Assembly: GCF_022662495.1 (NCBI RefSeq)
Contig: NZ_JAKPBU010000001.1
Coordinates: 1,922,001-1,986,000 of the forward strand
From: Lysobacter sp. M2-1
GTDB lineage: Bacteria > Pseudomonadota > Gammaproteobacteria > Xanthomonadales > Xanthomonadaceae
DNA length: 64,000 bases
Reading direction: 5' to 3'
Part shown: piece by piece, positions 1 through 64,000 of the stretch
How the letters are laid out: each line of letters begins with the position of its first letter
Numbering within the stretch: position 1 is the stretch's first letter
Made by a program: the position numbers and the translations under genes
Notes under the pieces: model-generated
Databases searched by the model: none
What the model saw: the letters and a program-made list of their open reading frames with translations, nothing else
Told to the model about the DNA's origin: nothing

Positions 1-294
1 AAGCACGACCATCGCCATCAGGACGGTTCGCCCGACGTGCTGACCCTGTACGGCGGCGATTCGCGCGTACCGGGCAGCGCGTCGCGGCAGGAGTTTCCGG
101 TCGACGCGGAATCGATCGCACTGTTCGAGCACGAAGGCTCGCAGGCCTCCGTCACCAATACCTGGGCGATGGAAATGATCCCGGGCCAGCGTTTCGCCTA
201 CGAGCTCAGCCGTCCGGGCGGGCGCCTGTTCCGGGTCGAATTCGACCTGCGCAAGCCCGTGCCCGCGCCGCCTGCGCCCTGGGGGACCCGCTGA
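1..294 (+). CDS. C-terminal part of a protein of unknown function
   Basis: The reading frame is open from the first base and ends at TGA 292-294, so the 5' end lies outside the window. About 97 residues are visible. A His-rich start (KHDHRHQDG) is followed by a region of mixed beta-strand character containing VLTLYGGDSRVPGS and PGQRFAYELSRPGG, and then a Pro-rich tail. A GTG at 37 is in frame, but the preceding codons read well, so it is probably not the start. I recognise no family. It lies 83 bp upstream of the fmdB-like gene on the same strand. Confidence 0.6.
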   Translation, partial: KHDHRHQDGSPDVLTLYGGDSRVPGSASRQEFPVDAESIALFEHEGSQASVTNTWAMEMIPGQRFAYELSRPGGRLFRVEFDLRKPVPAPPAPWGTR

Positions 295-377
295 GGCGAT
301 CGGGGACCGCTTGGGCTTGATCCCTTCGGCGCAGCCCCCAGAATGCGGAACCTGTTGTCCGTCGCCCCGGTTCGACC

Positions 378-716
378 ATGCCGATCTACGCTTTCGCCTG
401 TAACGCCTGTGGCCATCATTTCGACAAACTGCAGAAGCTGTCGGATCCGGATCCGGAGGTTTGCCCGGCTTGCGGCGCGAGCGGCCAGATCAGGCGCCAG
501 CTGACCGCGCCATCGTTCCGGCTCTCCGGCAGCGGCTGGTACGAGACCGATTTCAAGAAGGAAGGCGACAAGAAGCGCAATCTGGCCGGCGAGGGCGGGG
601 AAGGCGCCAAGCCTTCGGCCGAGGCCAAGCCCGCGCCGGCAAAGCCGGACACCGCCGTGGCCACATCCGCTCCGGCCAAGCCCGCGCCGAAATCCACCAC
701 CTCCGGGGCCGACTGA
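378..716 (+). CDS. FmdB family zinc ribbon protein
   Basis: A small protein of 112 residues. The N-terminal 40 residues carry two CxxC pairs (CNAC at about 9-12 and CPAC at about 32-35), the zinc ribbon of FmdB-type putative regulators. The remainder is an Ala/Pro/Lys-rich, low-complexity tail that is probably disordered. In many gammaproteobacteria this family is encoded just upstream of aspS. Here a diguanylate cyclase and a DUF3011-like gene on the other strand separate the two. The biochemical role of the family is not established. The start is the ATG at 378. Confidence 0.85.
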   Translation: MPIYAFACNACGHHFDKLQKLSDPDPEVCPACGASGQIRRQLTAPSFRLSGSGWYETDFKKEGDKKRNLAGEGGEGAKPSAEAKPAPAKPDTAVATSAPAKPAPKSTTSGAD

Positions 717-726
717 CCGCCGGCTT

Positions 727-1779
727 TCAGCCGGGGGCCACTTCCACCCGGTTGCGGCCGCGCTGCTTGGCCTCGAGCAGCGCCGTGTCGGCGCGGTGCA
801 GGGTTTCGCCCAGGGCTTCGCCGGGGAGGTGTTCGGCGATGCCGGCGGACATCGACACGGTGAATCCGCCCATTTCGGTCTGGGCCAGGGCCTCGCGCAG
901 GCCATCGGCAAAGCGCGCTGCAGCGGACGCGTCGGCGCGCGGCAGCAGCATCACGAACTCCTCGCCGCCCATGCGCGCCACCAGCGCGTCGGGGGGCCTG
1001 CGCGCGAGCATCAGCGCCGCCGTGCGCGACAGCGCGCGATCGCCCGCGGCATGGCCGTGCACGTCGTTGATGATCTTGAAGTGGTCCAGGTCCATGAAGC
1101 ACAGCGAGAACGGTGCGTCGGATCCGGTCGCTTCGCGATGCGCGGCTTCGCCCAGCTGCAGGAACCGGCGGCGCGACAGCAGCCCGGTCAATGCGTCGTG
1201 CTTGGCTTCGTGGTCCAGGTTGACCTGGAACTCGTAGGCGCTGCGCCGCAGCCGGTCGATGGATCGGAAGATGGCCAGGCTGGTGCAGGAAAACAGGGCT
1301 GCGTAGCCGGCGAACACCCACAGGCTTCTGGCATCCGGGCCTGCACGCAGCAGCGCCGTCAAGGCGCATGCGTAGCACAACAGGCTGGACACGATCGCGC
1401 GGCTGGGCCAGACCCAGAACGGCGCCGCCGCCACCGGAACCACCATCAGGACCGGCAGGATCCAGTACAGGGTGTCCGGGTCGGGCGTGACGATGAACGC
1501 CAGCGCCAGCTCCGCGCTGCACAGCAGTGCGATGGTCCACCAGCCGTGGGCATGGATCGTGTCGGCGCGCGACTGGACCGCCATGAGCACCACGAGCACG
1601 GCGATGCCGATCGGCAAGGCCAGCGCCCGCACTCCCGACAGCACCGGAGTTCCGGTGAGCCCGGCGTCCACCCAGGCGGCCACGAGCAGGGCCAGCGGCG
1701 CCATCCCCTGGATCGGGAGCGTGCGCCGGCGCACGCGCTGGAAATAATCCTGCTGGTAAGCAGTCGCGGTTCCGTTCAA
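727..1779 (-). CDS. Membrane-anchored diguanylate cyclase (GGDEF domain)
   Basis: Predicted to make cyclic di-GMP from two GTP. About five or six hydrophobic segments fill the N-terminal half, for example RALALPIGIAVLVVLMAVQ and WWTIALLCSAELALAFIV. A GGDEF domain follows (HDALTGLLSRRRFL, then LCFMDLDHFKIINDVHGH), with the active-site signature as RMGGEEF. No extra sensor domain is visible. The frame extends upstream to 2007 but would then overlap the DUF3011-like gene. I chose TTG at 1779, which gives 350 residues and keeps the basic segment QQDYFQRVRRRTL before the first membrane span. ATG at 1704 is the alternative. The stop lies 10 bp from the convergent fmdB-like gene. Confidence 0.85.
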   Translation of the reverse strand: MNGTATAYQQDYFQRVRRRTLPIQGMAPLALLVAAWVDAGLTGTPVLSGVRALALPIGIAVLVVLMAVQSRADTIHAHGWWTIALLCSAELALAFIVTPDPDTLYWILPVLMVVPVAAAPFWVWPSRAIVSSLLCYACALTALLRAGPDARSLWVFAGYAALFSCTSLAIFRSIDRLRRSAYEFQVNLDHEAKHDALTGLLSRRRFLQLGEAAHREATGSDAPFSLCFMDLDHFKIINDVHGHAAGDRALSRTAALMLARRPPDALVARMGGEEFVMLLPRADASAAARFADGLREALAQTEMGGFTVSMSAGIAEHLPGEALGETLHRADTALLEAKQRGRNRVEVAPG

Positions 1780-1879
1780 GGTCGTCTGGCCGTCCCTGGG
1801 GCGACCATTATCGACCGCCGCCGACCCCGACCGCGAATTCCACGGCGGGGCGACGCTCGCGATGCCGATGGCTGTCCCC

Positions 1880-2584
1880 TCAGCGATTGCCGAACCGCCC
1901 GCGGCAGCCATCGTCCACCCATAGCCCGCGCGCGGCGTCGTAGCCCCAGGTTCGACCCTCGATGCAGGCCGTGCCGGAGAGTTGCTGCAGCAGGCGCGGG
2001 CGGCCACGGCTGCGATCCCATGCGCAGGTGGCGTAGCGCCTGTCGTTGCTGGAACACGTCACCTGGTAGTTGTCTGCGATCGGGGGGCGCCCACGTCCGG
2101 GCGCGAATTCGCCGCGACAGCCGGCGGTGACATAGACCGATCCTGGTTGCGAGCGCCAGGTGCGACCTTCGATGCAACGGGTGCTGGAGAGCTGGCGAAC
2201 CAGCCGCGACGGCCCGCTCCAGCGCGTCGGACAGGTGCGGGGGCGGTTATTGGTGCTCTCGCAGCGCACCTGCTGCGGCCCGACGGGCGGAACCGGCGGG
2301 CGCGGCCCGCTGCCGGCCAGCGACCGCGCGATGTCCTGCTTGATCCGGCTGAACCCCCAGTTGGAGCGGTTGACCTGATCGATGTAGAAGCGCAGCTGGT
2401 CGTCCGGGATCCGCCGGCCATTCGACTGTTCTGCATATTCCAGACTGATCACACGTCTCTGGTCGGCGTAGGAGAGCGTGCGCAGATTCTCCGGCGCGTA
2501 CGCGCGCGTGCCGGTCTGGGCCGGTGCGGCGAGCGGCATGGTCAGGCACAGCGCAAGCAGAACGAGTGCGAGCAGGCGATTCAT
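1880..2584 (-). CDS. Secreted DUF3011-like protein with two repeats
   Basis: A 234-residue protein starting MNRLLALVLLALCLTMPLAAPAQ, a clear Sec signal peptide. The mature part has an N-terminal helical region (YADQRRVISLEYAEQ) and then two copies of a Cys-containing repeat. Each copy contains RCIEGRTW or ACIEGRTW followed by a GCRG(E/R)F end, which resembles DUF3011. Six or more cysteines suggest disulfides in the periplasm. The function is unknown. The start at 2584 was preferred over upstream in-frame starts because it places the signal peptide at the N-terminus. It is divergent from aspS. Confidence 0.75.
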   Translation of the reverse strand: MNRLLALVLLALCLTMPLAAPAQTGTRAYAPENLRTLSYADQRRVISLEYAEQSNGRRIPDDQLRFYIDQVNRSNWGFSRIKQDIARSLAGSGPRPPVPPVGPQQVRCESTNNRPRTCPTRWSGPSRLVRQLSSTRCIEGRTWRSQPGSVYVTAGCRGEFAPGRGRPPIADNYQVTCSSNDRRYATCAWDRSRGRPRLLQQLSGTACIEGRTWGYDAARGLWVDDGCRGRFGNR

Positions 2585-2662
2585 GGCGTGATTCCCCGGG
2601 TGGCGTGGGCCGCGCGGACTGACCCCTGCCGGCGGCAACCGCGAGTTGGAGCTGCGAGACGT

Positions 2663-2668
2663 TAAAAT
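2663..2668 (+). promoter_or_regulatory. Possible -10 element of aspS
   Basis: TAAAAT lies 50 bp upstream of the aspS ATG in otherwise GC-rich DNA. A similar TAAAAT followed by TG occurs before the tRNA-Lys gene at 52307. No convincing -35 box is present at the usual spacing, so the call rests on the -10 alone. Confidence 0.35.
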
Positions 2669-2717
2669 GGCGTGGTGATCGGCCGGTGGCCGACCTCCAT
2701 GCGATCCCGGAGCCCCC

Positions 2718-4484
2718 ATGCGTACCCATTACTGCGGCCTGGTCGATGAGACCCTGGTCGGCCAGACCGTCACCCTTTGCGGCTGGACCGATGTCGCCCG
2801 CGACCTCGGCGGCCTGTGCTTCATCGACTTGCGCGACCACGAGGGCATCGTCCAGGTCGTGGCCGAGCCGTCGGACATCGCGGGCAATGCCGAGGTGATC
2901 GCGACCGCGGCCAGACTCGGCTACGAGGACTGTCTGCGCGTCACCGGCACCGTGCGCCGCCGGCAATCGGTCAACAACAAGATCCGTACCGGCCAGGTCG
3001 AGGTCGTCGCCGCACGCATCGAGGTGCTCAACAAGGCCGAACCGCTGCCGTTCCACGCCCACGAGAATCCGGGCGAGGACATCCGCCTCAAATACCGCTA
3101 TCTCGACCTGCGCACCCCGCAGATGCAGAAGATGATGCGCACCCGCATCCAGCTGGTGCAGGCGCTGCGGCGCTGGCTGGATGCGCGCGGCTTCCAGGAC
3201 ATCGAGACCCCGATCCTGACCAAGGCCACGCCCGAGGGCGCGCGCGATTTCCTGGTCCCCGCACGCATGCATCCGGGCGAGTTCTACGCGCTGCCGCAGA
3301 GCCCGCAGCTGTTCAAGCAGATCCTGATGATGGCCGGCTTCGACCGCTATTATCAAATCGCGCGCTGCTTCCGCGACGAGGCCCTGCGGGCCGATCGCCA
3401 GCTCGAGTTCACCCAACTGGACATGGAGTTCGCATGGGTCGACGAGCAGATCGTGCAGGACACGGTCGAAGCCATGATCCGCGACGTGTTCCGCGAGGTG
3501 ATGCAGGTCGAACTGGCCGATCCGTTCCCGCGGTTGACCTATGCCGAAGCGTTGCGCCGCTACGGCTCGGACAAGCCGGACCTGCGCATCGCGCTGGAAC
3601 TGGTCGACGTCGACGCGCAGGTGCAGGGCAGCGAATTCAAGGTGTTCACCGACTGGGCCGGCGTCGAAGGCGGCCGCGTCTGCGCGCTGCGTATCCCCGG
3701 CGGCGCTGCGCTGTCGCGCAAGCAGATCGACGACTACGCCTCGCACGCGGCCAAGTACGGCGCGAAGGGCCTGGCCTACGTCAAGCTGTCGGACACCGGC
3801 GAGGTCAGCTCGCCGATCGCAAAGTTCTTTGCCGAAGACGCGTTCAAGGCATTGCTCGCCCATGTCGGCGCCGGCAACGGCGATGTCGTGTTCTTCGGCG
3901 CCGGCAAGTACGCGACCGTCAGCGACTTCATGGGCGCGCTGCGGCTCAAGGCCGGGCGCGAATTCAAGCTGGTGGCCGAGGGCTGGGCGCCGCTGTGGGT
4001 CACCGACTTCCCGATGTTCGAGTGGGACGAGGAAGCGGGCCGCTACGTGGCCCTGCACCACCCCTTCACCGCGCCGGCGGTCGACGACGAGGCCGATCTG
4101 CGCGCCAACGCGAAGACGGCGGTGTCGCGCGGCTACGACATGGTGCTCAACGGCAACGAGATCGGCGGTGGTTCGATCCGCATCCACCGCTCCTCGATGC
4201 AGTCGGCGGTGTTCGAGCTGCTCGGCATCGGCCCGGAGGAGGCGGAGCTGAAGTTCGGCTTCCTGCTCGACGCGCTCAAGTACGGCGCGCCGCCGCACGG
4301 CGGCATCGCCTTCGGCATCGACCGCATCGCCGCGCTGATGGCCGGCACCGAGTCGATCCGCGACGTGATCGCCTTCCCCAAGACCACCGGCGCACAGTGC
4401 CTGATGACCGGCGCGCCATCGCCGATTCCGGACGCGCAGCTGGCGGAAGTGCACGTGCAGGTGCGGGCAAAGGAAACGAAATGA
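2718..4484 (+). CDS. aspS: Aspartate--tRNA ligase
   Basis: Class II aminoacyl-tRNA synthetase that charges tRNA with aspartate. It has 588 residues, the normal bacterial length. The N-terminal OB-fold anticodon-binding domain starts [18 protein letters not shown]. Class II motif 2 is visible as [21 protein letters not shown], split around residues 214-235. The large bacterial insertion domain lies in the middle, and motif 3 near the C-terminus reads [15 protein letters not shown]. No key residue appears to be missing. It starts at ATG 2718 and is followed by a GNAT gene 115 bp downstream. Confidence 0.98.
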
Positions 4485-4599
4485 ACCCGTTCGCCCCGAG
4501 CGTACGCGCATAGCGTCGAAGTCGAGGGTGCATGCATTGCCTTTCGACTCCGGGCCTTTCGGCCCTGCGCTCAGGCCCAATAAACTCTGGGAACGTGGA

Positions 4600-5115
4600 A
4601 TGACGACTGCCATCCGCCGCGCCGTACCCGCCGATGCACCCGCGCTCGCCGAACTCGGTGCGCAGACGTTCTTCGAGACCTTCGGCCATCTGTATGCGCC
4701 AGAGGACCTGCGGGCCTTTCTAGACGAAAGCCATTCCGAGCATGCCTATGCGCGGACCCTCGCCGATCCCGCGTACGCGCTGTGGATCGCCGAACGCGAC
4801 GGTGTCGCGATCGGCTACGCACAGGCCGGCCCCTGCGGCCTGCCGCATCCGGACGTGCAGCCGGGCGATGGCGAGCTCAAGCGCCTGTACCTGCGCGCAT
4901 CCGAACAGAATGGCGGCGTCGGCGGGCAGCTGTTCGCCGAAGCGTTGCGCTGGCTGGAACGCGATGGCCCGCGCACGCTGTGGATCAGCGTCTGGTCGGA
5001 GAACTTCGGCGCACAGCGCTTCTACGCGCGGCATGGTTTCGAGTTCGTGGCCGAATACGAATTCCTGGTCGGCAATCAACGCGATCGCGAGTTCATGTAT
5101 CGCCGGCCAGCGTAA
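4600..5115 (+). CDS. GNAT family N-acetyltransferase
   Basis: Predicted acetyl-CoA-dependent acetyltransferase of 171 residues; the acceptor is unknown. The start MTTAIRRAVPADAPALAELG is typical of GNAT proteins. The central strand and acetyl-CoA loop are visible as LKRLYLRASEQNGGVGGQLF, and the C-terminal segment NFGAQRFYARHGFEFVAEYEF is the usual motif B region. An upstream in-frame ATG at 4528 would add 24 unconserved residues, so ATG 4600 behind GGGAACGTGGA was chosen. Confidence 0.88.
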   Translation: MTTAIRRAVPADAPALAELGAQTFFETFGHLYAPEDLRAFLDESHSEHAYARTLADPAYALWIAERDGVAIGYAQAGPCGLPHPDVQPGDGELKRLYLRASEQNGGVGGQLFAEALRWLERDGPRTLWISVWSENFGAQRFYARHGFEFVAEYEFLVGNQRDREFMYRRPA

Positions 5116-5164
5116 CGTGTGCGATCCACGCGTGGCCTTCTGATCGATTGCCGGCAAACCGCCC

Positions 5165-5245
5165 GTGGGAGCGGCCTTGGCCGCGAATGCCTTTTCGGCG
5201 TTCCTGCATGCAAGCAACAGCATTCGCGGCCAAGGCCGCTCCCAC
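5165..5245. repeat. REP-type inverted repeat pair (GTGG head)
   Basis: Two perfect 26-base inverted arms, 5165-5190 (starting GTGGGAGCGGCC) and 5220-5245 (ending GGCCGCTCCCAC), are separated by 29 bases. Each arm also contains the smaller palindrome GCGGCCTTGGCCGC. The layout is that of a REP doublet in the 3' region between convergent genes. The GTGG head resembles REP elements mobilised by REP-associated tyrosine transposases (RAYT), but no transposase gene is present in this window. Confidence 0.85.
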
Positions 5246-5254
5246 AATGGCAAA

Positions 5255-5276
5255 CGGCCCGGCTTGCGCCGGGCCG
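5255..5276 (-). terminator. Hairpin downstream of the S8 protease gene
   Basis: A perfect 9-bp stem CGGCCCGGC/GCCGGGCCG around a TTGC loop lies 26 bp past the protease stop on the minus strand. Read on that strand it is followed by TTTGCC, a weak U-tract. It is plausible as an intrinsic terminator for the protease mRNA. Confidence 0.55.
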
Positions 5277-5302
5277 CCAGACGGACGGGGTGGGTCGCCT
5301 GT

Positions 5303-7816
5303 CTAGTCTTCCGCGCTCCGGTAGGCCGAATCGAAGCGACCGGCCGCCACCGCGAAGGCCGCACGGGTCACGGTCTTGCCGGGATCGAACCAGGCGTGCA
5401 GGGTCGGCTGCAGGTCGAACGGCCCCTGGGTGACGGTGAAGCGCGCGTTGAGCACGCCCTGGTCCAGCGCCTGCTGCACGTAGCCGCGCAGCGCTGGGGC
5501 GATCGAACCGGCATCTTCCACCGGGATCCGCTTGCCGTCGTAGAACGCGGTCAGCTCGCCGTCGAAGGCCACGGCCTGGTCCTGCAGGCCCATCGCCTGG
5601 ACCAGCGAATACGCCAGGCTGACCCGCGTCACGCTGTCCAGCGGCCGGAACTGCCCGTTGAGCAGGCCCATCACGCCGGCGTGGTTCTGGCCCAGGTTAC
5701 GCAGCGGCGCACCGGCGGCGATGGCGGATTCGGCATACGCATAGGCCGGGCTGGTGGTCGCCAGGTCGGCGAAGCTGGCCTGTCCGCTGAAGGGCAGGGA
5801 CTGGCGCACGCTGCCACCCATCACCAGATACTGCGCCAGCTCGCTGCGCTTGAGCACCTGGTCGGGACGGAACTTCTTGTCGCTGTAGCCATCGACCAGG
5901 CGGTTGGAGACGGCGAATTCGATCGCCTGGCGCGCCGGGTGATTGGCCACGTCGTCCATGCCGGTATAGCCGCCGCTGCGCAGCATGCTGATCTCGCCGC
6001 TGACCGTACCGGGCAGACCGTAGCCATTGGTGGCATTGAGCGGGTCGACGTCGGTGCCGGACACCGAGCCGATGCCGCGCGCGCTCACCTTCCACACGCC
6101 CGGCTTGCCCGGGGCGCCGGTGGTGACGGTGTCGCCGAGCACCGGCAGCGCGATCGCCGAACCGTAGGTGATCCCATCCGGATCGGTCAGGGTCAGGGCC
6201 AGCGTGTTCTCGCCGATTACCGCGCGCACCGCGACCCAGGCGATGTCGCTGCCCACAGTGAAGCTCTGCTCGCCGGTGGCACCGACCGGTGAGAAGTCGA
6301 ACGAGAACGGCTGGGTGCTGCCGGGCAGCAGGAGCGCGTTGGCGTTGAACTCGCGCAGCGCGTTGACGGTGGCGCCCCAGCCCTTGCGCACGTTGGCCGC
6401 TTCGGCCACCGCCGCATAGGCATTGATGTGGCCGGCCCCGGCTTCCCAGCTCAGCCGCGAGGTCATGTTGGTGGCGGTGCGCTCGATGATGTCCTTGACC
6501 TGCGCCGGACTCAGGTGCGGGTTGGCTTCCAGCATCAGGGCCACGATGCCGGCCACGTGCGGGGTGGCCATCGAGGTGCCGCTCATGAAGCTGTAGAAGG
6601 GCACGTGCTCGAGTGCGATGCCATCCACGTCCTGCTGCAACGCCAGCGCGCCCAGCGAGCCGGTGCTGTCGCGGGCGGAGATGATGTCCACGCCTGCGGC
6701 GACGATGGTCGGCTCGTTGAAGTAGGTCCAGCTGCGGCCGTCGGGCATGGTGAAGCTGCCGCTCTCGCCGCGCTTGCCGCGCGAGGAGAAGCTGGTCAGC
6801 ACGCCGTCCTTTTCGCCGGCGCCGACCGAGATCACCCAGGGCGCCTGCGCGTACGGGTTGTGGGTGTCCTCGCCCGGGCCGTCGTTGCCGGCGGCGAACA
6901 CGCTCACGATGCCGCGCTTGTACAGCTCGTAGGTGGCGATGTTGACCGGGTTGAGCGGATCGAACTTGCCGCTGCTGCCCCAGGAATTGCTGGTGACGCG
7001 GATCGGGCTGTCGTAGGTGAACTGGTGGGTGGCCGCGTAATCCAGCCCGCCGACCGCGTCGAGCACCAGGATCACCGCGCCGGAGCCGTAGCCGACCAGG
7101 TCCGCGCCCGGCGCCACGCCGCGATACAGACCGTTGGAGCGCTCGCCGGTGCCGCCGATGGTGCCGGCGCAATGGGTGCCGTGACCGGAGCCCAGGTCGG
7201 TATTGGGAATGCCCTCGGCGTAGGTCACCGGCACGATCCCCGGTGCGAATTCCGCAGCCAGCTCGGCCAGGATGTTCTGCGCACCCAGCACGTTCTGCAC
7301 CAGGTTCTCGCCGAACTTCAGGTCCTCGTGGGTACCGTCCACGCCGGAGTCGTTGACCAGCACGGTGATGCCGCGGCCGCTATAGGGAATCGCCTGGCCG
7401 AAATCGCCGGGGTTCTGCACGGTGCGGGCGGCGCCGGAGATCTCACGCGCCTCCTTGTTCATGTAGCGCAGCGGCGCGTTCCAGTAGATCGAGGCCACAT
7501 CATCGCGCTGCGCCAGGGCGCGGATCTCGGCCGGGGTGGCCAGGGCGCCGGCGATCGGCAGGGTGCGCATGGTCACGCCCTTCTCGATGCCCAGCGACCT
7601 GAGCACGTTGACCTGCGATGCCGACACCGGCACCGACTGTTCGTAGCTGACCACGATCTGCAGTTCGTCGGTGGGCAGCGCGGCGGCCATCTTCGAGACC
7701 AGCTGGGGGTCGAGCTGGGCGTCGGCCAGGGCCACGCCGCTGGCCAGCAGGCCGGCGGCGAGGGCGGAAATTCGGATCGTGCGGCGCGAGGCCATGGAAG
7801 TACCGGCAACGGACAT
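5303..7816 (-). CDS. Secreted subtilisin-like (S8) serine protease with SLH-like C-terminus
   Basis: An 837-residue exported protease. The start MSVAGTSMASRRTIRISALAAG has a long Sec signal ending near ALADA. A propeptide region (about 35-130) precedes the catalytic domain. The catalytic triad is visible as Asp156 (LVNDSGVDGTH), His212 (GHGTHCAG) and Ser415 (SGTSMATPHVAG). A jelly-roll-like middle region follows. From about residue 618 comes SLH-like sequence (AIEFAVSNRLVDGYSD and KFRPDQVLKRSELAQYL), repeated in weaker form to the end. The start at 7816 has GGAGAG six bases upstream; longer in-frame starts read as non-coding. It is probably released or held at the cell surface and degrades protein. 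Confidence 0.93.
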   Translation of the reverse strand: MSVAGTSMASRRTIRISALAAGLLASGVALADAQLDPQLVSKMAAALPTDELQIVVSYEQSVPVSASQVNVLRSLGIEKGVTMRTLPIAGALATPAEIRALAQRDDVASIYWNAPLRYMNKEAREISGAARTVQNPGDFGQAIPYSGRGITVLVNDSGVDGTHEDLKFGENLVQNVLGAQNILAELAAEFAPGIVPVTYAEGIPNTDLGSGHGTHCAGTIGGTGERSNGLYRGVAPGADLVGYGSGAVILVLDAVGGLDYAATHQFTYDSPIRVTSNSWGSSGKFDPLNPVNIATYELYKRGIVSVFAAGNDGPGEDTHNPYAQAPWVISVGAGEKDGVLTSFSSRGKRGESGSFTMPDGRSWTYFNEPTIVAAGVDIISARDSTGSLGALALQQDVDGIALEHVPFYSFMSGTSMATPHVAGIVALMLEANPHLSPAQVKDIIERTATNMTSRLSWEAGAGHINAYAAVAEAANVRKGWGATVNALREFNANALLLPGSTQPFSFDFSPVGATGEQSFTVGSDIAWVAVRAVIGENTLALTLTDPDGITYGSAIALPVLGDTVTTGAPGKPGVWKVSARGIGSVSGTDVDPLNATNGYGLPGTVSGEISMLRSGGYTGMDDVANHPARQAIEFAVSNRLVDGYSDKKFRPDQVLKRSELAQYLVMGGSVRQSLPFSGQASFADLATTSPAYAYAESAIAAGAPLRNLGQNHAGVMGLLNGQFRPLDSVTRVSLAYSLVQAMGLQDQAVAFDGELTAFYDGKRIPVEDAGSIAPALRGYVQQALDQGVLNARFTVTQGPFDLQPTLHAWFDPGKTVTRAAFAVAAGRFDSAYRSAED

Positions 7817-8296
7817 TGCGCATCTCTCCAGTGTGAAAACCCGCAGGCAGCGGGGACCCGGGCATGTTCGACACATGGCCTGGCGGGCACATCGGGGATG
7901 ACCATCAGGCGGGTCGCGGGAAACCCCCCCGCGACATCCCCCGGGGCGGGCGGCGCCGCTCCGTGGCGCCGCCGCCCGGGCGCGCGTTCCCTGGCGCCCG
8001 CGGGAGGGGGTCCCGCGGCAAGGGCTTCCAGGCCCCTGCGCCCCGCCGCCGGCTGGGCCGGCCCCGGAGCGCAGGACCATCGTCGGTGCCCGTCCCCGAG
8101 GCCGGTATCCGGGGAAGCCTTCACGCCGGCTGGGCAATTTCCCCTACAGACTGCCCGCGTTAAATGAGATAGCGTTCACGTCATGCCGCCCCGCTGCACG
8201 GGTCGGCCCCGGTGCCGTTGCTTCGGCCCCGGCGTTATTCGACTTCCCTCGCACGGCGCAGGACGGCGTCCGCGGCGCGGGCAGGAAGGGGGTCCC
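7817..8296. other. 480-bp intergenic region between divergent secreted-protein genes
   Basis: This region separates the protease (minus) from the next secreted protein (plus) and is extremely GC-rich. Open frames across it have no coding character. The only A+T-rich stretch is GTTAAATGAGATAG near 8159-8172, a possible promoter core for the plus-strand gene. Several short GC hairpins are present (for example GGCGCCGCTCCGTGGCGCC near 7950), but I see no RNA gene or terminator with a U-tract. Confidence 0.4.
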
Positions 8297-9130
8297 ATGC
8301 ACAAGTTCCGCATGCTCACGGGCGCGTTGGCGTTGCTGTTCGCGCTATGCCCGCTGTTCGCAGCTGCGCAGACCCTGCCGGTGCAGGTCAGCGTGTCCGG
8401 CGATGTGGCGACGGCGGTGGTGGGCAATCCGGCCAATCCGTTGGCGGATGTCACCCTGAGCTTCGACGAAGTGGCCGGCCTGAGCGCGGCGAGCCTGGGG
8501 CTCGAGGCGAAGCTGGTGAGCCTGAACGACGCCGCCTTGCTTGCGCGCCTGCCGGACCTGCAGCTCAATCAGATCGACCCGGCGTTTCCACTCCTGCTGA
8601 CCATCGAGCCGCCGGCGGCAGGTGGATTGCGCTTCCGCACCGTGCGCGTGGAGGTGCATACGCATGCGCTGGCCTACGGCGTGGGCAGTTCGTACCGCCT
8701 GTTCAAGGCGCCGCTGGCCGGCGCATTCCAGGACATCACCGACGAGATCGCGCCCGGCAGCGTCCGCGCCCGTGGCACGACCGGCGGATTCTCGCAGTTC
8801 CTGGTGCTGACCGACCTGCGCGAGACCGGGGCGATCGTCGCCGACAAGATCGCCGCGTTGCGCACCCGCGTCGCGACCCTGCCGACCACGGAACAACAGC
8901 CGTTCATTGCGCGGATCAACGACGCCGAATCAGCGATCGCGGTAGGCGACTTCGCCGCTGCGATCGCGGCGGTCGATCAGGTCTCCAGCCGGGCGCTCGC
9001 CCGCGCGGGCAACCAGCTGGCCGACGAATGGCGTGCCACCCGCGATGCCGACAACCAGGCCGGCGACCTGGTCGCCGGCGCTGCCACGCTGAAGTTCTCG
9101 ATCGCCTACCTGCGCGATTTCGGCGACTGA
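8297..9130 (+). CDS. Secreted protein of unknown function
   Basis: A 277-residue protein with a clear signal peptide (MHKFRMLTGALALLFALCPLFAAAQ) and a strong ribosome site AGGAAGGGGG before ATG 8297. The mature part begins with beta-rich sequence (LPVQVSVSGDVATAVVG, then ADVTLSFDEVAGLSAASLG) and ends with two helical segments rich in Ala. No catalytic motif or membrane anchor is visible. It may belong to a domain-of-unknown-function family known from Lysobacter relatives, but I could not confirm that. It stands alone, 115 bp before the FHA gene. Confidence 0.7.
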   Translation: MHKFRMLTGALALLFALCPLFAAAQTLPVQVSVSGDVATAVVGNPANPLADVTLSFDEVAGLSAASLGLEAKLVSLNDAALLARLPDLQLNQIDPAFPLLLTIEPPAAGGLRFRTVRVEVHTHALAYGVGSSYRLFKAPLAGAFQDITDEIAPGSVRARGTTGGFSQFLVLTDLRETGAIVADKIAALRTRVATLPTTEQQPFIARINDAESAIAVGDFAAAIAAVDQVSSRALARAGNQLADEWRATRDADNQAGDLVAGAATLKFSIAYLRDFGD

Positions 9131-9245
9131 GAGGCGCCGCTTTCCGCGCGGCTCATGTAGCCGAAGCCCGGTTCGTTCCGAACACCCGGGCGCATTGCGG
9201 TGGCGCAGCCCCGCACGACCGCCGGGGCGGCCCTAAGATGCGCCG

Positions 9246-10151
9246 ATGCACGCCTGCCTGACGATCCACCTGCCCGACCGCGCCGCGATCGTGCGCATGC
9301 TCGCGCCTGGCGAGACCCTGCGCATCGGGCGGGGCGTGGACTGTGGCCTGCGGATCGATCACCCCTCGATCTCGCGCGCCCACGCGCAGCTGCAGTACCG
9401 CGACGGCGCCTGGGAGCTGAGCGAACTGGGCAGCAAGAATGGCAGCTTCGTCGGCGGTCACCGGATTGCGGCGGGTGCGGATCACCTGCTTTCGCATGCG
9501 GGCTGGATCCGCCTGGGCGATGTGTACTGCGAGTTCGCGCCGCTTGACGATGCCAGCGCGGCCCGCGCCGAAGCCGGTCGCGCCGCGCGTCGTGCGGCGG
9601 CCACGGCGCATACGGCGCGCCTGGACGGCGTGCATGGGCTCGACGAGCTGCTCGACGCCAGCTTGCGGGGCGTGCTTGAGCTGGCCCAGTGCGAGCGCGG
9701 CTTCGTGCTGCTGCAGGCGGGTGAGGGCTTTGCCGTGCGCGCCAGCCTGGCGCTGGATACGCAGCGGCTGGCCTCGCCGGAATTCTCCGGCAGCGTCGGC
9801 GCGGTCCGGCGTGCGCTCGCCACCGGTACCAGCGTGATCGCCAACGATATCGAGGGCGAGGCCTGGCTGTCCTCGCGCGCCTCCGTGGCGGCGGCCGGGC
9901 TCAGCGCACTGGTCTGCATTCCGCTGTTCGACGGCGCGCAGCCGCTTGGCGCCATCTACGCCGATCGCATCCGCCCGGGCCCGCCCGTCACCACGCTGGA
10001 CCAGGAACTGCTCGAAGCCTTCGCGGAGCGCGCCGCCCTGTGGATCGCCGCACGCCGCACCAGCGATCTGCTCGCCGCGCACGTGCCGCCGCCCGGCGCG
10101 GCGGCCGACTGGAACAGCATCGTCGCTGCGCACGACGCCGGGGCGCGATGA
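9246..10151 (+). CDS. FHA-GAF domain signalling protein
   Basis: A cytoplasmic 301-residue protein. Residues about 18-95 form a forkhead-associated domain that binds phosphothreonine: LRIGRGVDCGLRIDHPSISR, then HAQLQYRDGAWELSELGSKNGSFV with the Ser-Arg-x-His and Gly-Ser-Lys-Asn-Gly signatures. Residues about 135-280 form a GAF domain (LLDASLRGVLELAQCERGFVLL, ALVCIPLFDGAQPLGAIYAD). The gene overlaps the Ser/Thr kinase start by 4 bp (ATGA). The likely role is to recognise the kinase's phosphorylated products and sense a small ligand. The GAF ligand cannot be read from sequence. Confidence 0.9.
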   Translation: MHACLTIHLPDRAAIVRMLAPGETLRIGRGVDCGLRIDHPSISRAHAQLQYRDGAWELSELGSKNGSFVGGHRIAAGADHLLSHAGWIRLGDVYCEFAPLDDASAARAEAGRAARRAAATAHTARLDGVHGLDELLDASLRGVLELAQCERGFVLLQAGEGFAVRASLALDTQRLASPEFSGSVGAVRRALATGTSVIANDIEGEAWLSSRASVAAAGLSALVCIPLFDGAQPLGAIYADRIRPGPPVTTLDQELLEAFAERAALWIAARRTSDLLAAHVPPPGAAADWNSIVAAHDAGAR

Positions 10152-13100
10152 GCGAGCACGACGCGACTGCGACCGGTGTGCACCTCGCGTCGGACTTCCC
10201 GCAAGGGACTGTGCTGGGTGGCCGTTACCGGATCGAATCGATCCTGGGCATCGGCGGCATGGGCGTGGTGTACCGCGCGTTCGATCTTTCGCTGAACGTG
10301 CCGGTGGCGCTGAAGCTGCTGCGTCCAGAACTCGCGCACCGCGGAGACGTGCTCGAGCGGTTCCGGCAGGAGCTGTTGCTGGCGCGCCAGGTGTCCAGTC
10401 CGCGCGTGGTGCGCATCCACGATCTCGCGCAGCACGACGGCCGCTGGCTGCTCAGCATGGACTTCGTGGAAGGCGAGTCGCTGGACCGGCGCCTCGACCG
10501 CGAGGCACCGCTGGAGGTCGAGGCCGCGTTGAAGCTCGCGCGCCAGATCGCAGAAGGCCTGGCGGCGGCGCATGCGAAGGGCGTCGTGCATCGCGACCTC
10601 AAGCCCGCCAACATCCTGCTCGACGCGCAGGGCGATGCCTACATCAGCGACTTCGGCGTGGCGCGCTCGCTCGCGACCAGCGGTGCATCGCGCGGCGGCA
10701 TGACTCAGGGCGGCGCGGTGGTCGGTACCCCCGACTACCTGTCACCCGAGCAGGCGCGCGGCGACGCCGCCGATGCGCGCAGCGACCTGTACGCGCTCGG
10801 CCTGATCCTCTACGAGATGCTCACCGGCAAGCTGCCGTTCGAGGGCGGCACCGTGGCCGAAGTGCTGGCGCAGCGCATGCTGCGTGCACCTGCTTCCATC
10901 GATACCGCACGCCCGGGGCTGCCGCGCTGGCTGTCGCGCCTGGTCGATCGTCTGCTGCGTCCGCAGCCCGCGCATCGGCTGCAGAGCGCGACCGAGGTCG
11001 TGACGGCGATCGACCGGCGCGAACTCGCACGCGATTTCCATCCGGGCAGGCGCGGCTGGATCGCGCTGGCGGCGGTGCTGGTGCTTGCAGCGGGTGCGAT
11101 CGGATGGTGGCAGTGGCGGGTGCATGTGCCGTCTGCAGCGAGCGTGGTCGCGGCGCGGCCGCTCGAGCGCCTGCTCGTCCTGCCGCTGGACGGCAGCGGC
11201 GATCCTGCGCGCGACGCCGCGCTGGGCGCGCACCTGCGCGACGCCCTGGCCGCGCTGCCGGGGATGGCTGTGGTCGATGGCGAACGCAGTCTGCAGGCGG
11301 TGCGCCAGCTCGATCCGTCGGGCAATGCCGCGCCGGACTTCGCTGCACTGCGCCGCGCCGCCGCCGCGCAGCGAGTGCTGCAGCCGCGCCTCGTACGTCA
11401 GGATGGGCGCTGGATGCTCCAGGCGCGTTTGGTCGGCGATCAGGGCGCAACCACGCAACTCGATGGGCCGCCTGCGAACGCGCCGGAGGCCGCGCTGCGT
11501 GCCTGGGCCGCGGCGCCTGCAACCGCGACGGCGCTGGGCCTGAAAGGCAGGCGGATCGCACTGGCTGTGCCGGCACGGTCCCCGGCGCTCGACGCCTATG
11601 GGGCGGGCCTGCTTGCGCTGGAGTCGGGACGCCTCGACAGCGCGCTGGATGCGTTCGAATCGGCCACGGCGGCAGATCCGTCGTACGCCCTGGCGTGGCT
11701 GGCGCAGTCGCAGACGGCATTGCAGGCCGGTGAACAGGACCGCGCCGCCGACGCGGCGATCCGCGGCCAGAACGCGGCCGCCAACGCGCCGCAGAGCCTG
11801 CAGCGCAGGCTGGCGGCGCAGCGCGCGCTGGTCGAAGGCGACGCGCCGGCAGCTGCCGCGCAGTGGCGCACGTTGCTGCAGGCCACGCCCAACGACACCG
11901 AGGCCGAGCTCCAGCTCGCGCGGGCACTCGGCAACGGCGGCGATTTCGACGGCGCGGTCCAGGCCTTGCACGCACTCACCCGCCGCGACCCCGAGGATCC
12001 GCGCGCCTGGTTCGAACTGGGCAAGCTTTCGATCCTGCAGGGCAACGCGCGCGTTGCTGTGGACGACCATCTCACCCGCGCCCTGGTCGGATTCAAGCGC
12101 AGCCGCAACCTGTTCGGCGAAGCGGAAACCGTCAACGCGCTCGGGGTCGGCTATGGCCGGCTCGGCCAGACCGCCGACGCCGCCGAGCAGTACCGCAAGG
12201 CGATCGAACTGCGGCGCAGGCTTGGCAACCGTCGCGGGGTGGCGACCAGCCTGCGCAACCTGGCCAACACGCTGTCGCTCACCGGCGATTTCGCGGGCGC
12301 AGACCAGGCGCTGCAGGAAGCCCGCACCCTCAACATCGCGCTCGGCGATCGCGAAGGCCATGCCGCGGTGGACAACGAACTGGGCCTGCTCGCCGAGGAG
12401 CGCGGCGATTACCCCAGCGCGCTGGCCGCCTTCCGTCGCGCGTTGCAGACCTGGCATCAGGTGGGCGATGCGCACGGCGCCGCCGAGGCGCTGAACAACA
12501 TCGGCTTCGCCCACTACCAGCTGGGCGACTACGGCGATGCGCAGGTGTACTGGCAGCAGGCCGCCGATGCCTACGCCGCCCTGGGCGAGCAGACCGGGCG
12601 GGTACGTACCATGCAGAACCTGGGCCTGCTCGCCACCGCGCGCGGGCGCTGGACCGAGGCCCGGCAGTTGCTGCAGCAGTCGCTGTCCCTCTCGGAACGC
12701 CAGCAGATGCTCGAGGAAGCCGCGGTCAGCCGCCGCAACCTGGCCGAACTGGAGCTGTACCAGGGGCACCTGCAGGCGGCGGTCGAACAGGCCGGCAAGG
12801 CGGAAGCCAGCTTCCGCCAGCGCGGGGATGTGCGCGGCAGCAGCGATGCCGGCCTGCTGCACGCCGAAGCGCTGCTGGCCGCGCACGCCCACGCGCAGGC
12901 GCGTACGGTGCTGGCCGCGCTGGCGGACGACATCGAGGCCGCCTCGGGCGAGCAGAAAGCGATCGCGCAATGGCTGGCGGCGCGGATCGCGATCGATCGC
13001 GGCGAACGCGACCAGGCCGAACGCAGCCTGCGCGAAGCGCGGCGCCTGGCCAGCGCCTCGGGCGTGCGCCAATTGCAGCTGCGCATCGCGCTGGCGGACG

Positions 13101-13474
13101 CGCGCGAAGACCGGGCGAAGCTGGCGGCGCTCGACCGCCCCACGTCCGAGCTTGGACACGCCGGCCTGCGTCTGGAATGGCTGCGCCTGCGCATGCGTCA
13201 GACACTGGCGGACAAGGATGCGCGTGGCGCGACGACCGCGTACAACGAAGCCGCCGCCTTGCTGCGCGCCGGCGATGCACAGCCCGCGTATGCCCTGCAC
13301 ACGCTCGGCGCCAGCGCCCGCGCCACTAGCGGCGATGCCGCCGGCGCGGCGGCGGCGAACGCGCGGGCGCAGGAAGCGCTTGCGCGATTCCAGGCGCAGC
13401 TTCCGCAGTCGCTGCGTGCCGGCTTCGATCAGGCGATCGCCGCGAACCCCGCGCCGACGGAGCCTTCGCGATGA
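10148..13474 (+). CDS. Transmembrane Ser/Thr protein kinase with TPR-like C-terminus
   Basis: A 1108-residue Hanks-type kinase. The N-terminal kinase domain looks intact: Gly-rich loop ILGIGGMGVVYRAFD, Lys in VALKLL, catalytic loop VVHRDLKPANILL, DFG in ISDFGVARS, and PDYLSPEQ in the APE position. One membrane span follows (GWIALAAVLVLAAGAIGWW, about 303-321), so the C-terminal ~780 residues are probably periplasmic. They contain a region with LLVLPLDGSGD and then many tetratricopeptide-type helices (for example AAEQYRKAIELRRRLGNRRG and ALAAFRRALQTWHQVGDAHG). Its start overlaps the FHA gene by 4 bp and its end overlaps the histidine kinase gene by 4 bp, implying translational coupling. Confidence 0.95.
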   Translation: MSEHDATATGVHLASDFPQGTVLGGRYRIESILGIGGMGVVYRAFDLSLNVPVALKLLRPELAHRGDVLERFRQELLLARQVSSPRVVRIHDLAQHDGRWLLSMDFVEGESLDRRLDREAPLEVEAALKLARQIAEGLAAAHAKGVVHRDLKPANILLDAQGDAYISDFGVARSLATSGASRGGMTQGGAVVGTPDYLSPEQARGDAADARSDLYALGLILYEMLTGKLPFEGGTVAEVLAQRMLRAPASIDTARPGLPRWLSRLVDRLLRPQPAHRLQSATEVVTAIDRRELARDFHPGRRGWIALAAVLVLAAGAIGWWQWRVHVPSAASVVAARPLERLLVLPLDGSGDPARDAALGAHLRDALAALPGMAVVDGERSLQAVRQLDPSGNAAPDFAALRRAAAAQRVLQPRLVRQDGRWMLQARLVGDQGATTQLDGPPANAPEAALRAWAAAPATATALGLKGRRIALAVPARSPALDAYGAGLLALESGRLDSALDAFESATAADPSYALAWLAQSQTALQAGEQDRAADAAIRGQNAAANAPQSLQRRLAAQRALVEGDAPAAAAQWRTLLQATPNDTEAELQLARALGNGGDFDGAVQALHALTRRDPEDPRAWFELGKLSILQGNARVAVDDHLTRALVGFKRSRNLFGEAETVNALGVGYGRLGQTADAAEQYRKAIELRRRLGNRRGVATSLRNLANTLSLTGDFAGADQALQEARTLNIALGDREGHAAVDNELGLLAEERGDYPSALAAFRRALQTWHQVGDAHGAAEALNNIGFAHYQLGDYGDAQVYWQQAADAYAALGEQTGRVRTMQNLGLLATARGRWTEARQLLQQSLSLSERQQMLEEAAVSRRNLAELELYQGHLQAAVEQAGKAEASFRQRGDVRGSSDAGLLHAEALLAAHAHAQARTVLAALADDIEAASGEQKAIAQWLAARIAIDRGERDQAERSLREARRLASASGVRQLQLRIALADAREDRAKLAALDRPTSELGHAGLRLEWLRLRMRQTLADKDARGATTAYNEAAALLRAGDAQPAYALHTLGASARATSGDAAGAAAANARAQEALARFQAQLPQSLRAGFDQAIAANPAPTEPSR

Positions 13475-14223
13475 GCGGTTCGCCCCGATCCGAGGAATTG
13501 CCACTGGATGCACTGCGCGCGCAGTATCAGCGTCTGCTGCAACGGCTGGAAGCCAACGAACGCGAGTTCCGGCGCCTGGGGCGCGCCGTCTGGAACGTGC
13601 AGGAGGATGAGCGCCGGCGCCTGGCCCGCGAGTTGCACGACGGGCTCGGCCAGAATCTCACCGCGCTCAAGCATCGCCTCGCGCAGTTGCTTGCCGACCT
13701 GCCGGCCGAGGCCGCACCGCTGCGCGAACGCCTGGGCGCTGCGGTCGATCTGTGTGGCGATGCGCTCGAGGACACCCGCCAGCTCTCGCGCCTGCTGCGC
13801 CCGCCGATCCTCGACGACCTGGGCCTGGCGGCGGCGCTGCAATGGCTGGCGCGCAGCATCGATGCGAGCGGTCCGATGCGGGTGGTGACCGAGCTCGAGC
13901 CGCTGCCGCCGCTCGACGGCGAGTTGCAGACGCTGCTGTTCCGCGTCGCCCAGGAAGCGCTGAACAATGCAAGCAAGCATGCCCGGGCCCAGAGCGTGCT
14001 GCTGCGCCTGGTCGCGCGCGGCGGCGAGCTGCAGCTGCAGGTGATCGACGATGGAATCGGCTGCGATGTCGAACAGGCGCTGCGCGCGGGCGGCAGCGGA
14101 CTGCCGGGCATGCGCGAACGCCTGCGCCTGTACGGCGGGCGGCTGGAACTGCGTTCGGCGGCCGGGCAGGGCACACGCCTGCGCGCCGTCGTGCCCTTGC
14201 CTGCAGGCGACGCCGTGGCTTGA
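13471..14223 (+). CDS. Soluble sensor histidine kinase (HisKA_3 / NarX type)
   Basis: A 250-residue kinase with no membrane span and no recognised sensor domain. An N-terminal coiled coil (LRAQYQRLLQRLEANEREFRRL) leads into the dimerisation and phospho-acceptor helix RRRLARELHDGLGQNLTAL, where His in ELHDG is the phosphorylation site. The ATP-binding domain follows: N box QEALNNASKHA, G1 box DDGIGCD, G2 box GGSGLPGMRERL. The start ATG overlaps the Ser/Thr kinase stop. With no input domain of its own, it probably takes its signal from the FHA-GAF protein or the Ser/Thr kinase (inference). Its partner is the response regulator 32 bp downstream. Confidence 0.93.
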   Translation: MSGSPRSEELPLDALRAQYQRLLQRLEANEREFRRLGRAVWNVQEDERRRLARELHDGLGQNLTALKHRLAQLLADLPAEAAPLRERLGAAVDLCGDALEDTRQLSRLLRPPILDDLGLAAALQWLARSIDASGPMRVVTELEPLPPLDGELQTLLFRVAQEALNNASKHARAQSVLLRLVARGGELQLQVIDDGIGCDVEQALRAGGSGLPGMRERLRLYGGRLELRSAAGQGTRLRAVVPLPAGDAVA

Positions 14224-14255
14224 CGCCCTGTCGCACGGCGCGCAACGTGTCGCGC

Positions 14256-14903
14256 ATGAAGGGGATCGTGCGCGTGTTGATTGCCGACGACCACACCATG
14301 GTGCGCGAGAGCCTGGTCAGCGTGCTGCAGGCCGATGGCGACGTCCAGGTGGTGGCGCAGGCTGCCGACGGCATCGAGGCGATCGAGAAAGCCGAACTCA
14401 CCCGCCCCGACGTGGTGGTGGCCGATCTGTCCATGCCGCGGCTTGGCGGCGTCGAGGTCGTGCGGCGCCTGCGCGAGAAACTGCCCGGTACCCGCGTGCT
14501 GGTGCTGACCATGCACCAGGAAGACGAGTACGTCCTGCAGGCGGTCCGCGCTGGTGCGTCGGGATATCTGGTCAAGGACAGTGCGGCCGCCGAGCTGCTG
14601 GCGGCGGTGCGCAGCCTGCACGCTGGTCGCAGCCACTTCGGCCCACAGGCATCCCGGGCCCTGGCCGAACAGGTGCAGCATCCCGAGCGCGGCGGAGCCG
14701 ATCCCTATGGCAGCCTGACCGCGCGCGAGCGCGAGGTGCTGCACCTGATCGCCGAAGGCCTGACCACCAAGGAAATCGCGCGCAAGCTCGACATCAGCGT
14801 CAAGACCGCCGAGAACCACCGCGGCCGCGTGCTCGACAAGCTCGACGTGCGCAACACGGCCGAACTGGTCCGCTACGCGCTGCGCAAGGGGCTGCTGGAC
14901 TGA
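14256..14903 (+). CDS. LuxR/NarL-family response regulator
   Basis: A 215-residue two-component regulator. The receiver domain begins VRVLIADDHTMVRESLVSVL with the acidic pocket, has the phospho-acceptor Asp in VVVADLSMPRLGG, and the conserved Lys in SGYLVKDSA. The C-terminal LuxR helix-turn-helix is LTAREREVLHLIAEGLTTK followed by EIARKLDISVKTAENHRGR. ATG 14256 was chosen because it starts just before the receiver; no strong ribosome site precedes it. It is the output gene of the operon. Its targets are unknown. Confidence 0.94.
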   Translation: MKGIVRVLIADDHTMVRESLVSVLQADGDVQVVAQAADGIEAIEKAELTRPDVVVADLSMPRLGGVEVVRRLREKLPGTRVLVLTMHQEDEYVLQAVRAGASGYLVKDSAAAELLAAVRSLHAGRSHFGPQASRALAEQVQHPERGGADPYGSLTAREREVLHLIAEGLTTKEIARKLDISVKTAENHRGRVLDKLDVRNTAELVRYALRKGLLD

Positions 14904-14918
14904 TGCACCCGCGTTTGC

Positions 14919-15018
14919 GTAGGAGCGACGTCAGTCGCGAGCTTTTCTGTCGAGAGCCTGTGTCTTGCGTGCGTTCCGTGTCTTGCCGCACGGAGCACGT
15001 GACTGACGTCGCTCCTAC
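14919..15018. repeat. REP-type inverted repeat pair (GTAG head)
   Basis: Perfect 18-base inverted arms lie at 14919-14936 (GTAGGAGCGACGTCAGTC) and 15001-15018, separated by 64 bases. They follow the response regulator stop. The head and the GGAGCG core match the other REP-type pairs at 5.2 and 15.7 kb. The pair could fold into a long hairpin and stabilise or end the operon mRNA. Confidence 0.85.
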
Positions 15019-15066
15019 AGGCGCTTGTGCAGTCGCTTCTACGCCCGATCCTGCAAAGGCAGTGAC

Positions 15067-15681
15067 GTGACCCGTCGCGTCGTCCTGCTGCATGGCCTGT
15101 GGATGCCGGGCGTGGCGATGCTGTGGCTGGCCGCGCGGCTGAAGGCGCACGGTTTCGCCGCGCAGACCTGCGGTTATCACAGCATCGTCGGCGGACCGGA
15201 CGCCGCCGCGCCGCGGCTGGCCGCGTTCCTGCGCCGCGCTCCGTGCGATGTGGTCGCGCATAGCCTGGGCGGGCTGGTCGCGCTGGAGACGCTGATCCGC
15301 CATCCCGATTTGCCGGTACGACGCCTGGTGTGCCTGGGCACGCCGCTGGCCGGCAGCGGCGCCGCCAGCGGGCTGGCCCGCTGGCCGCTGGCGTCCCTGT
15401 GGATGGGTCGTAGTGCCGAGCTGCTGCGCCGCGGCTGCGCGACCTGGCCCGGGACGCTGGAGGTGGGAATGGTCGCCGGGCGCATCCCGCGCGGCCTCGG
15501 CGCGCTGGTGGCAGGGTTCGACGAGATCCACGACGGCACCGTTTCGGTCAGCGAGACCCGCGTGCCGGGGCTGGCCGATCATGTCGTGGTGGGTGCCAGC
15601 CACAGCGGACTGATGTTTTCCGACGAGGCGGCCGAGCAGGTCGCCGAATTCCTCGAGCACGGCCGGTTCGTCCGGCGGTAG
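15067..15681 (+). CDS. Alpha/beta hydrolase (lipase-like)
   Basis: A 204-residue predicted serine hydrolase. It begins VTRRVVLLHGLWMPGVAMLWL with the oxyanion-hole HG. The nucleophile elbow is AHSLGG (Ser near residue 66), a likely acid is Asp in IHDGTVSV, and the His is in GASHSGLMFS. No signal peptide is seen, so it is probably cytoplasmic. GTG 15067 is preferred over ATG 15025, which lies in the tail of the preceding repeat region. The substrate is unknown. It is flanked on both sides by REP-type repeats. Confidence 0.85.
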   Translation: MTRRVVLLHGLWMPGVAMLWLAARLKAHGFAAQTCGYHSIVGGPDAAAPRLAAFLRRAPCDVVAHSLGGLVALETLIRHPDLPVRRLVCLGTPLAGSGAASGLARWPLASLWMGRSAELLRRGCATWPGTLEVGMVAGRIPRGLGALVAGFDEIHDGTVSVSETRVPGLADHVVVGASHSGLMFSDEAAEQVAEFLEHGRFVRR

Positions 15682-15696
15682 ACCGCCTGGAATCCT

Positions 15697-15785
15697 GTGG
15701 GAGCGCGCTCGCGCGCGATCACTTTCGACTTTGGGCCTCGTCTAATGCGGTCGCCAAAGGCAATCGCGTGCAAGCGCGCTCCCAC
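15697..15785. repeat. REP-type inverted repeat pair (GTGG head)
   Basis: The arms at 15697-15709 (GTGGGAGCGCGCT) and 15773-15785 are perfect for 13 bases and continue with mismatches to about 23 bases. The loop is about 60 bases. It lies between the hydrolase stop and the yebC promoter. Confidence 0.8.
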
Positions 15786-15820
15786 GACCCGGCTACCCCG
15801 CCCCCATGCGGAATGCACCC

Positions 15821-15826
15821 TATAAT
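15821..15826 (+). promoter_or_regulatory. Probable -10 element of yebC
   Basis: A perfect TATAAT lies 32 bp upstream of the yebC ATG, just after a REP-type repeat. No good -35 box is seen at 16-18 bp. It probably starts the yebC-ruvCA transcript. Confidence 0.5.
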
Positions 15827-15858
15827 CCGCCGCTTCGCAGGCACCAGCAGCAGGATTC

Positions 15859-16590
15859 ATGGGACGCGGTCCATCCATCGAGGCGCGCAAGAACGCCGTC
15901 GACGCCCAGCGCGGCAAGATCTTCACCAAGGTGATCCGGGAAATCTCGGTCGCGGCCCGCGCCGGCGGCGGCGATCCGGCCGGCAATCCGCGCCTGCGCA
16001 GCGCCATCGACAAGGGCCTGGCGGTGAACATGTCCAAGGACGTGATCGAACGCGCGATCAAGAAGGCCACCGGCGAGCTGGAAGGCGTCGAGTACGAGGA
16101 GATCCGCTACGAAGGCTATGCGCCCGGCGGCGTGGCCGTGATCGTCGACTGTCTCACCGACAACCGGGTACGCACCGTCGCCGACGTGCGCCACGCCTTC
16201 GGCAAGTTCGGCGGCAACCTGGGCACCGAAGGTTCGGTCGCCTTCATGTTCAGGAAGCTGGGCGTGCTGTCGTTCGCGCCCGGCGCGAATGAAGACAAGG
16301 TCACCGAAGCCGCGATCGAAGCCGGTGCCGACGACGTGGTGGTGTATCCCGAAGATGGCGCGATCGACGTCGTCACCGCGCCGGAGGCCTTCCAGGACGT
16401 GAAGGCGGTGATGGAAGCCGCCGGGCTCAAGCCCGATCTGGCCGAGGTCACCCTGCGCGCCGACAACGACATCGCCGTGGAAGGCGAGACCGCGCAGCAG
16501 GTCGTCAGGCTGCTGCGCTGGCTGGAAGACATGGACGACGTGCAGAACGTCTACAGCAATGCCGAGCTTCCCGAAGGCGCTTACGCGTAA
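15859..16590 (+). CDS. yebC: YebC/PmpR family regulatory protein
   Basis: A 243-residue member of the conserved YebC family (DNA-binding regulators; some members have been linked to translation). The usual N-terminus appears as [20 protein letters not shown] followed by IFTKVIREI. It differs from the common MAGHSKWANIKHRK form but keeps the RGKIFTK core. The family's three-domain pattern is full length, with the region [14 protein letters not shown] near residue 125. It is located directly upstream of ruvC, as in many proteobacteria. Confidence 0.95.
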
Positions 16591-16676
16591 GCTGGCCGGG
16601 TGCAGCACCTCCGCCGCCTCCTTCGATTACCCGCCACCTACGTCCCGCGCACGGCGGGCGACGAGGTCTTCCGCCG

Positions 16677-17201
16677 TTGACCCGCATCCTCGGAATCGAC
16701 CCGGGTTCGCAATGCACGGGCGTGGGCATCATCGATGTGGATACCGCGGGCCGGTCGAGTCACGTCTTCCACGCGCCCTTGGTGCTGTTGGGCGAAGGCG
16801 ACTTCGCTGCCCGGCTCAAGCGGCTGCTGCAGGGGCTGACCGAAATCATCGAGGCGCATCGGCCCGACGAGGTCGCGATCGAGCGCGTGTTCCTGGCGCG
16901 CAACGCCGATTCGGCGCTCAAACTCGGGCATGCTCGCGGCGCGGCGATCTGTGCGGTGGTGCTGCGCGACTTGCCGGTGCACGAGTACGCGGCCAAGGAG
17001 ATCAAGCTGGCCGTGGTCGGAACCGGCGCCGCCGACAAGCAGCAGATCCAGCACATGGTCGGCCTGATGCTGGGCCTCAAGGGCAAGCTGCAGGCCGATG
17101 CCGCCGATGCGCTGGCCGTGGCCATCACCCACGCCCATGTGCGCGCCAGCGCGGCCCGGCTCGGCGTCGACGTGCGCCAGGCGTGGAGCAGGAAGCGATG
17201 A
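16677..17201 (+). CDS. ruvC: Crossover junction endodeoxyribonuclease RuvC
   Basis: Resolves Holliday junctions by paired nicks, working with RuvAB. It has 174 residues, the usual length. Acidic active-site residues are visible: Asp in [15 protein letters not shown], Glu in [19 protein letters not shown], and the C-terminal Asp pair in [14 protein letters not shown]. The start is a TTG at 16677, placing [10 protein letters not shown] at the N-terminus as in the family. No ATG lies near that position. Confidence 0.97.
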
Positions 17202-17259
17202 GAACGATGAATCCGCAGCCGCTCGCCGCTAGCCGCTTCCAAACCGGGGCAAGGCGTCC

Positions 17260-17850
17260 ATGATCGGCACCCTCAAGGGCATCCTCACCCACAAACAGCC
17301 GCCGTGGCTGGTGGTGGACGTGCACGGCGTCGGCTACGAGCTGGAGGCGCCGATGAGCACGTTCTATGACCTGCCGGAGGTCGGGCGCGAAGTCCTGCTA
17401 CACACCCATTATGCGCAGCGGGAGGACAGCGTGGCCCTGTACGGCTTCCTCACCCTGCCCGAGCGCCGCCTGTTCCGCGACGTGCAGAAGGTCAGCGGCA
17501 TCGGCGCGAAGATCGCGCTCGCGGTGTTGTCCGGCGTCAGCGTCGACGCGTTCGCGCAGCTGGTGCAGGCCGGAGACGTGACCGCGCTCACCCGCATTCC
17601 CGGCATCGGCAAGAAGACCGCCGAGCGGATGGTGGTGGAGCTGCGCGATCGTGCGGTTGACCTGGTCGGGACCGCCCCCACATCGGGGCCAGGCGAGCGC
17701 AGCTACGATCCGCTGTCCGAAGCCACCATCGCCCTGCAGCAGCTCGGCTACAAGCCGGCCGAGGCGCAGCGCATGGCCAAGTTCGCCTTCATCGACGGCG
17801 ACACCGCCGAAACCATCATCCGAAAGGCGCTACAGTCCGCGCTCCGCTGA
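17260..17850 (+). CDS. ruvA: Holliday junction branch migration protein RuvA
   Basis: A 196-residue DNA-binding subunit of the RuvAB motor. The N-terminal OB-fold starts [20 protein letters not shown]. Two helix-hairpin-helix elements are visible ([13 protein letters not shown] and [18 protein letters not shown]). The C-terminal domain III that binds RuvB reads [17 protein letters not shown]. Only 18 bp separate it from kup. Confidence 0.97.
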
Positions 17851-17868
17851 GGCGGGCCCGAAGCACCA

Positions 17869-19779
17869 ATGCCATCTCCCTCATCCAAATACGCGAAGGC
17901 CCAGCACGGGCACGGCAAGACCGGGTTGCGCGGCCTCGTAATGGGCGCGATCGGCGTCGTCTTTGGCGACATCGGCACCAGCCCTCTGTACACCCTGAAA
18001 GAGGCGTTCTCGCCGCATTTCGGGCTTACCGGGGACCACGACACGGTGTTGGGCATCCTGTCGCTGGTGTTCTGGGCATTGATGATCGTGGTCACGCTCA
18101 AGTACGTCACGATCATCATGCGTGCCGACAACGAGGGCGAGGGCGGCATCATGGCGCTCATGGCGCTGGCGCAGCGTACGCTCGCCAAGGGTGGGCGGTC
18201 GGCCTATGTGGTGGGTATCCTCGGTATCTTCGGCGCTTCGCTGTTCTTCGGCGATGGGGTCATCACCCCGGCAATTTCGGTACTGGGCGCGGTCGAAGGG
18301 CTGGAGGTCGCTGCGCCGCGACTGCATGCCTACATCGTACCCATCACGGTCGCGATTCTGGTCGCGGTGTTTGTCGCGCAGCGCTACGGAACCGAGAAGG
18401 TCGGCCGCGTGTTCGGTCCGATCACGCTGCTGTGGTTCCTCTCGATCGCCGCCGTGGGCGTCTACAACGTGGTGGATGCTCCCGAGGTGCTCGCGGCCTT
18501 CAATCCGTGGTGGGGCGCAAAATTCTTCATCACCCACGGCTGGCATTCGCTTTTCATCCTGGGGGCCGTGGTGCTGGCGGTGACCGGCGGCGAGGCGTTG
18601 TACGCGGACATGGGTCATTTCGGCCCGAAGCCGATCCGGATCGCGTGGGGCACGGTAGTCCTGCCCAGCCTGATGCTGAACTATCTCGGCCAGGGCGCGC
18701 TGGTGCTCGAGCACCCGGACGCCGTAAGCAACCCGTTCTACGAGTCGGTGCCGACCTGGGCGCTGTATCCGATGATCGTCCTGGCCACCATGGCGGCGAT
18801 CATCGCTTCCCAGGCGGTGATCACCGGTGCGTTCTCCGTGGCGCGTCAGGCCATGCAGCTGGGCTACATCCCGCGCATGCAGATCAAGCACACCTCGCGC
18901 GACACGATTGGCCAGATATACATCCCCTACATCAACTGGCTGCTGATGCTGCTGGTCATCGGGGTGGTGCTGGCATTCCGCAGCTCCACGGCGCTCGCCA
19001 CGGCGTACGGCATCTCGGTGTCGGCGACGATGCTGATCGATACCTTGCTGCTGGCGTTGGTGGCGTGGTCTCTGTGGCCGCGCTGGCGCAAGTGGGTGCT
19101 GCCGCTGTGCGTCGTGTTCTTCATCGTCGATCTGGGCTTTGTGGTGGCCAACGGTGCCAAGTTCTTCCACGGCGCCTGGTTCCCGATCGCGCTGGGCTTG
19201 GTGGTCTTCACCATCCTGCGCACCTGGCGCCGTGGGCGCGAGCTGTTGCACGACGAAGTGCGCAAGGAAGGCATCCAGCTCGACACCTTCCTGCCCGGGC
19301 TGATGCTCGCGCCGCCAGCGCGGGTACCCGGCACGGCGATCTTCCTCACCGCCGACAAGGGCGTGGTGCCGCACGCGTTGCTGCACAACCTCAAGCACAA
19401 CAAGGTTCTGCACGAGCGCAATGTATTCCTGACCGTCGAGACGCTGAACGTCCCCTACGCGCCGGCGGACAAGCGGCTCAAGATGGAGGGGATCGGCGAC
19501 GACTTCTACCGGGTGCTGGTGCGCTACGGCTTCATGGAAACCCCGGATATCCCGCTGGCGTTGATGCGCAGCTGCGACAAGGGCGGCATGTACTTCGACC
19601 CGATGGACACCACTTACTTCGCCAGCCGCGAAACCATCGTCGCCGGCGCGCACCGCGGGATGCCGGTATGGCGCGACAGGCTGTTCGCGATCATGCACCG
19701 CAATGCCGCACCGGCCACGGGCTTCTTCCGGATTCCCGGAAACAGGCTGGTGGAACTGGGCGCGCAGGTGGAGATCTGA
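17869..19779 (+). CDS. kup: Kup-type potassium uptake protein
   Basis: A 636-residue inner-membrane K+ transporter of the KUP/HAK family. The opening [20 protein letters not shown] is the family signature. About 12 membrane spans follow (for example [20 protein letters not shown], then GGIMALMAL), and a cytoplasmic C-terminal domain of roughly 150 residues ends the protein. It sits between ruvA and ruvB, splitting the usual ruvAB pair, yet runs on the same strand with an 18-bp gap upstream and 44 bp downstream. It is probably cotranscribed. Confidence 0.96.
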
Positions 19780-19823
19780 CGAAAGATCGTGGGGCGTCCT
19801 TCCGTCGTGAGAACATTGCGCGC

Positions 19824-20864
19824 ATGACCGAAGACCGCATCATCGCCGCCGCACCCACCCGCGAGGACGAGGCGGTCGAGGCCAGCATCCGGCCCAGGAC
19901 CCTGGACGAATATCTCGGCCAGCTGCCCGTGCGCGAGCAGCTGGGCATCTACATCGAAGCCGCCAGGCGGCGTGGCGAGGCGCTCGACCATGTGCTGATC
20001 TTCGGGCCGCCCGGTCTGGGCAAGACCACGCTCAGCCATGTGATCGCCAACGAGCTGGGCGTCAACCTGCGGGTCACCTCCGGCCCGGTGATCGAGAAGG
20101 CCGGCGACCTGGCAGCGCTGCTGACCAACCTGCAGCCGCACGACGTGCTGTTCGTGGACGAGATCCATCGCCTTTCGCCGGTGGTCGAGGAAGTGCTGTA
20201 TCCGGCGATGGAGGACTACCAGATCGACATCATGATCGGCGAGGGCCCCGCCGCCCGGTCGATCAAGCTCGATCTGCCCCCGTTTACCCTGATCGGCGCC
20301 ACCACCCGCGCCGGACTGCTGACCGCGCCGCTGCGCGACCGGTTCGGTATCGTGCAGCGCCTGGAGTTCTATTCGCCCGGCGAGCTCACCAGCATCGTGC
20401 GCCGCTCGGCGCGGATCCTGGGCATCGACTGCGATGCCGAAGGCGCCGACGAGATCGCCAAGCGCTCGCGCGGCACCCCGCGTATCGCCAACCGCCTGCT
20501 GCGGCGCGCGCGCGATTTCGCCCAGGTGCGCGCCGCCGGGCACATCGATCGCGAGGTCGCGTCGGCCGCCATGCAGATGCTGGCGGTCGACCCTGTCGGC
20601 TTCGACGATCTCGATCGGCGCCTGCTGCGGCTGATCATCGACAACTTCGACGGCGGGCCGGTCGGGGTGGAATCGCTGGCCGCCGCGCTCAGCGAGGAGC
20701 GCGGCACACTCGAGGACGTGATCGAACCGTATCTGATCCAGCAGGGCTACCTGGTGCGCTCGGCTCGTGGGCGCATGGCGTCGGCCAAGGCCTACCGCCA
20801 TCTGGGTTTGCCGGTCAAGCCGCGTCCCAACGACATGTTCGCGGAGGATGCAAGTGGCGGTTGA
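19824..20864 (+). CDS. ruvB: Holliday junction branch migration ATPase RuvB
   Basis: A 346-residue AAA+ motor that drives branch migration with RuvA. It starts [20 protein letters not shown], followed by [13 protein letters not shown]. Walker A is [13 protein letters not shown], Walker B is [12 protein letters not shown], and sensor 1 reads [13 protein letters not shown]. The C-terminal winged helix ends with [14 protein letters not shown]. The long upstream open frame is a shadow across kup; ATG 19824 gives the family length. The stop overlaps the ybgC start by 11 bp. Confidence 0.97.
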
Positions 20865-21270
20865 GCCGCGGTTCAGTTGGCCGACACGGGTGTATTGGGA
20901 GGATACCGACGCTGGCGGCGTGGTCTACCACGCGCAGTATCTGGCGTTTATGGAACGCGCCCGCACCGAGTGGATGCGCGCATGCGGACATGGCCAGGAA
21001 CTGCTGCGCGATGCGCATGGTCTGGTGTTCGCCGTGCGCGCGATGCGGATCGACTTCCGCCTGCCGGCGCGGCTGGACGACGAGCTGCAGGTCAGCGTGG
21101 CGCTGGTGGAATGCCGCAAGGCGAGTCTGGTGGTGGCGCAGCAAGTGCTGCGCGGCGAAACGTTGTTGCTGGAAGCAGAAGTGCGTGTGGCAGCGCTCGA
21201 TCCGGCCGGCTTCAAACCCCGGGCGATCCCCGATGCGTTGTACCTGCAACTGAAATCCCTCGAATCGTGA
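20854..21270 (+). CDS. ybgC: Acyl-CoA thioesterase YbgC (hot-dog fold)
   Basis: A 138-residue thioesterase that opens the tol-pal cluster in many proteobacteria. The 4HBT signature with the catalytic Asp is [20 protein letters not shown], followed by [11 protein letters not shown]. The GTG at 20854 lies six bases after GGAGG, a better ribosome site than for the ATG at 20848, where GGAGG would abut the start. It overlaps ruvB by 11 bp. Confidence 0.92.
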
Positions 21271-21301
21271 ATCCTTTTTGAAAGCGACGGAGTAAACCCG
21301 G

Positions 21302-22096
21302 ATGATCCCAATGCCGATGCTGCTGCAGGCCGCGGTCGAACCCCTGCCGGAAGAGGCCGCGGCTGCCACCGATGCGGTCGCGCAGGGCGCCGACGCGGCC
21401 ACCCATCCCGCGGTCGCCGAGGGCAGTCTCGACCTGCTGCAGCTGTTGCTGCACGCGTCGATCCCGGTGCAGCTGGTGATGCTGCTGCTGCTGTTCGCCT
21501 CGGTCGCTTCCTGGGTGATCATCTTCCGCAAGAAGAAGATCCTCGATCGCGCCGAGCGCGAAGCGATCGGCTTCGAGGAGCGTTTCTGGTCGGGGGCGGA
21601 GCTGTCCAAGCTGTATGCCGGCGCCACCGAGCGCAACCGGGACGTCGGCGGCATGGAGGCGATCTTCGAGGGCGGCTTCCGCGAGTTCAACCGGATCCGC
21701 CAGCGCCGTGGCGTGGATTCGCGGGTCCAGCTCGAAGGCGCGCAGCGCGCGATGCGGGCGACCGCCTCGCGCGAGCTCGACGATCTTGAACACAATCTCG
21801 AGTTTCTCGCCAACGTCGGTTCGATCAGTCCCTACGTGGGTCTGTTCGGCACGGTCTGGGGCATCATGATTTCCTTCCAGGGCCTGGCCAACGTCAAGGA
21901 GGCGACCATTGCCACCGTGGCGCCGGGCATCTCCGAGGCGCTGATCGCGACCGCGATGGGCCTGTTCGCGGCGATTCCCGCGGTGTGGGCCTACAACCGC
22001 TTCGCCACCAAGGTCGACCGCATCGCGACACGCTATGACGCGTTCAGCGAGGAGTTTTCCTCGATCCTGCAGCGGCAAGCGCACATCGACGATTAG
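21302..22096 (+). CDS. tolQ: Tol-Pal system protein TolQ
   Basis: A 264-residue inner-membrane protein of the MotA/TolQ/ExbB family, part of the proton-driven motor of the Tol-Pal system. Three membrane spans are visible: IPVQLVMLLLLFASVASWVI near residue 57, SISPYVGLFGTVWGIMISFQ near 178, and ALIATAMGLFAAIPAVWAYN near 217. The N-terminus carries about 25 extra residues of Ala-rich sequence compared with E. coli TolQ. The ribosome site GGAG lies upstream of ATG 21302. Confidence 0.96.
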   Translation: MIPMPMLLQAAVEPLPEEAAAATDAVAQGADAATHPAVAEGSLDLLQLLLHASIPVQLVMLLLLFASVASWVIIFRKKKILDRAEREAIGFEERFWSGAELSKLYAGATERNRDVGGMEAIFEGGFREFNRIRQRRGVDSRVQLEGAQRAMRATASRELDDLEHNLEFLANVGSISPYVGLFGTVWGIMISFQGLANVKEATIATVAPGISEALIATAMGLFAAIPAVWAYNRFATKVDRIATRYDAFSEEFSSILQRQAHIDD

Positions 22097-22111
22097 GCGA
22101 GGAGCAACTCC

Positions 22112-22554
<443 letters not shown>

Positions 22555-22558
<4 letters not shown>

Positions 22559-23517
22559 GGGAAACCCGCGCCGACACCACCCAGGCCTTCGTCTACGCGA
22601 TCGCACTGCACGTGCTGCTGTTCGCGCTGATGTTCCTGGGCCTGTGGTGGACGCGCACCACGGCGCCGCAGTCCGCGGCCGGCTCGCCGATCGAAGCCGA
22701 GCTGATCGATCCGGACGCCCTTTCGGCGCGCATGAAGCGCGCGCTGGCTCAGCGGCCCGAGCCGGTCGCGCCGCAGCCCGAACCCGAACCCGAGCCGGTC
22801 GCGGAGGACAGCGTCCCGCCGCCGCAGCCGATCCCGGAGCCGCTGCCCGACGAATCGTTGGTGGAGCGGCAGGTCCAGGCCCAGGAACGCGTGCCCGAGC
22901 CGGATACCGAGCAGCAGGAGGAAGTGCGCCGTGACGCGATCTCCGCCGAAACCCGGGAGCGTGAGCAGGAAGAAAAGCGCCGCGAGGAGCAGATCGACCT
23001 GACCGAACGCGAGCGCCAGCGTGAGGCCGAGGAGCGGCAGCGCCTGGCCCGCCAGCAGGAGCGCGAAGAGAAGCTCAGGCAGATCCGCGCCGAGCGCGCG
23101 AAGTTGCAGCGGCAGACCCAGATGGCGGAACAGAAGCTCAAGCAGATCGCCGATCGCCAGGCGATGGCCGCCTCGGAGGCGGCCGCACAGTCCGACGCCG
23201 AAGCCAGCGCCACCCCGCCACCGGGCAACAACGGCGTGGACGAAGGCCTGCTGCGGCAGTACATGGCGGCCATCCAGTCCGCGGTCACCAGCAAGTGGAC
23301 CCGCCCGGACAACATGCCCGGCCTGCCGTGCAAGATGCGCATCGTGCAGCTGCCCGGCGGCGAGGTCATGAGCGTGCAATTCGATGCCAGCTGTCCCTAC
23401 GATGAGGCCGGCAAGCGTTCGGTCGAGGCGGCGGTCCTCAAGGCCCAGCCGCTGCCCTATGCCGGGTTCGAATCGGTGTTCAACCGGCGGCTCAATTTCA
23501 CCTTCCGGCCCAATTGA
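22555..23517 (+). CDS. tolA: Cell envelope integrity protein TolA
   Basis: A 320-residue protein that spans the periplasm and links TolQR to Pal and TolB. Near the N-terminus is one membrane helix (AFVYAIALHVLLFALMFLGL). A Pro/Glu-rich stretch (PEPVAPQPEPEPEPVAED) and a long charged helix rich in Glu, Arg and Gln follow, about residues 95-215. The C-terminal domain has paired Cys (LPCKMRIVQLPGGEV and DASCPYDEAGKR). The start is GTG 22555, translationally coupled to tolR. Confidence 0.94.
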
Positions 23518-23657
23518 ACCCTCCCAGCCTCAGCCAAAGGGGTTCGTTCATCTTTCAGGCCGGCTTAACGGCCAAGCTTTAACACTTCACCGGGCTTAAC
23601 AGGCCTGGTTCCGATAATCCCGCGTCCACCAATTCCGTTCCGTTTCGAGGATCGCCG

Positions 23658-24965
23658 ATGACCCGACCCCTGCGCTGGCTGACCGCGTTCGTGTTCCTGC
23701 TGCTGCCTCTGGCGGCCGTGGCCCAGGAACAGGGGCTGGAGATCGACATCATCGGCGGCAACGCCTCGGCCACCCCGATCGCGGTCGTGCCCTTCGCCGG
23801 CAGCGCCGGGGAAACCGACGTCGCTGCGGTGATCCGTGCCGACCTGGACCGCTCCGGCCAGTTCCGCAGCCTGCCCGAGCGGGACATCGTCGAGCGCCCG
23901 ACCCGCGGCAGCGAGGTCAATTACCCCACCTGGCGCACGCTCAATCAGGATTACCTGTTAGTGGGACGCATCGTCGACGGCGGCGGCGGAAGTTTCCGCA
24001 CCGAGTACGAACTGTTCGACGTCGCCAAGCAGGAACGCCTGCTCGGTTTCGCCCTGACCGCGCGCAGCAGCGCCATGCGCGACGTGGCCCACCAGATCGC
24101 CGACGCGGTGTACGAAAAGATCACCGGCGTGCGCGGTGCGTTCTGGACCCGGGTCGCCTATGTGACTGCCAGCGGCGTGGGCAAGGGATCGCGCTATGCC
24201 CTGATGGTGGCCGACGCGGACGGCTGGAATCCGCAGACCGTGGTGCGCTCGAACGAGCCGCTGCTCTCGCCTTCATGGAGCCCGGATGGGCGCAAGCTGG
24301 CCTACGTCAGTTTCGAACGCGGCAATTCGTCGATCTTCATCCAGGACATTTCCACCGGTGCACGCGAACTGGTGGCCAGTTTCAGGGGCATCAACGGCGC
24401 GCCGAGCTTCTCGCCCGACGGTAGCCGGCTTGCGCTCACGCTCTCGCGCAGCGGCAACCCGGAGATCTACGTGATGAACCTGGGCAGCAAGGCCCTGACC
24501 CAGGTCACCAACCAGATGGGCATCGACACCGAGCCCACCTGGAGCGCCGACGGCGGCACGATTTATTTCACCTCCGACCGCGGCGGACGCCCGCAGATCT
24601 ACCAGGTCTCGGCCGGTGGCGGGGGTGCGACCCGGGTCACCTTCCAGGGCAGTTACAACGCCACCCCGACAGTGTCCTTCGACGGCAAGAAAATCGCCGT
24701 CGCCCAGGGCAGCGGCAATACCTACCGGATCGCCATGCTCGACCGCAGCCTTGGATCGCCGCGCTGGAGCACGCTCTCGCCCGGCTCCCTGGACGAATCG
24801 CCCAGCTTCGCGCCGAACGCTGCGATGCTGCTGTATGCCGCGCGCGAGGGCGGGCGGGGCGTGCTGTACTCGGTCTCGGCCGACGCCCGCGTGCGCCAGC
24901 GCCTGGTCCTGGCCAATGGCGATGTGCGCGAACCGTCCTGGGGTCCGTTTCGCAGCCCCCGCTAG
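23658..24965 (+). CDS. tolB: Tol-Pal system beta-propeller protein TolB
   Basis: A 435-residue periplasmic protein that binds Pal. The signal peptide is [23 protein letters not shown]. The N-terminal domain contains [20 protein letters not shown]. The C-terminal six-bladed propeller has repeated PD40 motifs, for example [40 protein letters not shown] and [19 protein letters not shown]. The 140-bp gap after tolA has A+T-rich patches (GATAATCC near 23613) and may hold a separate promoter. Confidence 0.97.
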
Positions 24966-25043
24966 CGGTCGTCACGGCCTCCTGTTAAGTTTCACCCCCC
25001 GTAGCGCAGTTCCCTACGCTTACGTGCCATCGACGAGGACACA

Positions 25044-25559
25044 ATGAACAAGACTACCCGCGTGCTGATCGCCGCCCTGCTGTGTACCGCAGCGGTCGCG
25101 TGTTCCAAGAAGGTCAAGGAAGTGCCTCCCGCCGACACCGGCGCCGGCACCGGTACCGTGACCGATACCGGCCCCACGACTCCGGGCGCCTATGGCCCCG
25201 AGGACCTGGACACCGATGCCTGCCTGCGCCAGCGCGTGGTGTACTTCGATCTTGACCAGGACGCGCTGCGTCCGGAATTCCAGGCCGCGATGGCCTGCCA
25301 CGCCAAGTACCTGCGCGATCGTCCTTCCTCGCGCATGACCCTGGAAGGCAACGCCGACGAGCGCGGCAGCCGCGAGTACAACCTGGGCCTGGGCGAGCGC
25401 CGCGGCAACGCCGTGTCCTCCGCGCTGCAGGCCAATGGCGGTTCGGCCGGCCAGATCACCGTGGTCAGCTATGGCGAAGAGCGCCCGACCTGCACCACGT
25501 CCGGTGAAGATTGCTGGGCCAAGAACCGCCGCGTCGAGATCGTCTATACGGCCAAGTAA
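25044..25559 (+). CDS. pal: Peptidoglycan-associated lipoprotein Pal
   Basis: A 171-residue outer-membrane lipoprotein. The signal MNKTTRVLIAALLCTAAVAC ends in a lipobox AVAC, so Cys20 would be lipidated. A Gly/Thr-rich linker precedes the OmpA-like domain, which contains VVYFDLDQDALRPEFQ and the peptidoglycan-binding segment LEGNADERGSREYNLGLGER. It anchors the outer membrane to peptidoglycan together with TolB and TolA. Confidence 0.97.
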   Translation: MNKTTRVLIAALLCTAAVACSKKVKEVPPADTGAGTGTVTDTGPTTPGAYGPEDLDTDACLRQRVVYFDLDQDALRPEFQAAMACHAKYLRDRPSSRMTLEGNADERGSREYNLGLGERRGNAVSSALQANGGSAGQITVVSYGEERPTCTTSGEDCWAKNRRVEIVYTAK

Positions 25560-25608
25560 GGCCGGCGATCAGCGCCTGCGAACGACCGCGCCCTGCCGCG
25601 GTCTGAAT

Positions 25609-25654
25609 ATCGGCGGTGGCTGGCGGGTTTCCGCCGGCGCCGCCGATCTTCTTT
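25609..25654 (+). terminator. Strong hairpin between pal and cpoB
   Basis: Arms beginning ATCGGCGG (25609-25616) and ending CCGCCGAT (25640-25647) form an imperfect 17-18 bp GC stem around GTTT and are followed by CTTCTTTG. This could be an intrinsic terminator or a partial attenuator that lowers cpoB expression relative to the abundant Pal. Confidence 0.5.
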
Positions 25655-25686
25655 GAGCCATCCGTATCACCCCAGGAGTGCCACCC

Positions 25687-26514
25687 ATGAGTTCCGGCAT
25701 GAACCCTATCCGGGCCTTCGCCCTGGCCGCCGCGATCGCGTCCGCGCTCGCGGTAAGCGCCCCGGCGGCTGCACAACGCGCGAGCCTGGCCGATCGCGTG
25801 GTCGCGCTGGAACAGCGCGCCGCGAACAATCAGGGCAACGTGGACCTGCTCAACCAGGTCACCCAGCTCAAGGCCGAGGTCTCGAGCCTGCGCTCGCAGA
25901 TCGAGGAGCTGCAGCAGGCAAACGAGCAGGCGCAGTCCACCGCGCGTGCCCAGTACCTGGATCTGGATGGGCGGCTGAACCGGCTGGAAGGCGCCGGAGC
26001 GCCGGTTTCCCCCGGGGCCGGCTTGCCCGCTGTGCCTGACACCGCGCCGCCATCCGCGACGCCTGGAGCCGTCGCCGCCGCGCCTTCAACCTCCGGCGCA
26101 GCGACGCCCGTCGTGGCGGCGGTCGGCGCGGACGAGCGTGCGTCCTACGAAGCCGCCTTCGACGTGCTCAAGGCCGGCCGTTACGACGAATCCGCGCGCC
26201 TGTTCCAGCAGTTCCTGCAGCAGCATCCCGACGGCGCCTACGCGCCCAACGCGCGTTATTGGCTCGGCGAAAGCTATTACGTCACCCAGAACTACGAACT
26301 GGCACTGGAACAGTTCAAGGCCCTGTACGAGCGCTATCCCACCCACGACAAGGCGCCGGGCGCACTGCTGAAGGTCGGGCTGTCGCAGTACGGGCTGAAG
26401 CAGATGGATGCAGCGCGCGAGACGCTGACCCAGGTCACGCAGAAGTATCCGGGCAGCGATGCCGCACGCACCGCGGACGATCGCCTGCGTTCGATCGAGC
26501 TCGGCGCACGCTGA
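25687..26514 (+). CDS. cpoB: Cell division coordinator CpoB (YbgF)
   Basis: A 275-residue periplasmic protein that links Tol-Pal to septal peptidoglycan synthesis. The signal MSSGMNPIRAFALAAAIASA extends to about residue 30. A coiled-coil trimerisation region follows (LADRVVALEQRAANNQGNVD to about 95), then an Ala/Pro linker, then TPRs (YEAAFDVLKAGRYDESARLF and ALEQFKALYERYPTHDKAPG). ATG 25687 sits 8 bp after AGGAG, better than the in-frame GTG at 25678. Confidence 0.93.
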   Translation: MSSGMNPIRAFALAAAIASALAVSAPAAAQRASLADRVVALEQRAANNQGNVDLLNQVTQLKAEVSSLRSQIEELQQANEQAQSTARAQYLDLDGRLNRLEGAGAPVSPGAGLPAVPDTAPPSATPGAVAAAPSTSGAATPVVAAVGADERASYEAAFDVLKAGRYDESARLFQQFLQQHPDGAYAPNARYWLGESYYVTQNYELALEQFKALYERYPTHDKAPGALLKVGLSQYGLKQMDAARETLTQVTQKYPGSDAARTADDRLRSIELGAR

Positions 26515-26590
26515 TCGGGTAAGCAACACGGCCGGCAGGCGGGGCGAGCGCCACCGCGAACCTGACCGGTCTTCCCCGTAGAATTCACCC

Positions 26591-27277
26591 ATGAACGCAG
26601 TCGCCTCGCGGGCCGGTGCGGTCGAGGCGACCTCGACCGATCGCCTGCGCATCACCGAGATCTTCCTTTCGCTGCAGGGCGAAGCGCGCGATGCCGGCTG
26701 GCCGACCGTGTTCGTGCGCCTGACCGGATGCCCGCTGCGCTGCCAGTATTGCGATACCGCGTATGCCTTCCATGGTGGTGAATGGCGCGGGATCGAGGCG
26801 ATTCTCGCCGAGGTCGAAGGCCATGGTGTGCGTCATGTCTGCGTCACCGGCGGCGAACCGTTGTCTCAGAAGCGCTGCCTGGCGCTGCTGTCGCGGCTGT
26901 GCGATGCCGGTTACGCGGTGTCGCTGGAAACCTCGGGCGCGATCGACATCGGTGACGTCGATCCGCGCGTCTCCCGGGTGGTGGACATCAAGACGCCCGG
27001 CTCGGGAGAGGCCGCACGCAACCGCTGGGAAAACCTGGCGCTGCTGACGCCGCGCGATCAGGTCAAGTTCGTCATCTGCAGTCGCACCGATTTCGAATGG
27101 GCGCGCGACACCGTCGCCGAACATCAGCTGGACCGGTGCTGCGAAGTGCTTTTTTCCCCCAGCCATGCCCAGGTGTCCGCGCGCGAGCTGGCCGACTGGA
27201 TCGTGGCTGAGAAGTTGCCGGTGCGCTTCCAGATGCAGCTGCACAAGCAGCTGTGGGGCGAGGAGCCGGGGCGATGA
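26591..27277 (+). CDS. queE: 7-carboxy-7-deazaguanine synthase
   Basis: Radical SAM enzyme of the queuosine/7-deazaguanine pathway that converts 6-carboxytetrahydropterin to 7-carboxy-7-deazaguanine. It has 228 residues. The iron-sulfur cluster cysteines are in [14 protein letters not shown] (CX3CX2C). The SAM-binding region reads [22 protein letters not shown] at 26579-26584 lies only 6 bp before the ATG, so the leader may be very short. It overlaps queC by 4 bp. Confidence 0.95.
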
Positions 27278-27966
27278 CGGCGGCGGCGCGACCCGCGGTG
27301 GTGCTCGTGTCCGGCGGCATGGATTCGGCGGTGGTGCTGGCGATCGCGCGCGAACAGGGCTTCGCCGCGCACGCGCTGAGCGTACGTTACGGACAGCGCC
27401 ACACGTCCGAGCTGGATGCCGCCGCGCGCGTGGCGCGGGCGCTCGGCGCGGCGGCGCACAAGACCGTGCATGTCGACCTCGGCAGCATCGGCGGTTCGGC
27501 CCTGACCGACGACGCCATCGATGTGCCGCTGGACCGTCCCGCCGATGCCGCCGGCATTCCCGCTACCTACGTGCCCGCGCGCAATACCATCATGCTGTCG
27601 ATCGCCCTGGGCTGGGCCGAGGTGCTCGGCGCGACCGACATCTTCTGCGGCGTCAACGCGGTCGACTATTCCGGCTACCCCGATTGCCGACCTGAGTTCA
27701 TCGACGCATTCCAGCGCCTGGCCAACCTCGCCACCAAGGCCGGCGTGGAAGGCGCGGTCATCCGCGTGCGCGCGCCGCTGTTGCACATGTCCAAGGCCGA
27801 TATCGTCGCGCGCGGCCTCGAACTGGGGGTGGACTTCGCGCAGACCGTGTCCTGTTACCGCGCCGACGCCGACGGCCGCGCCTGCGGACACTGCGATGCC
27901 TGCCGGCTGCGCGCGGAGGGTTTCGACGCCGCCGGGGTACCTGATCCAACTCGCTACGCGGTTTGA
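27274..27966 (+). CDS. queC: 7-cyano-7-deazaguanine synthase
   Basis: A 230-residue ATP-dependent ligase that makes preQ0 from 7-carboxy-7-deazaguanine and ammonia. The PP-loop is [15 protein letters not shown] near residue 12. The zinc-binding C-terminus has [18 protein letters not shown] with four Cys. The start ATG overlaps the queE stop (ATGA), a translationally coupled pair. This gene closes the conserved core before the polysaccharide locus. Confidence 0.97.
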
Positions 27967-28306
27967 ACCACGTGCTGTTGGCGCTGCGCCGCCTGAACTG
28001 AACGGGCGGCCGACATCGATTCATTCAGCAGCGTCGCCATGCGCTGGTTCCAATTTGCGTGCATGCGCGCAAATTTCGCGTTGCCTGAATAACGCGCGTG
28101 AATTCATATAAATGAATGTGCATGAGGCCGCAAAACCGCGCACAGGCATTTGGAACCCTGGTTTATCCATGTAAAGGTAGCGTGAAGGCGTCGGTTCCAT
28201 AACAAGAACGCCCTGGGGCTCTGCTCACAAAGCGAACTGCCGCATTCCGGCGGTTTTGTCTTGATTGCGGGCCCGCATTCCCACCAGGCACGAGACCAAA
28301 ATAGAG
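27967..28306. other. 340-bp intergenic region before the polysaccharide locus
   Basis: The region is more A+T-rich than its surroundings and contains no credible gene. It has a near-perfect 24-base palindrome at 28052-28075. A possible promoter follows, with TTGCCT at 28081 and CATATAAAT about 18 bases later. I see no terminator for queC with a clear stem and U-tract. Confidence 0.45.
28052..28075. promoter_or_regulatory. 24-base palindrome, operator candidate
   Basis: The 8-base arms AATTTGCG and CGCAAATT flank TGCATGCG, so 22 of 24 positions are symmetric. It lies just upstream of a possible -35 box and about 230 bp before the first beta-helix gene. The dyad has the size and shape of a dimeric repressor or activator site. 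Confidence 0.45.
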
Positions 28307-29515
28307 ATGAACAAAGACATTGTCGCGCGCGACGAGCATGACGCCCGGATGCCGCGCCGGGACTTCCTCCGCAAATCGCTGCTGCTGGCCCTGCCCGCGA
28401 CGTTCGGAGGAATGGCGACCTCGGCGCTCGCGGCGACCATGAGTTCCCCGCTTCCGGCTTCGCTGTCGACGACCGCGCTGTTCAACCCGCCGAGCCGGAC
28501 CCGCGGCAGCACCGAGATCAGCGTCCGCACCTTCGGCGCGTACGGCGACGCCGTCCATGACGATACCGCCGCATTCCAGAGAGCCATCGACGCGCTTCCG
28601 TCCGGCGGCGGCACGGTGGCAGTGCCTGCGGGCACCTACGTGATCGACCCGACGGTCATGGTGCGCCTGCGCAGCAGCATGCACCTGCGCCTTGCCGATG
28701 GCGCCGTGCTGAAAGCCAAGGCCAACGCCGCCGACCGCGCCTATGTACTGATGCTGCACAAGGTCAGCGACGTGGAAATCTCGGGCGGCGAAATCGAAGG
28801 CGACCGCGACCGGCATCTCGCCACCACCGGTCAGTGGGGCCACGGCATCATGGTGCGCGGGGCATCGCGGGTCACGATTCGCGACATGCTCATCCGCAAG
28901 TGCTGGGGCGACGGCATTTCCATCGCCGCCACGACGGACGTACCCAAGGTCATCAGCGTCGACATCGTCGTTTCCAACGTGGCCTGCGTCCAGAATCGGC
29001 GCCAGGGCATGTCCATCGGTCAGGCGCGCGGCGTCAAGGTGTACGACTCCGAGTTCAGCTATACATCGGGTATCACCCCCGGCTGCGGTATCGACATCGA
29101 ATCGGATTACGAGAATCCCGGTGCAGCGAATACGCATATCGAGAATTGCCTCATCCGCTACAACCAGGGCAACGGGATCCAGGTCTATCGGCGAACCAAC
29201 GGCACGACGATCAAGCGCAACGTGATCGAGTTCAACCAGGGCTATGGCGTACTGACGATCGGCGCCGTGACCGGTTACATCGGTTACAACGAGATCCGTA
29301 ACAATGACCTGATCGGCGTCGGGATCCGCGCCAGCAGCTCCGATTATGCGGTCGGGCAGAACTACCTCTACAACAATGCCCGGCGCTACCGTACCTACGA
29401 CATGCCCAAGCTTTCGCCAGCGGTGGCGCGCACCGGGAACGTCCTGCCCAGGCATACCGAAGTGGCCAATAGCACCAACATCAGGATCAATACCAACTAC
29501 TATTACGACAAGTGA
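28307..29515 (+). CDS. Tat-exported right-handed beta-helix protein (pectate-lyase-like)
   Basis: A 402-residue protein. A twin-arginine signal is visible (RRDFLRKSLLLALPATFGG) with an Ala-x-Ala end. The pectate lyase 3 motif FGAYGDAVHDDTAAFQRAID is followed by parallel beta-helix repeats (for example VSDVEISGGEIEGDRD, THIENCLIRYNQGNGIQVY). It probably acts in the periplasm on the locus's polysaccharide as lyase, hydrolase or epimerase, but catalytic residues cannot be assigned. A paralogue lies at 50027-51184. ATG 28307 was chosen because it leaves the Tat motif near the N-terminus. Confidence 0.85.
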   Translation: MNKDIVARDEHDARMPRRDFLRKSLLLALPATFGGMATSALAATMSSPLPASLSTTALFNPPSRTRGSTEISVRTFGAYGDAVHDDTAAFQRAIDALPSGGGTVAVPAGTYVIDPTVMVRLRSSMHLRLADGAVLKAKANAADRAYVLMLHKVSDVEISGGEIEGDRDRHLATTGQWGHGIMVRGASRVTIRDMLIRKCWGDGISIAATTDVPKVISVDIVVSNVACVQNRRQGMSIGQARGVKVYDSEFSYTSGITPGCGIDIESDYENPGAANTHIENCLIRYNQGNGIQVYRRTNGTTIKRNVIEFNQGYGVLTIGAVTGYIGYNEIRNNDLIGVGIRASSSDYAVGQNYLYNNARRYRTYDMPKLSPAVARTGNVLPRHTEVANSTNIRINTNYYYDK

Positions 29516-29572
29516 ACAACGTCACCCCCGCGATCGGGGGTGGTTCACCCACGATGAATCGCTCGTATACAA

Positions 29573-29597
29573 CCCCGCCGAAAGGCGGGGTTTTTGT
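29573..29597 (+). terminator. Intrinsic terminator
   Basis: A perfect stem CCCCGCC/GGCGGGG with a GAAA tetraloop is followed by TTTTTGTT. It ends the beta-helix gene transcript 58 bp after the stop, so the following glycosyltransferase needs its own promoter. Confidence 0.9.
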
Positions 29598-29766
29598 TGC
29601 TGCCACCGGAGTGCGGGCGCACCATAGCAGCTGACGCGGGCCCGATATCAGGATTCATGGTGGTCCGCCGCTTTCGCGCCACGAACACTTCGTCGTGTCT
29701 AGTGTTTGCGGGTTCCGCCACATGGCGCGCGCCGAAACAGCGCCGGCACCGCAGGAAAAGTGCTCG

Positions 29767-30927
29767 ATGAAGTTCGTGTTTTTCGCGAATACCGACTGGT
29801 ATCTGTACAACTTCAGGCTGTCGACCGCGCTGCAGCTCAAATCGCGCGGCGACGATGTGGTGATGCTGTCGCCCCCGGGCGAATTTGGAGCGCGCTTCGC
29901 CGCACATGGCATCCGCTGGATCACGCTGCCGATGGATCGCGCCAGCCTGAATCCCGTCCGCGAGGCATTCACGCTCGGCGCACTTGTGCGCGTGCTCAGG
30001 GCCGAACGTCCGGACCTGCTGCACAACTTCACGGTCAAGTGCGCCATCTATGGCGCGCTCGCCGCCAGGGTCGCCGGCGTGCCGGCCGTGGTCAACGCGG
30101 TTGCGGGCATGGGTTACGTGTTCACCAGCGACCGGTTCAAGGCGCGGGCGCTGCGTCCGATCGTGAGAACGTTGATGCGCGGAACGCTCGGCAGTGGGCA
30201 CACGCGGCTAATCCTGCAGAACCCCGACGATGCCGAAGCATTCATGTCGTCGCGGCTGGTTCCGTCGCAGATGATCCGCGTGATCCGCAGCTCCGGCGTG
30301 GATACCCGCCGGTTCCGCCCGGCTGCGAATGCAGCCGATCGCCGCCCACTGCGCGTACTGCTCGCCGCGCGGCTCGTATGGGAGAAAGGCATCCGCGAGT
30401 TTGTCGACGCGGCAGCCCTGCTCAAGGCGCAGGGGCGACAGATCGAATTCCTGCTCGCCGGCATGCCGGATCCGGGCAACCCGCACTCGGTCGGACGCGA
30501 GGACGTGGAACGATGGCAGGAGCGGGGCCTGATCCGCTGGCTGGGTCACGTCGAGGATATGCCGGCGCTGCTGCCGACCGTCGACGTGATGGCATTGCCC
30601 AGCTATTACCGCGAAGGCGTTCCACGGAGCCTGATCGAGGCCGCCGCCTGTGGCCTCGCGCTCGTCACCACCGATCTTCCGGGCTGCCGTGAAGTCGTTA
30701 CCCGACACGGTGTCGACGGGCTGCACGCCGAGCCCCGCGACGCAGCGTCGTTGGCGGGATTGCTGACGCAACTGGACGATGATCGCGAGCTGCTACGCAG
30801 GCTCGGCGACAATGCGCGACAGAAGGCGCTGGCGCACTTCGATGAGCGCCTGGTCATCGGGAAGACCATCCAGGTCTATGCCGAGTTGCTGGGCGCGTCC
30901 TCCAGCGGGCGCGCGCTGGCGCAGTGA
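29767..30927 (+). CDS. GT4-family glycosyltransferase
   Basis: A 386-residue cytoplasmic GT-B enzyme that adds a sugar to the lipid-linked repeat unit. The N-terminal Rossmann domain starts MKFVFFANTDWYLYNFRLST and contains LLHNFTVKCAIYGALAARV. The C-terminal donor-binding half has VLLAARLVWEKGIREFVDA and the EX7E-like region YYREGVPRSLIEAAACGLAL. The sequence resembles UDP-sugar transferases of O-antigen and capsule loci. Donor and linkage are unknown. ATG 29767 removes 24 unconserved residues of the longer frame. Confidence 0.9.
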   Translation: MKFVFFANTDWYLYNFRLSTALQLKSRGDDVVMLSPPGEFGARFAAHGIRWITLPMDRASLNPVREAFTLGALVRVLRAERPDLLHNFTVKCAIYGALAARVAGVPAVVNAVAGMGYVFTSDRFKARALRPIVRTLMRGTLGSGHTRLILQNPDDAEAFMSSRLVPSQMIRVIRSSGVDTRRFRPAANAADRRPLRVLLAARLVWEKGIREFVDAAALLKAQGRQIEFLLAGMPDPGNPHSVGREDVERWQERGLIRWLGHVEDMPALLPTVDVMALPSYYREGVPRSLIEAAACGLALVTTDLPGCREVVTRHGVDGLHAEPRDAASLAGLLTQLDDDRELLRRLGDNARQKALAHFDERLVIGKTIQVYAELLGASSSGRALAQ

Positions 30928-31158
30928 CGCCCGCCGGGAGTGCGCTGTGCGTCGCGGGAAGGACGCCTGCGAGACCGTGAACCTGTGCAGGCGCGGAACG
31001 AACGCAGCCCGGCGCGAGAATCGTCATCCATGCAGCACCCGCCTTCCGCTCGTTCGGTGGCGGCAGAACGAACACTCCTGCGTGGACGCTCTGCCGCCAT
31101 CCCGCCTGCGCAGCGCGCCGTGGAACAGCGATCGCGTTATCGACGTTGCGAGAGGGTT

Positions 31159-31986
31159 CTAGTTCCGCAAGCTCGGCGGCAGATAGCCAAATTTCTCGAC
31201 GATGAGCCTGTCCCGGTCGCCCACCAGCTTTTCGGTTTCAGCATCGTAGTAGTAGCGGGGGCCGTGCTTCTTCGAAGAGGTATTGGTTTTGGGTCGGGAC
31301 TTCATCCCGGCAGCGACCGCCGGCGGGACCTCGAACTTGGTGAACTCCAGGGCCCCGAGCAGGTCGGACTCCAGATTCTCATTCCTGATGAAGTAGTCGA
31401 TGAAACAATTGTTTTTTTCGTACTCCATCAACTGCTCGGGGGTCGAAACGGCGCGCAGTCTGCCGAGTTCGCCTTTCTTGCTGGAAAAAATCTTCATGTA
31501 GCGGTACGTCAGCAATCCTGCGAAGCGGCTCAATCCACTGCGCCAGTAGCCCTCGCCGACGTCGGGCCAGTATGTTTCGTCGTGCAGCATGTGCAGCCAA
31601 TGCCTGAACGCTCCGGCGTCGTTGACGTCGCGGAACGTGCGCTTCCATTCTTCGGAATGCCTGTTGGGACGGCATTCCAGGTATTCGATCAATGTCGAGT
31701 AAGGATGCAGTTTCCAGCCGCGGTCCCGGATGCGGACGCCCTTCGTGGTCACGTTGCTGTAGAAATCGCCCCTGCCATCGCAGCCGTAGGCCCAGAGCGA
31801 AACGTGCCAGTTCCACGGATCCCGGACTGATCCGAGGAAGGATCTTCCGTTCGTGAACAGGCTCGGATCGGCCTGGATATGTCTTTCGACGAATTTCCCG
31901 CCCACGATTTCCTTGAGCAGATTGCGGATGTGCGTGCATCCGGTTTTCTGCAGTTCCATGAAGACGATCTTGTCGGAAACGAACAT
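31159..31986 (-). CDS. Sulfotransferase family protein
   Basis: A 275-residue predicted PAPS-dependent sulfotransferase. The 5'-phosphosulfate loop is at the N-terminus (IVFMELQKTGCTHIRNLL, Lys in QKTG) and the 3'-phosphate element is LGSVRDPWNWHVSLWAY. The C-terminal half is basic and ends in Arg/Lys-rich sequence. It would sulfate a hydroxyl of the polysaccharide or a lipid intermediate; the acceptor is inferred only from the gene context. It is the last gene of a three-gene minus-strand block and convergent with the GT4 gene. The 231 bp between them show no clear terminator. Confidence 0.8.
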   Translation of the reverse strand: MFVSDKIVFMELQKTGCTHIRNLLKEIVGGKFVERHIQADPSLFTNGRSFLGSVRDPWNWHVSLWAYGCDGRGDFYSNVTTKGVRIRDRGWKLHPYSTLIEYLECRPNRHSEEWKRTFRDVNDAGAFRHWLHMLHDETYWPDVGEGYWRSGLSRFAGLLTYRYMKIFSSKKGELGRLRAVSTPEQLMEYEKNNCFIDYFIRNENLESDLLGALEFTKFEVPPAVAAGMKSRPKTNTSSKKHGPRYYYDAETEKLVGDRDRLIVEKFGYLPPSLRN

Positions 31987-32043
31987 AGCAACTCCGTCTT
32001 TTTTCAGCTTTGGTCTGTGGGTCGTAAGCGCATGGCGGTCGAC

Positions 32044-33450
32044 TCAGGCGTCGCGAGCGCGCATGGGCATGAATCCTGCGATGCGCTTCGACAGCAACGT
32101 CACCGCATCCGTCAGCACGGCGCGACGCAGGGAGATAAAGGTCCAGATGCCAAGATGCCTGCGGGCTGCGGCCAGGCCGAGCACGTTGCCAGTAAGCGAG
32201 CCGACGCAGGAGCCCAGGGCCACGCCGACGACGCCGGCGACGTAGCCGCCGATGGTGCAGGCCAAAATCTGCACGGCTCCCGCCCACATGGTGACGTGCA
32301 GCGTCTGGCGACGCAGCCCGGTCATCGGCAGCACCACCTGCCAGGATCCGGTCACGATATTCGCGATCTGGCCGACGGACAGGATCACCAGGATTGGATA
32401 CGCGGCTTCGTAGTGGGCGCCGAAGAGCGTGCCGAGCACCGGGCGCCCGATCAGCACGATCAACAGGAGTATGACGATACACGGCAGGCTGGCCAGGCCG
32501 CCGACGGCCTGGACGATGCGCTCCATGCGCTTGTTTTCCCCGCGTGCGTACAGTTCGGCCACGACCGGGGGCAGAAGCATGTTGACGATGGTCAGTGGCG
32601 CCGTCATCAGTAGGACGAAGCGATCCGCGATGGCGAACAGCGCGACGTTCTCGGAGCTGTCGAAGCCGGCCGCGAACCAGCCGTTGACCTGCAAGCGCAG
32701 CACGCCGAGCAGGCTCGCCAGCCAGAGCGGCCAACCTTCATGCAGCACCCTGCCCGTTGTCCAGTTTCCGGAGGAGGGGGCGGCCGGCAGCGGTTGGACG
32801 GCCGTGCGCAGGCGCCGCTGCAACGTCCATGCCGCCACAATCACCACCAGCAACGAGGAGCACACTGTCGTTGCAAAGGCTGCGGCCAGCGTCATCGCAC
32901 CCGACGCCCACAGGATCAGCAGGGTGCCGCAGGTGATCAGGCTGATCAGGATGCCGTTGTTGCGAAAGCCACCGAACAGGGTCGCTCCGCGGATATCGTT
33001 CAGTCCGCGAAAGGTTTCGGCCAGCTGGCGCTGCACGGTCGAGACGAACAGCAACAGGACCATCAGACCACTGAGTCCGATCGCCGCAGGCATCTTCACC
33101 ACGTAGGTGAAGAACCATGGGGTCAGAAAGTAGAAGATCAGGCACAGGAGGGCGGTTGCCGCGATCACGGTCACCAGGCAGCGCTTGACCACCGCGCGCA
33201 CGCCAGTCCAATCACCCACGCCTTTGTACGCAGCCACAAACCGGACCACGATCCGGTCCATGCCGAGTGTGGCGACCGTGGCAAGGATGATCATGGTGCT
33301 CATGACGACGAAATAGACGCCGTAATCGCCAGGCGTCAGGCTCCGTGCCAGCACCAGGTTCAGCACGAAGGCGGCAACGATGGCGACGAGCCTGCCGCCC
33401 GCTGCCCACATCCCGCCGGAGATCATGTTCTGCTTGAGTTCGTGGCTCAT
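32044..33450 (-). CDS. Wzx-type polysaccharide flippase
   Basis: A 468-residue polytopic membrane protein of the oligosaccharidyl-lipid flippase family, with about 12-14 hydrophobic spans. The start MSHELKQNMISGGMWAAGGRLVAI leads into LVLARSLTPGDYGVYFVVMS, a pattern common in this family. It would move the undecaprenyl-linked repeat unit to the periplasm for polymerisation. It lies between the sulfotransferase (57 bp downstream) and the kinase-methyltransferase gene (315 bp upstream). Confidence 0.9.
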   Translation of the reverse strand: MSHELKQNMISGGMWAAGGRLVAIVAAFVLNLVLARSLTPGDYGVYFVVMSTMIILATVATLGMDRIVVRFVAAYKGVGDWTGVRAVVKRCLVTVIAATALLCLIFYFLTPWFFTYVVKMPAAIGLSGLMVLLLFVSTVQRQLAETFRGLNDIRGATLFGGFRNNGILISLITCGTLLILWASGAMTLAAAFATTVCSSLLVVIVAAWTLQRRLRTAVQPLPAAPSSGNWTTGRVLHEGWPLWLASLLGVLRLQVNGWFAAGFDSSENVALFAIADRFVLLMTAPLTIVNMLLPPVVAELYARGENKRMERIVQAVGGLASLPCIVILLLIVLIGRPVLGTLFGAHYEAAYPILVILSVGQIANIVTGSWQVVLPMTGLRRQTLHVTMWAGAVQILACTIGGYVAGVVGVALGSCVGSLTGNVLGLAAARRHLGIWTFISLRRAVLTDAVTLLSKRIAGFMPMRARDA

Positions 33451-33765
33451 GCGGCGCTCATGGGATCCGGTTTCGCATGAAACCTCTGACGTTCGCGCTT
33501 GTCATCTTCAATCTTGTCCGCGCGCAGTCTGGAAGTTCGCGACGACTGCCCGGGTCCGGGAGATGATCGTTTCGGCGTTGCATAACGGGCCAGCAGCATA
33601 CATAGGTGACCTGATACAAAGCTATGACGTGGACGGGGAAACATCTTCTTTGTGGCGGCCTTCTTGGTTTCTGTATGGTCGACGTTCAGGGGCGCATCGC
33701 GAAAGCCCGCGCGTTTCATGGCGATGCGGCTCGGAATCGGCGTGAAGCCTGCGCATTGGCGGCCT
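33451..33765. other. 315-bp intergenic region upstream of the flippase gene
   Basis: There is no credible gene here. Near the flippase start is a small dyad, GGTTTC GCAT GAAACC, at 33469-33484. Less GC-rich sequence around 33590-33650 (for example GATACAAAGCTATGACG) could hold a minus-strand promoter. No terminator for the kinase-methyltransferase gene is evident. Confidence 0.4.
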
Positions 33766-35022
33766 TCATTTGGAAAACACGATGACAGAGCGTCCTTCGT
33801 GCGAGGTTCCGAGCACGCTGTGGTTCGGGAAGCCGGCACGGGAGAAGCGTTCGATCTCGACTGCGTTCTGATCATGACCTTCGAACACGACGAGGCGGAA
33901 CCTTGCCAGGAAGTCCATAAGACGTTGCTTGTCCCGGACCATGTCGAGCACGCCAAGCGCAAAGATCACGTCAAAGTCCGCTGGCTCGAAGCGCTCTTCC
34001 CACGGATACGCCGCATCCAGGTCCACCTTCTCGAAGGAGGCGCCTACCGAGAACGCTTCGGCGATTTGCTTGGCGGAGGCAAGAATCAATGGGTTGGAAT
34101 CGATGCCCACGGCCGAGAGCGCCTGTCCTTCCTTCAGTAGCCAGATGCACAGCAGGCCCATATGGCAGCCCAGGTCGAGCGCGCGCAAGCCACTGAAATC
34201 CGCTGCATTGCGCAGCAAGTCCCAGCGCTGCTCCCATGGCTGCTTCCCGGGGAGCTTCATGTCTCCGACGATAAGGGAGTAATCGGCGACAGGTTCGCCT
34301 CGTGCTTTCATGGCTGCGCGCTGCGCGATCTTCCAGGCGCTGCACAGCTTCCTCTGCATCAGGGGAGCATCGGATCGAAGGGTCGGCATGCTGGCGGCCC
34401 TGCGGCGGGGCAGGAACTGGAATGCAAGGCGAGCGGCGACCAACAGCCAGCTCCCGTAGATCAATGGATCACTCGTTCCTATGCCAAGGACGTTCCGGAG
34501 CAGTGCGTCGGTACGGCTGGTGAGGTGGGCTTGATCGAAATCGACCAGATAAGGCCGGTTGGCGCGACCCACCACGATGTTTCTGGGAACGATATCGTTG
34601 TGTGCGACTCCACGCCACGAGATTCCGATGCTGGTGTGCAGCAGGCGCACGATGATTCGCCACGCCTGAGCGATCGTCAGGTCGCCCAGGACATCCTGCA
34701 ACGCGGTGCCTTCGAGCCGGTCCATCGACAGTACGCAAGCGTTCGTGTTTTCACGAAAGTCGTGCACCGTGGGCACGCCGGGAATGCCATTGCAGTGCCC
34801 GAGCAGGGCGGCTTCGAATGCACCCGGGGAAAGTTTGGGGTAAAGATCGGGGAGATCCGTCTTTAGCGTGATCTTGTGCGCGGAATCTCCCTGGAGGTAG
34901 GTCCTGATCGTCGGATCGTAAACGCTCTTGTGAAAGCTCCCTGATGGGTCTATCGAGAATGAGGACAGCACGAGTTCCCAGGCCGCCTCGGACCGCCAAG
35001 GCGCGGATTGGGCGTCAGTCAT
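33766..35022 (-). CDS. Kinase-methyltransferase fusion (WbdD-like activities, reversed order)
   Basis: A 418-residue soluble protein with two domains. Residues about 25-200 resemble a small protein-kinase-like fold: a candidate ATP-binding Lys in KITLKTD, catalytic loop AHNDIVPRN (Asp143, Asn148) and metal site VDFD (Asp161). Residues about 255-418 are a class I methyltransferase with motif I LDLGCHMG (283-289), an acidic residue in VGIDSNPL, and DVIFALGVLDMV. E. coli WbdD ends O-antigen chains by phosphorylating and methylating the end sugar, but has methyltransferase first and kinase second. Here the order is opposite and no coiled coil follows. A chain-ending role is an inference from domains and context. 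Confidence 0.75.
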   Translation of the reverse strand: MTDAQSAPWRSEAAWELVLSSFSIDPSGSFHKSVYDPTIRTYLQGDSAHKITLKTDLPDLYPKLSPGAFEAALLGHCNGIPGVPTVHDFRENTNACVLSMDRLEGTALQDVLGDLTIAQAWRIIVRLLHTSIGISWRGVAHNDIVPRNIVVGRANRPYLVDFDQAHLTSRTDALLRNVLGIGTSDPLIYGSWLLVAARLAFQFLPRRRAASMPTLRSDAPLMQRKLCSAWKIAQRAAMKARGEPVADYSLIVGDMKLPGKQPWEQRWDLLRNAADFSGLRALDLGCHMGLLCIWLLKEGQALSAVGIDSNPLILASAKQIAEAFSVGASFEKVDLDAAYPWEERFEPADFDVIFALGVLDMVRDKQRLMDFLARFRLVVFEGHDQNAVEIERFSRAGFPNHSVLGTSHEGRSVIVFSK

Positions 35023-35449
35023 CCTGCCACTCGCACAATGTCATGGCTGCCAAGGGCGTGTTCTCAGCGAAGGTGCTCGCGCCGCAACGGCTCTCGTTGC
35101 CTGCGCTGGGACGTCGGTGGTGGCGCGCTGTTCCGGTGCGGCCGTTTGCGGTTTCGAATTGTCGATGTCGCCGCGCAACGTATCGTGAAGGGTTCGCTGC
35201 ACGGGAGCGTCGAATCGTGCTAAGGCGGCAACGGGCGAAATCTCCGTGGCGTACACCACCACGTCCTGGATGGAGCTTCAGGCTCGGTCCGTAACGTTCA
35301 AATTCCGTAAGGCAACGGCGGATCTTCGACGCCCGCCGTTCGCGCTGCTTCTTCAGTCGAGCGTCAACAACCGATTCAGGTTTCGCATGCGAAGCTTAAT
35401 AACTTCCTGCGCGTCGCTGCGGGACCCGAATCGGCATGAACGATATGAG
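35023..35449. other. 427-bp divergent intergenic region
   Basis: This region separates the minus-strand block from the plus-strand glycosyltransferase genes and must hold at least two promoters. Short open frames across it have no coding character. A promoter with an embedded palindrome is visible at 35375-35402. The repeated string CCGTAA occurs near 35288 and 35306. Confidence 0.4.
35375..35402 (+). promoter_or_regulatory. Candidate promoter with palindromic operator
   Basis: A -35-like TTCAGG (35375-35380), a 16-bp spacer and TAATAA (35397-35402) precede the GT2 gene by about 48 bp. The spacer contains the perfect 12-base palindrome TTCGCATGCGAA (35382-35393), an arrangement expected for a repressor site. 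The string GGTTTCGCATG is shared with the dyad at 33469. Confidence 0.45.
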
Positions 35450-36346
35450 ATGAAGGCCATAGCTGAAGCAGGTTCGGATGATCCTGGCCGAAGTGGTGCC
35501 GATGTCCGGCCCGCGCCGGTAAGCGTGGTCGTGCCCTGCTACCGCTGCGCGGCGACCATCGGTGATGCGATCGCTTCGATCGTCGACCAGACGGTGAGGC
35601 CCGCCGAAGTCCTGCTGGTCGACGACTGCAGCGGTGACGAGACGCTCGAAACACTGCATCGAATCGCCGCCGCCTACCAGCCTGGTTGGATCAGGGTGAT
35701 CGCAATGCCAGCGAATGGGGGCCCGTCGCGCGCGCGCAATACGGGCTGGCGGCAGGCGCAGCAACCCTACATTGCCTTTCTCGACGCCGACGACACCTGG
35801 GCGCCTCGCAAGTTGGAGCTGCAAATGGCGGTTCTGGAGGCGGACCCGACCATCGCGCTGATCGCGCATCCGATGGTCGTGCGCATGCGCGGCACCGAGC
35901 TGCCCGGATTGCGGACTCCCGTCCTTACGGAGATCGTGAGCCGACGCAGGCTGCTGCTCCACAACCCATTTCCGACCGCCTCGGTGGTGCTGCGCCGTGA
36001 TTTGCCGCTGCGCTTCGACGAGAGCTTCCGGCGTTCCGAGGACTTCCTGCTGTGGGCGCAGATCGTGCTTTCCGGCTATCGCTGCGCGCGCCTCAATCAG
36101 GTGCTGGCGATCTGGAACAGACGCGCCGACGACGCCACCGGTCTGAGCGACGATTTCGCCGCGATGCGCCGCACCAACCACGAGGCGCGCCGCAAACTGC
36201 TGCGGCAGGGCCTGCTCAGTCGGCCGGAATTCGAGTTCACCCGCGTGGTCAGCGTGCTGCGCTGGGCGCGCCGCGACCTGGTGCTGCGTTTGCAACGGCA
36301 AGGGCCCTATCGGCCGGGCCGGGCTGAATCCATCTCCGCAAGGTGA
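35450..36346 (+). CDS. GT2-family glycosyltransferase
   Basis: A 298-residue GT-A fold enzyme. The nucleotide-sugar region is PVSVVVPCYRCAATIGDAIA with VLLVDDCSGDET, and the metal-binding DxD is in YIAFLDADDTW. The acceptor-side FRRSEDFLLWAQ element provides the usual catalytic ED. There is no membrane span, so it is probably peripheral to the inner membrane. The sequence is roughly 70-75% identical by eye to the C-terminal domain of the next gene, pointing to a tandem duplication. ATG 35450 lies just before the domain; upstream in-frame starts read as non-coding. Confidence 0.88.
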   Translation: MKAIAEAGSDDPGRSGADVRPAPVSVVVPCYRCAATIGDAIASIVDQTVRPAEVLLVDDCSGDETLETLHRIAAAYQPGWIRVIAMPANGGPSRARNTGWRQAQQPYIAFLDADDTWAPRKLELQMAVLEADPTIALIAHPMVVRMRGTELPGLRTPVLTEIVSRRRLLLHNPFPTASVVLRRDLPLRFDESFRRSEDFLLWAQIVLSGYRCARLNQVLAIWNRRADDATGLSDDFAAMRRTNHEARRKLLRQGLLSRPEFEFTRVVSVLRWARRDLVLRLQRQGPYRPGRAESISAR

Positions 36347-36490
36347 CCGACGGCGTCTGTCCACCAGGCAGCATCCGGCGGGATCCATGCATTCCATTCA
36401 CAGATGCTGTCGGCAGCATCCATGCTTGCGTCGGCCGCAGCCGGCGCACTGGTTGACTCCAACGCGCATGCGACATGATCGGGCCCAATC

Positions 36491-38656
36491 GTGAAAAGTT
36501 TCTATCTATCGGGACAGCGTACTTTCGGTAACCGCGGATGCGAGGCGATCGTTCGCAGTACGGTTGGGTTGCTCCGGGCGCAGTTCGGAGACGTCAGGGT
36601 GCTGGTGCCCTCGCGTCATATCGAGCGCGATCGCGCGCAGTGGCCGGAGGCGGCGGAGGCGGGGGTCACGTTCGTCAGGGCGTATCTGCCGCGCTACGCG
36701 CACTACTGGGTCAATCTCCAGCGCCTGCCGCTGCCGTTTCTGAAGCGCATGGGCTGGCCTTTTCCGATGCCGGGCTGGCTGGAGGAGCAGATCGCCAGCG
36801 TGGACGCGGTACTGGCGATAGGCGGGGACAATTACTCGCTCGATTACCGGATTCCCTCGCCGGTCATCGGTCTGGACAAGTTCGCGATGGACCTGGGCAA
36901 ACCGGTAATCCTGTGGGGCGCGTCGGTGGGGCCGTTCGAGAAGGAACCGCATTTCGTGGGCGCCGTCGCCAGGCATCTCTCGCGCATGGAGTTCATCGCG
37001 GTCAGGGAGTCGGTCAGCTACGCCTATCTCACGCAGACGCTCGGCCTGGGCAACGTGGTGCAGATGGCGGATCCTGCATTCACGCTCGGCAAGGAGGCGA
37101 TCGACCTGGCCGGATTCTGGACAACCGGGGAGAACGGAATCCTGGGCGTGAACGTCAGCGCGCTGATCGAACGTTACAAGCGGCAGGAACAGGATATTCG
37201 CACGGAGGTCGCGGAGTTCATTCGCCATGCGGTGCGCGAACATGGCCTGGGCGTGCTGCTGGTTCCCCATGTCAACCCGCTCAAAGGACAGCATGCGGGA
37301 GGTGACGCGACCTACATGGCGGGGCTGCAGGAGCAGCTGCGCGATCTCGGTACGTCGGTGACCATGATGCCGCACCAGTTGAACGCGGAGCAGATCAAGT
37401 ATGTGATCAGCCATCTGCGATTCTTCATGGGCGCACGCACGCACGCGACCATCGCGGCGCTCTCCAGCGGGGTGCCGACGGTGTCGATCGCCTACAGCGT
37501 GAAGGCCCGTGGCATCAACCGGGACCTCTTCGGCAACGAGGAAGCGGTGCTGCAGACTCCGGATCTGTCCTTGCAGTCGTTGCGTGGGCGACTGGAATGG
37601 CTGCTTCGGGAGGAGCAGGCGCTCAAGGCGACCCTGGCTGCGCGAATCCCACAGCTTCAGCATCAGGGCAGACAGGCGGCGGCGCGGATTTCGGACGTGC
37701 TTGCCCGGGACATTGGCAATGATGCCGGATCGGTGCCCGTCCGCTCATCGAACGGGACGATGATCGAGCAGGCGGCGGCGGTGGGCGAGGCGAGGGTGGT
37801 CGTTGACGGTCAGGATGCGGCCGATGCCGCGCGGGCGCCGGTGAGCGTGGTCATTCCCTGCTTCCGCTGCCGAAGCACGATTGCCGACGCGATCGCTTCG
37901 GTGGCGGCGCAAACCCTGCGGCCCGCCGAGGTGTTGCTGGTGGACGACTGCAGCGGCGACGATACGTTGGAAGCGCTGCACCAGGTCGCGTCGGGATACG
38001 AACCCGGCTGGGTCAAGGTGATCGCGCTGGCCGAAAACGGTGGTCCGTCGCGCGCGCGCAATGCGGGATGGGAGCGTGCAGGCCAGCCCTACATCGCGTT
38101 CCTCGATGCCGACGACACCTGGCATCCGCGCAAGCTGGAACTGCAGGTGACGGCGCTGCGTGCCGATCCCGCCATCGCGCTGATCGCGCATCGGATGACG
38201 GTACGCGATCGGGACTCGGCGGTGCCCGGGGTACGTGCGCCGGTGCGGGTCGGGATCGTAGGCCGACGCAGGTTGCTGCTGAACAATCCATTCCCGACCG
38301 CCTCGGTGGTGCTGCGCCGCGACCTGCCGTTCCGCTTCGACGAGAACTTCCGGCGCGTGGAAGACTTTCTGCTGTGGGCGCAGATCGCGTTCTCCGGTTA
38401 CCGCTGCGCGAAGATCAACCAGGTGCTGGCTTCCTGGCACAAGCCGAACTACGGGGCTGGCGGCCTCACCGAGGATCTCGCCGCGATGCACGCGGCCGGC
38501 CGCAAGGTGCGCCTGGAGCTGGTGCGCCAGGGTCTGCTGAGTCCGCCAGAGCATGCGTTCGCCCGGCTGATGAGCGTGGTGCGCAGGACGCGCCGGAACC
38601 TGCTGATGCGGGTGCGTCGTCAGGCCGATCGGGCACGTCTGCGCCAGGTCGCGTAG
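36491..38656 (+). CDS. Polysaccharide pyruvyltransferase-GT2 glycosyltransferase fusion
   Basis: A 721-residue protein with two parts. Residues 1 to about 400 resemble polysaccharide pyruvyltransferases (CsaB/WcaK/AmsJ type): GQRTFGNRGCEAIVRSTVGLL, VLAIGGDNYSLDYR, and MGARTHATIAALSSGVPTVS near 318. Residues about 449-721 are a complete GT2 domain (PVSVVIPCFRC, VLLVDDCSGDDT, FLDADDTW, FRRVEDFLLWAQ). An in-frame ATG at 37760 (codon 424) aligns with the start of the free-standing GT2 gene upstream. The fusion may therefore have arisen by loss of a stop, and a separate GT2 product is possible. It may add a pyruvate ketal and a sugar to the same unit. Confidence 0.85.
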   Translation: MKSFYLSGQRTFGNRGCEAIVRSTVGLLRAQFGDVRVLVPSRHIERDRAQWPEAAEAGVTFVRAYLPRYAHYWVNLQRLPLPFLKRMGWPFPMPGWLEEQIASVDAVLAIGGDNYSLDYRIPSPVIGLDKFAMDLGKPVILWGASVGPFEKEPHFVGAVARHLSRMEFIAVRESVSYAYLTQTLGLGNVVQMADPAFTLGKEAIDLAGFWTTGENGILGVNVSALIERYKRQEQDIRTEVAEFIRHAVREHGLGVLLVPHVNPLKGQHAGGDATYMAGLQEQLRDLGTSVTMMPHQLNAEQIKYVISHLRFFMGARTHATIAALSSGVPTVSIAYSVKARGINRDLFGNEEAVLQTPDLSLQSLRGRLEWLLREEQALKATLAARIPQLQHQGRQAAARISDVLARDIGNDAGSVPVRSSNGTMIEQAAAVGEARVVVDGQDAADAARAPVSVVIPCFRCRSTIADAIASVAAQTLRPAEVLLVDDCSGDDTLEALHQVASGYEPGWVKVIALAENGGPSRARNAGWERAGQPYIAFLDADDTWHPRKLELQVTALRADPAIALIAHRMTVRDRDSAVPGVRAPVRVGIVGRRRLLLNNPFPTASVVLRRDLPFRFDENFRRVEDFLLWAQIAFSGYRCAKINQVLASWHKPNYGAGGLTEDLAAMHAAGRKVRLELVRQGLLSPPEHAFARLMSVVRRTRRNLLMRVRRQADRARLRQVA

Positions 38657-38658
38657 CC

Positions 38659-39711
38659 ATGGCCACCGCCCCGGCCACCGCCCTGCCTGAGCGCCACAAC
38701 ACCCCGGCGACGCATGCGGGGCTGGTCCTGAGCCTGATCCTGCTGATCGCAGCGGCGGGTTTCGGCTGCTGGGTGGTAGGCACGCGCGGCCTGGATATCG
38801 GCACCGACACCAGCGTCTATGCCGGCTTTTTCGAAAGCCTGAACCGTCCTTTCATTACCCGGCTGGAGCCCGGTTTCGTCTTCATCAGCTATGTCCTGAA
38901 CCGGCTCGGCCTTGGTGTCACCGGATACCAGACCGCGCTGTTCGCGCTGCTGCTGCTGATTGCCGCGGTGGCGGCGCGCAGGTATTCGCGCTACCTGGGG
39001 GCCACGCACGGGTACCTCACCTTCCTCAGCGCATCGCTGATGCTGCTGTATCTGTCGCCGATGTTCGTCAACGGGTCGATCAACGCCGTGCGGCAGGGGC
39101 TGGCCTCGTTGCTGGTGTTCGCCGCGCTGCTTTCGTTCCAGCAGCGCAAATGGTGGCTGTTCGTGCTGTACGGCGCCCTGGCCAGCAGTCTGCATCTGTC
39201 GTCGCTGCTGTACCTGGCATTCGCGCCCTTGCTGCTGGTGCGGTCGGGCGTGTTGCATTACGCGGCTGCGCTGGCATTCCTGATGTACTGCACGGGGCTG
39301 ACGTTGATCCTGGTGCGCACATTGATTCCGCCGCTCTACAACCTGGTGATGACCTACACGGTCAATCCGGAATACCGGGCGGGCGTGCGCATCGACTTCG
39401 CCGTATTCTCCATCTTCTGGTATGCGCTGCCGCTGCTGCTGGCGCCGCTGGTGCGGTCCCCCTACCGGGAACGGATCAAGGAGAGCACCGCGGTCTATCT
39501 GGTGATGTTGCTGCCGTTCTTCGCGATCGGTTGGGGTTACTACTCCAACCGCTATCTGCTGCCGGCGTGGCTTGCAGTATCGCTGATGATCGCGGCGATC
39601 CTGTGCCACAGCCGGATCGCGCTGCTGCGCAATCCGCTGCTGATCCGGATGGGACTCATCGCCGCTTGTCCCGTCTTTTACTACTACGTGACCAACGTGA
39701 TCGTGATCTGA
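38659..39711 (+). CDS. EpsG/Wzy-like polysaccharide polymerase
   Basis: A 350-residue membrane protein with about 9-10 hydrophobic spans. The early loop DIGTDTSVYAGFFESL and the following LEPGFVFISYVLNRLGLG match the pattern of EpsG-family polymerases. A motif with INAVRQGLASLLVFAALLSF follows. It would join repeat units in the periplasm after flipping. It begins 2 bp after the fusion gene's stop, suggesting translational coupling. The long upstream frame overlaps the previous gene and was rejected. Confidence 0.85.
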   Translation: MATAPATALPERHNTPATHAGLVLSLILLIAAAGFGCWVVGTRGLDIGTDTSVYAGFFESLNRPFITRLEPGFVFISYVLNRLGLGVTGYQTALFALLLLIAAVAARRYSRYLGATHGYLTFLSASLMLLYLSPMFVNGSINAVRQGLASLLVFAALLSFQQRKWWLFVLYGALASSLHLSSLLYLAFAPLLLVRSGVLHYAAALAFLMYCTGLTLILVRTLIPPLYNLVMTYTVNPEYRAGVRIDFAVFSIFWYALPLLLAPLVRSPYRERIKESTAVYLVMLLPFFAIGWGYYSNRYLLPAWLAVSLMIAAILCHSRIALLRNPLLIRMGLIAACPVFYYYVTNVIVI

Positions 39712-39819
39712 GCCGCCATGTTTCGGCGAGTCGGGGCGTGATCGGCAGCAGAGGCGCGGACTCCGCCAACACTCGGCCTGCACGCGCTGCGAGCCCTCCA
39801 TTTTTGTTCCCGGATACCC

Positions 39820-40623
39820 ATGCTTTCAGCCGTACAGGAACTCGCCGTTGCACTCACTTTTCCGCCTACCTTGTCGCTGTGTCTGCTGGGATGTGGAATC
39901 CTGGCTTGGCTGTTGCGGCGGCGCAGGATCGGCGGCGGGCTGATGGTCTTCGCGTTCGCGTGGTCTCTGCTGTGGTCGATCCCGTGGTTTTCCGCGCAGC
40001 TGCGCGGAAGCCTCGCCCGCAATAATCCCGTCGTTGCCGAGGCAGCGCTGCCCAGGGCGGACGCGATCGTGGTGCTTGGCGGCGGGCGCTATGGCAATTG
40101 GATGAGCCGCGACAGCGTCGATCCCGACGAGCTCAAGACCAGCCGGCTGGCGGCCGGTGCGCGCGCGTGGCTGGCCGGGCGGGCACCACTGATCATCCTC
40201 TCTGGTGGCAACGGCGGCGGTGGGCGCAGTGAGGCAGAGATCATGGCCGCAGCGATCGCAAAGGCCGGGATTCCGGCATCGGCGCTGCTGTTGGAGGAAG
40301 GCAGCGCCAACACCAGCGACAACGCGCGCCTGACCGCGGCGCTGGCACGTAAGCACGGGGTGCGGAAGGTGTTGCTGGTGACCTCGACGGTGCACATGCC
40401 GCGCGCGAGCCTGTTGTTCCGCGATGCCGGCATCGACGTGGTGCCTGTGCCGGTGCCGGAGGGCCAACTCGGCAAGAGTTGGCGGGAGCGGTGGCTGCCG
40501 AGTCCGTACGCGCTATGGCGCAGCGGACGGGCATTGAAGGAGTACGCAGCCCTGTTCGCCATCCATGCGCAGAATTTTGTGGACGGTCATGCAGAACCCG
40601 TGCCGACGGATTCGGAAATGTGA
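39820..40623 (+). CDS. YdcF/SanA-like membrane protein (DUF218)
   Basis: A 267-residue protein with two N-terminal membrane spans (about 7-30 and 38-56) and a DUF218 domain. The domain is visible as DAIVVLGGGRYGNW, then PLIILSGGNGGGGRSEAEIM and VLLVTSTVHMPRASLLF. Family members affect envelope or polysaccharide functions, but no reaction is settled. Placement between polymerase and export genes suggests a role in the same locus. Confidence 0.85.
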   Translation: MLSAVQELAVALTFPPTLSLCLLGCGILAWLLRRRRIGGGLMVFAFAWSLLWSIPWFSAQLRGSLARNNPVVAEAALPRADAIVVLGGGRYGNWMSRDSVDPDELKTSRLAAGARAWLAGRAPLIILSGGNGGGGRSEAEIMAAAIAKAGIPASALLLEEGSANTSDNARLTAALARKHGVRKVLLVTSTVHMPRASLLFRDAGIDVVPVPVPEGQLGKSWRERWLPSPYALWRSGRALKEYAALFAIHAQNFVDGHAEPVPTDSEM

Positions 40624-40695
40624 AAGAACCGTTGCGCGACAGATGGTCAGCTGAAAATGAACCGCACTAAAAGAGTGATGAATCGGAGCTCGCGA

Positions 40696-40735
40696 TAGCG
40701 ATGGGTTTCACGCTTCTGCAATGAGGCCATCGCTA
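40696..40735. promoter_or_regulatory. Inverted repeat upstream of the export gene
   Basis: The 9-base arms TAGCGATGG (40696-40704) and CCATCGCTA (40727-40735) are separated by 22 bases. They lie 59 bp before the wza-like start. The repeat could be an operator or a leader hairpin; it has no U-tract, so it is not a standard terminator. Confidence 0.4.
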
Positions 40736-40793
40736 GTCTCCCTGCTCCCCGTTTCGTTCGAGTGAAAAATTTCGCAGCAGGAGCCCTTCCCCC

Positions 40794-41990
40794 GTGCAAC
40801 CGTCGACCGCATTCAGTTGCGCCGCAACCCCCCCGCGTGCGCGCTTCCTCATCGGCACGGAACGCCCCTTACTCCCATTCAGCAAGTCCGGCCGCAATCG
40901 GGCGCTGACCCGGCTGCGCCTGCTCAGGGGCATCGTCGTGGCGGTCGCCCTGAGTGTGTGCCTGGCAGCACAGGCGCAGTCAGGCAATCTCGGCAACCTG
41001 GTCGAGAGCGGTCACGTGAAGTTCGTGAAGATCACGCCGGAACTGGTCTCGCAGATCAGTGCGAAGCAGCAACCCGCCGCACCGCAGGAACTGCTGCAGT
41101 ATCGTCCCGAGTCCTACCGGATCAGCCCGGGCGACACGATCCTGGTCACCGTCTGGGATCATCCGGAACTGATGGAGGTCAATCAGGGCGGGGGGCAGAA
41201 CCCGCAGGCGAACGGCCGCCTCGTACATCCGGATGGCACCTTCTATTACCCCTTCGTCGGCACCCTCAAGGTCGCGGGCATGCAGCTCGAAGAGCTGCGT
41301 AACGTCATCACCAGCAAACTGTCCACCTATCTGCAGAGTCCGCAGGTGGACGTCAACATGGCTGGATACGGTAGCCGCGTGACGTTGCAGGGCGCCTTCC
41401 AGAATACCAGCCCGCAGAACATCACCACCGTTCCGTTGACCCTGTCGCAGGCGATCGGTGCTGCGGTCATCAATACCGACGAGGCCGACCTGTCCGGATT
41501 GATCCTCACGCGCGACGGCAAGAACCATCACGTCGACCTCGACGCGCTGAGCCGCAACAGAGGGTCGACGCCCGAAATCTACCTGAAGCCAGGCGACCGC
41601 CTGTACCTGCCGTTCAACGACCGCCAGGAGGTCTACGTCCTGGGCGAAGTGCTGCAGCCGCAGGCGCTCACATTCAAGACGTCGGACATGACGCTCACCC
41701 AGGCCCTGGGTCGCGCCGGAGGCCTGAATCCGACTACGGCGAAGGAGGAAGCGGTCTACGTCATCCGCGGCATGGACGTGAACGACATGGAGAAGCAACC
41801 GTCGACGGTGTACCAGCTTGATGCCAGTTCGCCGGCCGGGTTCGCGTTGGCCGACCGGTTCCCGGTGCGGGCGGGAGACGTCGTGTTCGTCGGCGAGGCA
41901 GGCGTAACGCGCTGGAACCGCTTCCTGAGCCAGCTGCTGCCGCTGTCCGGGATCATCCGCAACGCTGCCACGGTGCCTGGTGGCAACTGA
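40794..41990 (+). CDS. Wza/GumB-like polysaccharide export protein
   Basis: A predicted outer-membrane export channel component of 398 residues. After a basic N-terminus comes a hydrophobic segment GIVVAVALSVCLAAQAQSG. A lipobox-like LSVC is present, but signal peptidase I cleavage after AQA is equally possible. The poly-export domain reads YRISPGDTILVTVWDHPELM and RLVHPDGTFYYPFVGTLKVAG. SLBB-like domains follow (VTLQGAF and EVYVLGEVLQPQALTF). The GTG at 40794 gives about 45 residues before the hydrophobic core, so the true start may be further in. It probably works with the Wzc-like kinase. Confidence 0.85.
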   Translation: MQPSTAFSCAATPPRARFLIGTERPLLPFSKSGRNRALTRLRLLRGIVVAVALSVCLAAQAQSGNLGNLVESGHVKFVKITPELVSQISAKQQPAAPQELLQYRPESYRISPGDTILVTVWDHPELMEVNQGGGQNPQANGRLVHPDGTFYYPFVGTLKVAGMQLEELRNVITSKLSTYLQSPQVDVNMAGYGSRVTLQGAFQNTSPQNITTVPLTLSQAIGAAVINTDEADLSGLILTRDGKNHHVDLDALSRNRGSTPEIYLKPGDRLYLPFNDRQEVYVLGEVLQPQALTFKTSDMTLTQALGRAGGLNPTTAKEEAVYVIRGMDVNDMEKQPSTVYQLDASSPAGFALADRFPVRAGDVVFVGEAGVTRWNRFLSQLLPLSGIIRNAATVPGGN

Positions 41991-42003
41991 GCCCGAGCAG
42001 ACC

Positions 42004-42549
42004 ATGGCAGACGCGTTCTTGCAGCTGCATCGAGCGACCCCGCCGGACCCGGCGGTATTCGCGCCGCGCATGGTTTCGCCATTGCCGAGGGTTCATGTGC
42101 TGATCGTTTGCGCCGGAAACGTGCGCCGTAGTCCGATGGCAGCGGCGTTGTGGCGCCACAGGTTCCGCGAGCAGCCGATGCTGGTGCAGTCCGCTGGGCT
42201 GAACGCGCTGAACGGGCTCGGCATCGATCCGCGGGCCGAAGCGGCGCTCGCCGCGCGTGGCCTGAGCGGACGGCCGCACGTCGCCAGGCAAGTGACCGGC
42301 GCGCTCGTGGAAGCGGCGGATATGGTGCTGGTGATGGATTGCGCACAGGCCATTGCGGTGCAGGCGCTGTCGCCATGTGCGTCCGGACGCACGTTCACGC
42401 TCGGAAAGTGGTCGGGCGGTGCGGAGATTCCGGATCCGCATCCATACACCGCGGATGCGTATGCACGTGTCTGCAGTTTGATCGAACGCGCAGTCGACGA
42501 TTGGCATGAACAGCTGAATGGCCGTGTCGCCGCGGCCACGATGATGTAG
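42004..42549 (+). CDS. Low-molecular-weight protein tyrosine phosphatase (Wzb-like)
   Basis: A 181-residue phosphatase expected to dephosphorylate the Wzc-like kinase. The P-loop is VLIVCAGNVRRSPMAA, fitting CX5RS, but the second Cys common in this family (CxxNxCRS) is Arg here. The general-acid Asp lies in IPDPHPYT near the C-terminus. About 35 N-terminal residues precede the P-loop, more than in E. coli Wzb. ATG 42004 was chosen over GTG 41980, which would overlap the export gene; neither has a clear ribosome site. Confidence 0.85.
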   Translation: MADAFLQLHRATPPDPAVFAPRMVSPLPRVHVLIVCAGNVRRSPMAAALWRHRFREQPMLVQSAGLNALNGLGIDPRAEAALAARGLSGRPHVARQVTGALVEAADMVLVMDCAQAIAVQALSPCASGRTFTLGKWSGGAEIPDPHPYTADAYARVCSLIERAVDDWHEQLNGRVAAATMM

Positions 42550-42553
42550 TGCC

Positions 42554-42698
42554 GCCCGCGTCTGCGGGCAGGGACGCCGGCAGCCAATCCATGTACGTGA
42601 GGATTGGCCACAGAGCAAGAAGCGTTTCCCGAGAAAGCAAGTTCGAAACCCACAAGGATGGAGCCAGGTGAGCGTAGTTCACCTACCTGTAAGGATGG
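42554..42698 (+). promoter_or_regulatory. Structured leader between wzb-like and wecA-like genes
   Basis: Three hairpins occur in a 232-bp gap. They are GCCCGC/GCGGGC around GTCT (42554-42569, 4 bp after the phosphatase stop), GCCAATCC-N10-GGATTGGC (42583-42608), and AGGTGA/TCACCT around a 7-base loop (42666-42684). The last is bracketed by direct repeats AAGGATGG at 42654 and 42691. No U-tract is seen. The set may attenuate transcription or bind a regulator. Confidence 0.4.
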
Positions 42699-42781
42699 CG
42701 TGCGTACCTTGTTTTGGTGACGCGCGTTACAGGGGCGCTCCGTCCGCAAGCAATTCCTCGAAGGCCCGCCCCGACACGCCC

Positions 42782-44797
42782 ATGCAAAATGAGAAGTTTG
42801 TTGCCGCGAGCGCCATTACAGTAGCGGTTACCCTGGCATCCATATTCTGGCTGCGCCCCTTGGCGCGACGCATCGGCCTGGTCGATACGCCGAGCGAGCG
42901 CAAACGCCATCGCGGGAGGGTGCCGCTGATCGGTGGTCTGTGCTTCTTCATCGGCACCATCGCCGGCCTGATCTACTTCCATCATTACGACCCTTTCGTG
43001 GTCGCCCTGCTCGTGAGCGGCGCGATCGTCGTTCTTCTCGGCCTGCTGGACGACCTGTACGACCTCAGCCCGCGCACGCGGCTGCTGATCCAGGCCGGTA
43101 CGGTGGTGTTGGTCATGGCCGCTACCGGCGTCTACGTCGACAGTGCCGGCAATCTGTTCGGTGGTGGCGAGATCCGGCTGTACTGGCTCGGCATTCCATT
43201 CACCGTCGTCGCCGTGGTCGGTCTGGTCAACGCATTCAACATGCTCGACGGGATCGACGGTCTTGCCGGCAGCCTGAGCATGATCAGCATCGCCGCGATC
43301 CTCGCCTTCAGCGGTGTGCAATGGCCGGTGCCGAGCGTGCTGCTGATGCTCCAGCTGCTGGCAGTGGCGCTGGTGCCGTACCTGCTGGTGAATCTGGGCT
43401 GGCCGGATGGGCGCAGGATCTTCATGGGCGATGCCGGCAGCATGTTGCTCGGCTTCGTCCTGGCATGGAGCCTGGTTTCCCTGAGCCAGCGCGGCGGCGG
43501 GCTGGCACCGGTGGACGTGTTGTGGTGCGTGGCGTTGCCGGTGATGGACACCATCGCGGTGATGTACCAGCGCGTGCGCAGCGGAAGGTCGCCGTTCCGC
43601 GCGGACCGTCGACACCTGCATCACATGCTGCTGGATGCGGGGTTGTCGCCACGCAAGACGCTGGCGCTGGTCGTCGCCAGCGGTGGGCTGATGGCTGCGC
43701 TGGGCTATGCGATGCGCGATGTGACCGAAGGCCTGAGCCTGCTCGCATTCCTGAGCGTGCTGGTGGCGTATGTGCTGCGCGGTCCGCGCGCCGTCGCTTG
43801 GCTGCGGATGGCGGTGAACGGCCACCACACGGCTTTGCCGGACCGCCTCTCCGGGGCGATCTCCGGCTTGCTGGGCAGTTCCTGGGTGTACTTGTTGTTC
43901 GGAAAGCAGGCCAGTGCGCTTTCCATCGCACGAAGCGGGTCGCGGCACACGTCGCCACCCACGATGGCCGTCACGAGCGACGACGGCCGGCTGCAGGTCC
44001 CTCTTACGGTGCAGGCACCGGATTCCGATTTCGACCAGCGCGACGAGCCTGTCGCGCAATCCGGCTCCGCACACGACGGGCGGGTCAGGGCGCTGTGCGT
44101 GCTCGACGGAACGCCCGGCGACCTGGAAATGGTGCCGATCATGCAGCAGCTGTCGGCGGACGCGCGCTTCGACGCCCGGATCTGCGTCGCCGGACTCCAG
44201 GACCAGGAACTGCATGCGGACCGCCGCTCCGCCGACCGTAGCCGCGGCGAACCCGAGCCCGACCCCGGCCTGCCTCAGGATCCCGCGGCGGTGGTCTCGC
44301 GGACGATGGATGAGATGGGGCGCATGGTCAGGGCGTTCGACCCGGACGTGGTCCTGATCCATGGCGAGTCGCCGACCGTGCTCGCCACCGCGCTGGTGGC
44401 GTACTACCAGGAGATCCCGGTGGCGCGCATGGGAACCGAAGCGTCGCCCGGGGCGGACGCAGTGCAGGCGCATGCCGAGACCAACGACAGGATCATCAAC
44501 ACCCTGGCCTCGCTGCATTTCACCTCGAGCGAGCGCACCAGCGACGAACTGATCGCCGCGGGAATTCCGCAGGACCGGATTACGGTCACCGATCACGCAG
44601 GCATCGGGTCGCGGCGCGCGCGCGCGCGTTCCGCCGACGCCTGCGTGCGCATCGCCGAGGCGCTGGCGCACCTGCCGCACGGGGCACCGGCGACGCAATC
44701 CGAGGTGCAGGAAGAGGTACCTCCGCCCCGCTTGGCGGCGAACGAATATGCCCGGCAAGGCGCGCAGGCGCCGGCAACGGCAGGAGAGAGCAGATGA
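42782..44797 (+). CDS. WecA-like initiating transferase fused to a degenerate WecB-like half-domain
   Basis: A 671-residue protein. Residues 1 to about 375 form a polytopic undecaprenyl-phosphate glycosyl-1-phosphate transferase of the WecA/MraY class: LLDDLYD (89-95), NAFNMLDGIDGLAGS (about 151-165), FMGDAGSM (about 214-221) and HLHH (about 278-281). After a linker, residues about 434-608 resemble the N-terminal half of UDP-GlcNAc 2-epimerase: VRALCVLDGTPGDLEMVPIM, DPDVVLIHGESPTVLATALV, LASLHFTSSERTSDELIAAGI. Typical catalytic residues are changed (GTRPEAIK became GTPGDLE, HGD became HGE) and the second half is missing, so this part is probably not catalytic. It overlaps the kinase gene by 4 bp. 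Confidence 0.85.
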   Translation: MQNEKFVAASAITVAVTLASIFWLRPLARRIGLVDTPSERKRHRGRVPLIGGLCFFIGTIAGLIYFHHYDPFVVALLVSGAIVVLLGLLDDLYDLSPRTRLLIQAGTVVLVMAATGVYVDSAGNLFGGGEIRLYWLGIPFTVVAVVGLVNAFNMLDGIDGLAGSLSMISIAAILAFSGVQWPVPSVLLMLQLLAVALVPYLLVNLGWPDGRRIFMGDAGSMLLGFVLAWSLVSLSQRGGGLAPVDVLWCVALPVMDTIAVMYQRVRSGRSPFRADRRHLHHMLLDAGLSPRKTLALVVASGGLMAALGYAMRDVTEGLSLLAFLSVLVAYVLRGPRAVAWLRMAVNGHHTALPDRLSGAISGLLGSSWVYLLFGKQASALSIARSGSRHTSPPTMAVTSDDGRLQVPLTVQAPDSDFDQRDEPVAQSGSAHDGRVRALCVLDGTPGDLEMVPIMQQLSADARFDARICVAGLQDQELHADRRSADRSRGEPEPDPGLPQDPAAVVSRTMDEMGRMVRAFDPDVVLIHGESPTVLATALVAYYQEIPVARMGTEASPGADAVQAHAETNDRIINTLASLHFTSSERTSDELIAAGIPQDRITVTDHAGIGSRRARARSADACVRIAEALAHLPHGAPATQSEVQEEVPPPRLAANEYARQGAQAPATAGESR

Positions 44798-47043
44798 AAA
44801 AACTCACCGTGGACGGCAGACACACGGACATCATCGCGCGTGACGCGGGGCATCTGCGCGATGACGATATCGACCTGGGCGCGCTCGTGGGGGTGGCGAA
44901 CGACCACAAGTGGCTGATCCTGATCGGCACCGCGATGTTCTTCCTCGCCGGTGTGATCTACGTCATGGCAGCCAAGCCGACCTATCAGGCCAGCGCCCTG
45001 GTGCAGGTGGAGCGCGGCAGCGCCGGCGCTCCCGGACAGTCGCCGCAGACGTCCCTGACCCTGGTCGAACCCGCACGCTCGCAGGCGGTCACCGAGATTC
45101 CGCTACTGACCTCGCGCACCTTGTTCAGCGATGCGGTGAACAAGCTGGACCTGGACGTCCGCATCGAGCCGCAGCGGCTGCCGATCCTGGGGGATTTCCT
45201 CGCGCACCGCTACGCGCCGAAGCGACCCGGAGACGTCGCACCGCCGCTGTTCGGCCTGTCGCGCTATGGCTGGGGAGGCGAGGAACTGCACATCAAGCAG
45301 CTCGATGTGCCTGACAGCCTGTTGAACCAGCCGTTGGTGCTGGTCGCCGAGCCATCGGGCCGTTATCGCCTGCTCGACCAGGACGGGGAGCTGCTGGTGC
45401 GCGGGCGCACCGGCACCGTCGCGCGGGCCGGCACCGTGGTCGCCGACGTGGAGACGCTGCGCGCCAATCCCGGCACCCGTTTCAATGTGACCCGGCTGAA
45501 CCCGCTGGCGGCGATCAGCGCGCTGGCCGACAACATCGAGGCCACCGAGCAGGGGCGGGATTCGGGCATCATCTCCGTCACCTACCGCGACACCGATCCG
45601 GCGGTCGCGGCGCAGGTGCTGGACCATATCACCAGCGCCTACGTGCGCAGCAACGTGCAGCGCAACTCCGCGGAAGCCGAGCGCAGCCTGCAGTTCGTCA
45701 ACGAGCAGCTGCCCAAGGTGCGCAAGGAGCTTTCGCGCGCCCAGGCGGCGCTGAACAAGTTCCAGAGCGAGGTCGGTACCGTCGACATCGAGCTGTCGAC
45801 ACGTGCGCTGCTCGACCAGACCGTCGCCATCAACGCCAGCCTGCAGACGCTGCAGACGCAGCAGCCGGAGATCGCGCGCCGCTTCACGCCCGCGCACCCG
45901 GCGTCCAAGGCGCTGCGCCAGCAGATCGGCCAGCTCCAGAGCGAGAAGGGCGCACTGCAGGCGCGCATGAACAAGCTGCCGGACATCCAGCAGGGCCTGT
46001 TCCGCCTGACCCGCGACGTCGAGGTTACCAACCGCACCTACACGACGCTGCTCGACCGGGCGCAGCAACTCGACATCGCCCGCGCCAGCGCGATCGGCAG
46101 CGTGCGCGTGATCGATCGCCCGTCGGCCGACCTTGCCATGCTGGTGTGGCCGCTGAAGGTTCCGATCGTGCTCGGTGCTACTGCGCTTGGCGCGATGCTG
46201 ATGATCGCGTTCGTCTACCTGCGGCAGATGTTCAACCGCGGCGTCACCGATCCGGCCGACGTCGAGCGGCTTGGCCTGCCGGTCTACGCGGCCATTCTCG
46301 ACAGCCCGCAGGAGCGGACGCTGGCGCTGCGCCAGCGGCGCGGGCGTTCCCGTCACTTGCGTCCGCAGCTGTTGGCGCTGAACTCGCCAACCGATGGGGC
46401 GATGGAGGCGCTGCGCTTCCTGCGCACCAGCCTGCATTTCGCCCGGATCGAGCCGGAGAACAAGCTGCTGATGATCGCCGGACCGAGCTCGGGCGTCGGC
46501 AAGACCTTCGTCTGCTCCAATCTGGCGGTCGCAGTCGCGCAGGCGGGTCAGCGGGTAGTGCTGGTCGACGCCGACATGCGTCGCGGAACCCTGCATCAAG
46601 TGCTCGGCGTCCGCGCCACGGAAGGCCTGTCCGAACTGATCTCACGGCAGATCACCCTGGACGCAGCGGTGCGCACCGTCGCAGGCGCCGAGAATCTCTC
46701 GTTCATCTCGCGCGGCGCGCCGCCGCCGAATCCGTCGGAACTGCTGATGCATCCCAACTTCGGCAAGTTGCTGGACACGCTCGCCGCCAACTACGACCTG
46801 GTGATCATCGACACCCCGCCGGTGCTGGCGGTGACCGACGCCGCGGTGATCGGCCAGCACGTCGGCACCACCCTGCTGGTGGTGCGCTCGGGCCTGAGCC
46901 AGGCGCGCGAGATCGCACTGGCCAAGCAGCGACTCGAGCAGAGCGGGGTCGAGATCAAGGGCGCGATCGTCAACGGCTTGAACAAACGGAGCAGCTACCA
47001 CTATGCCTACGGCGACGATTACCTTGGCGCGCAGCCCGGCTGA
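44794..47043 (+). CDS. Wzc-like chain-length regulator and BY-kinase
   Basis: A 749-residue inner-membrane tyrosine autokinase. Two membrane spans (about 38-60 and 446-475) flank a periplasmic Wzz-type domain with coiled coil. The cytoplasmic kinase has Walker A GPSSGVGKTF (563-572), Walker A' VVLVDADMRRG and Walker B LVIIDTPPV. The C-terminus carries the Tyr cluster YHYAYGDDY for autophosphorylation. It would control polymer length and export with the Wza-like protein and be reset by the phosphatase. The ATG overlaps the previous stop. Confidence 0.93.
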   Translation: MKKLTVDGRHTDIIARDAGHLRDDDIDLGALVGVANDHKWLILIGTAMFFLAGVIYVMAAKPTYQASALVQVERGSAGAPGQSPQTSLTLVEPARSQAVTEIPLLTSRTLFSDAVNKLDLDVRIEPQRLPILGDFLAHRYAPKRPGDVAPPLFGLSRYGWGGEELHIKQLDVPDSLLNQPLVLVAEPSGRYRLLDQDGELLVRGRTGTVARAGTVVADVETLRANPGTRFNVTRLNPLAAISALADNIEATEQGRDSGIISVTYRDTDPAVAAQVLDHITSAYVRSNVQRNSAEAERSLQFVNEQLPKVRKELSRAQAALNKFQSEVGTVDIELSTRALLDQTVAINASLQTLQTQQPEIARRFTPAHPASKALRQQIGQLQSEKGALQARMNKLPDIQQGLFRLTRDVEVTNRTYTTLLDRAQQLDIARASAIGSVRVIDRPSADLAMLVWPLKVPIVLGATALGAMLMIAFVYLRQMFNRGVTDPADVERLGLPVYAAILDSPQERTLALRQRRGRSRHLRPQLLALNSPTDGAMEALRFLRTSLHFARIEPENKLLMIAGPSSGVGKTFVCSNLAVAVAQAGQRVVLVDADMRRGTLHQVLGVRATEGLSELISRQITLDAAVRTVAGAENLSFISRGAPPPNPSELLMHPNFGKLLDTLAANYDLVIIDTPPVLAVTDAAVIGQHVGTTLLVVRSGLSQAREIALAKQRLEQSGVEIKGAIVNGLNKRSSYHYAYGDDYLGAQPG

Positions 47044-47058
47044 GGCGGCGGCGGCGCG

Positions 47059-50037
47059 ATGAGCCAGCACATGTCGTCGTCTATCGTCGCCAGCGAACTC
47101 GACTGCGACGCCCTCGCCGCGTCGCAGGCCGCGCGCCCGCCACTGCAACCGCCGTCGATGTCCGAGCCGGCCGACGCCATCACGGCGGACGGCGAAGCGC
47201 GGCGTCTGCAGATCGCCATGTCGCCCTACCTCGACGAGCCGGACTTCTCCGCGCTGACCGACGAGTACAAAGCCGGCGCGCCGCTCGATCTGGTGTCGGT
47301 CGCCGACCTGCTGCGCAACGCCTTCGTGTACACGCCGCATTCGATCTATCGCGATCTCAAGCTGGCCACGCCGGGCTTCGATCCGCAGCACGACATGCAC
47401 GGCCAGCCGGAGTTCCGCTATCAGTTCCATGAGAGCGGGCGCAGCCAGCGACACGACGGGACGAACGTCGACTGGGTGGAGAAGTACCACCAGTTGTTGT
47501 GCGACGCGTTCGAAGCCTCGTGCCGGGAAATCCGTTCACCATGGTTGCTGCAAAGCGGCGGCAAGGATTCCACGCCGCTCGCGATCGCCGCTGCCGAAGT
47601 GCGGCCGGAGACGCATTGCATTACCTATCTGGGCGGCAGCGAGGAGAACGAAATCGCTTCCGCCACGCTGGTTGCGGAAAAGCTCGGCCTGCGTCACGAG
47701 ACGCTGATCTGCAACCCGGGGCGCGCCTACGACCGCTATCTGGAGCTGCTGCCGCGCATGCCGCTGCCGACCGCGGATTTCGCGCTGCTCTCGTACGTGG
47801 ACCTGGCGACCACGATCGCCGGCGAAGGCGGAGACGGCATCATCGATGGCATGGGCGCGGACGGGTACTTCGGCGCTTCCGTGCAGCGGCGCGAGCGCAT
47901 GCTGTCCTGGCTGGCCCGCGGGCTGCGACTGCCGGGTCGGGCCACGGAGCTGCCGCTGCTGGGGCGCAATTTCGAGTTCTGCTATCTGATGTCGACGCTG
48001 CAGATGAATCCGCTCGAGCGCGTGTTTCCGGGTTCGAGATTTACCGATGCCGAGGTCGACGAGTTGTTCGGTCTCGAAATCTCCGAACAATCCAGGGCGC
48101 GTCTCGCCCCGTTCCTGTCCGAGATCGAATCGGCCGCCAACCTCGACGAGTACTGGGCGATCACCAGTTCGATCTCCGGCATCGCCGGCGGCTTCGCCAA
48201 GGGTCTCTACACCGCGCCGGCGCTGTCGTTGCGCATGGCCTACCCGTTCTGCGATCGCGCTTTGCGCGAATGGGTCTACACGCAGCTGCCGTCCGAACAG
48301 CGCATCGATCCGGTGACCCGGGCCAACAAGGTGCTGGTGCGCCGGCATATCGCCACGCGCTTCGCGCACCTGCCGTACGTCGCGCGCAAGGGTTGTTTCC
48401 GCTTCGACCTGTGCGGCCTGGCGCGGCAGCGCTTCGACCAGGTCCACGACTTCGCCGTGCAGGCGCACGACCTGCTGCCCGGTGCCGTGACCTGGCTGGA
48501 GCGCAACCGCAAGCGCATGGACAACAAGTACCACGCCTCCAGGTTCTACCTGTTGGCGGTGGTGCTGCCGTGGCTGGTGCAGCACAGCCAGCGCCGGCCG
48601 CAGTCGCAGCAGGCGCGGGTGCAGATCACCATGTCGCCCTACTACGGCAGGCCGGACTTCTCGGCGGTCGACGGCGGCGGCCGCCGTCGCAGCCGGCTGG
48701 ACGAGGTCTCCATGGCCGACCTGCTGCGCAACGGCTTCGTCTATCCGCCGCACTCGGTCTTCGAGGACGTGAAGCTGGCGACCTTCGGCTTCGATCCGCG
48801 CCACGACATGCACGACGAGCCGCAGTTCCACTTCAACTTCCGCGACAGCGGCAAGCGCGCCGAGGGCGACAACGAAGAAGCCACCGTCGCCGAGTACCAC
48901 CGCCTGCTGTGCGAGGCGTTCGAGCGCTCCTGCGCGAAGATCGGCCAGCCCTGGCTGCTGCAGAGCGGCGGCAAGGATTCGACCACGCTCGCCATCGCGG
49001 CGGCCGAGGTGCGCCCGGACACGGTCTGCATCACCTACCTGGGTGGACGCGAGGAGAACGAGATCGCTTCCGCGCATGCCGTGGCCAGCAGGCTGGGGCT
49101 GCGCCACGAGGTCCTGACCTGCGATCCGGGCCGCGCCTACGACCGCTATCTGGCCATGCTGCCGCAGATGCCGTTGCTGACCGCGGACTTCGCCCTGCTG
49201 TCCTATGCCGACATGGCGACGACGATCGCGGCGCAAAACGGCGATGGCACGGTCGACGGGCTGGGTTCCGATATCTATTTCGGCACGCCGATGCATTCGC
49301 AGCATCGGGTGCTGTCCTGGCTGGCGCGCGATCTGCGGCTGCCGCGCTGGTTGACCGAACTGCCGTTGCTCGGCCGCAGCTTCAAGGCCTGCTACCTGCT
49401 TTCGACCCTGCAGATGGATCCGAGCGAGCGGCTGTTTCCCGGCTCGCGCTTCACCAACAGCGAGGTCGACGAGATTTTCGGCCGCGAGATCGCCACGCTG
49501 TCGAAGGCGCGTCTGGCATCGTTCCGTTCGGAGATCGCGTCGGTACCCAGCAGCGACGACTGGAAGGCGATCACGCTGACCATCTCCGAGGCCGCCGGTG
49601 GATTCGCCAAGGGCCTGTACACCGCCAGCGCGCTGGGCCTGCAGGTGGCGTACCCGTTCTGCGACCGGGTCCTGCGCGACTGGGTGTACCGGCAGGTGCC
49701 GTCCGATCAGCACGTCGATCCGGTGACCCGTGCCAACAAGGCCCTGGTGCGGCGACACATCGCCACGCGCTTCGAGCGGCTCCCGTACGTGGAGCACAAG
49801 GGCTGCTTCCGTTTCGATCTGCGCGGGCTGGCGCAACAGCGCTTCGACCAGGTCCATGCCTTCGCCGCCGAGGCGCGCGACGTGCTGCCCGGCGCTGCCG
49901 GCTGGCTGGAACGCAACCGCGGACGCCTCGGCAACAAGTACCACGCCTCCAAGTTCTATCTGCTGGCGGTGGTGTTGCCCTGGATCGCGTGCCACGGCGC
50001 GCAGGATGCCGATCAAGGAGGGCGCGGTGACGTCTAG
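47059..50037 (+). CDS. Tandem-duplicated asparagine-synthase-like PP-loop protein
   Basis: A 992-residue protein made of two similar halves (about 51-515 and 522-985), about two-thirds identical by eye. Each half has an ATP pyrophosphatase PP-loop (SGGKDSTPLAIAAAEV and SGGKDSTTLAIAAAEV). Each also has ITYLGG(S/R)EENEIASA, a Gly/Asp loop (DGMGADGYFG or DGLGSDIYFG) and a C-terminal KGCFRFDL. These match the synthetase part of AsnB-like enzymes. There is no N-terminal glutaminase domain, so ammonia or another nucleophile must come from elsewhere. It may amidate a uronic acid or build another amide on the polymer, which is inference only. It starts 15 bp after the kinase gene. Confidence 0.85.
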   Translation: MSQHMSSSIVASELDCDALAASQAARPPLQPPSMSEPADAITADGEARRLQIAMSPYLDEPDFSALTDEYKAGAPLDLVSVADLLRNAFVYTPHSIYRDLKLATPGFDPQHDMHGQPEFRYQFHESGRSQRHDGTNVDWVEKYHQLLCDAFEASCREIRSPWLLQSGGKDSTPLAIAAAEVRPETHCITYLGGSEENEIASATLVAEKLGLRHETLICNPGRAYDRYLELLPRMPLPTADFALLSYVDLATTIAGEGGDGIIDGMGADGYFGASVQRRERMLSWLARGLRLPGRATELPLLGRNFEFCYLMSTLQMNPLERVFPGSRFTDAEVDELFGLEISEQSRARLAPFLSEIESAANLDEYWAITSSISGIAGGFAKGLYTAPALSLRMAYPFCDRALREWVYTQLPSEQRIDPVTRANKVLVRRHIATRFAHLPYVARKGCFRFDLCGLARQRFDQVHDFAVQAHDLLPGAVTWLERNRKRMDNKYHASRFYLLAVVLPWLVQHSQRRPQSQQARVQITMSPYYGRPDFSAVDGGGRRRSRLDEVSMADLLRNGFVYPPHSVFEDVKLATFGFDPRHDMHDEPQFHFNFRDSGKRAEGDNEEATVAEYHRLLCEAFERSCAKIGQPWLLQSGGKDSTTLAIAAAEVRPDTVCITYLGGREENEIASAHAVASRLGLRHEVLTCDPGRAYDRYLAMLPQMPLLTADFALLSYADMATTIAAQNGDGTVDGLGSDIYFGTPMHSQHRVLSWLARDLRLPRWLTELPLLGRSFKACYLLSTLQMDPSERLFPGSRFTNSEVDEIFGREIATLSKARLASFRSEIASVPSSDDWKAITLTISEAAGGFAKGLYTASALGLQVAYPFCDRVLRDWVYRQVPSDQHVDPVTRANKALVRRHIATRFERLPYVEHKGCFRFDLRGLAQQRFDQVHAFAAEARDVLPGAAGWLERNRGRLGNKYHASKFYLLAVVLPWIACHGAQDADQGGRGDV

Positions 50038-51184
50038 GCTGCGTCGTCGCATCGGATGCGTACCGCGGCAACCCATCGATCTGCTGCGCAGGCGGCTGCT
50101 GCTGGCGATGCCGCTCGCGTTCGCCGCCGGGCCGTTGGCTGCGATGGCGCAGCGCACGGCACCCCGGCGCCAGCGCGGCGCGACCCGGATCGACGTGCGC
50201 AGCACCGGCGCGCGCGGCGACGGGATGAACGACGATACCGCCGCGTTCCAGCGCGCCATCGATTCCCTGCCGGAGGATGGCGGCACGGTCGCAGTCCCGG
50301 CCGGCAGCTACGTGATCGACCCCACGCGCCGGGTGGTCCTGCGCAGCAGGATGCACCTCGACCTCGCCCCCGACGCACGCCTGCTGGCCAAACCCAACGC
50401 GGCCGAACGCGCCTATGTGCTGGAAGGCGCCCGCGTCAGTGACGTGGAGATTTCCGGGGGCCGCATCCAGGGAGACCGCGATGGACACCTCGGCGACAGC
50501 GGCGAGTGGGGCCACGGCATCGCGCTGTACGGCGCCAGGCGCGTCACCGTGCGCGACATCCATGTGTCGGGTTGCTGGGGCGACGGCATCGCCATCGGCG
50601 GCAAGAGGGCGAAGAAGACCGACAAGGTGCCCGAGCCCAGCGAGGACATCGTGCTGGTCAACGTGGTCAGCACCGGCAACCGCCGCCAGGCGCTCACGAT
50701 CGGCCATTCGCGGGGCGTGCGCGTCTACGACTGCCAGTTCAGCGACACCGCCGGGACGATGCCCCAGTGCGGCATCGACCTGGAAGCCGATCCGCCCTGG
50801 AACGTCGAACGCGCCCATATCGAGAACTGCCGCATCCACGGCAATCATGGCAGCGGCATCCAGATCTACCACCGCGTGCGCGGCGTCACCATCCGCGGCT
50901 GCACCATCGAGGACAATCGCGGCTATGGCGTGCTTGCCATCGAGGCCGCCGACGGCACCATCGAGGACAACGAGATCCGCGACAACGGCTACACCGGCGT
51001 GCTGCTGCGCACGCGCACCCGCGACTTCAGGGTCAGCGGCAACCGCTTCCGCGGCAATTCGTTGCGCCGCCGCGGTGACGCCAAGCGCGCCAAGCTGCCG
51101 GTGGGCGCGCACATCCGGCAGGCGGAAGACACATCGGGAATCACCTTGGCCGGCAACCAGTTCCTCGATGATGCGGACCGCTGA
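50027..51184 (+). CDS. Exported right-handed beta-helix protein, paralogue of 28307-29515
   Basis: A 385-residue protein. The N-terminus has LLRRRLLLAMPLAFAAGPLA followed by AMAQ, a signal peptide with twin-Arg character. The pectate lyase 3 motif is TGARGDGMNDDTAAFQRAID, and beta-helix repeats follow (VSDVEISGGRIQGDRD, AHIENCRIHGNHGSGIQIY). Long stretches match the paralogue at the other end of the locus, for example DVEISGG and CWGDGI. GTG 50027 follows AAGGAGG by about six bases and overlaps the PP-loop gene by 11 bp, indicating coupling. Likely a polysaccharide-acting enzyme in the periplasm. Confidence 0.85.
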   Translation: MTSRLRRRIGCVPRQPIDLLRRRLLLAMPLAFAAGPLAAMAQRTAPRRQRGATRIDVRSTGARGDGMNDDTAAFQRAIDSLPEDGGTVAVPAGSYVIDPTRRVVLRSRMHLDLAPDARLLAKPNAAERAYVLEGARVSDVEISGGRIQGDRDGHLGDSGEWGHGIALYGARRVTVRDIHVSGCWGDGIAIGGKRAKKTDKVPEPSEDIVLVNVVSTGNRRQALTIGHSRGVRVYDCQFSDTAGTMPQCGIDLEADPPWNVERAHIENCRIHGNHGSGIQIYHRVRGVTIRGCTIEDNRGYGVLAIEAADGTIEDNEIRDNGYTGVLLRTRTRDFRVSGNRFRGNSLRRRGDAKRAKLPVGAHIRQAEDTSGITLAGNQFLDDADR

Positions 51185-51265
51185 ACCCGCCCGGTCTCAC
51201 GTGCGAGGCAATGACCAATCACGGAGAGCCGCCGCGATCCACACCGAAGCAATGATGGCGAATCG

Positions 51266-52249
51266 ATGAGCGACTATCGCGACCTGCCACTCCACATTGC
51301 GCGCCGCGCGGCCGAACGCAAGCGCGAGTCGGAACGCTTGCGCGTACGCTGGCGCACGCCCCTGCGCGCGCTCGCCTGGCTGTCGGGCGTGGCCGCCGTC
51401 GCGGTACTGACAGTGCTCGCGCAGCCGTTGTGGCAACCCTATGTCGGTGGCCGGCAGGCCGAGGGGCAGCGATTGCAGAACGACGCCCGCCCCCTTGCCG
51501 CGCGCCCGCCGGAGCAGGTACCGCCCGCCGCCACGCCGCCGCCACGCGCCACGACCGATACGGCCGATGCGACGGAGCCCGCTCCGCTTCGCGCCCTGTC
51601 CGCACCTGCGCAAGCGCCGCCCGCGCGCGAAGCGGCGCCGGTCGAACCGTCCGCCATTGCCGCGGACAACGACGCCACCGACGCACCGAAAGCCGCGGCA
51701 ACCGAATCCGCGCGAGCGGCCGGGGAAACCGAAGCCCTGCGCAGCCGCGCCGACGAAGACCTGCGTCGCGGGCGCCTGCAGCAGGCGGCCGACGGATACC
51801 GCGCGGTGCTCCAACGCTCCAGCAACGACACCGCCGCCGAGGAAGGCCTGGCGAAGATCGTCGCTGCCCATGCTGTGCGCGCGCAACGGCTGGCGGCGGA
51901 TTTCGACTTCGACGCGGCCGAGCAGGAACTCGCCATGGCCCGCAACCTGGATCCGGATGCCGTCGCAGTGCGCGAGGCCGTCGACGATCTGGCGCGCGCG
52001 CGTGCGGCGCGCGCGCGGCTTCCCTCGTCTGTCGATGCCGCGCGGCAAACCCGCGTTCGCAGCCTGCTGGATGAGGCGTCCAACGCCCTGGCGCGTGGCG
52101 ACCTGATGGACCCGCCCGGGGAAAGCGCCTTCGACAAGATCGCCGCCGCCCGCGCGCTGGCTCCCGATGCAGCCGAAGTCCGCATCGCAGCCTACCGGCT
52201 CGAACGCGCGCGGCAGGCGCAAGGCGACCGACCCGCCACACCGAGGTGA
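51266..52249 (+). CDS. Membrane-anchored periplasmic protein with TPR-like helices
   Basis: A 327-residue protein. A basic N-terminus (IARRAAERKRESERLRVRW) is followed by one membrane span (about 33-54, ALAWLSGVAAVAVLTVLAQP). Then come an Ala/Pro/Thr-rich linker (about 70-150) and helical repeats (ADEDLRRGRLQQAADGYRAV; FDAAEQELAMARNLDPDAV). No catalytic motif is seen. Position at the end of the locus suggests a scaffold role, but this is not shown by sequence. Confidence 0.75.
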   Translation: MSDYRDLPLHIARRAAERKRESERLRVRWRTPLRALAWLSGVAAVAVLTVLAQPLWQPYVGGRQAEGQRLQNDARPLAARPPEQVPPAATPPPRATTDTADATEPAPLRALSAPAQAPPAREAAPVEPSAIAADNDATDAPKAAATESARAAGETEALRSRADEDLRRGRLQQAADGYRAVLQRSSNDTAAEEGLAKIVAAHAVRAQRLAADFDFDAAEQELAMARNLDPDAVAVREAVDDLARARAARARLPSSVDAARQTRVRSLLDEASNALARGDLMDPPGESAFDKIAAARALAPDAAEVRIAAYRLERARQAQGDRPATPR

Positions 52250-52306
52250 GCGCGCGCCGGGGACAGCCCTGTGGGCGCCCGCGTCCGCATACCGTCGCCG
52301 CTGCGC

Positions 52307-52312
52307 TAAAAT
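52307..52312 (+). promoter_or_regulatory. Possible -10 element of tRNA-Lys
   Basis: TAAAAT ends 33 bp before the tRNA, a longer interval than usual before a mature 5' end. A good -35 box is not visible. The surrounding CTAAAATG resembles the aspS upstream element. Confidence 0.35.
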
Positions 52313-52345
52313 GCCCGGTCTGGCCCGCGCGCCGGAGCCTCATGT

Positions 52346-52421
52346 GGGCCGTTAGCTCAGTCGGTAGAGCATCGGACTTTTAATCCGCTGGTCGATGGTT
52401 CGAATCCATCACGGCCCACCA
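52346..52421 (+). tRNA. tRNA-Lys (anticodon UUU)
   Basis: A 76-nt tRNA. The acceptor stem pairs GGGCCGT with ACGGCCC. The D-arm contains AGCTCAGTCGGTAGAGC. The anticodon loop CTTTTAA sits in the stem CGGA/TCCG, and the T-arm contains GGTTCGAATCC. CCA is encoded. It follows the polysaccharide locus by 96 bp. Confidence 0.97.
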
Positions 52422-52486
52422 TCGCAGCGCAACCAACTCCTCGGATCCGGGCGTCTCAAGCCCGTCGTTGCGGTCGCGGGTCGTAC

Positions 52487-53464
52487 CTATCGGGGCTTCG
52501 TTCCCGGCAGGTCGTCCAGGAACCGGGCGAGTGCCTCGGAAAAATGCACGGGCTGGTCGACGAAGACCGCGTGCCCCGCGCCCGATATCACGCTCAGCTG
52601 CGCGCCTGGTATATCGCGCGCCATCTGCCGCAGCGCCTCGATCTCGCCTGAGTTCTCCGCAGCGACGATCAGCGTGGGCCTGTCGATCTTGCCAACCACG
52701 CCGCGCCGGTCGGTGGTGAGCAGGTCGGATACCAGCATCGCAATCCCGGTATCCGTGGGCGTTTTCGCGGACGCACGCACCAGCGAGGATTTCCTGTCCG
52801 CGCTCATCGGCTGGGCCAGGCTCGCATCGATCATTCCGGCGAGATATTCGCTGGGATAGTGGGCGTAGAGGGAGATCCGGCGCAGCAGCAGGTTGGTTCC
52901 CTCCGGGTCAACAGTGAAACTTGCCGGCCCGGCCGCCAACGCGGAGTCCACCAGTACCAACCCGGCGATGCGCCCGGTGCCATGGCGCTCGATATAGGCG
53001 GCGATGTCCTGCACGCCTTGCGACCAGCCCACCAGCACCACAGGCGATTCGCTGAATTTCGGAAGCAGCGCGTGCAGGTCGTCGGCCCTGGCCTCCGGAG
53101 TGTTTCCGCTCGGCGCCTGGGAGGATTCGCCCTGCGAACGCGGATCGATGGCCACCACGCGGCGCGAATCGGCCAAGGCTCGCATCTGCTCCGTCCAGAT
53201 CGATGCCGACCAGGTCCAGCCAGGCACGAATACGACTGTCGGATGCGGGCTTTCCTTGCCACCGTGCAGGTAGTGGATCGTGACGCCCTCGGATGTCTGG
53301 GCGAACGCGCTGGCAAATATCCGCTCCGAAGACCGGGTCCCGGTCGCCAATGCGGGCATGGGTGCGAGCAGAATGCATGCCATTGCCGTTCGGAGAATCG
53401 CTCGCGCACAAGCGCCGGACTGCAGGTGCAGTGAACGGCACGGAAATCGTTGACGACTGAGCAT
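52487..53464 (-). CDS. Secreted alpha/beta hydrolase
   Basis: A 325-residue predicted hydrolase. After a basic start (MLSRQRFPCRSLHLQSG), a hydrophobic signal AMACILLAPMPALATG points to export. The fold is visible as PTVVFVPGWTWSASIWTEQM, with the nucleophile GWSQG, and the His in GAGHAVFVDQP. The usual Asp position reads AENSGEI, so the acid residue is uncertain. ATG 53464 was chosen over 53515. It is convergent with the tRNA, leaving 65 bp. The 208 bp upstream to the next gene show no clear promoter. Confidence 0.85.
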   Translation of the reverse strand: MLSRQRFPCRSLHLQSGACARAILRTAMACILLAPMPALATGTRSSERIFASAFAQTSEGVTIHYLHGGKESPHPTVVFVPGWTWSASIWTEQMRALADSRRVVAIDPRSQGESSQAPSGNTPEARADDLHALLPKFSESPVVLVGWSQGVQDIAAYIERHGTGRIAGLVLVDSALAAGPASFTVDPEGTNLLLRRISLYAHYPSEYLAGMIDASLAQPMSADRKSSLVRASAKTPTDTGIAMLVSDLLTTDRRGVVGKIDRPTLIVAAENSGEIEALRQMARDIPGAQLSVISGAGHAVFVDQPVHFSEALARFLDDLPGTKPR

Positions 53465-53672
53465 CGGGCCTGCTCGGGTAGTTGGCTGGAGAAAATTCTC
53501 GATTGGCCCTATCAAACGCCTCGAAAGCGATGCTTGGAAGACCCAGCGGTGCGTGTTTCACTGGAGCCAATCCGGGAAAATGCCATACACCCGATACTCA
53601 ACGGAGTGGTTGACAAGTCACTCGAGCCGAGACCGTTTTCGGGTTCGGCCAGATTGCCGTCACGCTGCCCTC

Positions 53673-54080
53673 ATGAAGAAATCAGTTCCCGCAGACTCGC
53701 CCGACGCATACGTCGCTGCGCTCACCGGCTGGCGCAAGGTCCTCGTCGAGAGCCTGCGTCGTTCCGCGCTTGCAGCGGGAAAGCTGGAAGAACGGATCAA
53801 GTGGGGGCACCTGGTCTATTCCTTTAATGGCCCCGTGCTGCTGATCCGAGCCGAGGAAACGCGCGTGCTGTTTGGCTTCTGGCGCGGCAAGCAGTTGGCG
53901 AACGTTGACAGGCGCCTGAAGCCAAGCGGCAGGTACGAATTGGCCAATATGGTGCTGGTCGAGGGCGATGAAGTGAGTCCTGCGCGGGCCAGGAGCCTGG
54001 TCGAGGCGGCAATCGAGCTGAACCAACAGCTCGGCGACCCAAGGGTTGCAGCCAAGGTCCCACAGGGCACGAACTCTTAG
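53673..54080 (+). CDS. DUF1801-like protein
   Basis: A small soluble protein of 135 residues. The pattern VAALTGWRKVLVESLRRSAL followed by ERIKWGHLVYSFNGPVLLI resembles DUF1801 proteins, whose function is unknown. No signal or membrane span is present. The start at MKKSVPADSPDAYV is preferred over in-frame upstream starts that lack coding character. Confidence 0.8.
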   Translation: MKKSVPADSPDAYVAALTGWRKVLVESLRRSALAAGKLEERIKWGHLVYSFNGPVLLIRAEETRVLFGFWRGKQLANVDRRLKPSGRYELANMVLVEGDEVSPARARSLVEAAIELNQQLGDPRVAAKVPQGTNS

Positions 54081-54162
54081 CGCCCATCCGGACGTTTGCC
54101 TGGTCGCTGGCGAAGCAGCCGGATTCGCTCGACGGCCGAAGCCTTGCAGGTCGCGATGGCCG

Positions 54163-54639
54163 TTAGCCCACCAGCCGCTTCTCGTAGCGCCACACCTCCA
54201 GGCGGAAGATGCCGGCTGGCGTGTCCAGCGGATTGACGACGGTGCCGGTGCGCTGCCAACCGCACTTCTCGTAGAAGCGGGCGGCGCGCTCGTTGCCGAT
54301 CGCGCAGGCCAGCCAGGCGGTGGCGACGCCTGCTGCGGCCAGGCGCGCCTCGGCATCGGCCACGAGCGCCGCGGCCACGCCGGATCCACGCGCAGCTGCG
54401 GTGACGAAGAGCTGATAGAGCTCGTCGCCATGGACCATGCAGAAGCCGACGGCTTCACCTGACAGCTCGGCCACGCGGACCTGGTCGAGCGCGGCCCGCA
54501 GCCGCTCGCCGAAGCTCTCGAAGGTACGCAGGCGCGCCAGTTCTGCCGGCAGTATCTGCGCGTGGGCGTCCTGCCAGCCGTCGTACCAGATGCGGGCCAG
54601 ACGATCGATCTCCGCGGCATGGGCGTTTCTGATGTTCAT
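54163..54639 (-). CDS. GNAT family N-acetyltransferase
   Basis: A 158-residue predicted acetyltransferase. It starts MNIRNAHAAEIDRLARIWYD. The acetyl-CoA-binding loop is LFVTAAARGSGVAAALVADA (the R/Q-x-x-G-x-G/A pattern), and ACAIGNERAARFYEKCGWQ forms the C-terminal motif. The substrate is not evident. It lies 42 bp from recQ on the same strand and may be cotranscribed with it. Confidence 0.88.
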   Translation of the reverse strand: MNIRNAHAAEIDRLARIWYDGWQDAHAQILPAELARLRTFESFGERLRAALDQVRVAELSGEAVGFCMVHGDELYQLFVTAAARGSGVAAALVADAEARLAAAGVATAWLACAIGNERAARFYEKCGWQRTGTVVNPLDTPAGIFRLEVWRYEKRLVG

Positions 54640-54681
54640 TCCAACCACCACGATTGCTTGTCCGTTACGTGCGCAAATGGA

Positions 54682-56538
54682 TCAGGCCTCACGCGCGTCG
54701 GTGGCGCGCTCGAGCGCCGCCATCAGCTGCGCGCCGTAGCGCGCGAGCTTGGCCGCGCCGATGCCTTCCACCGTCGAAAGCGCGTCCAGATCGCGCGGTG
54801 GATCGAGTGCGACCGCACGCAGGGTGCGATCGTGGAACACCACATACGCCGGCAGGTTCTGCTCGCGCGCGACTTCGGCGCGCCAACTGCGCAGCGCCTC
54901 GAACCGCTGCGCGGCGTCGACCGGCAGGTCGACGGGTGAGCGGGCCATCGGGCCGGCAGCCCCGTCGCGCCTTCCCCGCCTGCGGGTCGCGGGCGGATCG
55001 CTGCGCAGCGCCAGCGTGCGTTCGCCACGCAACACGGCGCCGCTGTCCGCGGTCAGGCGCAGGGCGCCGTAGCCTTCCACGTCCGCCTCGAGCAGACCCG
55101 CGGCCACCAGCTGGCGGAACACGCTGCGCCATTGCCTGGCGTCCAGTTCCTGGCCGATGCCGAACGTGCTCAGGTGCTGGTGACCGAACTGCTGCACCTT
55201 GGCGCTGTCGGCACCGCGCAGCACGTCGATCAGGTGGGCTGCGCCGAAACGCTGGCCGGTGCGGTAGACGCAGGACAGGGCCTTTTGTGCGGTCACCGTG
55301 CCGTCCCAGGTCTGCGACGGCGAGAGGCAGTTGTCGCAGTTGCCGCATCGGCCCGGGTGCGCTTCGCCGAAGTAGGCGAGAAGAGTGCGCCGCCGGCAAT
55401 CGGTGGATTCGCAGTAGCCGAGCAGTGCATCGAGCTTGCGGCGCTCCAGCAGCTTGCGCTGCTCGGCCGCGTCCGAGGCAGCGATCATCCGCTGCAGCAG
55501 GGTCGCATCGCCCAGGCCGTAGGCGAGCCAGGCTTCCGAGGGCTCGCCGTCGCGGCCGGCCCGGCCGGTCTCCTGGTAATAGCCTTCCATCGACTTGGGC
55601 AGATCGAGATGGGCGACATAGCGCACATCCGGTTTGTCGATGCCCATGCCGAAGGCAATCGTGGCCACCATCACCACGCCCTCGCCACGCAGGAAGCGGC
55701 GCTGGTGATCCGCGCGCACGGCCGCGTCCAGGCCGGCGTGGTAGGGCAGGGCGGTGATGCCGGCGTCGGCCAGCATCTGCGCCGTGGCCTCCACTTTGCG
55801 CCGCGACAGGCAGTACACGATGCCGGTCTGTCCGCGGCGTGCATCGATGAAGTCGAGCAGCTGGCGCGGACCGCCATGCTTGGGCACCACGGTATAGCGG
55901 ATGTTCGGCCGGTCGAACGAACTGACGAACTGGCGCGCGTCCTCCAGCGCCAGGCGCTCGACGATCTCGTTGCGCGTGGGAGTATCGGCGGTGGCGGTCA
56001 GGGCGATCCGTGGCACGTTCGGCCAGCGTTCGTGCAGCAGGGTGAGTTCGCGATATTCCGGGCGGAAGTCGTGGCCCCACTGCGAGACGCAGTGGGCCTC
56101 GTCGATCGCGAACAGGGCGATGTGCGCGCGTTCGAGCAGCGAGAGGAAGCGTGGGGTGAGCAGGCGCTCGGGCGCCACGTACAGCAGGTCCAGTTCGCCC
56201 GCGGCCAGCTGGCGCTCGACCGCGTTCGCCGCCTGCGCGTCCAGGCTGGAATTGAGGAAGGCCGCCCGCACCCCCAGCTGGCGCAGCGCTTCCACCTGGT
56301 CCTGCATCAGCGCGATCAGCGGCGAGACCACGATGGCCGTGCCTGCGCGTAGCAGCGCTGGCAGCTGGTAGCACAGCGACTTGCCGCCGCCGGTGGGCAT
56401 CAGCACCAGCGCATCGCCGCCGGCCATCACATGCGCGACGATCTCGGCCTGCGGCCCGCGGAAGGCGTCGTAGCCGAAGACGTCGCGCAGCCGATCCAGG
56501 GCAGCGGGTTGGGCGGGGAGATCAGGGACGGCGGACAT
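54682..56538 (-). CDS. recQ: ATP-dependent DNA helicase RecQ
   Basis: A 618-residue 3'-5' helicase for recombination and repair. Walker A is [17 protein letters not shown], the DExH box is [19 protein letters not shown], and motif VI lies in [16 protein letters not shown]. Zinc-binding Cys are present in [16 protein letters not shown] and [11 protein letters not shown] winged-helix RQC region and a C-terminal HRDC domain ([20 protein letters not shown]) complete the normal architecture. ATG 56538 gives the family N-terminus. Confidence 0.96.
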
Positions 56539-56630
56539 CCGGGCAGGTTAGCAACCGTCCGTCTCACCCGGTGTACGGGAACCCCGCTGGATGGGGCAGG
56601 AAAACTCCGCTTTCCGCTATCGACCCGCTC

Positions 56631-56847
56631 GTAGGTCGGGGCTACGGCCCCGACGCTTCGCGATGATGGGTTGCGCGGACGTCGGGGTGTGGCACGCCTT
56701 ATGGTGGCTGCCCTAGAGGCCGTGCAGTTGTGCGCACGTCGGGCGCGTAGGCCCGACCTACAGCTTCGGCGTTTGTTCGGGCATCAGGGCCCGGAGCCTG
56801 ACCCCACCTTCCGTGGCCGGCCAATCGTCGGGCGCGGAGGCCCGACC
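56631..56847. repeat. REP cluster (GTAG head) between recQ and dps
   Basis: Three related hairpins lie here. A forward copy is at 56631-56655 (GTAGGTCGGGGCTACGGCCC followed by CGACG). An inverted copy is at 56737-56761 (starting CGTCGGGCGCGTAGG, ending CGACCTAC). A third partial copy is at 56826-56847 (CGTCGGGCGCGGAGGCCCG). They occupy most of the 332-bp gap upstream of recQ and downstream of dps. No gene is present in the gap. Confidence 0.8.
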
Positions 56848-56870
56848 CCGGATCGGGTCCGGGGCAGGCC

Positions 56871-57446
56871 CTACTGCAACAGCGAGCGCAGCATCCAGGC
56901 GTACTTCTCGTGGGTCTGCAGACGCTGGGTCATCAGGTCCACCGTCGGGTCGTCGCCGCCGCCTTCGCCGGTCTTGAGCACCTTGCGCGCGGTGCGGCAG
57001 ACTGCCTCGTTGCCCACCACCAGCTGGCGCACCATCTCGCGCCAGTCCGGCGCCTGGGTCAGGCCTGGTTCTTCGCCGATCGAGGACAGGCGGATGAACT
57101 CGGCATACGAACCGGGGGCGTTGAATCCCAGGGCGCGGATACGTTCGGCCACGTCGTCCAGCGCGTTCCACTGCTCGGTGTACTGTGCCTCGAACATGGT
57201 GTGCAGGGCGTTGAACATCGGTCCGGTCACGTTCCAGTGGAAGTTGTGCGTCTTCAGGTAAAGCGTGAACGCATCCGACAGGTAAGTGGACAGGCCTTGT
57301 GCGATCTTCTTGCGATCGCCCGCGCCGATCCCGATATCGATCGCCGGTCCCTTGTCGGCCGGACCTGGCGAGGCGGCCGGATTCGGAACCGCGCCGGCCG
57401 GGGGGTTCTTCGACTTGTTGGACTTGCCGCTTTTCGACTTGGCCAT
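56871..57446 (-). CDS. dps: Dps family DNA-binding ferritin-like protein
   Basis: A 191-residue member of the Dps family, which oxidises and stores iron and condenses DNA during stress. The ferroxidase segment is YLKTHNFHWNVTGPMFNALH, with downstream acidic partners in AQYTEQWNALDDVAERI. A Lys/Ser-rich N-terminal tail (MAKSKSGKSNKSK) of about 40 residues probably binds DNA. A strong ribosome site AAAGGAG precedes the start. It is divergent from hrpA with 82 bp between. No OxyR box could be assigned with confidence. Confidence 0.93.
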   Translation of the reverse strand: MAKSKSGKSNKSKNPPAGAVPNPAASPGPADKGPAIDIGIGAGDRKKIAQGLSTYLSDAFTLYLKTHNFHWNVTGPMFNALHTMFEAQYTEQWNALDDVAERIRALGFNAPGSYAEFIRLSSIGEEPGLTQAPDWREMVRQLVVGNEAVCRTARKVLKTGEGGGDDPTVDLMTQRLQTHEKYAWMLRSLLQ

Positions 57447-57528
57447 GGGGGCACTCCTTTCGTGGATGCGCTGACCATACGCCAGGTACGTGCATCGTTG
57501 AAATGAAAGTTATCGTTCGTACGAATTC

Positions 57529-60500
57529 ATGCAGCCTATCGAAGCCGAAAACAATCACGCGCCGAACCAGCGGGCATTGAGCCAGGCACGTCGGCGTCTG
57601 GACGCCGCCTGCACGCGTGATCGCGGACGGCTGCTCGGCCTATGGTCGAAGTGGAAGGCAAAGCCCGGCGATGCGGGTGCGCGGGCCGGGTTCGAATCCG
57701 CACTGCAGGCTTCGGTCGCGACGCGTGCCGCCCGGGCTGCCGCGCTGCCGCAAGCCCCTGTCGTGCCTGATCTACCCATCGCCGGCGAAGCCGAGCGGAT
57801 CGTCGAACTGATCCGCTCGCATCCGGTGGTGGTGATCGCCGGCGAAACCGGCTCGGGCAAGACCACCCAGCTGCCCAAGCTGTGCCTGGCGGCCGGGCGC
57901 GGCGCGGCCGGGTTGATCGGCTGCACCCAGCCGCGTCGGATCGCGGCGCGGGCCGTGGCGCGACGCGTGGCGGAGGAACTGCAGGTGCCGCTGGGCGGCG
58001 CGGTCGGCTTCCAGGTGCGCTTCAGCGACAACGTGAGCGAGCAGACCGCGGTCAAGTTCATGACCGACGGCATCCTGCTTGCGGAAATCCAGACCGACCG
58101 CTGGCTCTCACGCTACGACACGATCATCGTTGACGAGGCGCACGAACGCAGCCTCAACATCGATTTCCTGCTCGGCTACCTGAAGCAGCTGCTGGAGCGG
58201 CGCTCCGACCTGAAGGTGATCGTCACCTCGGCCACGATCGACACCGAGCGCTTCGCCGCGCACTTCGGCAACGCGCCGGTGGTGAACGTGGAGGGACGCG
58301 GGTTTCCGGTCGAAGTGCGGTATCGGCCGCTGGAGGGCGAAGGCGACATGGCCGCTGCCGCCGGCGCGCGCGGCGCCTCAGGCGAGGGGCAAGGAGGCGA
58401 ACGCAGCGTGCTCGACGCGATCGTCGCCGCCTGCGACGAGATTGCGCGGGACCGCTCCATGGGCGACACCCTGATCTTCCTCCCCGGCGAGCGCGAGATC
58501 CGCGACGCGCACCGGGCCCTGGAGCAGCGCAAATACCGGCACACCGAAGTGCTGCCGCTGTACGCGCGCCTGTCCGCACGCGACCAGGACCGCGTCTTCC
58601 ACCCAGGCTCGCAGCGACGGATCGTGCTGGCCACCAACGTGGCCGAGACCTCGCTCACCGTGCCGCGGATCCACTACGTGGTGGACCCGGGCCTGGCCCG
58701 GGTCAAGCGCTACAGCCCGCGGCAGAAACTCGACCGCCTGCACATCGAGCCGGTCAGTCAAGCCAGCGCCGACCAGCGCAAGGGGCGCTGCGGCCGCATC
58801 GCGCCGGGCATCTGCTACCGGCTGTATGCCGAAGCTGATTTCGCCTCGCGCCCGGCCTATACCGACCCGGAGATCCGGCGCGCTGCGCTCGCCGGGGTGA
58901 TCCTGCGCATGCTCTCGCTGGGGCTGGGCAGCATCGAATCGTTTCCTTTTCTCGAACCACCCGATGCGCGCGCGATCGCCGACGGCTGGCAGCAGCTGGC
59001 CGAGCTGGGCGCGGTCGACGATGAGCGCAAGCTCACCGCGATCGGCCGCAGCATGGCGCGGCTGCCCATCGACGTGAAGCTCGCCCGCATGCTGGTGTCC
59101 GCGCAGCGGCATGGTTGCCTGCACCAGATGCTGGTCATCGCCAGCTTCCTCGGTATCCAGGACCCGCGCGAGCGCCCCGCCGATGCGCGCGCGGCGGCAG
59201 ACAACGCCCATGCGCAATTCGCGGACGCGAAATCCGAATTCGTCGGGATCCTCAAACTCTGGGATGCCTATCGCCAGGCGCACGAGGAGCTGACTCAGTC
59301 GCAGCTGCGCAAGTGGGCCGACAAGCACTTCCTGGGTTTCCTGCGTCTGCGCGAATGGCGCGAGCTGCACCGGCAGCTGAAGCTGCAGTGCGAGGAACTG
59401 GGATGGGGAATTCGAGAAACGAGTGAAAAGGAACGAGGAACAAGTGTGGGCGAAGCCGATCCATCGGGCATTCGTTCCTCCTTCCTCGTTCCTCGTTCCT
59501 ATGCACTTTTGCATCGCGCCCTGCTCGCCGGCCTGCCCACCCAGCTCGGGCACCTGGTCGAGCGGGGCCTCTACGATGGTCCGCGCGGGCGCAAGTTCCA
59601 GCTGTTTCCTGGTTCGCCGCTCGCGCGCAAGCCACCGCCATGGGTGCTGTCGGCGACCCTGCTCGATACCGAAAAGGTCTGGGCTCTGACCAATGCCGCG
59701 ATCGAGCCAGACTGGGCGATCGACGAACTGACGCATCTGCTGCAGCGGCGCCACCACGATCCGCGCTGGTCGCGCGCGCAGGGCCGGGTGATCGGCAGCG
59801 AGCAGATCAGCCTGTTCGGCCTGGTGCTGGCGCCCAAGCGGCCAGTGCACTACGGCGCGCTGTACCCGGTCGAGGCACGCGCGATTTTCCTGAGCGATGC
59901 GCTGGTCGCGGGCGAGATCAACACGCGCGGCGCCTTTCTCGCGCGCAATCTGAAGACGCTGGAATCGGCGCGGGAGGAAGAAGCCAAGCTGCGGCGCACC
60001 GGCCTGGTGATCGACGAGGAGGCGCAGGCGCAGTGGTACGACGCGCGCATCCCCGCGCACATCGTCAGTGCCCAGGCGCTCGATGCCTGGTTCGCCAAAC
60101 TGGCGAAGGACGAGAAAGCGGCGCTCGAATGGGCCCGCGACGACCTGCTGGTCGGCGACGGCAGCGACGCTTCGCGATTCCCGGCGTTCATCGCCTTGGG
60201 CGATGCCCGGCTGGCGGTGCGCTACCGGTTCGAGCCCGGCGCGCCGGACGATGGCATGACCGTGGTCGTGCCGCTGCACTTGCTCAATGCGCTCGATCCG
60301 GCGCGGCTGTCGTGGCTCGCGCCGGGCTTCGTCCAGGACAAGGCGGCGGCGCTGATCCGGTCGCTGCCCAAGCCGCTGCGGCGCAATTTCGTGCCGGCGC
60401 CGGACTTTGCCAAAGCCTTCGCAGAGGCGCATCCGGCGCCTGAGGCCGACAGCATCGAGGGCGCGCTCGCCAGGTTCCTCAAGCGCCTGGCCGGCGTAGA

Positions 60501-61593
60501 GATTTCCGCGACCGATTTCGAACCGGCGGCGATCGATCCGCATCTGCACGCGAACCTGCGCCTGCTCGACATCGCCGGGGAGCGAGCCAGCGACCGTCGC
60601 GTGCTCGCCGAATCGCGCGACCTCGCTGCGCTGCGCGAACGCTTCGGCGCCCGCGCCGCACAGGCATTCGCGTCGCACGCGGCAGCAGGGCTTGCGCAAC
60701 CGGGGTTGATCGCCTTTCCCGATACACCGATCCCCGAATCGGTGCCCGGTGCGGGCGGCGTGCCAGCCTATCCCTCGCTGCAGGAAGACGGCGACAGCGC
60801 TTCGCTCGTGGTGCACGCCGATCGCGCGGTGGCGCACCGCCTGCATCCGCAGGGCGTGCGCCGGCTGCTGGCCATCGCGCTGGCCGACCGGCTCAAGCAG
60901 GCGCGCAAGCAATTGCCGGTGCAGGCCAAGACCGGGCTGTTGTATGCAGCGATCGAGTCCGCGGCCCCGCGCCAGCTGCAGGCCACGGCGCAAACGGGCG
61001 GATCGAAGGGCGATCGTCTGCGCGAGGATCTGGTCGAAGGCGCGTTCTCGGCGCTCGCCGCCGACGGCTTGGAGCAGGTCCGCGATGCCGGCGCGTTCGC
61101 GCAGCGTCGCGATGCGATCGCCACGGCGCTGTTCCCGGAAGCCATGCGCCGGCTGCAGCAGGCCGAAGTCATCCTGGGCCAGGTCGCCGCCGTGCGCGCC
61201 AGGCTCGACAGCAGGTTGCTCGGCTGGGCGCGCGGCAACCTCGACGACATGCAGGCCCAGCTCGCGGCGTTGCTGCCTCCTGGCTTCCTCCGTGACGTGC
61301 CTGCTGCCGCGCTTGCCGAATATCCGCGCTACCTCAAGGCGCTCGCCCTGCGCGCCGAGCGCGCCTTGCGCGATCCGGCGAAGGATCAGGCGCGCATGCT
61401 CGAACTCAAGCCCTTCGCCGACGCGGTGGCCGCTGCCCTGTCCGAACACCCGGGCGACCCGGACTGGCAGGCAGTGCGTTGGGACCTGGAGGAGCTGCGG
61501 GTGTCGATGTTCGCGCAGGAGCTGGGCGCGAAGGGCGGCATCTCGCCGAAGAAGCTCGCCGCGCGCCTGGCCCAGCTGCAGCGGTCGGCGTGA
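57529..61593 (+). CDS. hrpA: ATP-dependent RNA helicase HrpA
   Basis: A 1354-residue DEAH-box helicase. Walker A is VIAGETGSGKTTQLPKL, the DEAH box is IIVDEAHERSLNIDFLL, motif III is VTSATIDTERF, and motif VI lies in KGRCGRIAPGICYRLY. The HA2 and OB regions and the long C-terminal DUF3418 domain are present, so the length is close to the E. coli protein. Around codons 627-660 a repeat-derived segment (ETSEKERGTSVGEADPSGIR) is inserted without breaking the frame. ATG 57529 was chosen as the first start after the shared promoter region. Confidence 0.95.
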   Translation: MQPIEAENNHAPNQRALSQARRRLDAACTRDRGRLLGLWSKWKAKPGDAGARAGFESALQASVATRAARAAALPQAPVVPDLPIAGEAERIVELIRSHPVVVIAGETGSGKTTQLPKLCLAAGRGAAGLIGCTQPRRIAARAVARRVAEELQVPLGGAVGFQVRFSDNVSEQTAVKFMTDGILLAEIQTDRWLSRYDTIIVDEAHERSLNIDFLLGYLKQLLERRSDLKVIVTSATIDTERFAAHFGNAPVVNVEGRGFPVEVRYRPLEGEGDMAAAAGARGASGEGQGGERSVLDAIVAACDEIARDRSMGDTLIFLPGEREIRDAHRALEQRKYRHTEVLPLYARLSARDQDRVFHPGSQRRIVLATNVAETSLTVPRIHYVVDPGLARVKRYSPRQKLDRLHIEPVSQASADQRKGRCGRIAPGICYRLYAEADFASRPAYTDPEIRRAALAGVILRMLSLGLGSIESFPFLEPPDARAIADGWQQLAELGAVDDERKLTAIGRSMARLPIDVKLARMLVSAQRHGCLHQMLVIASFLGIQDPRERPADARAAADNAHAQFADAKSEFVGILKLWDAYRQAHEELTQSQLRKWADKHFLGFLRLREWRELHRQLKLQCEELGWGIRETSEKERGTSVGEADPSGIRSSFLVPRSYALLHRALLAGLPTQLGHLVERGLYDGPRGRKFQLFPGSPLARKPPPWVLSATLLDTEKVWALTNAAIEPDWAIDELTHLLQRRHHDPRWSRAQGRVIGSEQISLFGLVLAPKRPVHYGALYPVEARAIFLSDALVAGEINTRGAFLARNLKTLESAREEEAKLRRTGLVIDEEAQAQWYDARIPAHIVSAQALDAWFAKLAKDEKAALEWARDDLLVGDGSDASRFPAFIALGDARLAVRYRFEPGAPDDGMTVVVPLHLLNALDPARLSWLAPGFVQDKAAALIRSLPKPLRRNFVPAPDFAKAFAEAHPAPEADSIEGALARFLKRLAGVEISATDFEPAAIDPHLHANLRLLDIAGERASDRRVLAESRDLAALRERFGARAAQAFASHAAAGLAQPGLIAFPDTPIPESVPGAGGVPAYPSLQEDGDSASLVVHADRAVAHRLHPQGVRRLLAIALADRLKQARKQLPVQAKTGLLYAAIESAAPRQLQATAQTGGSKGDRLREDLVEGAFSALAADGLEQVRDAGAFAQRRDAIATALFPEAMRRLQQAEVILGQVAAVRARLDSRLLGWARGNLDDMQAQLAALLPPGFLRDVPAAALAEYPRYLKALALRAERALRDPAKDQARMLELKPFADAVAAALSEHPGDPDWQAVRWDLEELRVSMFAQELGAKGGISPKKLAARLAQLQRSA
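59429..59500. repeat. Inverted repeat element inside hrpA
   Basis: AGGAACGAGGAA at 59429-59440 has two overlapping perfect reverse complements at 59482-59493 and 59489-59500. The surrounding A+T-richer stretch from about 59407 differs in base use from hrpA and reads like short intergenic repeats. The reading frame stays open across it. Confidence 0.7.
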
Positions 61594-61664
61594 CCTGCGA
61601 ATGCGACGTCGATGGTTTTGCCGGCAGGCACGGACACCGCTAGTGTAGGACGCTGATCGCGTTG

Positions 61665-63848
61665 ATGGCTGCCGTGCACCTCCGGAACGAACAATTCGAA
61701 AGCCTGCTTGCGCAGCCGCCGCTGTCGGCGCTTCCCGAGGCGTTGCGCGATGCATTGGCGGGGTGCGCACGCCGGGCCGGACCCGCCGAGCCGGGACGGT
61801 ACGCCGTGCTCGCGGATACGCTGGAACTGCTTTCCGTCCTCAATGCCGATGCCGACACGCTGGCGGCGACATTCGTGCATGCACTCAATGCCGTCCCGGT
61901 GGAGGAGATGGCGGCGTTCGAACGCACGCATCCGGAAATCGCCCCGCTGCTCGAGGGCCAGCGCGCTGCAGCGCAGGTATGGAGCCTGCACGCCGGGCAG
62001 TCGGCCGGTGGCAATGCCGAAGGCTTGCGCCGGCTGCTGCTGGCGATCGTGCGCGATCTGCGCGTGGTCCCGATCCTGCTGGCCGAGCAGCTGGCGCGGA
62101 TGCGGCTGTCGCGCGACCTGCCAGAGGACGAGCGCCAGGCGCTTGCCCGCCTCACCCGCGACATCCATGCGCCGCTCGCCAACCGCCTGGGCATCTGGCA
62201 GTTGAAATGGGAGCTGGAGGATCTGGCCTTCCGCTACCTCGAACCGGACACCTACAGGCGCATCGCGCGCCTGCTCGACGACAAGCGGACCGGCCGCGAG
62301 CATTACATCGAGCAGGTCAAGCGTGAACTGGGCGCCGCCTTGCGCGATCAGCAGATCGTCGCCGACGTCGCCGGGCGGCCGAAGCACATCTACAGCATCT
62401 GGAAGAAGATGCAGAAGAAGAATGTGCCGATCGGGGAGCTCTACGACCTGCGCGCGGTGCGGGTGCTGGTCGACGATGTCGCGGCCTGCTACGCGACGCT
62501 GGGCGCGGTGCATGCGCTGTGGGCGCCGGTGCCCGGCGAATTCGACGACTACATCGCCCGGCCCAAGAACAACGACTACCGCTCGCTGCACACGGCGGTG
62601 ATCGGACCCGAAGGCAAGACCCTCGAAGTGCAGATCCGGACCCACGAGATGCATGCGCAGGCCGAACTCGGCGTGGCCGCGCACTGGCGCTACAAGGAAC
62701 ATTCCTATGGGGGCCGCGGCGGCTCGCAGCGGTCCGCTGCGGCCAATGCGGCCAACGACCGCAAGATCGAATGGATGCGTCGCCTGCTGGAAGCCAGCGC
62801 CGAAGGGCGCGAGGGCGAGCAGGCGCTGTCCGGCAACTTCGGCACCGAACTGGTCGAAGACCGGATCTACGCGCTCACGCCGCTGGGCAAGGTGATCGAC
62901 CTGCCCGCGGGCGCCACGCCGCTGGACTTCGCCTACCACGTGCACACCGAGGTCGGCCACCGCTGCCGTGGTGCGAAGGTGGACGGTCGGATCGTGCCGC
63001 TCGATTACCGGCTGCACACGGGCGAGCGCGTGGAGATCCTGACGGCCAAGACCGGCGAGCCGCGCCGCGACTGGCTGCTGGCATCCAATGGCTTCCTGGC
63101 CAGCGCCCGCTCGCGCGACAAGGTGCGCGCGTGGTTCCACAAGCTCGACCGCGCGCGCAACCTGCAGGCCGGGCGCGAGATGCTCGAGAAGGAACTCCGG
63201 CGCCTGGGCCTGCTGCAGGCAGACCCGACTCCGGTGCTGGCGAAGTTCAACGTGGCCAGCTATGAAGACCTGCTGGTGCTGGTGGCACTGGGCGACGTCG
63301 GCCCGCACCAGGTCGGGCGCGCCCTGCTCGAGCACGAGCGCGCGGGCGAGGATTCCGGTTCGGCGCAGCCGGCGCCACGCCAACCGCGCAAGCCGTCCGG
63401 TGCCGGCACCCCCGGGTTTACCGTCGTCGGCATGGGCAATCTGCTGGTCCAGATTGCGCGCTGTTGCCAGCCGCTGCCGGGCGAGCCCATCGCCGGCTAC
63501 CTGACCCGTGCCCGGGGCGTGACCGTGCACCGCGCGGACTGCGCGGCATTCCTGCGCCTGTCGGCGACGCAGCCGCAACGGGTGCTGCCGGTGGAGTGGG
63601 GACGCAGCGATGGCGGACACGCAACCGGCGTGCTGGTCGAGGCGCTCGACCGCAAGCACCTGCTCAAGGACCTGACCAACCTGATCGCACAGGAAGATGC
63701 GCACGTGCTGGACATCCACAGCGAATCCCAGCGCGGCCATCGCGTGCGGTTGCGGTTGCGGGTGCGGGTGCGGGATTTCGGGCAGCTGGCGCGCCTGCTG
63801 GGGAAGATCGAGCAGCTCTCGGGCGTGGAGTCGACGCGGCGGGCGTGA
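61665..63848 (+). CDS. relA: RelA-type (p)ppGpp synthetase
   Basis: A 727-residue protein that makes pppGpp/ppGpp on the ribosome in amino-acid starvation. The N-terminal hydrolase-like domain lacks the His-Asp pair needed for hydrolysis (VHALNAVPVEEM), as in RelA rather than SpoT. Synthetase motifs are PKHIYSIWKKMQKKN, DYIARPKNNDYRSLHTAVI and LEVQIRTHEMHAQAELGVAA. TGS (IYALTPLGKVIDLPAGATPL) and C-terminal ACT domains follow. A TTG at 61662 directly precedes ATG 61665; I chose the ATG. Confidence 0.95.
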   Translation: MAAVHLRNEQFESLLAQPPLSALPEALRDALAGCARRAGPAEPGRYAVLADTLELLSVLNADADTLAATFVHALNAVPVEEMAAFERTHPEIAPLLEGQRAAAQVWSLHAGQSAGGNAEGLRRLLLAIVRDLRVVPILLAEQLARMRLSRDLPEDERQALARLTRDIHAPLANRLGIWQLKWELEDLAFRYLEPDTYRRIARLLDDKRTGREHYIEQVKRELGAALRDQQIVADVAGRPKHIYSIWKKMQKKNVPIGELYDLRAVRVLVDDVAACYATLGAVHALWAPVPGEFDDYIARPKNNDYRSLHTAVIGPEGKTLEVQIRTHEMHAQAELGVAAHWRYKEHSYGGRGGSQRSAAANAANDRKIEWMRRLLEASAEGREGEQALSGNFGTELVEDRIYALTPLGKVIDLPAGATPLDFAYHVHTEVGHRCRGAKVDGRIVPLDYRLHTGERVEILTAKTGEPRRDWLLASNGFLASARSRDKVRAWFHKLDRARNLQAGREMLEKELRRLGLLQADPTPVLAKFNVASYEDLLVLVALGDVGPHQVGRALLEHERAGEDSGSAQPAPRQPRKPSGAGTPGFTVVGMGNLLVQIARCCQPLPGEPIAGYLTRARGVTVHRADCAAFLRLSATQPQRVLPVEWGRSDGGHATGVLVEALDRKHLLKDLTNLIAQEDAHVLDIHSESQRGHRVRLRLRVRVRDFGQLARLLGKIEQLSGVESTRRA

Positions 63849-63883
63849 CGCCGCGCTGCCCGTCATACGCCTATCCTGCGCGC

Positions 63884-64000
63884 GTGAATCCCAGCCCGCC
63901 CATCCACCCCGAGCCGCAGTCCCATCGCGCGCTGCCCGGCCCGCGCCGGCAGGAGCCGGGCTGGGGGCGGGTGGACCAGCTCGATTTCCACGAAGTTGCG
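63884..64000 (+). CDS. N-terminal fragment of an unidentified protein
   Basis: An open frame runs from GTG 63884 to the end of the window (39 codons). It reads MNPSPPIHPEPQSHRALPGP and then GWGRVDQLDFHEVA. The Pro-rich start suggests a flexible N-terminus. TATCCTG at 63871 is a possible -10, 13 bp before the start. Family unknown. Confidence 0.4.
   Translation, partial: MNPSPPIHPEPQSHRALPGPRRQEPGWGRVDQLDFHEVA

Follow-up and report, generated by a model that had tools for sequence, protein, structure and literature searches.

The window, that is, the whole stretch of 64,000 nucleotides that was analysed, contains a gene whose product, as judged from its profile matches and motifs, is a fusion of an N-terminal eukaryotic-type kinase with a C-terminal methyltransferase of class I. 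The cluster around this gene is read, from the encoded proteins, as one for a Wzx/Wzy-dependent exopolysaccharide. Both domains are recognisable in the sequence, with their core catalytic motifs apparently kept, and the reading that we prefer, to which we give a probability of just under one half, is that the fusion protein acts in the cytoplasm as an enzyme that decorates this exopolysaccharide.

Gene and domain architecture

The fusion gene is a single uninterrupted ORF running from ATG to TGA (Table 1). Its GC content by codon position (0.63/0.45/0.74) is as expected for one gene, and the third-position GC stays between 0.70 and 0.75 in each of four segments, an evenness along the ORF that is again the pattern of one gene. 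The methyltransferase part matches Pfam Methyltransf_31 over residues 277-370 with an E-value of 4e-9, above the curated cut-off, and carries the motif I (DLGCHMG, 283-289) and the acidic post-I motif (VGID, 305-308) of class I methyltransferases. The kinase part matches Pfam Pkinase over residues 70-172 with an E-value of 5.6e-4, which is under the curated cut-off. The earlier note had described a kinase-methyltransferase fusion in the order opposite to that of WbdD and with no coiled-coil ruler. The domain order is borne out by the Pfam domain positions and by the alignment with WbdD. The missing ruler agrees with the structure models, where no coiled coil is seen between the domains and the longest helix has about 22 residues, in a part modelled with low confidence, and with the C-terminus, given that the methyltransferase is the last domain and the protein ends there, without a C-terminal polymerase-recruitment region. 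A hydrophobic stretch at residues ~186-204 (mean hydropathy 1.35) may correspond either to a helix inside the kinase fold or to a site that touches the membrane.

Table 1. Positions in the window of the fusion gene, its domains and the neighbouring genes of the cluster.
Feature	Position	Strand	Basis and remarks
Kinase-methyltransferase fusion gene (protein P0001)	33766-35022	minus	418 aa; ORF, translation and domains
Kinase domain	34408-34947	minus	~residues 26-205; N-terminal, eukaryotic-type
Class I SAM-dependent methyltransferase domain	33769-34230	minus	~residues 265-418; C-terminal; Pfam, alignment A6
Wzx-type flippase	32044-33450	minus	Pfam Polysacc_synt 1.2e-14; 315 bases downstream of the fusion gene
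Sulfotransferase-like protein	31159-31986	minus	third minus-strand gene, 57 bases beyond wzx
GT2 glycosyltransferase, divergent from the fusion gene	35246-36346 (start approximate)	plus	Pfam
Polysaccharide pyruvyl transferase fused to GT2	36491-38656	plus	Pfam
EpsG-family protein	38569-39711 (start approximate)	plus	Pfam EpsG 4e-27
Wza-type outer-membrane export protein	40794-41990	plus	Pfam Poly_export, SLBB_2
Wzb-type low-molecular-weight tyrosine phosphatase	41980-42549	plus	Pfam LMWPc
WecA-type initiating sugar-phosphate transferase with epimerase-2-like domain	42668-44797	plus	Pfam Glycos_transf_4, Epimerase_2
Wzc-type chain-length regulator/tyrosine autokinase	44794-47043	plus	Pfam Wzz, WZC_N, GNVR, AAA_31

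Genomic context

Pfam scans of 20 ORFs of the window gave, in this order, a TonB-like gene, tolB, an OmpA-family protein, a TolA-binding protein and a radical SAM gene, followed by a beta-helix protein, a GT4 glycosyltransferase, the minus-strand genes, the GT2, the pyruvyl transferase-GT2, EpsG and a DUF218 protein, and then by Wza, the Wzb-like phosphatase, the WecA-like transferase with its epimerase-like domain, Wzc, a protein with a double asparagine-synthase match and two ORFs with no match. The EpsG-family protein is the probable Wzy-like polymerase, a role assigned from its family. The fusion gene, wzx and the sulfotransferase-like gene share the minus strand, with the other scanned genes of the cluster on the opposite one. 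The GC contents of the fusion gene (60.4%) and of the sulfotransferase-like gene (56.9%) are the lowest of 15 genes, the other 13 being at 63.1-68.1%, and that of wzx, at 64.7%, is not low. This is only a hint of acquisition, because 1-kb windows elsewhere in the cluster (29000, 40500) also dip to 60-61%. A scan of 30900-35700 gave no sigma-70-like promoter, against 0.8 expected by chance, and with a gap of 315 bases between them the fusion gene and wzx may or may not be co-transcribed.

The initiating transferase of this cluster is fused to a UDP-GlcNAc 2-epimerase-like domain, and wzc is adjoined by a gene (47059-50037, plus strand) for a 992-aa protein with two asparagine-synthase matches. 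Two similar GT2 domains are also present, one standing alone at 35246-36346 and the other behind the pyruvyl transferase at ~37840-38656 on the plus strand; the GT2 genes matched in genomes G002 and G055 are the same for the two, which suggests a duplication.

The third minus-strand gene encodes a protein with KTGCT and RDPWNW...SLW motifs, which we take to be those of a sulfotransferase. It matched nothing in Pfam or NCBIfam at E<=0.001, nor any PDB sequence at E<=1, and looks like a member of an unmodelled sulfotransferase family. Homologues were found in four genomes besides its own among 250 searched, and 18 window genes served as queries against five stretches taken from those four genomes. 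In the G055 stretch, the homologue is accompanied by CysD-like (PAPS_reduct domain), CysN/APS-kinase and Sulfotransfer_3 genes, and by homologues of the beta-helix, GT2, GT4 (26%) and WecA-like genes of the window. In G002, GT2 and beta-helix homologues lie close to it, and in G573 and G593 (4.3 kb only) no further window gene was matched at E 1e-4. The sulfate-activation genes in G055 make it probable that a relative sulfates this class of polymer, and the stretch as a whole suggests that such polymers are decorated. The fusion protein had no match in any of the five stretches, and the fusion gene therefore looks like a local addition to the cluster.

Kinase domain and structure models

The assignment of the kinase domain was assessed with an HMM of 32 protein-kinase fragments from which the fusion protein was excluded. 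The fusion protein scored 48.1 bits (E 2.4e-14), WbdD 35.7 bits, and the presumed NoeA of S. meliloti plasmid pSymA (see below) -1.5 bits; among 500 shuffled versions of the fusion protein the highest score was 4.5 bits. In the alignment with 19 Ser/Thr kinase fragments (A3), the residues H141, D143, P146, N148, D161 and F162 are invariant. The HxD aspartate, the asparagine and the DFG aspartate that mark the eukaryotic-type kinase fold are therefore found as D143, N148 and D161, in motifs that are variant, with HND replacing HRD (H141-N-D143) and DFD replacing DFG (D161-F-D). PSGSFHKSVY is a candidate glycine-rich loop. The probable catalytic lysine, equivalent to that of VAIK, is K54 (ITLK), which pairs with the IALK of CDC7 in phmmer, although in MAFFT the column of this lysine falls at position 50 or 56 instead. 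The probable alpha-C glutamate is E70, the sole Glu in residues 58-79, which is invariant in A3, with the column at 67 in A5 and one position off in phmmer. For the activation segment (SPEQ/APE and the alpha-F Asp) the alignments are weak; A3 pairs it with AAMKARG and QRWDL (D268) and A5 places it elsewhere, and the QRWDL that A3 proposes falls inside the methyltransferase match, in a region where the models are also weak.

The sequence and fold matches of the kinase are mostly protein kinases. The matches of the whole protein to PDB sequences include CDC7 (2.2e-5) and the WbdD kinase (1.4e-4). With the kinase part alone, seven sequences were matched at E<=0.01, CDC7 among them, and WbdD was absent at this threshold, which means that a special kinship to WbdD is not demonstrated. 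The structure models are of low to moderate confidence. The model from alignment A4 (18 kinases and 2 methyltransferases) has a mean pLDDT of 60, with 72-92 per ten-residue block over residues 71-160 and below 50 over residues 1-64, and that from alignment A5 (32 kinases, residues 1-266 of the fusion protein) has a mean pLDDT of 65. The lean of the fold matches to protein kinases arises at least partly because the alignments behind these models were made up of protein kinases, and the fact that WbdD is not among the best 50 fold matches listed is uninformative either way. A further alignment (A2; 70 fragments prepared, with L015, L037, L038, L055, L064 and L079 left out) was rejected, as the kinases fell onto the methyltransferase part.

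The PADLOC model of the anti-phage kinase PD-T4-6 matched with an E-value of 1.1e-12, over residues 81-182 only (profile 69-174 of 292). This identity was rejected given that the match is limited to the shared kinase core and is not full length. A role in defence was likewise set aside, since the PADLOC matches are to the kinase core, plus one (mad2) to the methyltransferase, and the PHROGs matches are weak and single-domain. Elsewhere in the window, a second kinase-like match (~10376-10678, plus strand) is 28% identical to residues 73-170 of the fusion protein and lies in a 1249-aa open frame, probably that of a large Ser/Thr kinase.

The kinase thus stands nearest to Ser/Thr protein kinases in profile, in sequence and, with the bias of the alignments, in fold, which would fit a kinase that phosphorylates a protein, for example a component of polysaccharide assembly, and a fusion that acts as a regulator. 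We consider this unlikely, given that a convincing SPEQ/APE and RSDLY activation segment is not seen, in alignments too weak there to decide, that the fused methyltransferase is of the small-molecule type, and that tyrosine-kinase control is already supplied by Wzc. It is more unlikely still that the kinase fold is degenerate or serves only in substrate binding, and that the protein is a plain sugar O-methyltransferase: the HND and DFD variants and the Pfam score below the cut-off would agree with it, as would the missing WbdD histidines described below, but H141, D143, N148 and D161 are all present.

Comparison with WbdD and other kinase-methyltransferases

The fusion protein and WbdD (E. coli O9/O9a, Klebsiella O3) both join a eukaryotic-type kinase to a class I methyltransferase and are encoded in a polysaccharide locus. 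In single comparisons, the kinase core shares 29% identity with that of WbdD across 79 aa (E 1e-6), and for the methyltransferase the identity is 28% across 111 columns (E 0.002); D351, N356 and D369 of WbdD match D143, N148 and D161 of the fusion protein. WbdD is described as having its methyltransferase at residues 1-210 and its kinase at 211-459, followed by a coiled coil (PMC3482155), whereas in the fusion protein the kinase precedes the methyltransferase and both the coiled coil and the C-terminal recruitment region of WbdD are missing. The export context also differs, being Wzm/Wzt for WbdD and Wzx/Wzy for the fusion protein. In E. coli HS, the WbdD ORF (708 aa; L090 7967-10093) adjoins wzt and wzm; it is annotated there merely as 'class I SAM-dependent methyltransferase', with its kinase part unnamed.

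The WbdD variants H132A, H133A and R203A are reported to lose methylation and keep phosphorylation (PMC3482155). In BLASTP, H132 and H133 align with D360 and M361 of the fusion protein, and these histidines are therefore replaced; R203 may correspond to R411, judging only by the register at the C-terminus, and MAFFT leaves the two unpaired. According to the same source, other methyltransferases carry two His or two Tyr at the positions of H132 and H133 (PMC3482155), so that these residues are not unique to phosphate methylation. Their replacement means that the methyl group may go to a target other than phosphate, or that the pocket differs.

The fusion protein therefore departs from a WbdD-type terminator in its domain order, in the coiled-coil and recruitment region, in the Wzm/Wzt context and at H132/H133, and this bears on the suggestion of the earlier note that it may be an independently evolved polysaccharide terminator. 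Such an enzyme would phosphorylate and methylate the non-reducing end, and polymerisation would stop. The two predicted activities are those of WbdD, and the identities given above and the polysaccharide context are consistent with it; the domain content, the domain order and the missing coiled coil on which the suggestion was built stand, but the terminator itself is not favoured and is, in our estimate, improbable. The cluster is of the Wzx/Wzy/Wzc kind with its own Wzc, and no Wzt_C match was found in the genome, with a model that matches only 2 of 14 controls and that a Wzt without Wzt_C would escape. Each step of Wzy polymerisation moves the growing chain, by its reducing end, onto the incoming unit. 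A cap at the non-reducing end would therefore mark the start of the chain and would not stop its growth. The terminal group made by WbdD is what recognition by the ABC transporter depends on (PMC3482155), and this does not favour a terminator at a Wzx/Wzy locus. The absence of a coiled coil from the models, the replaced histidines and the absence of WbdD from the kinase-only PDB search also count against it, and the domain order speaks less for an independent invention given that it apparently exists already in NoeA/Lani_1194.

Indeed, NoeA/Lani_1194 is described as a kinase and a methyltransferase in one protein, with R38 of Lani_1194 given as the equivalent of the lysine, and a methyltransferase is said to be carried also by 94% of about two thousand homologues of the Lani_1194 kinase (PMC9758233). 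The operon given there for NoeA is nodL-noeA-noeB, not a Wzx/Wzy one (PMC9758233). On S. meliloti pSymA, where this stretch carries no annotation, the ORF at L032:14273-15709 is presumed from its motifs and position to be NoeA. Its presumed kinase motifs, DATAYN and FIDHLS, are atypical and are placed at 133 and 148, ahead of the methyltransferase motif at 311, which indicates that the kinase-first, methyltransferase-last order, shared with the fusion protein, does not appear to be new. In BLASTP, the fusion protein matches the presumed NoeA in the methyltransferase only (E 4e-4). The presumed NoeA kinase has no Pfam kinase match at E<=0.001, and its score on the kinase HMM corresponds to no detectable similarity, in a comparison with one presumed NoeA, so that a remote kinship may still exist. 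That the fusion protein modifies a small secreted or lipid molecule off the polysaccharide backbone, in the manner assumed for NoeA and nodulation factors, would agree with the shared domain order and is about as improbable as the terminator, given the difference between the kinases (-1.5 against 48.1 bits) and that no small-molecule pathway genes were recognised among the 20 window ORFs scanned.

Other kinase-methyltransferases were compared by their descriptions alone. The N-terminal methyltransferase-kinase of Klebsiella O7 ORF6 is reported to phosphorylate and then methylate a glycan acceptor in vitro, and ORF6 is described as a terminator whose kinase differs from that of WbdD, with a kinase model nearest to AmiN at low similarity, a coiled coil and an ABC-transporter system (PMC11231755). 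It differs from the fusion protein in having the methyltransferase first, the coiled coil and the ABC transporter. The Lcin_0519 family is described as kinase-methyltransferases that occur in Xanthomonadales among other groups, some of them encoded in polysaccharide loci; 27% of its neighbourhoods are given as having homologues of the Wzt-like and glycosyltransferase neighbours, and 17% also of Wzm, and a coiled coil is common in the family, unlike in the fusion protein (PMC9758233). Xanthomonas WxcB is said to resemble the methyltransferase and kinase domains of WbdD (PMC4878081).

Search for relatives

The fusion protein was searched against 60 relatives (E<=1e-3), against 369 class, 398 order and 398 phylum genomes (each at 1e-7), and against 297 family genomes at 1e-8; the five genome sets overlap and include its own genome. 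No second full-length fusion was found in these five overlapping sets of 60 to 398 genomes each, the matches listed being single-domain; in the class, order, phylum and family searches at most 4 to 6 candidates per genome were scored, and very distant fusions may escape. The matches in plasmids (7 records) and phages (4 records) were to a single domain only, with no full-length fusion. A peptide scan of the genome contigs matched 24 stretches, none of them a relative. A scan of the contigs with a degenerate HNDxxPRN...DFD pattern, which has CACAACGA fixed at its start and therefore favours GC-rich genomes, gave three loci. In two of the three the frames stand alone, with 326 and 363 aa, and look APH-like by eye; in the third (L034), where the match is at the contig start, no frame of at least 100 aa contained the motif; the best BLASTP E-value to the fusion protein among the frames of these loci was 0.025. 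Two short-frame kinase matches (L030 and L031) are ordinary Ser/Thr kinases by eye. The fusion is therefore an orphan within the limits of these searches, and with no known relative a conserved linkage to glycan genes is unsupported. The component parts are ordinary, and their combination within a Wzx/Wzy cluster was not met in the titles and abstract openings of the papers listed by searches of an open PMC library.

Proposed function

As a decorating enzyme of the exopolysaccharide, the fusion protein would use ATP, in its kinase domain, to phosphorylate a hydroxyl on the lipid-linked repeat unit or on a precursor built in later, and its methyltransferase domain would use SAM to methylate that phosphate or an adjacent hydroxyl. 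The neighbouring Wzx would then flip the modified unit, the modification having taken place first on the cytoplasmic side. Here we infer that the kinase and the methyltransferase both work, and do so on a single acceptor, that this acceptor is a glycan and that it is modified before flipping. The reading is supported by the two recognisable domains with their core motifs and by the surrounding cluster, which encodes Wzx, an EpsG-like polymerase, Wza, Wzb, Wzc and glycosyltransferases. By analogy, the action of fused kinase-methyltransferases on glycans, as described for WbdD and Klebsiella O7 (PMC3482155, PMC11231755), would also argue for decoration, and the flippase and sulfotransferase-like genes on the strand of the fusion gene, the low GC and the sulfation context in G055 are consistent with it. 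The replacement of the WbdD histidines, the kinase score below the Pfam cut-off and the prevalence of protein kinases among the matches, which stems partly from the make-up of the structure alignments, count against it. So do the dips in GC elsewhere in the cluster, the 315-base gap to wzx and the orphan state of the fusion, in which no linkage to glycan genes is seen to be conserved.

A particular form of cytoplasmic modification, and the least probable of the readings considered here, is a starter cap, in which some of the lipid-linked repeat units would be phosphorylated and methylated, so that a capped unit could only start a chain. If true, it would set the number of chains, and thereby their length, and mark the outer end without a coiled-coil ruler, and the fusion protein would be a separately assembled kinase-methyltransferase modifier of glycans, the first in a Wzx/Wzy pathway.

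If the acceptor of the decorating enzyme is indeed a glycan, the glycan chemistry of kinase-methyltransferases would extend from chains exported by ABC transporters to Wzx/Wzy exopolysaccharides, and the fusion would add to the evidence that the pairing of a kinase with a methyltransferase had more than one origin. An unusual phosphate or methyl phosphate, visible by NMR, would then also be expected on the exopolysaccharide; otherwise, the fusion would be a rare oddity.
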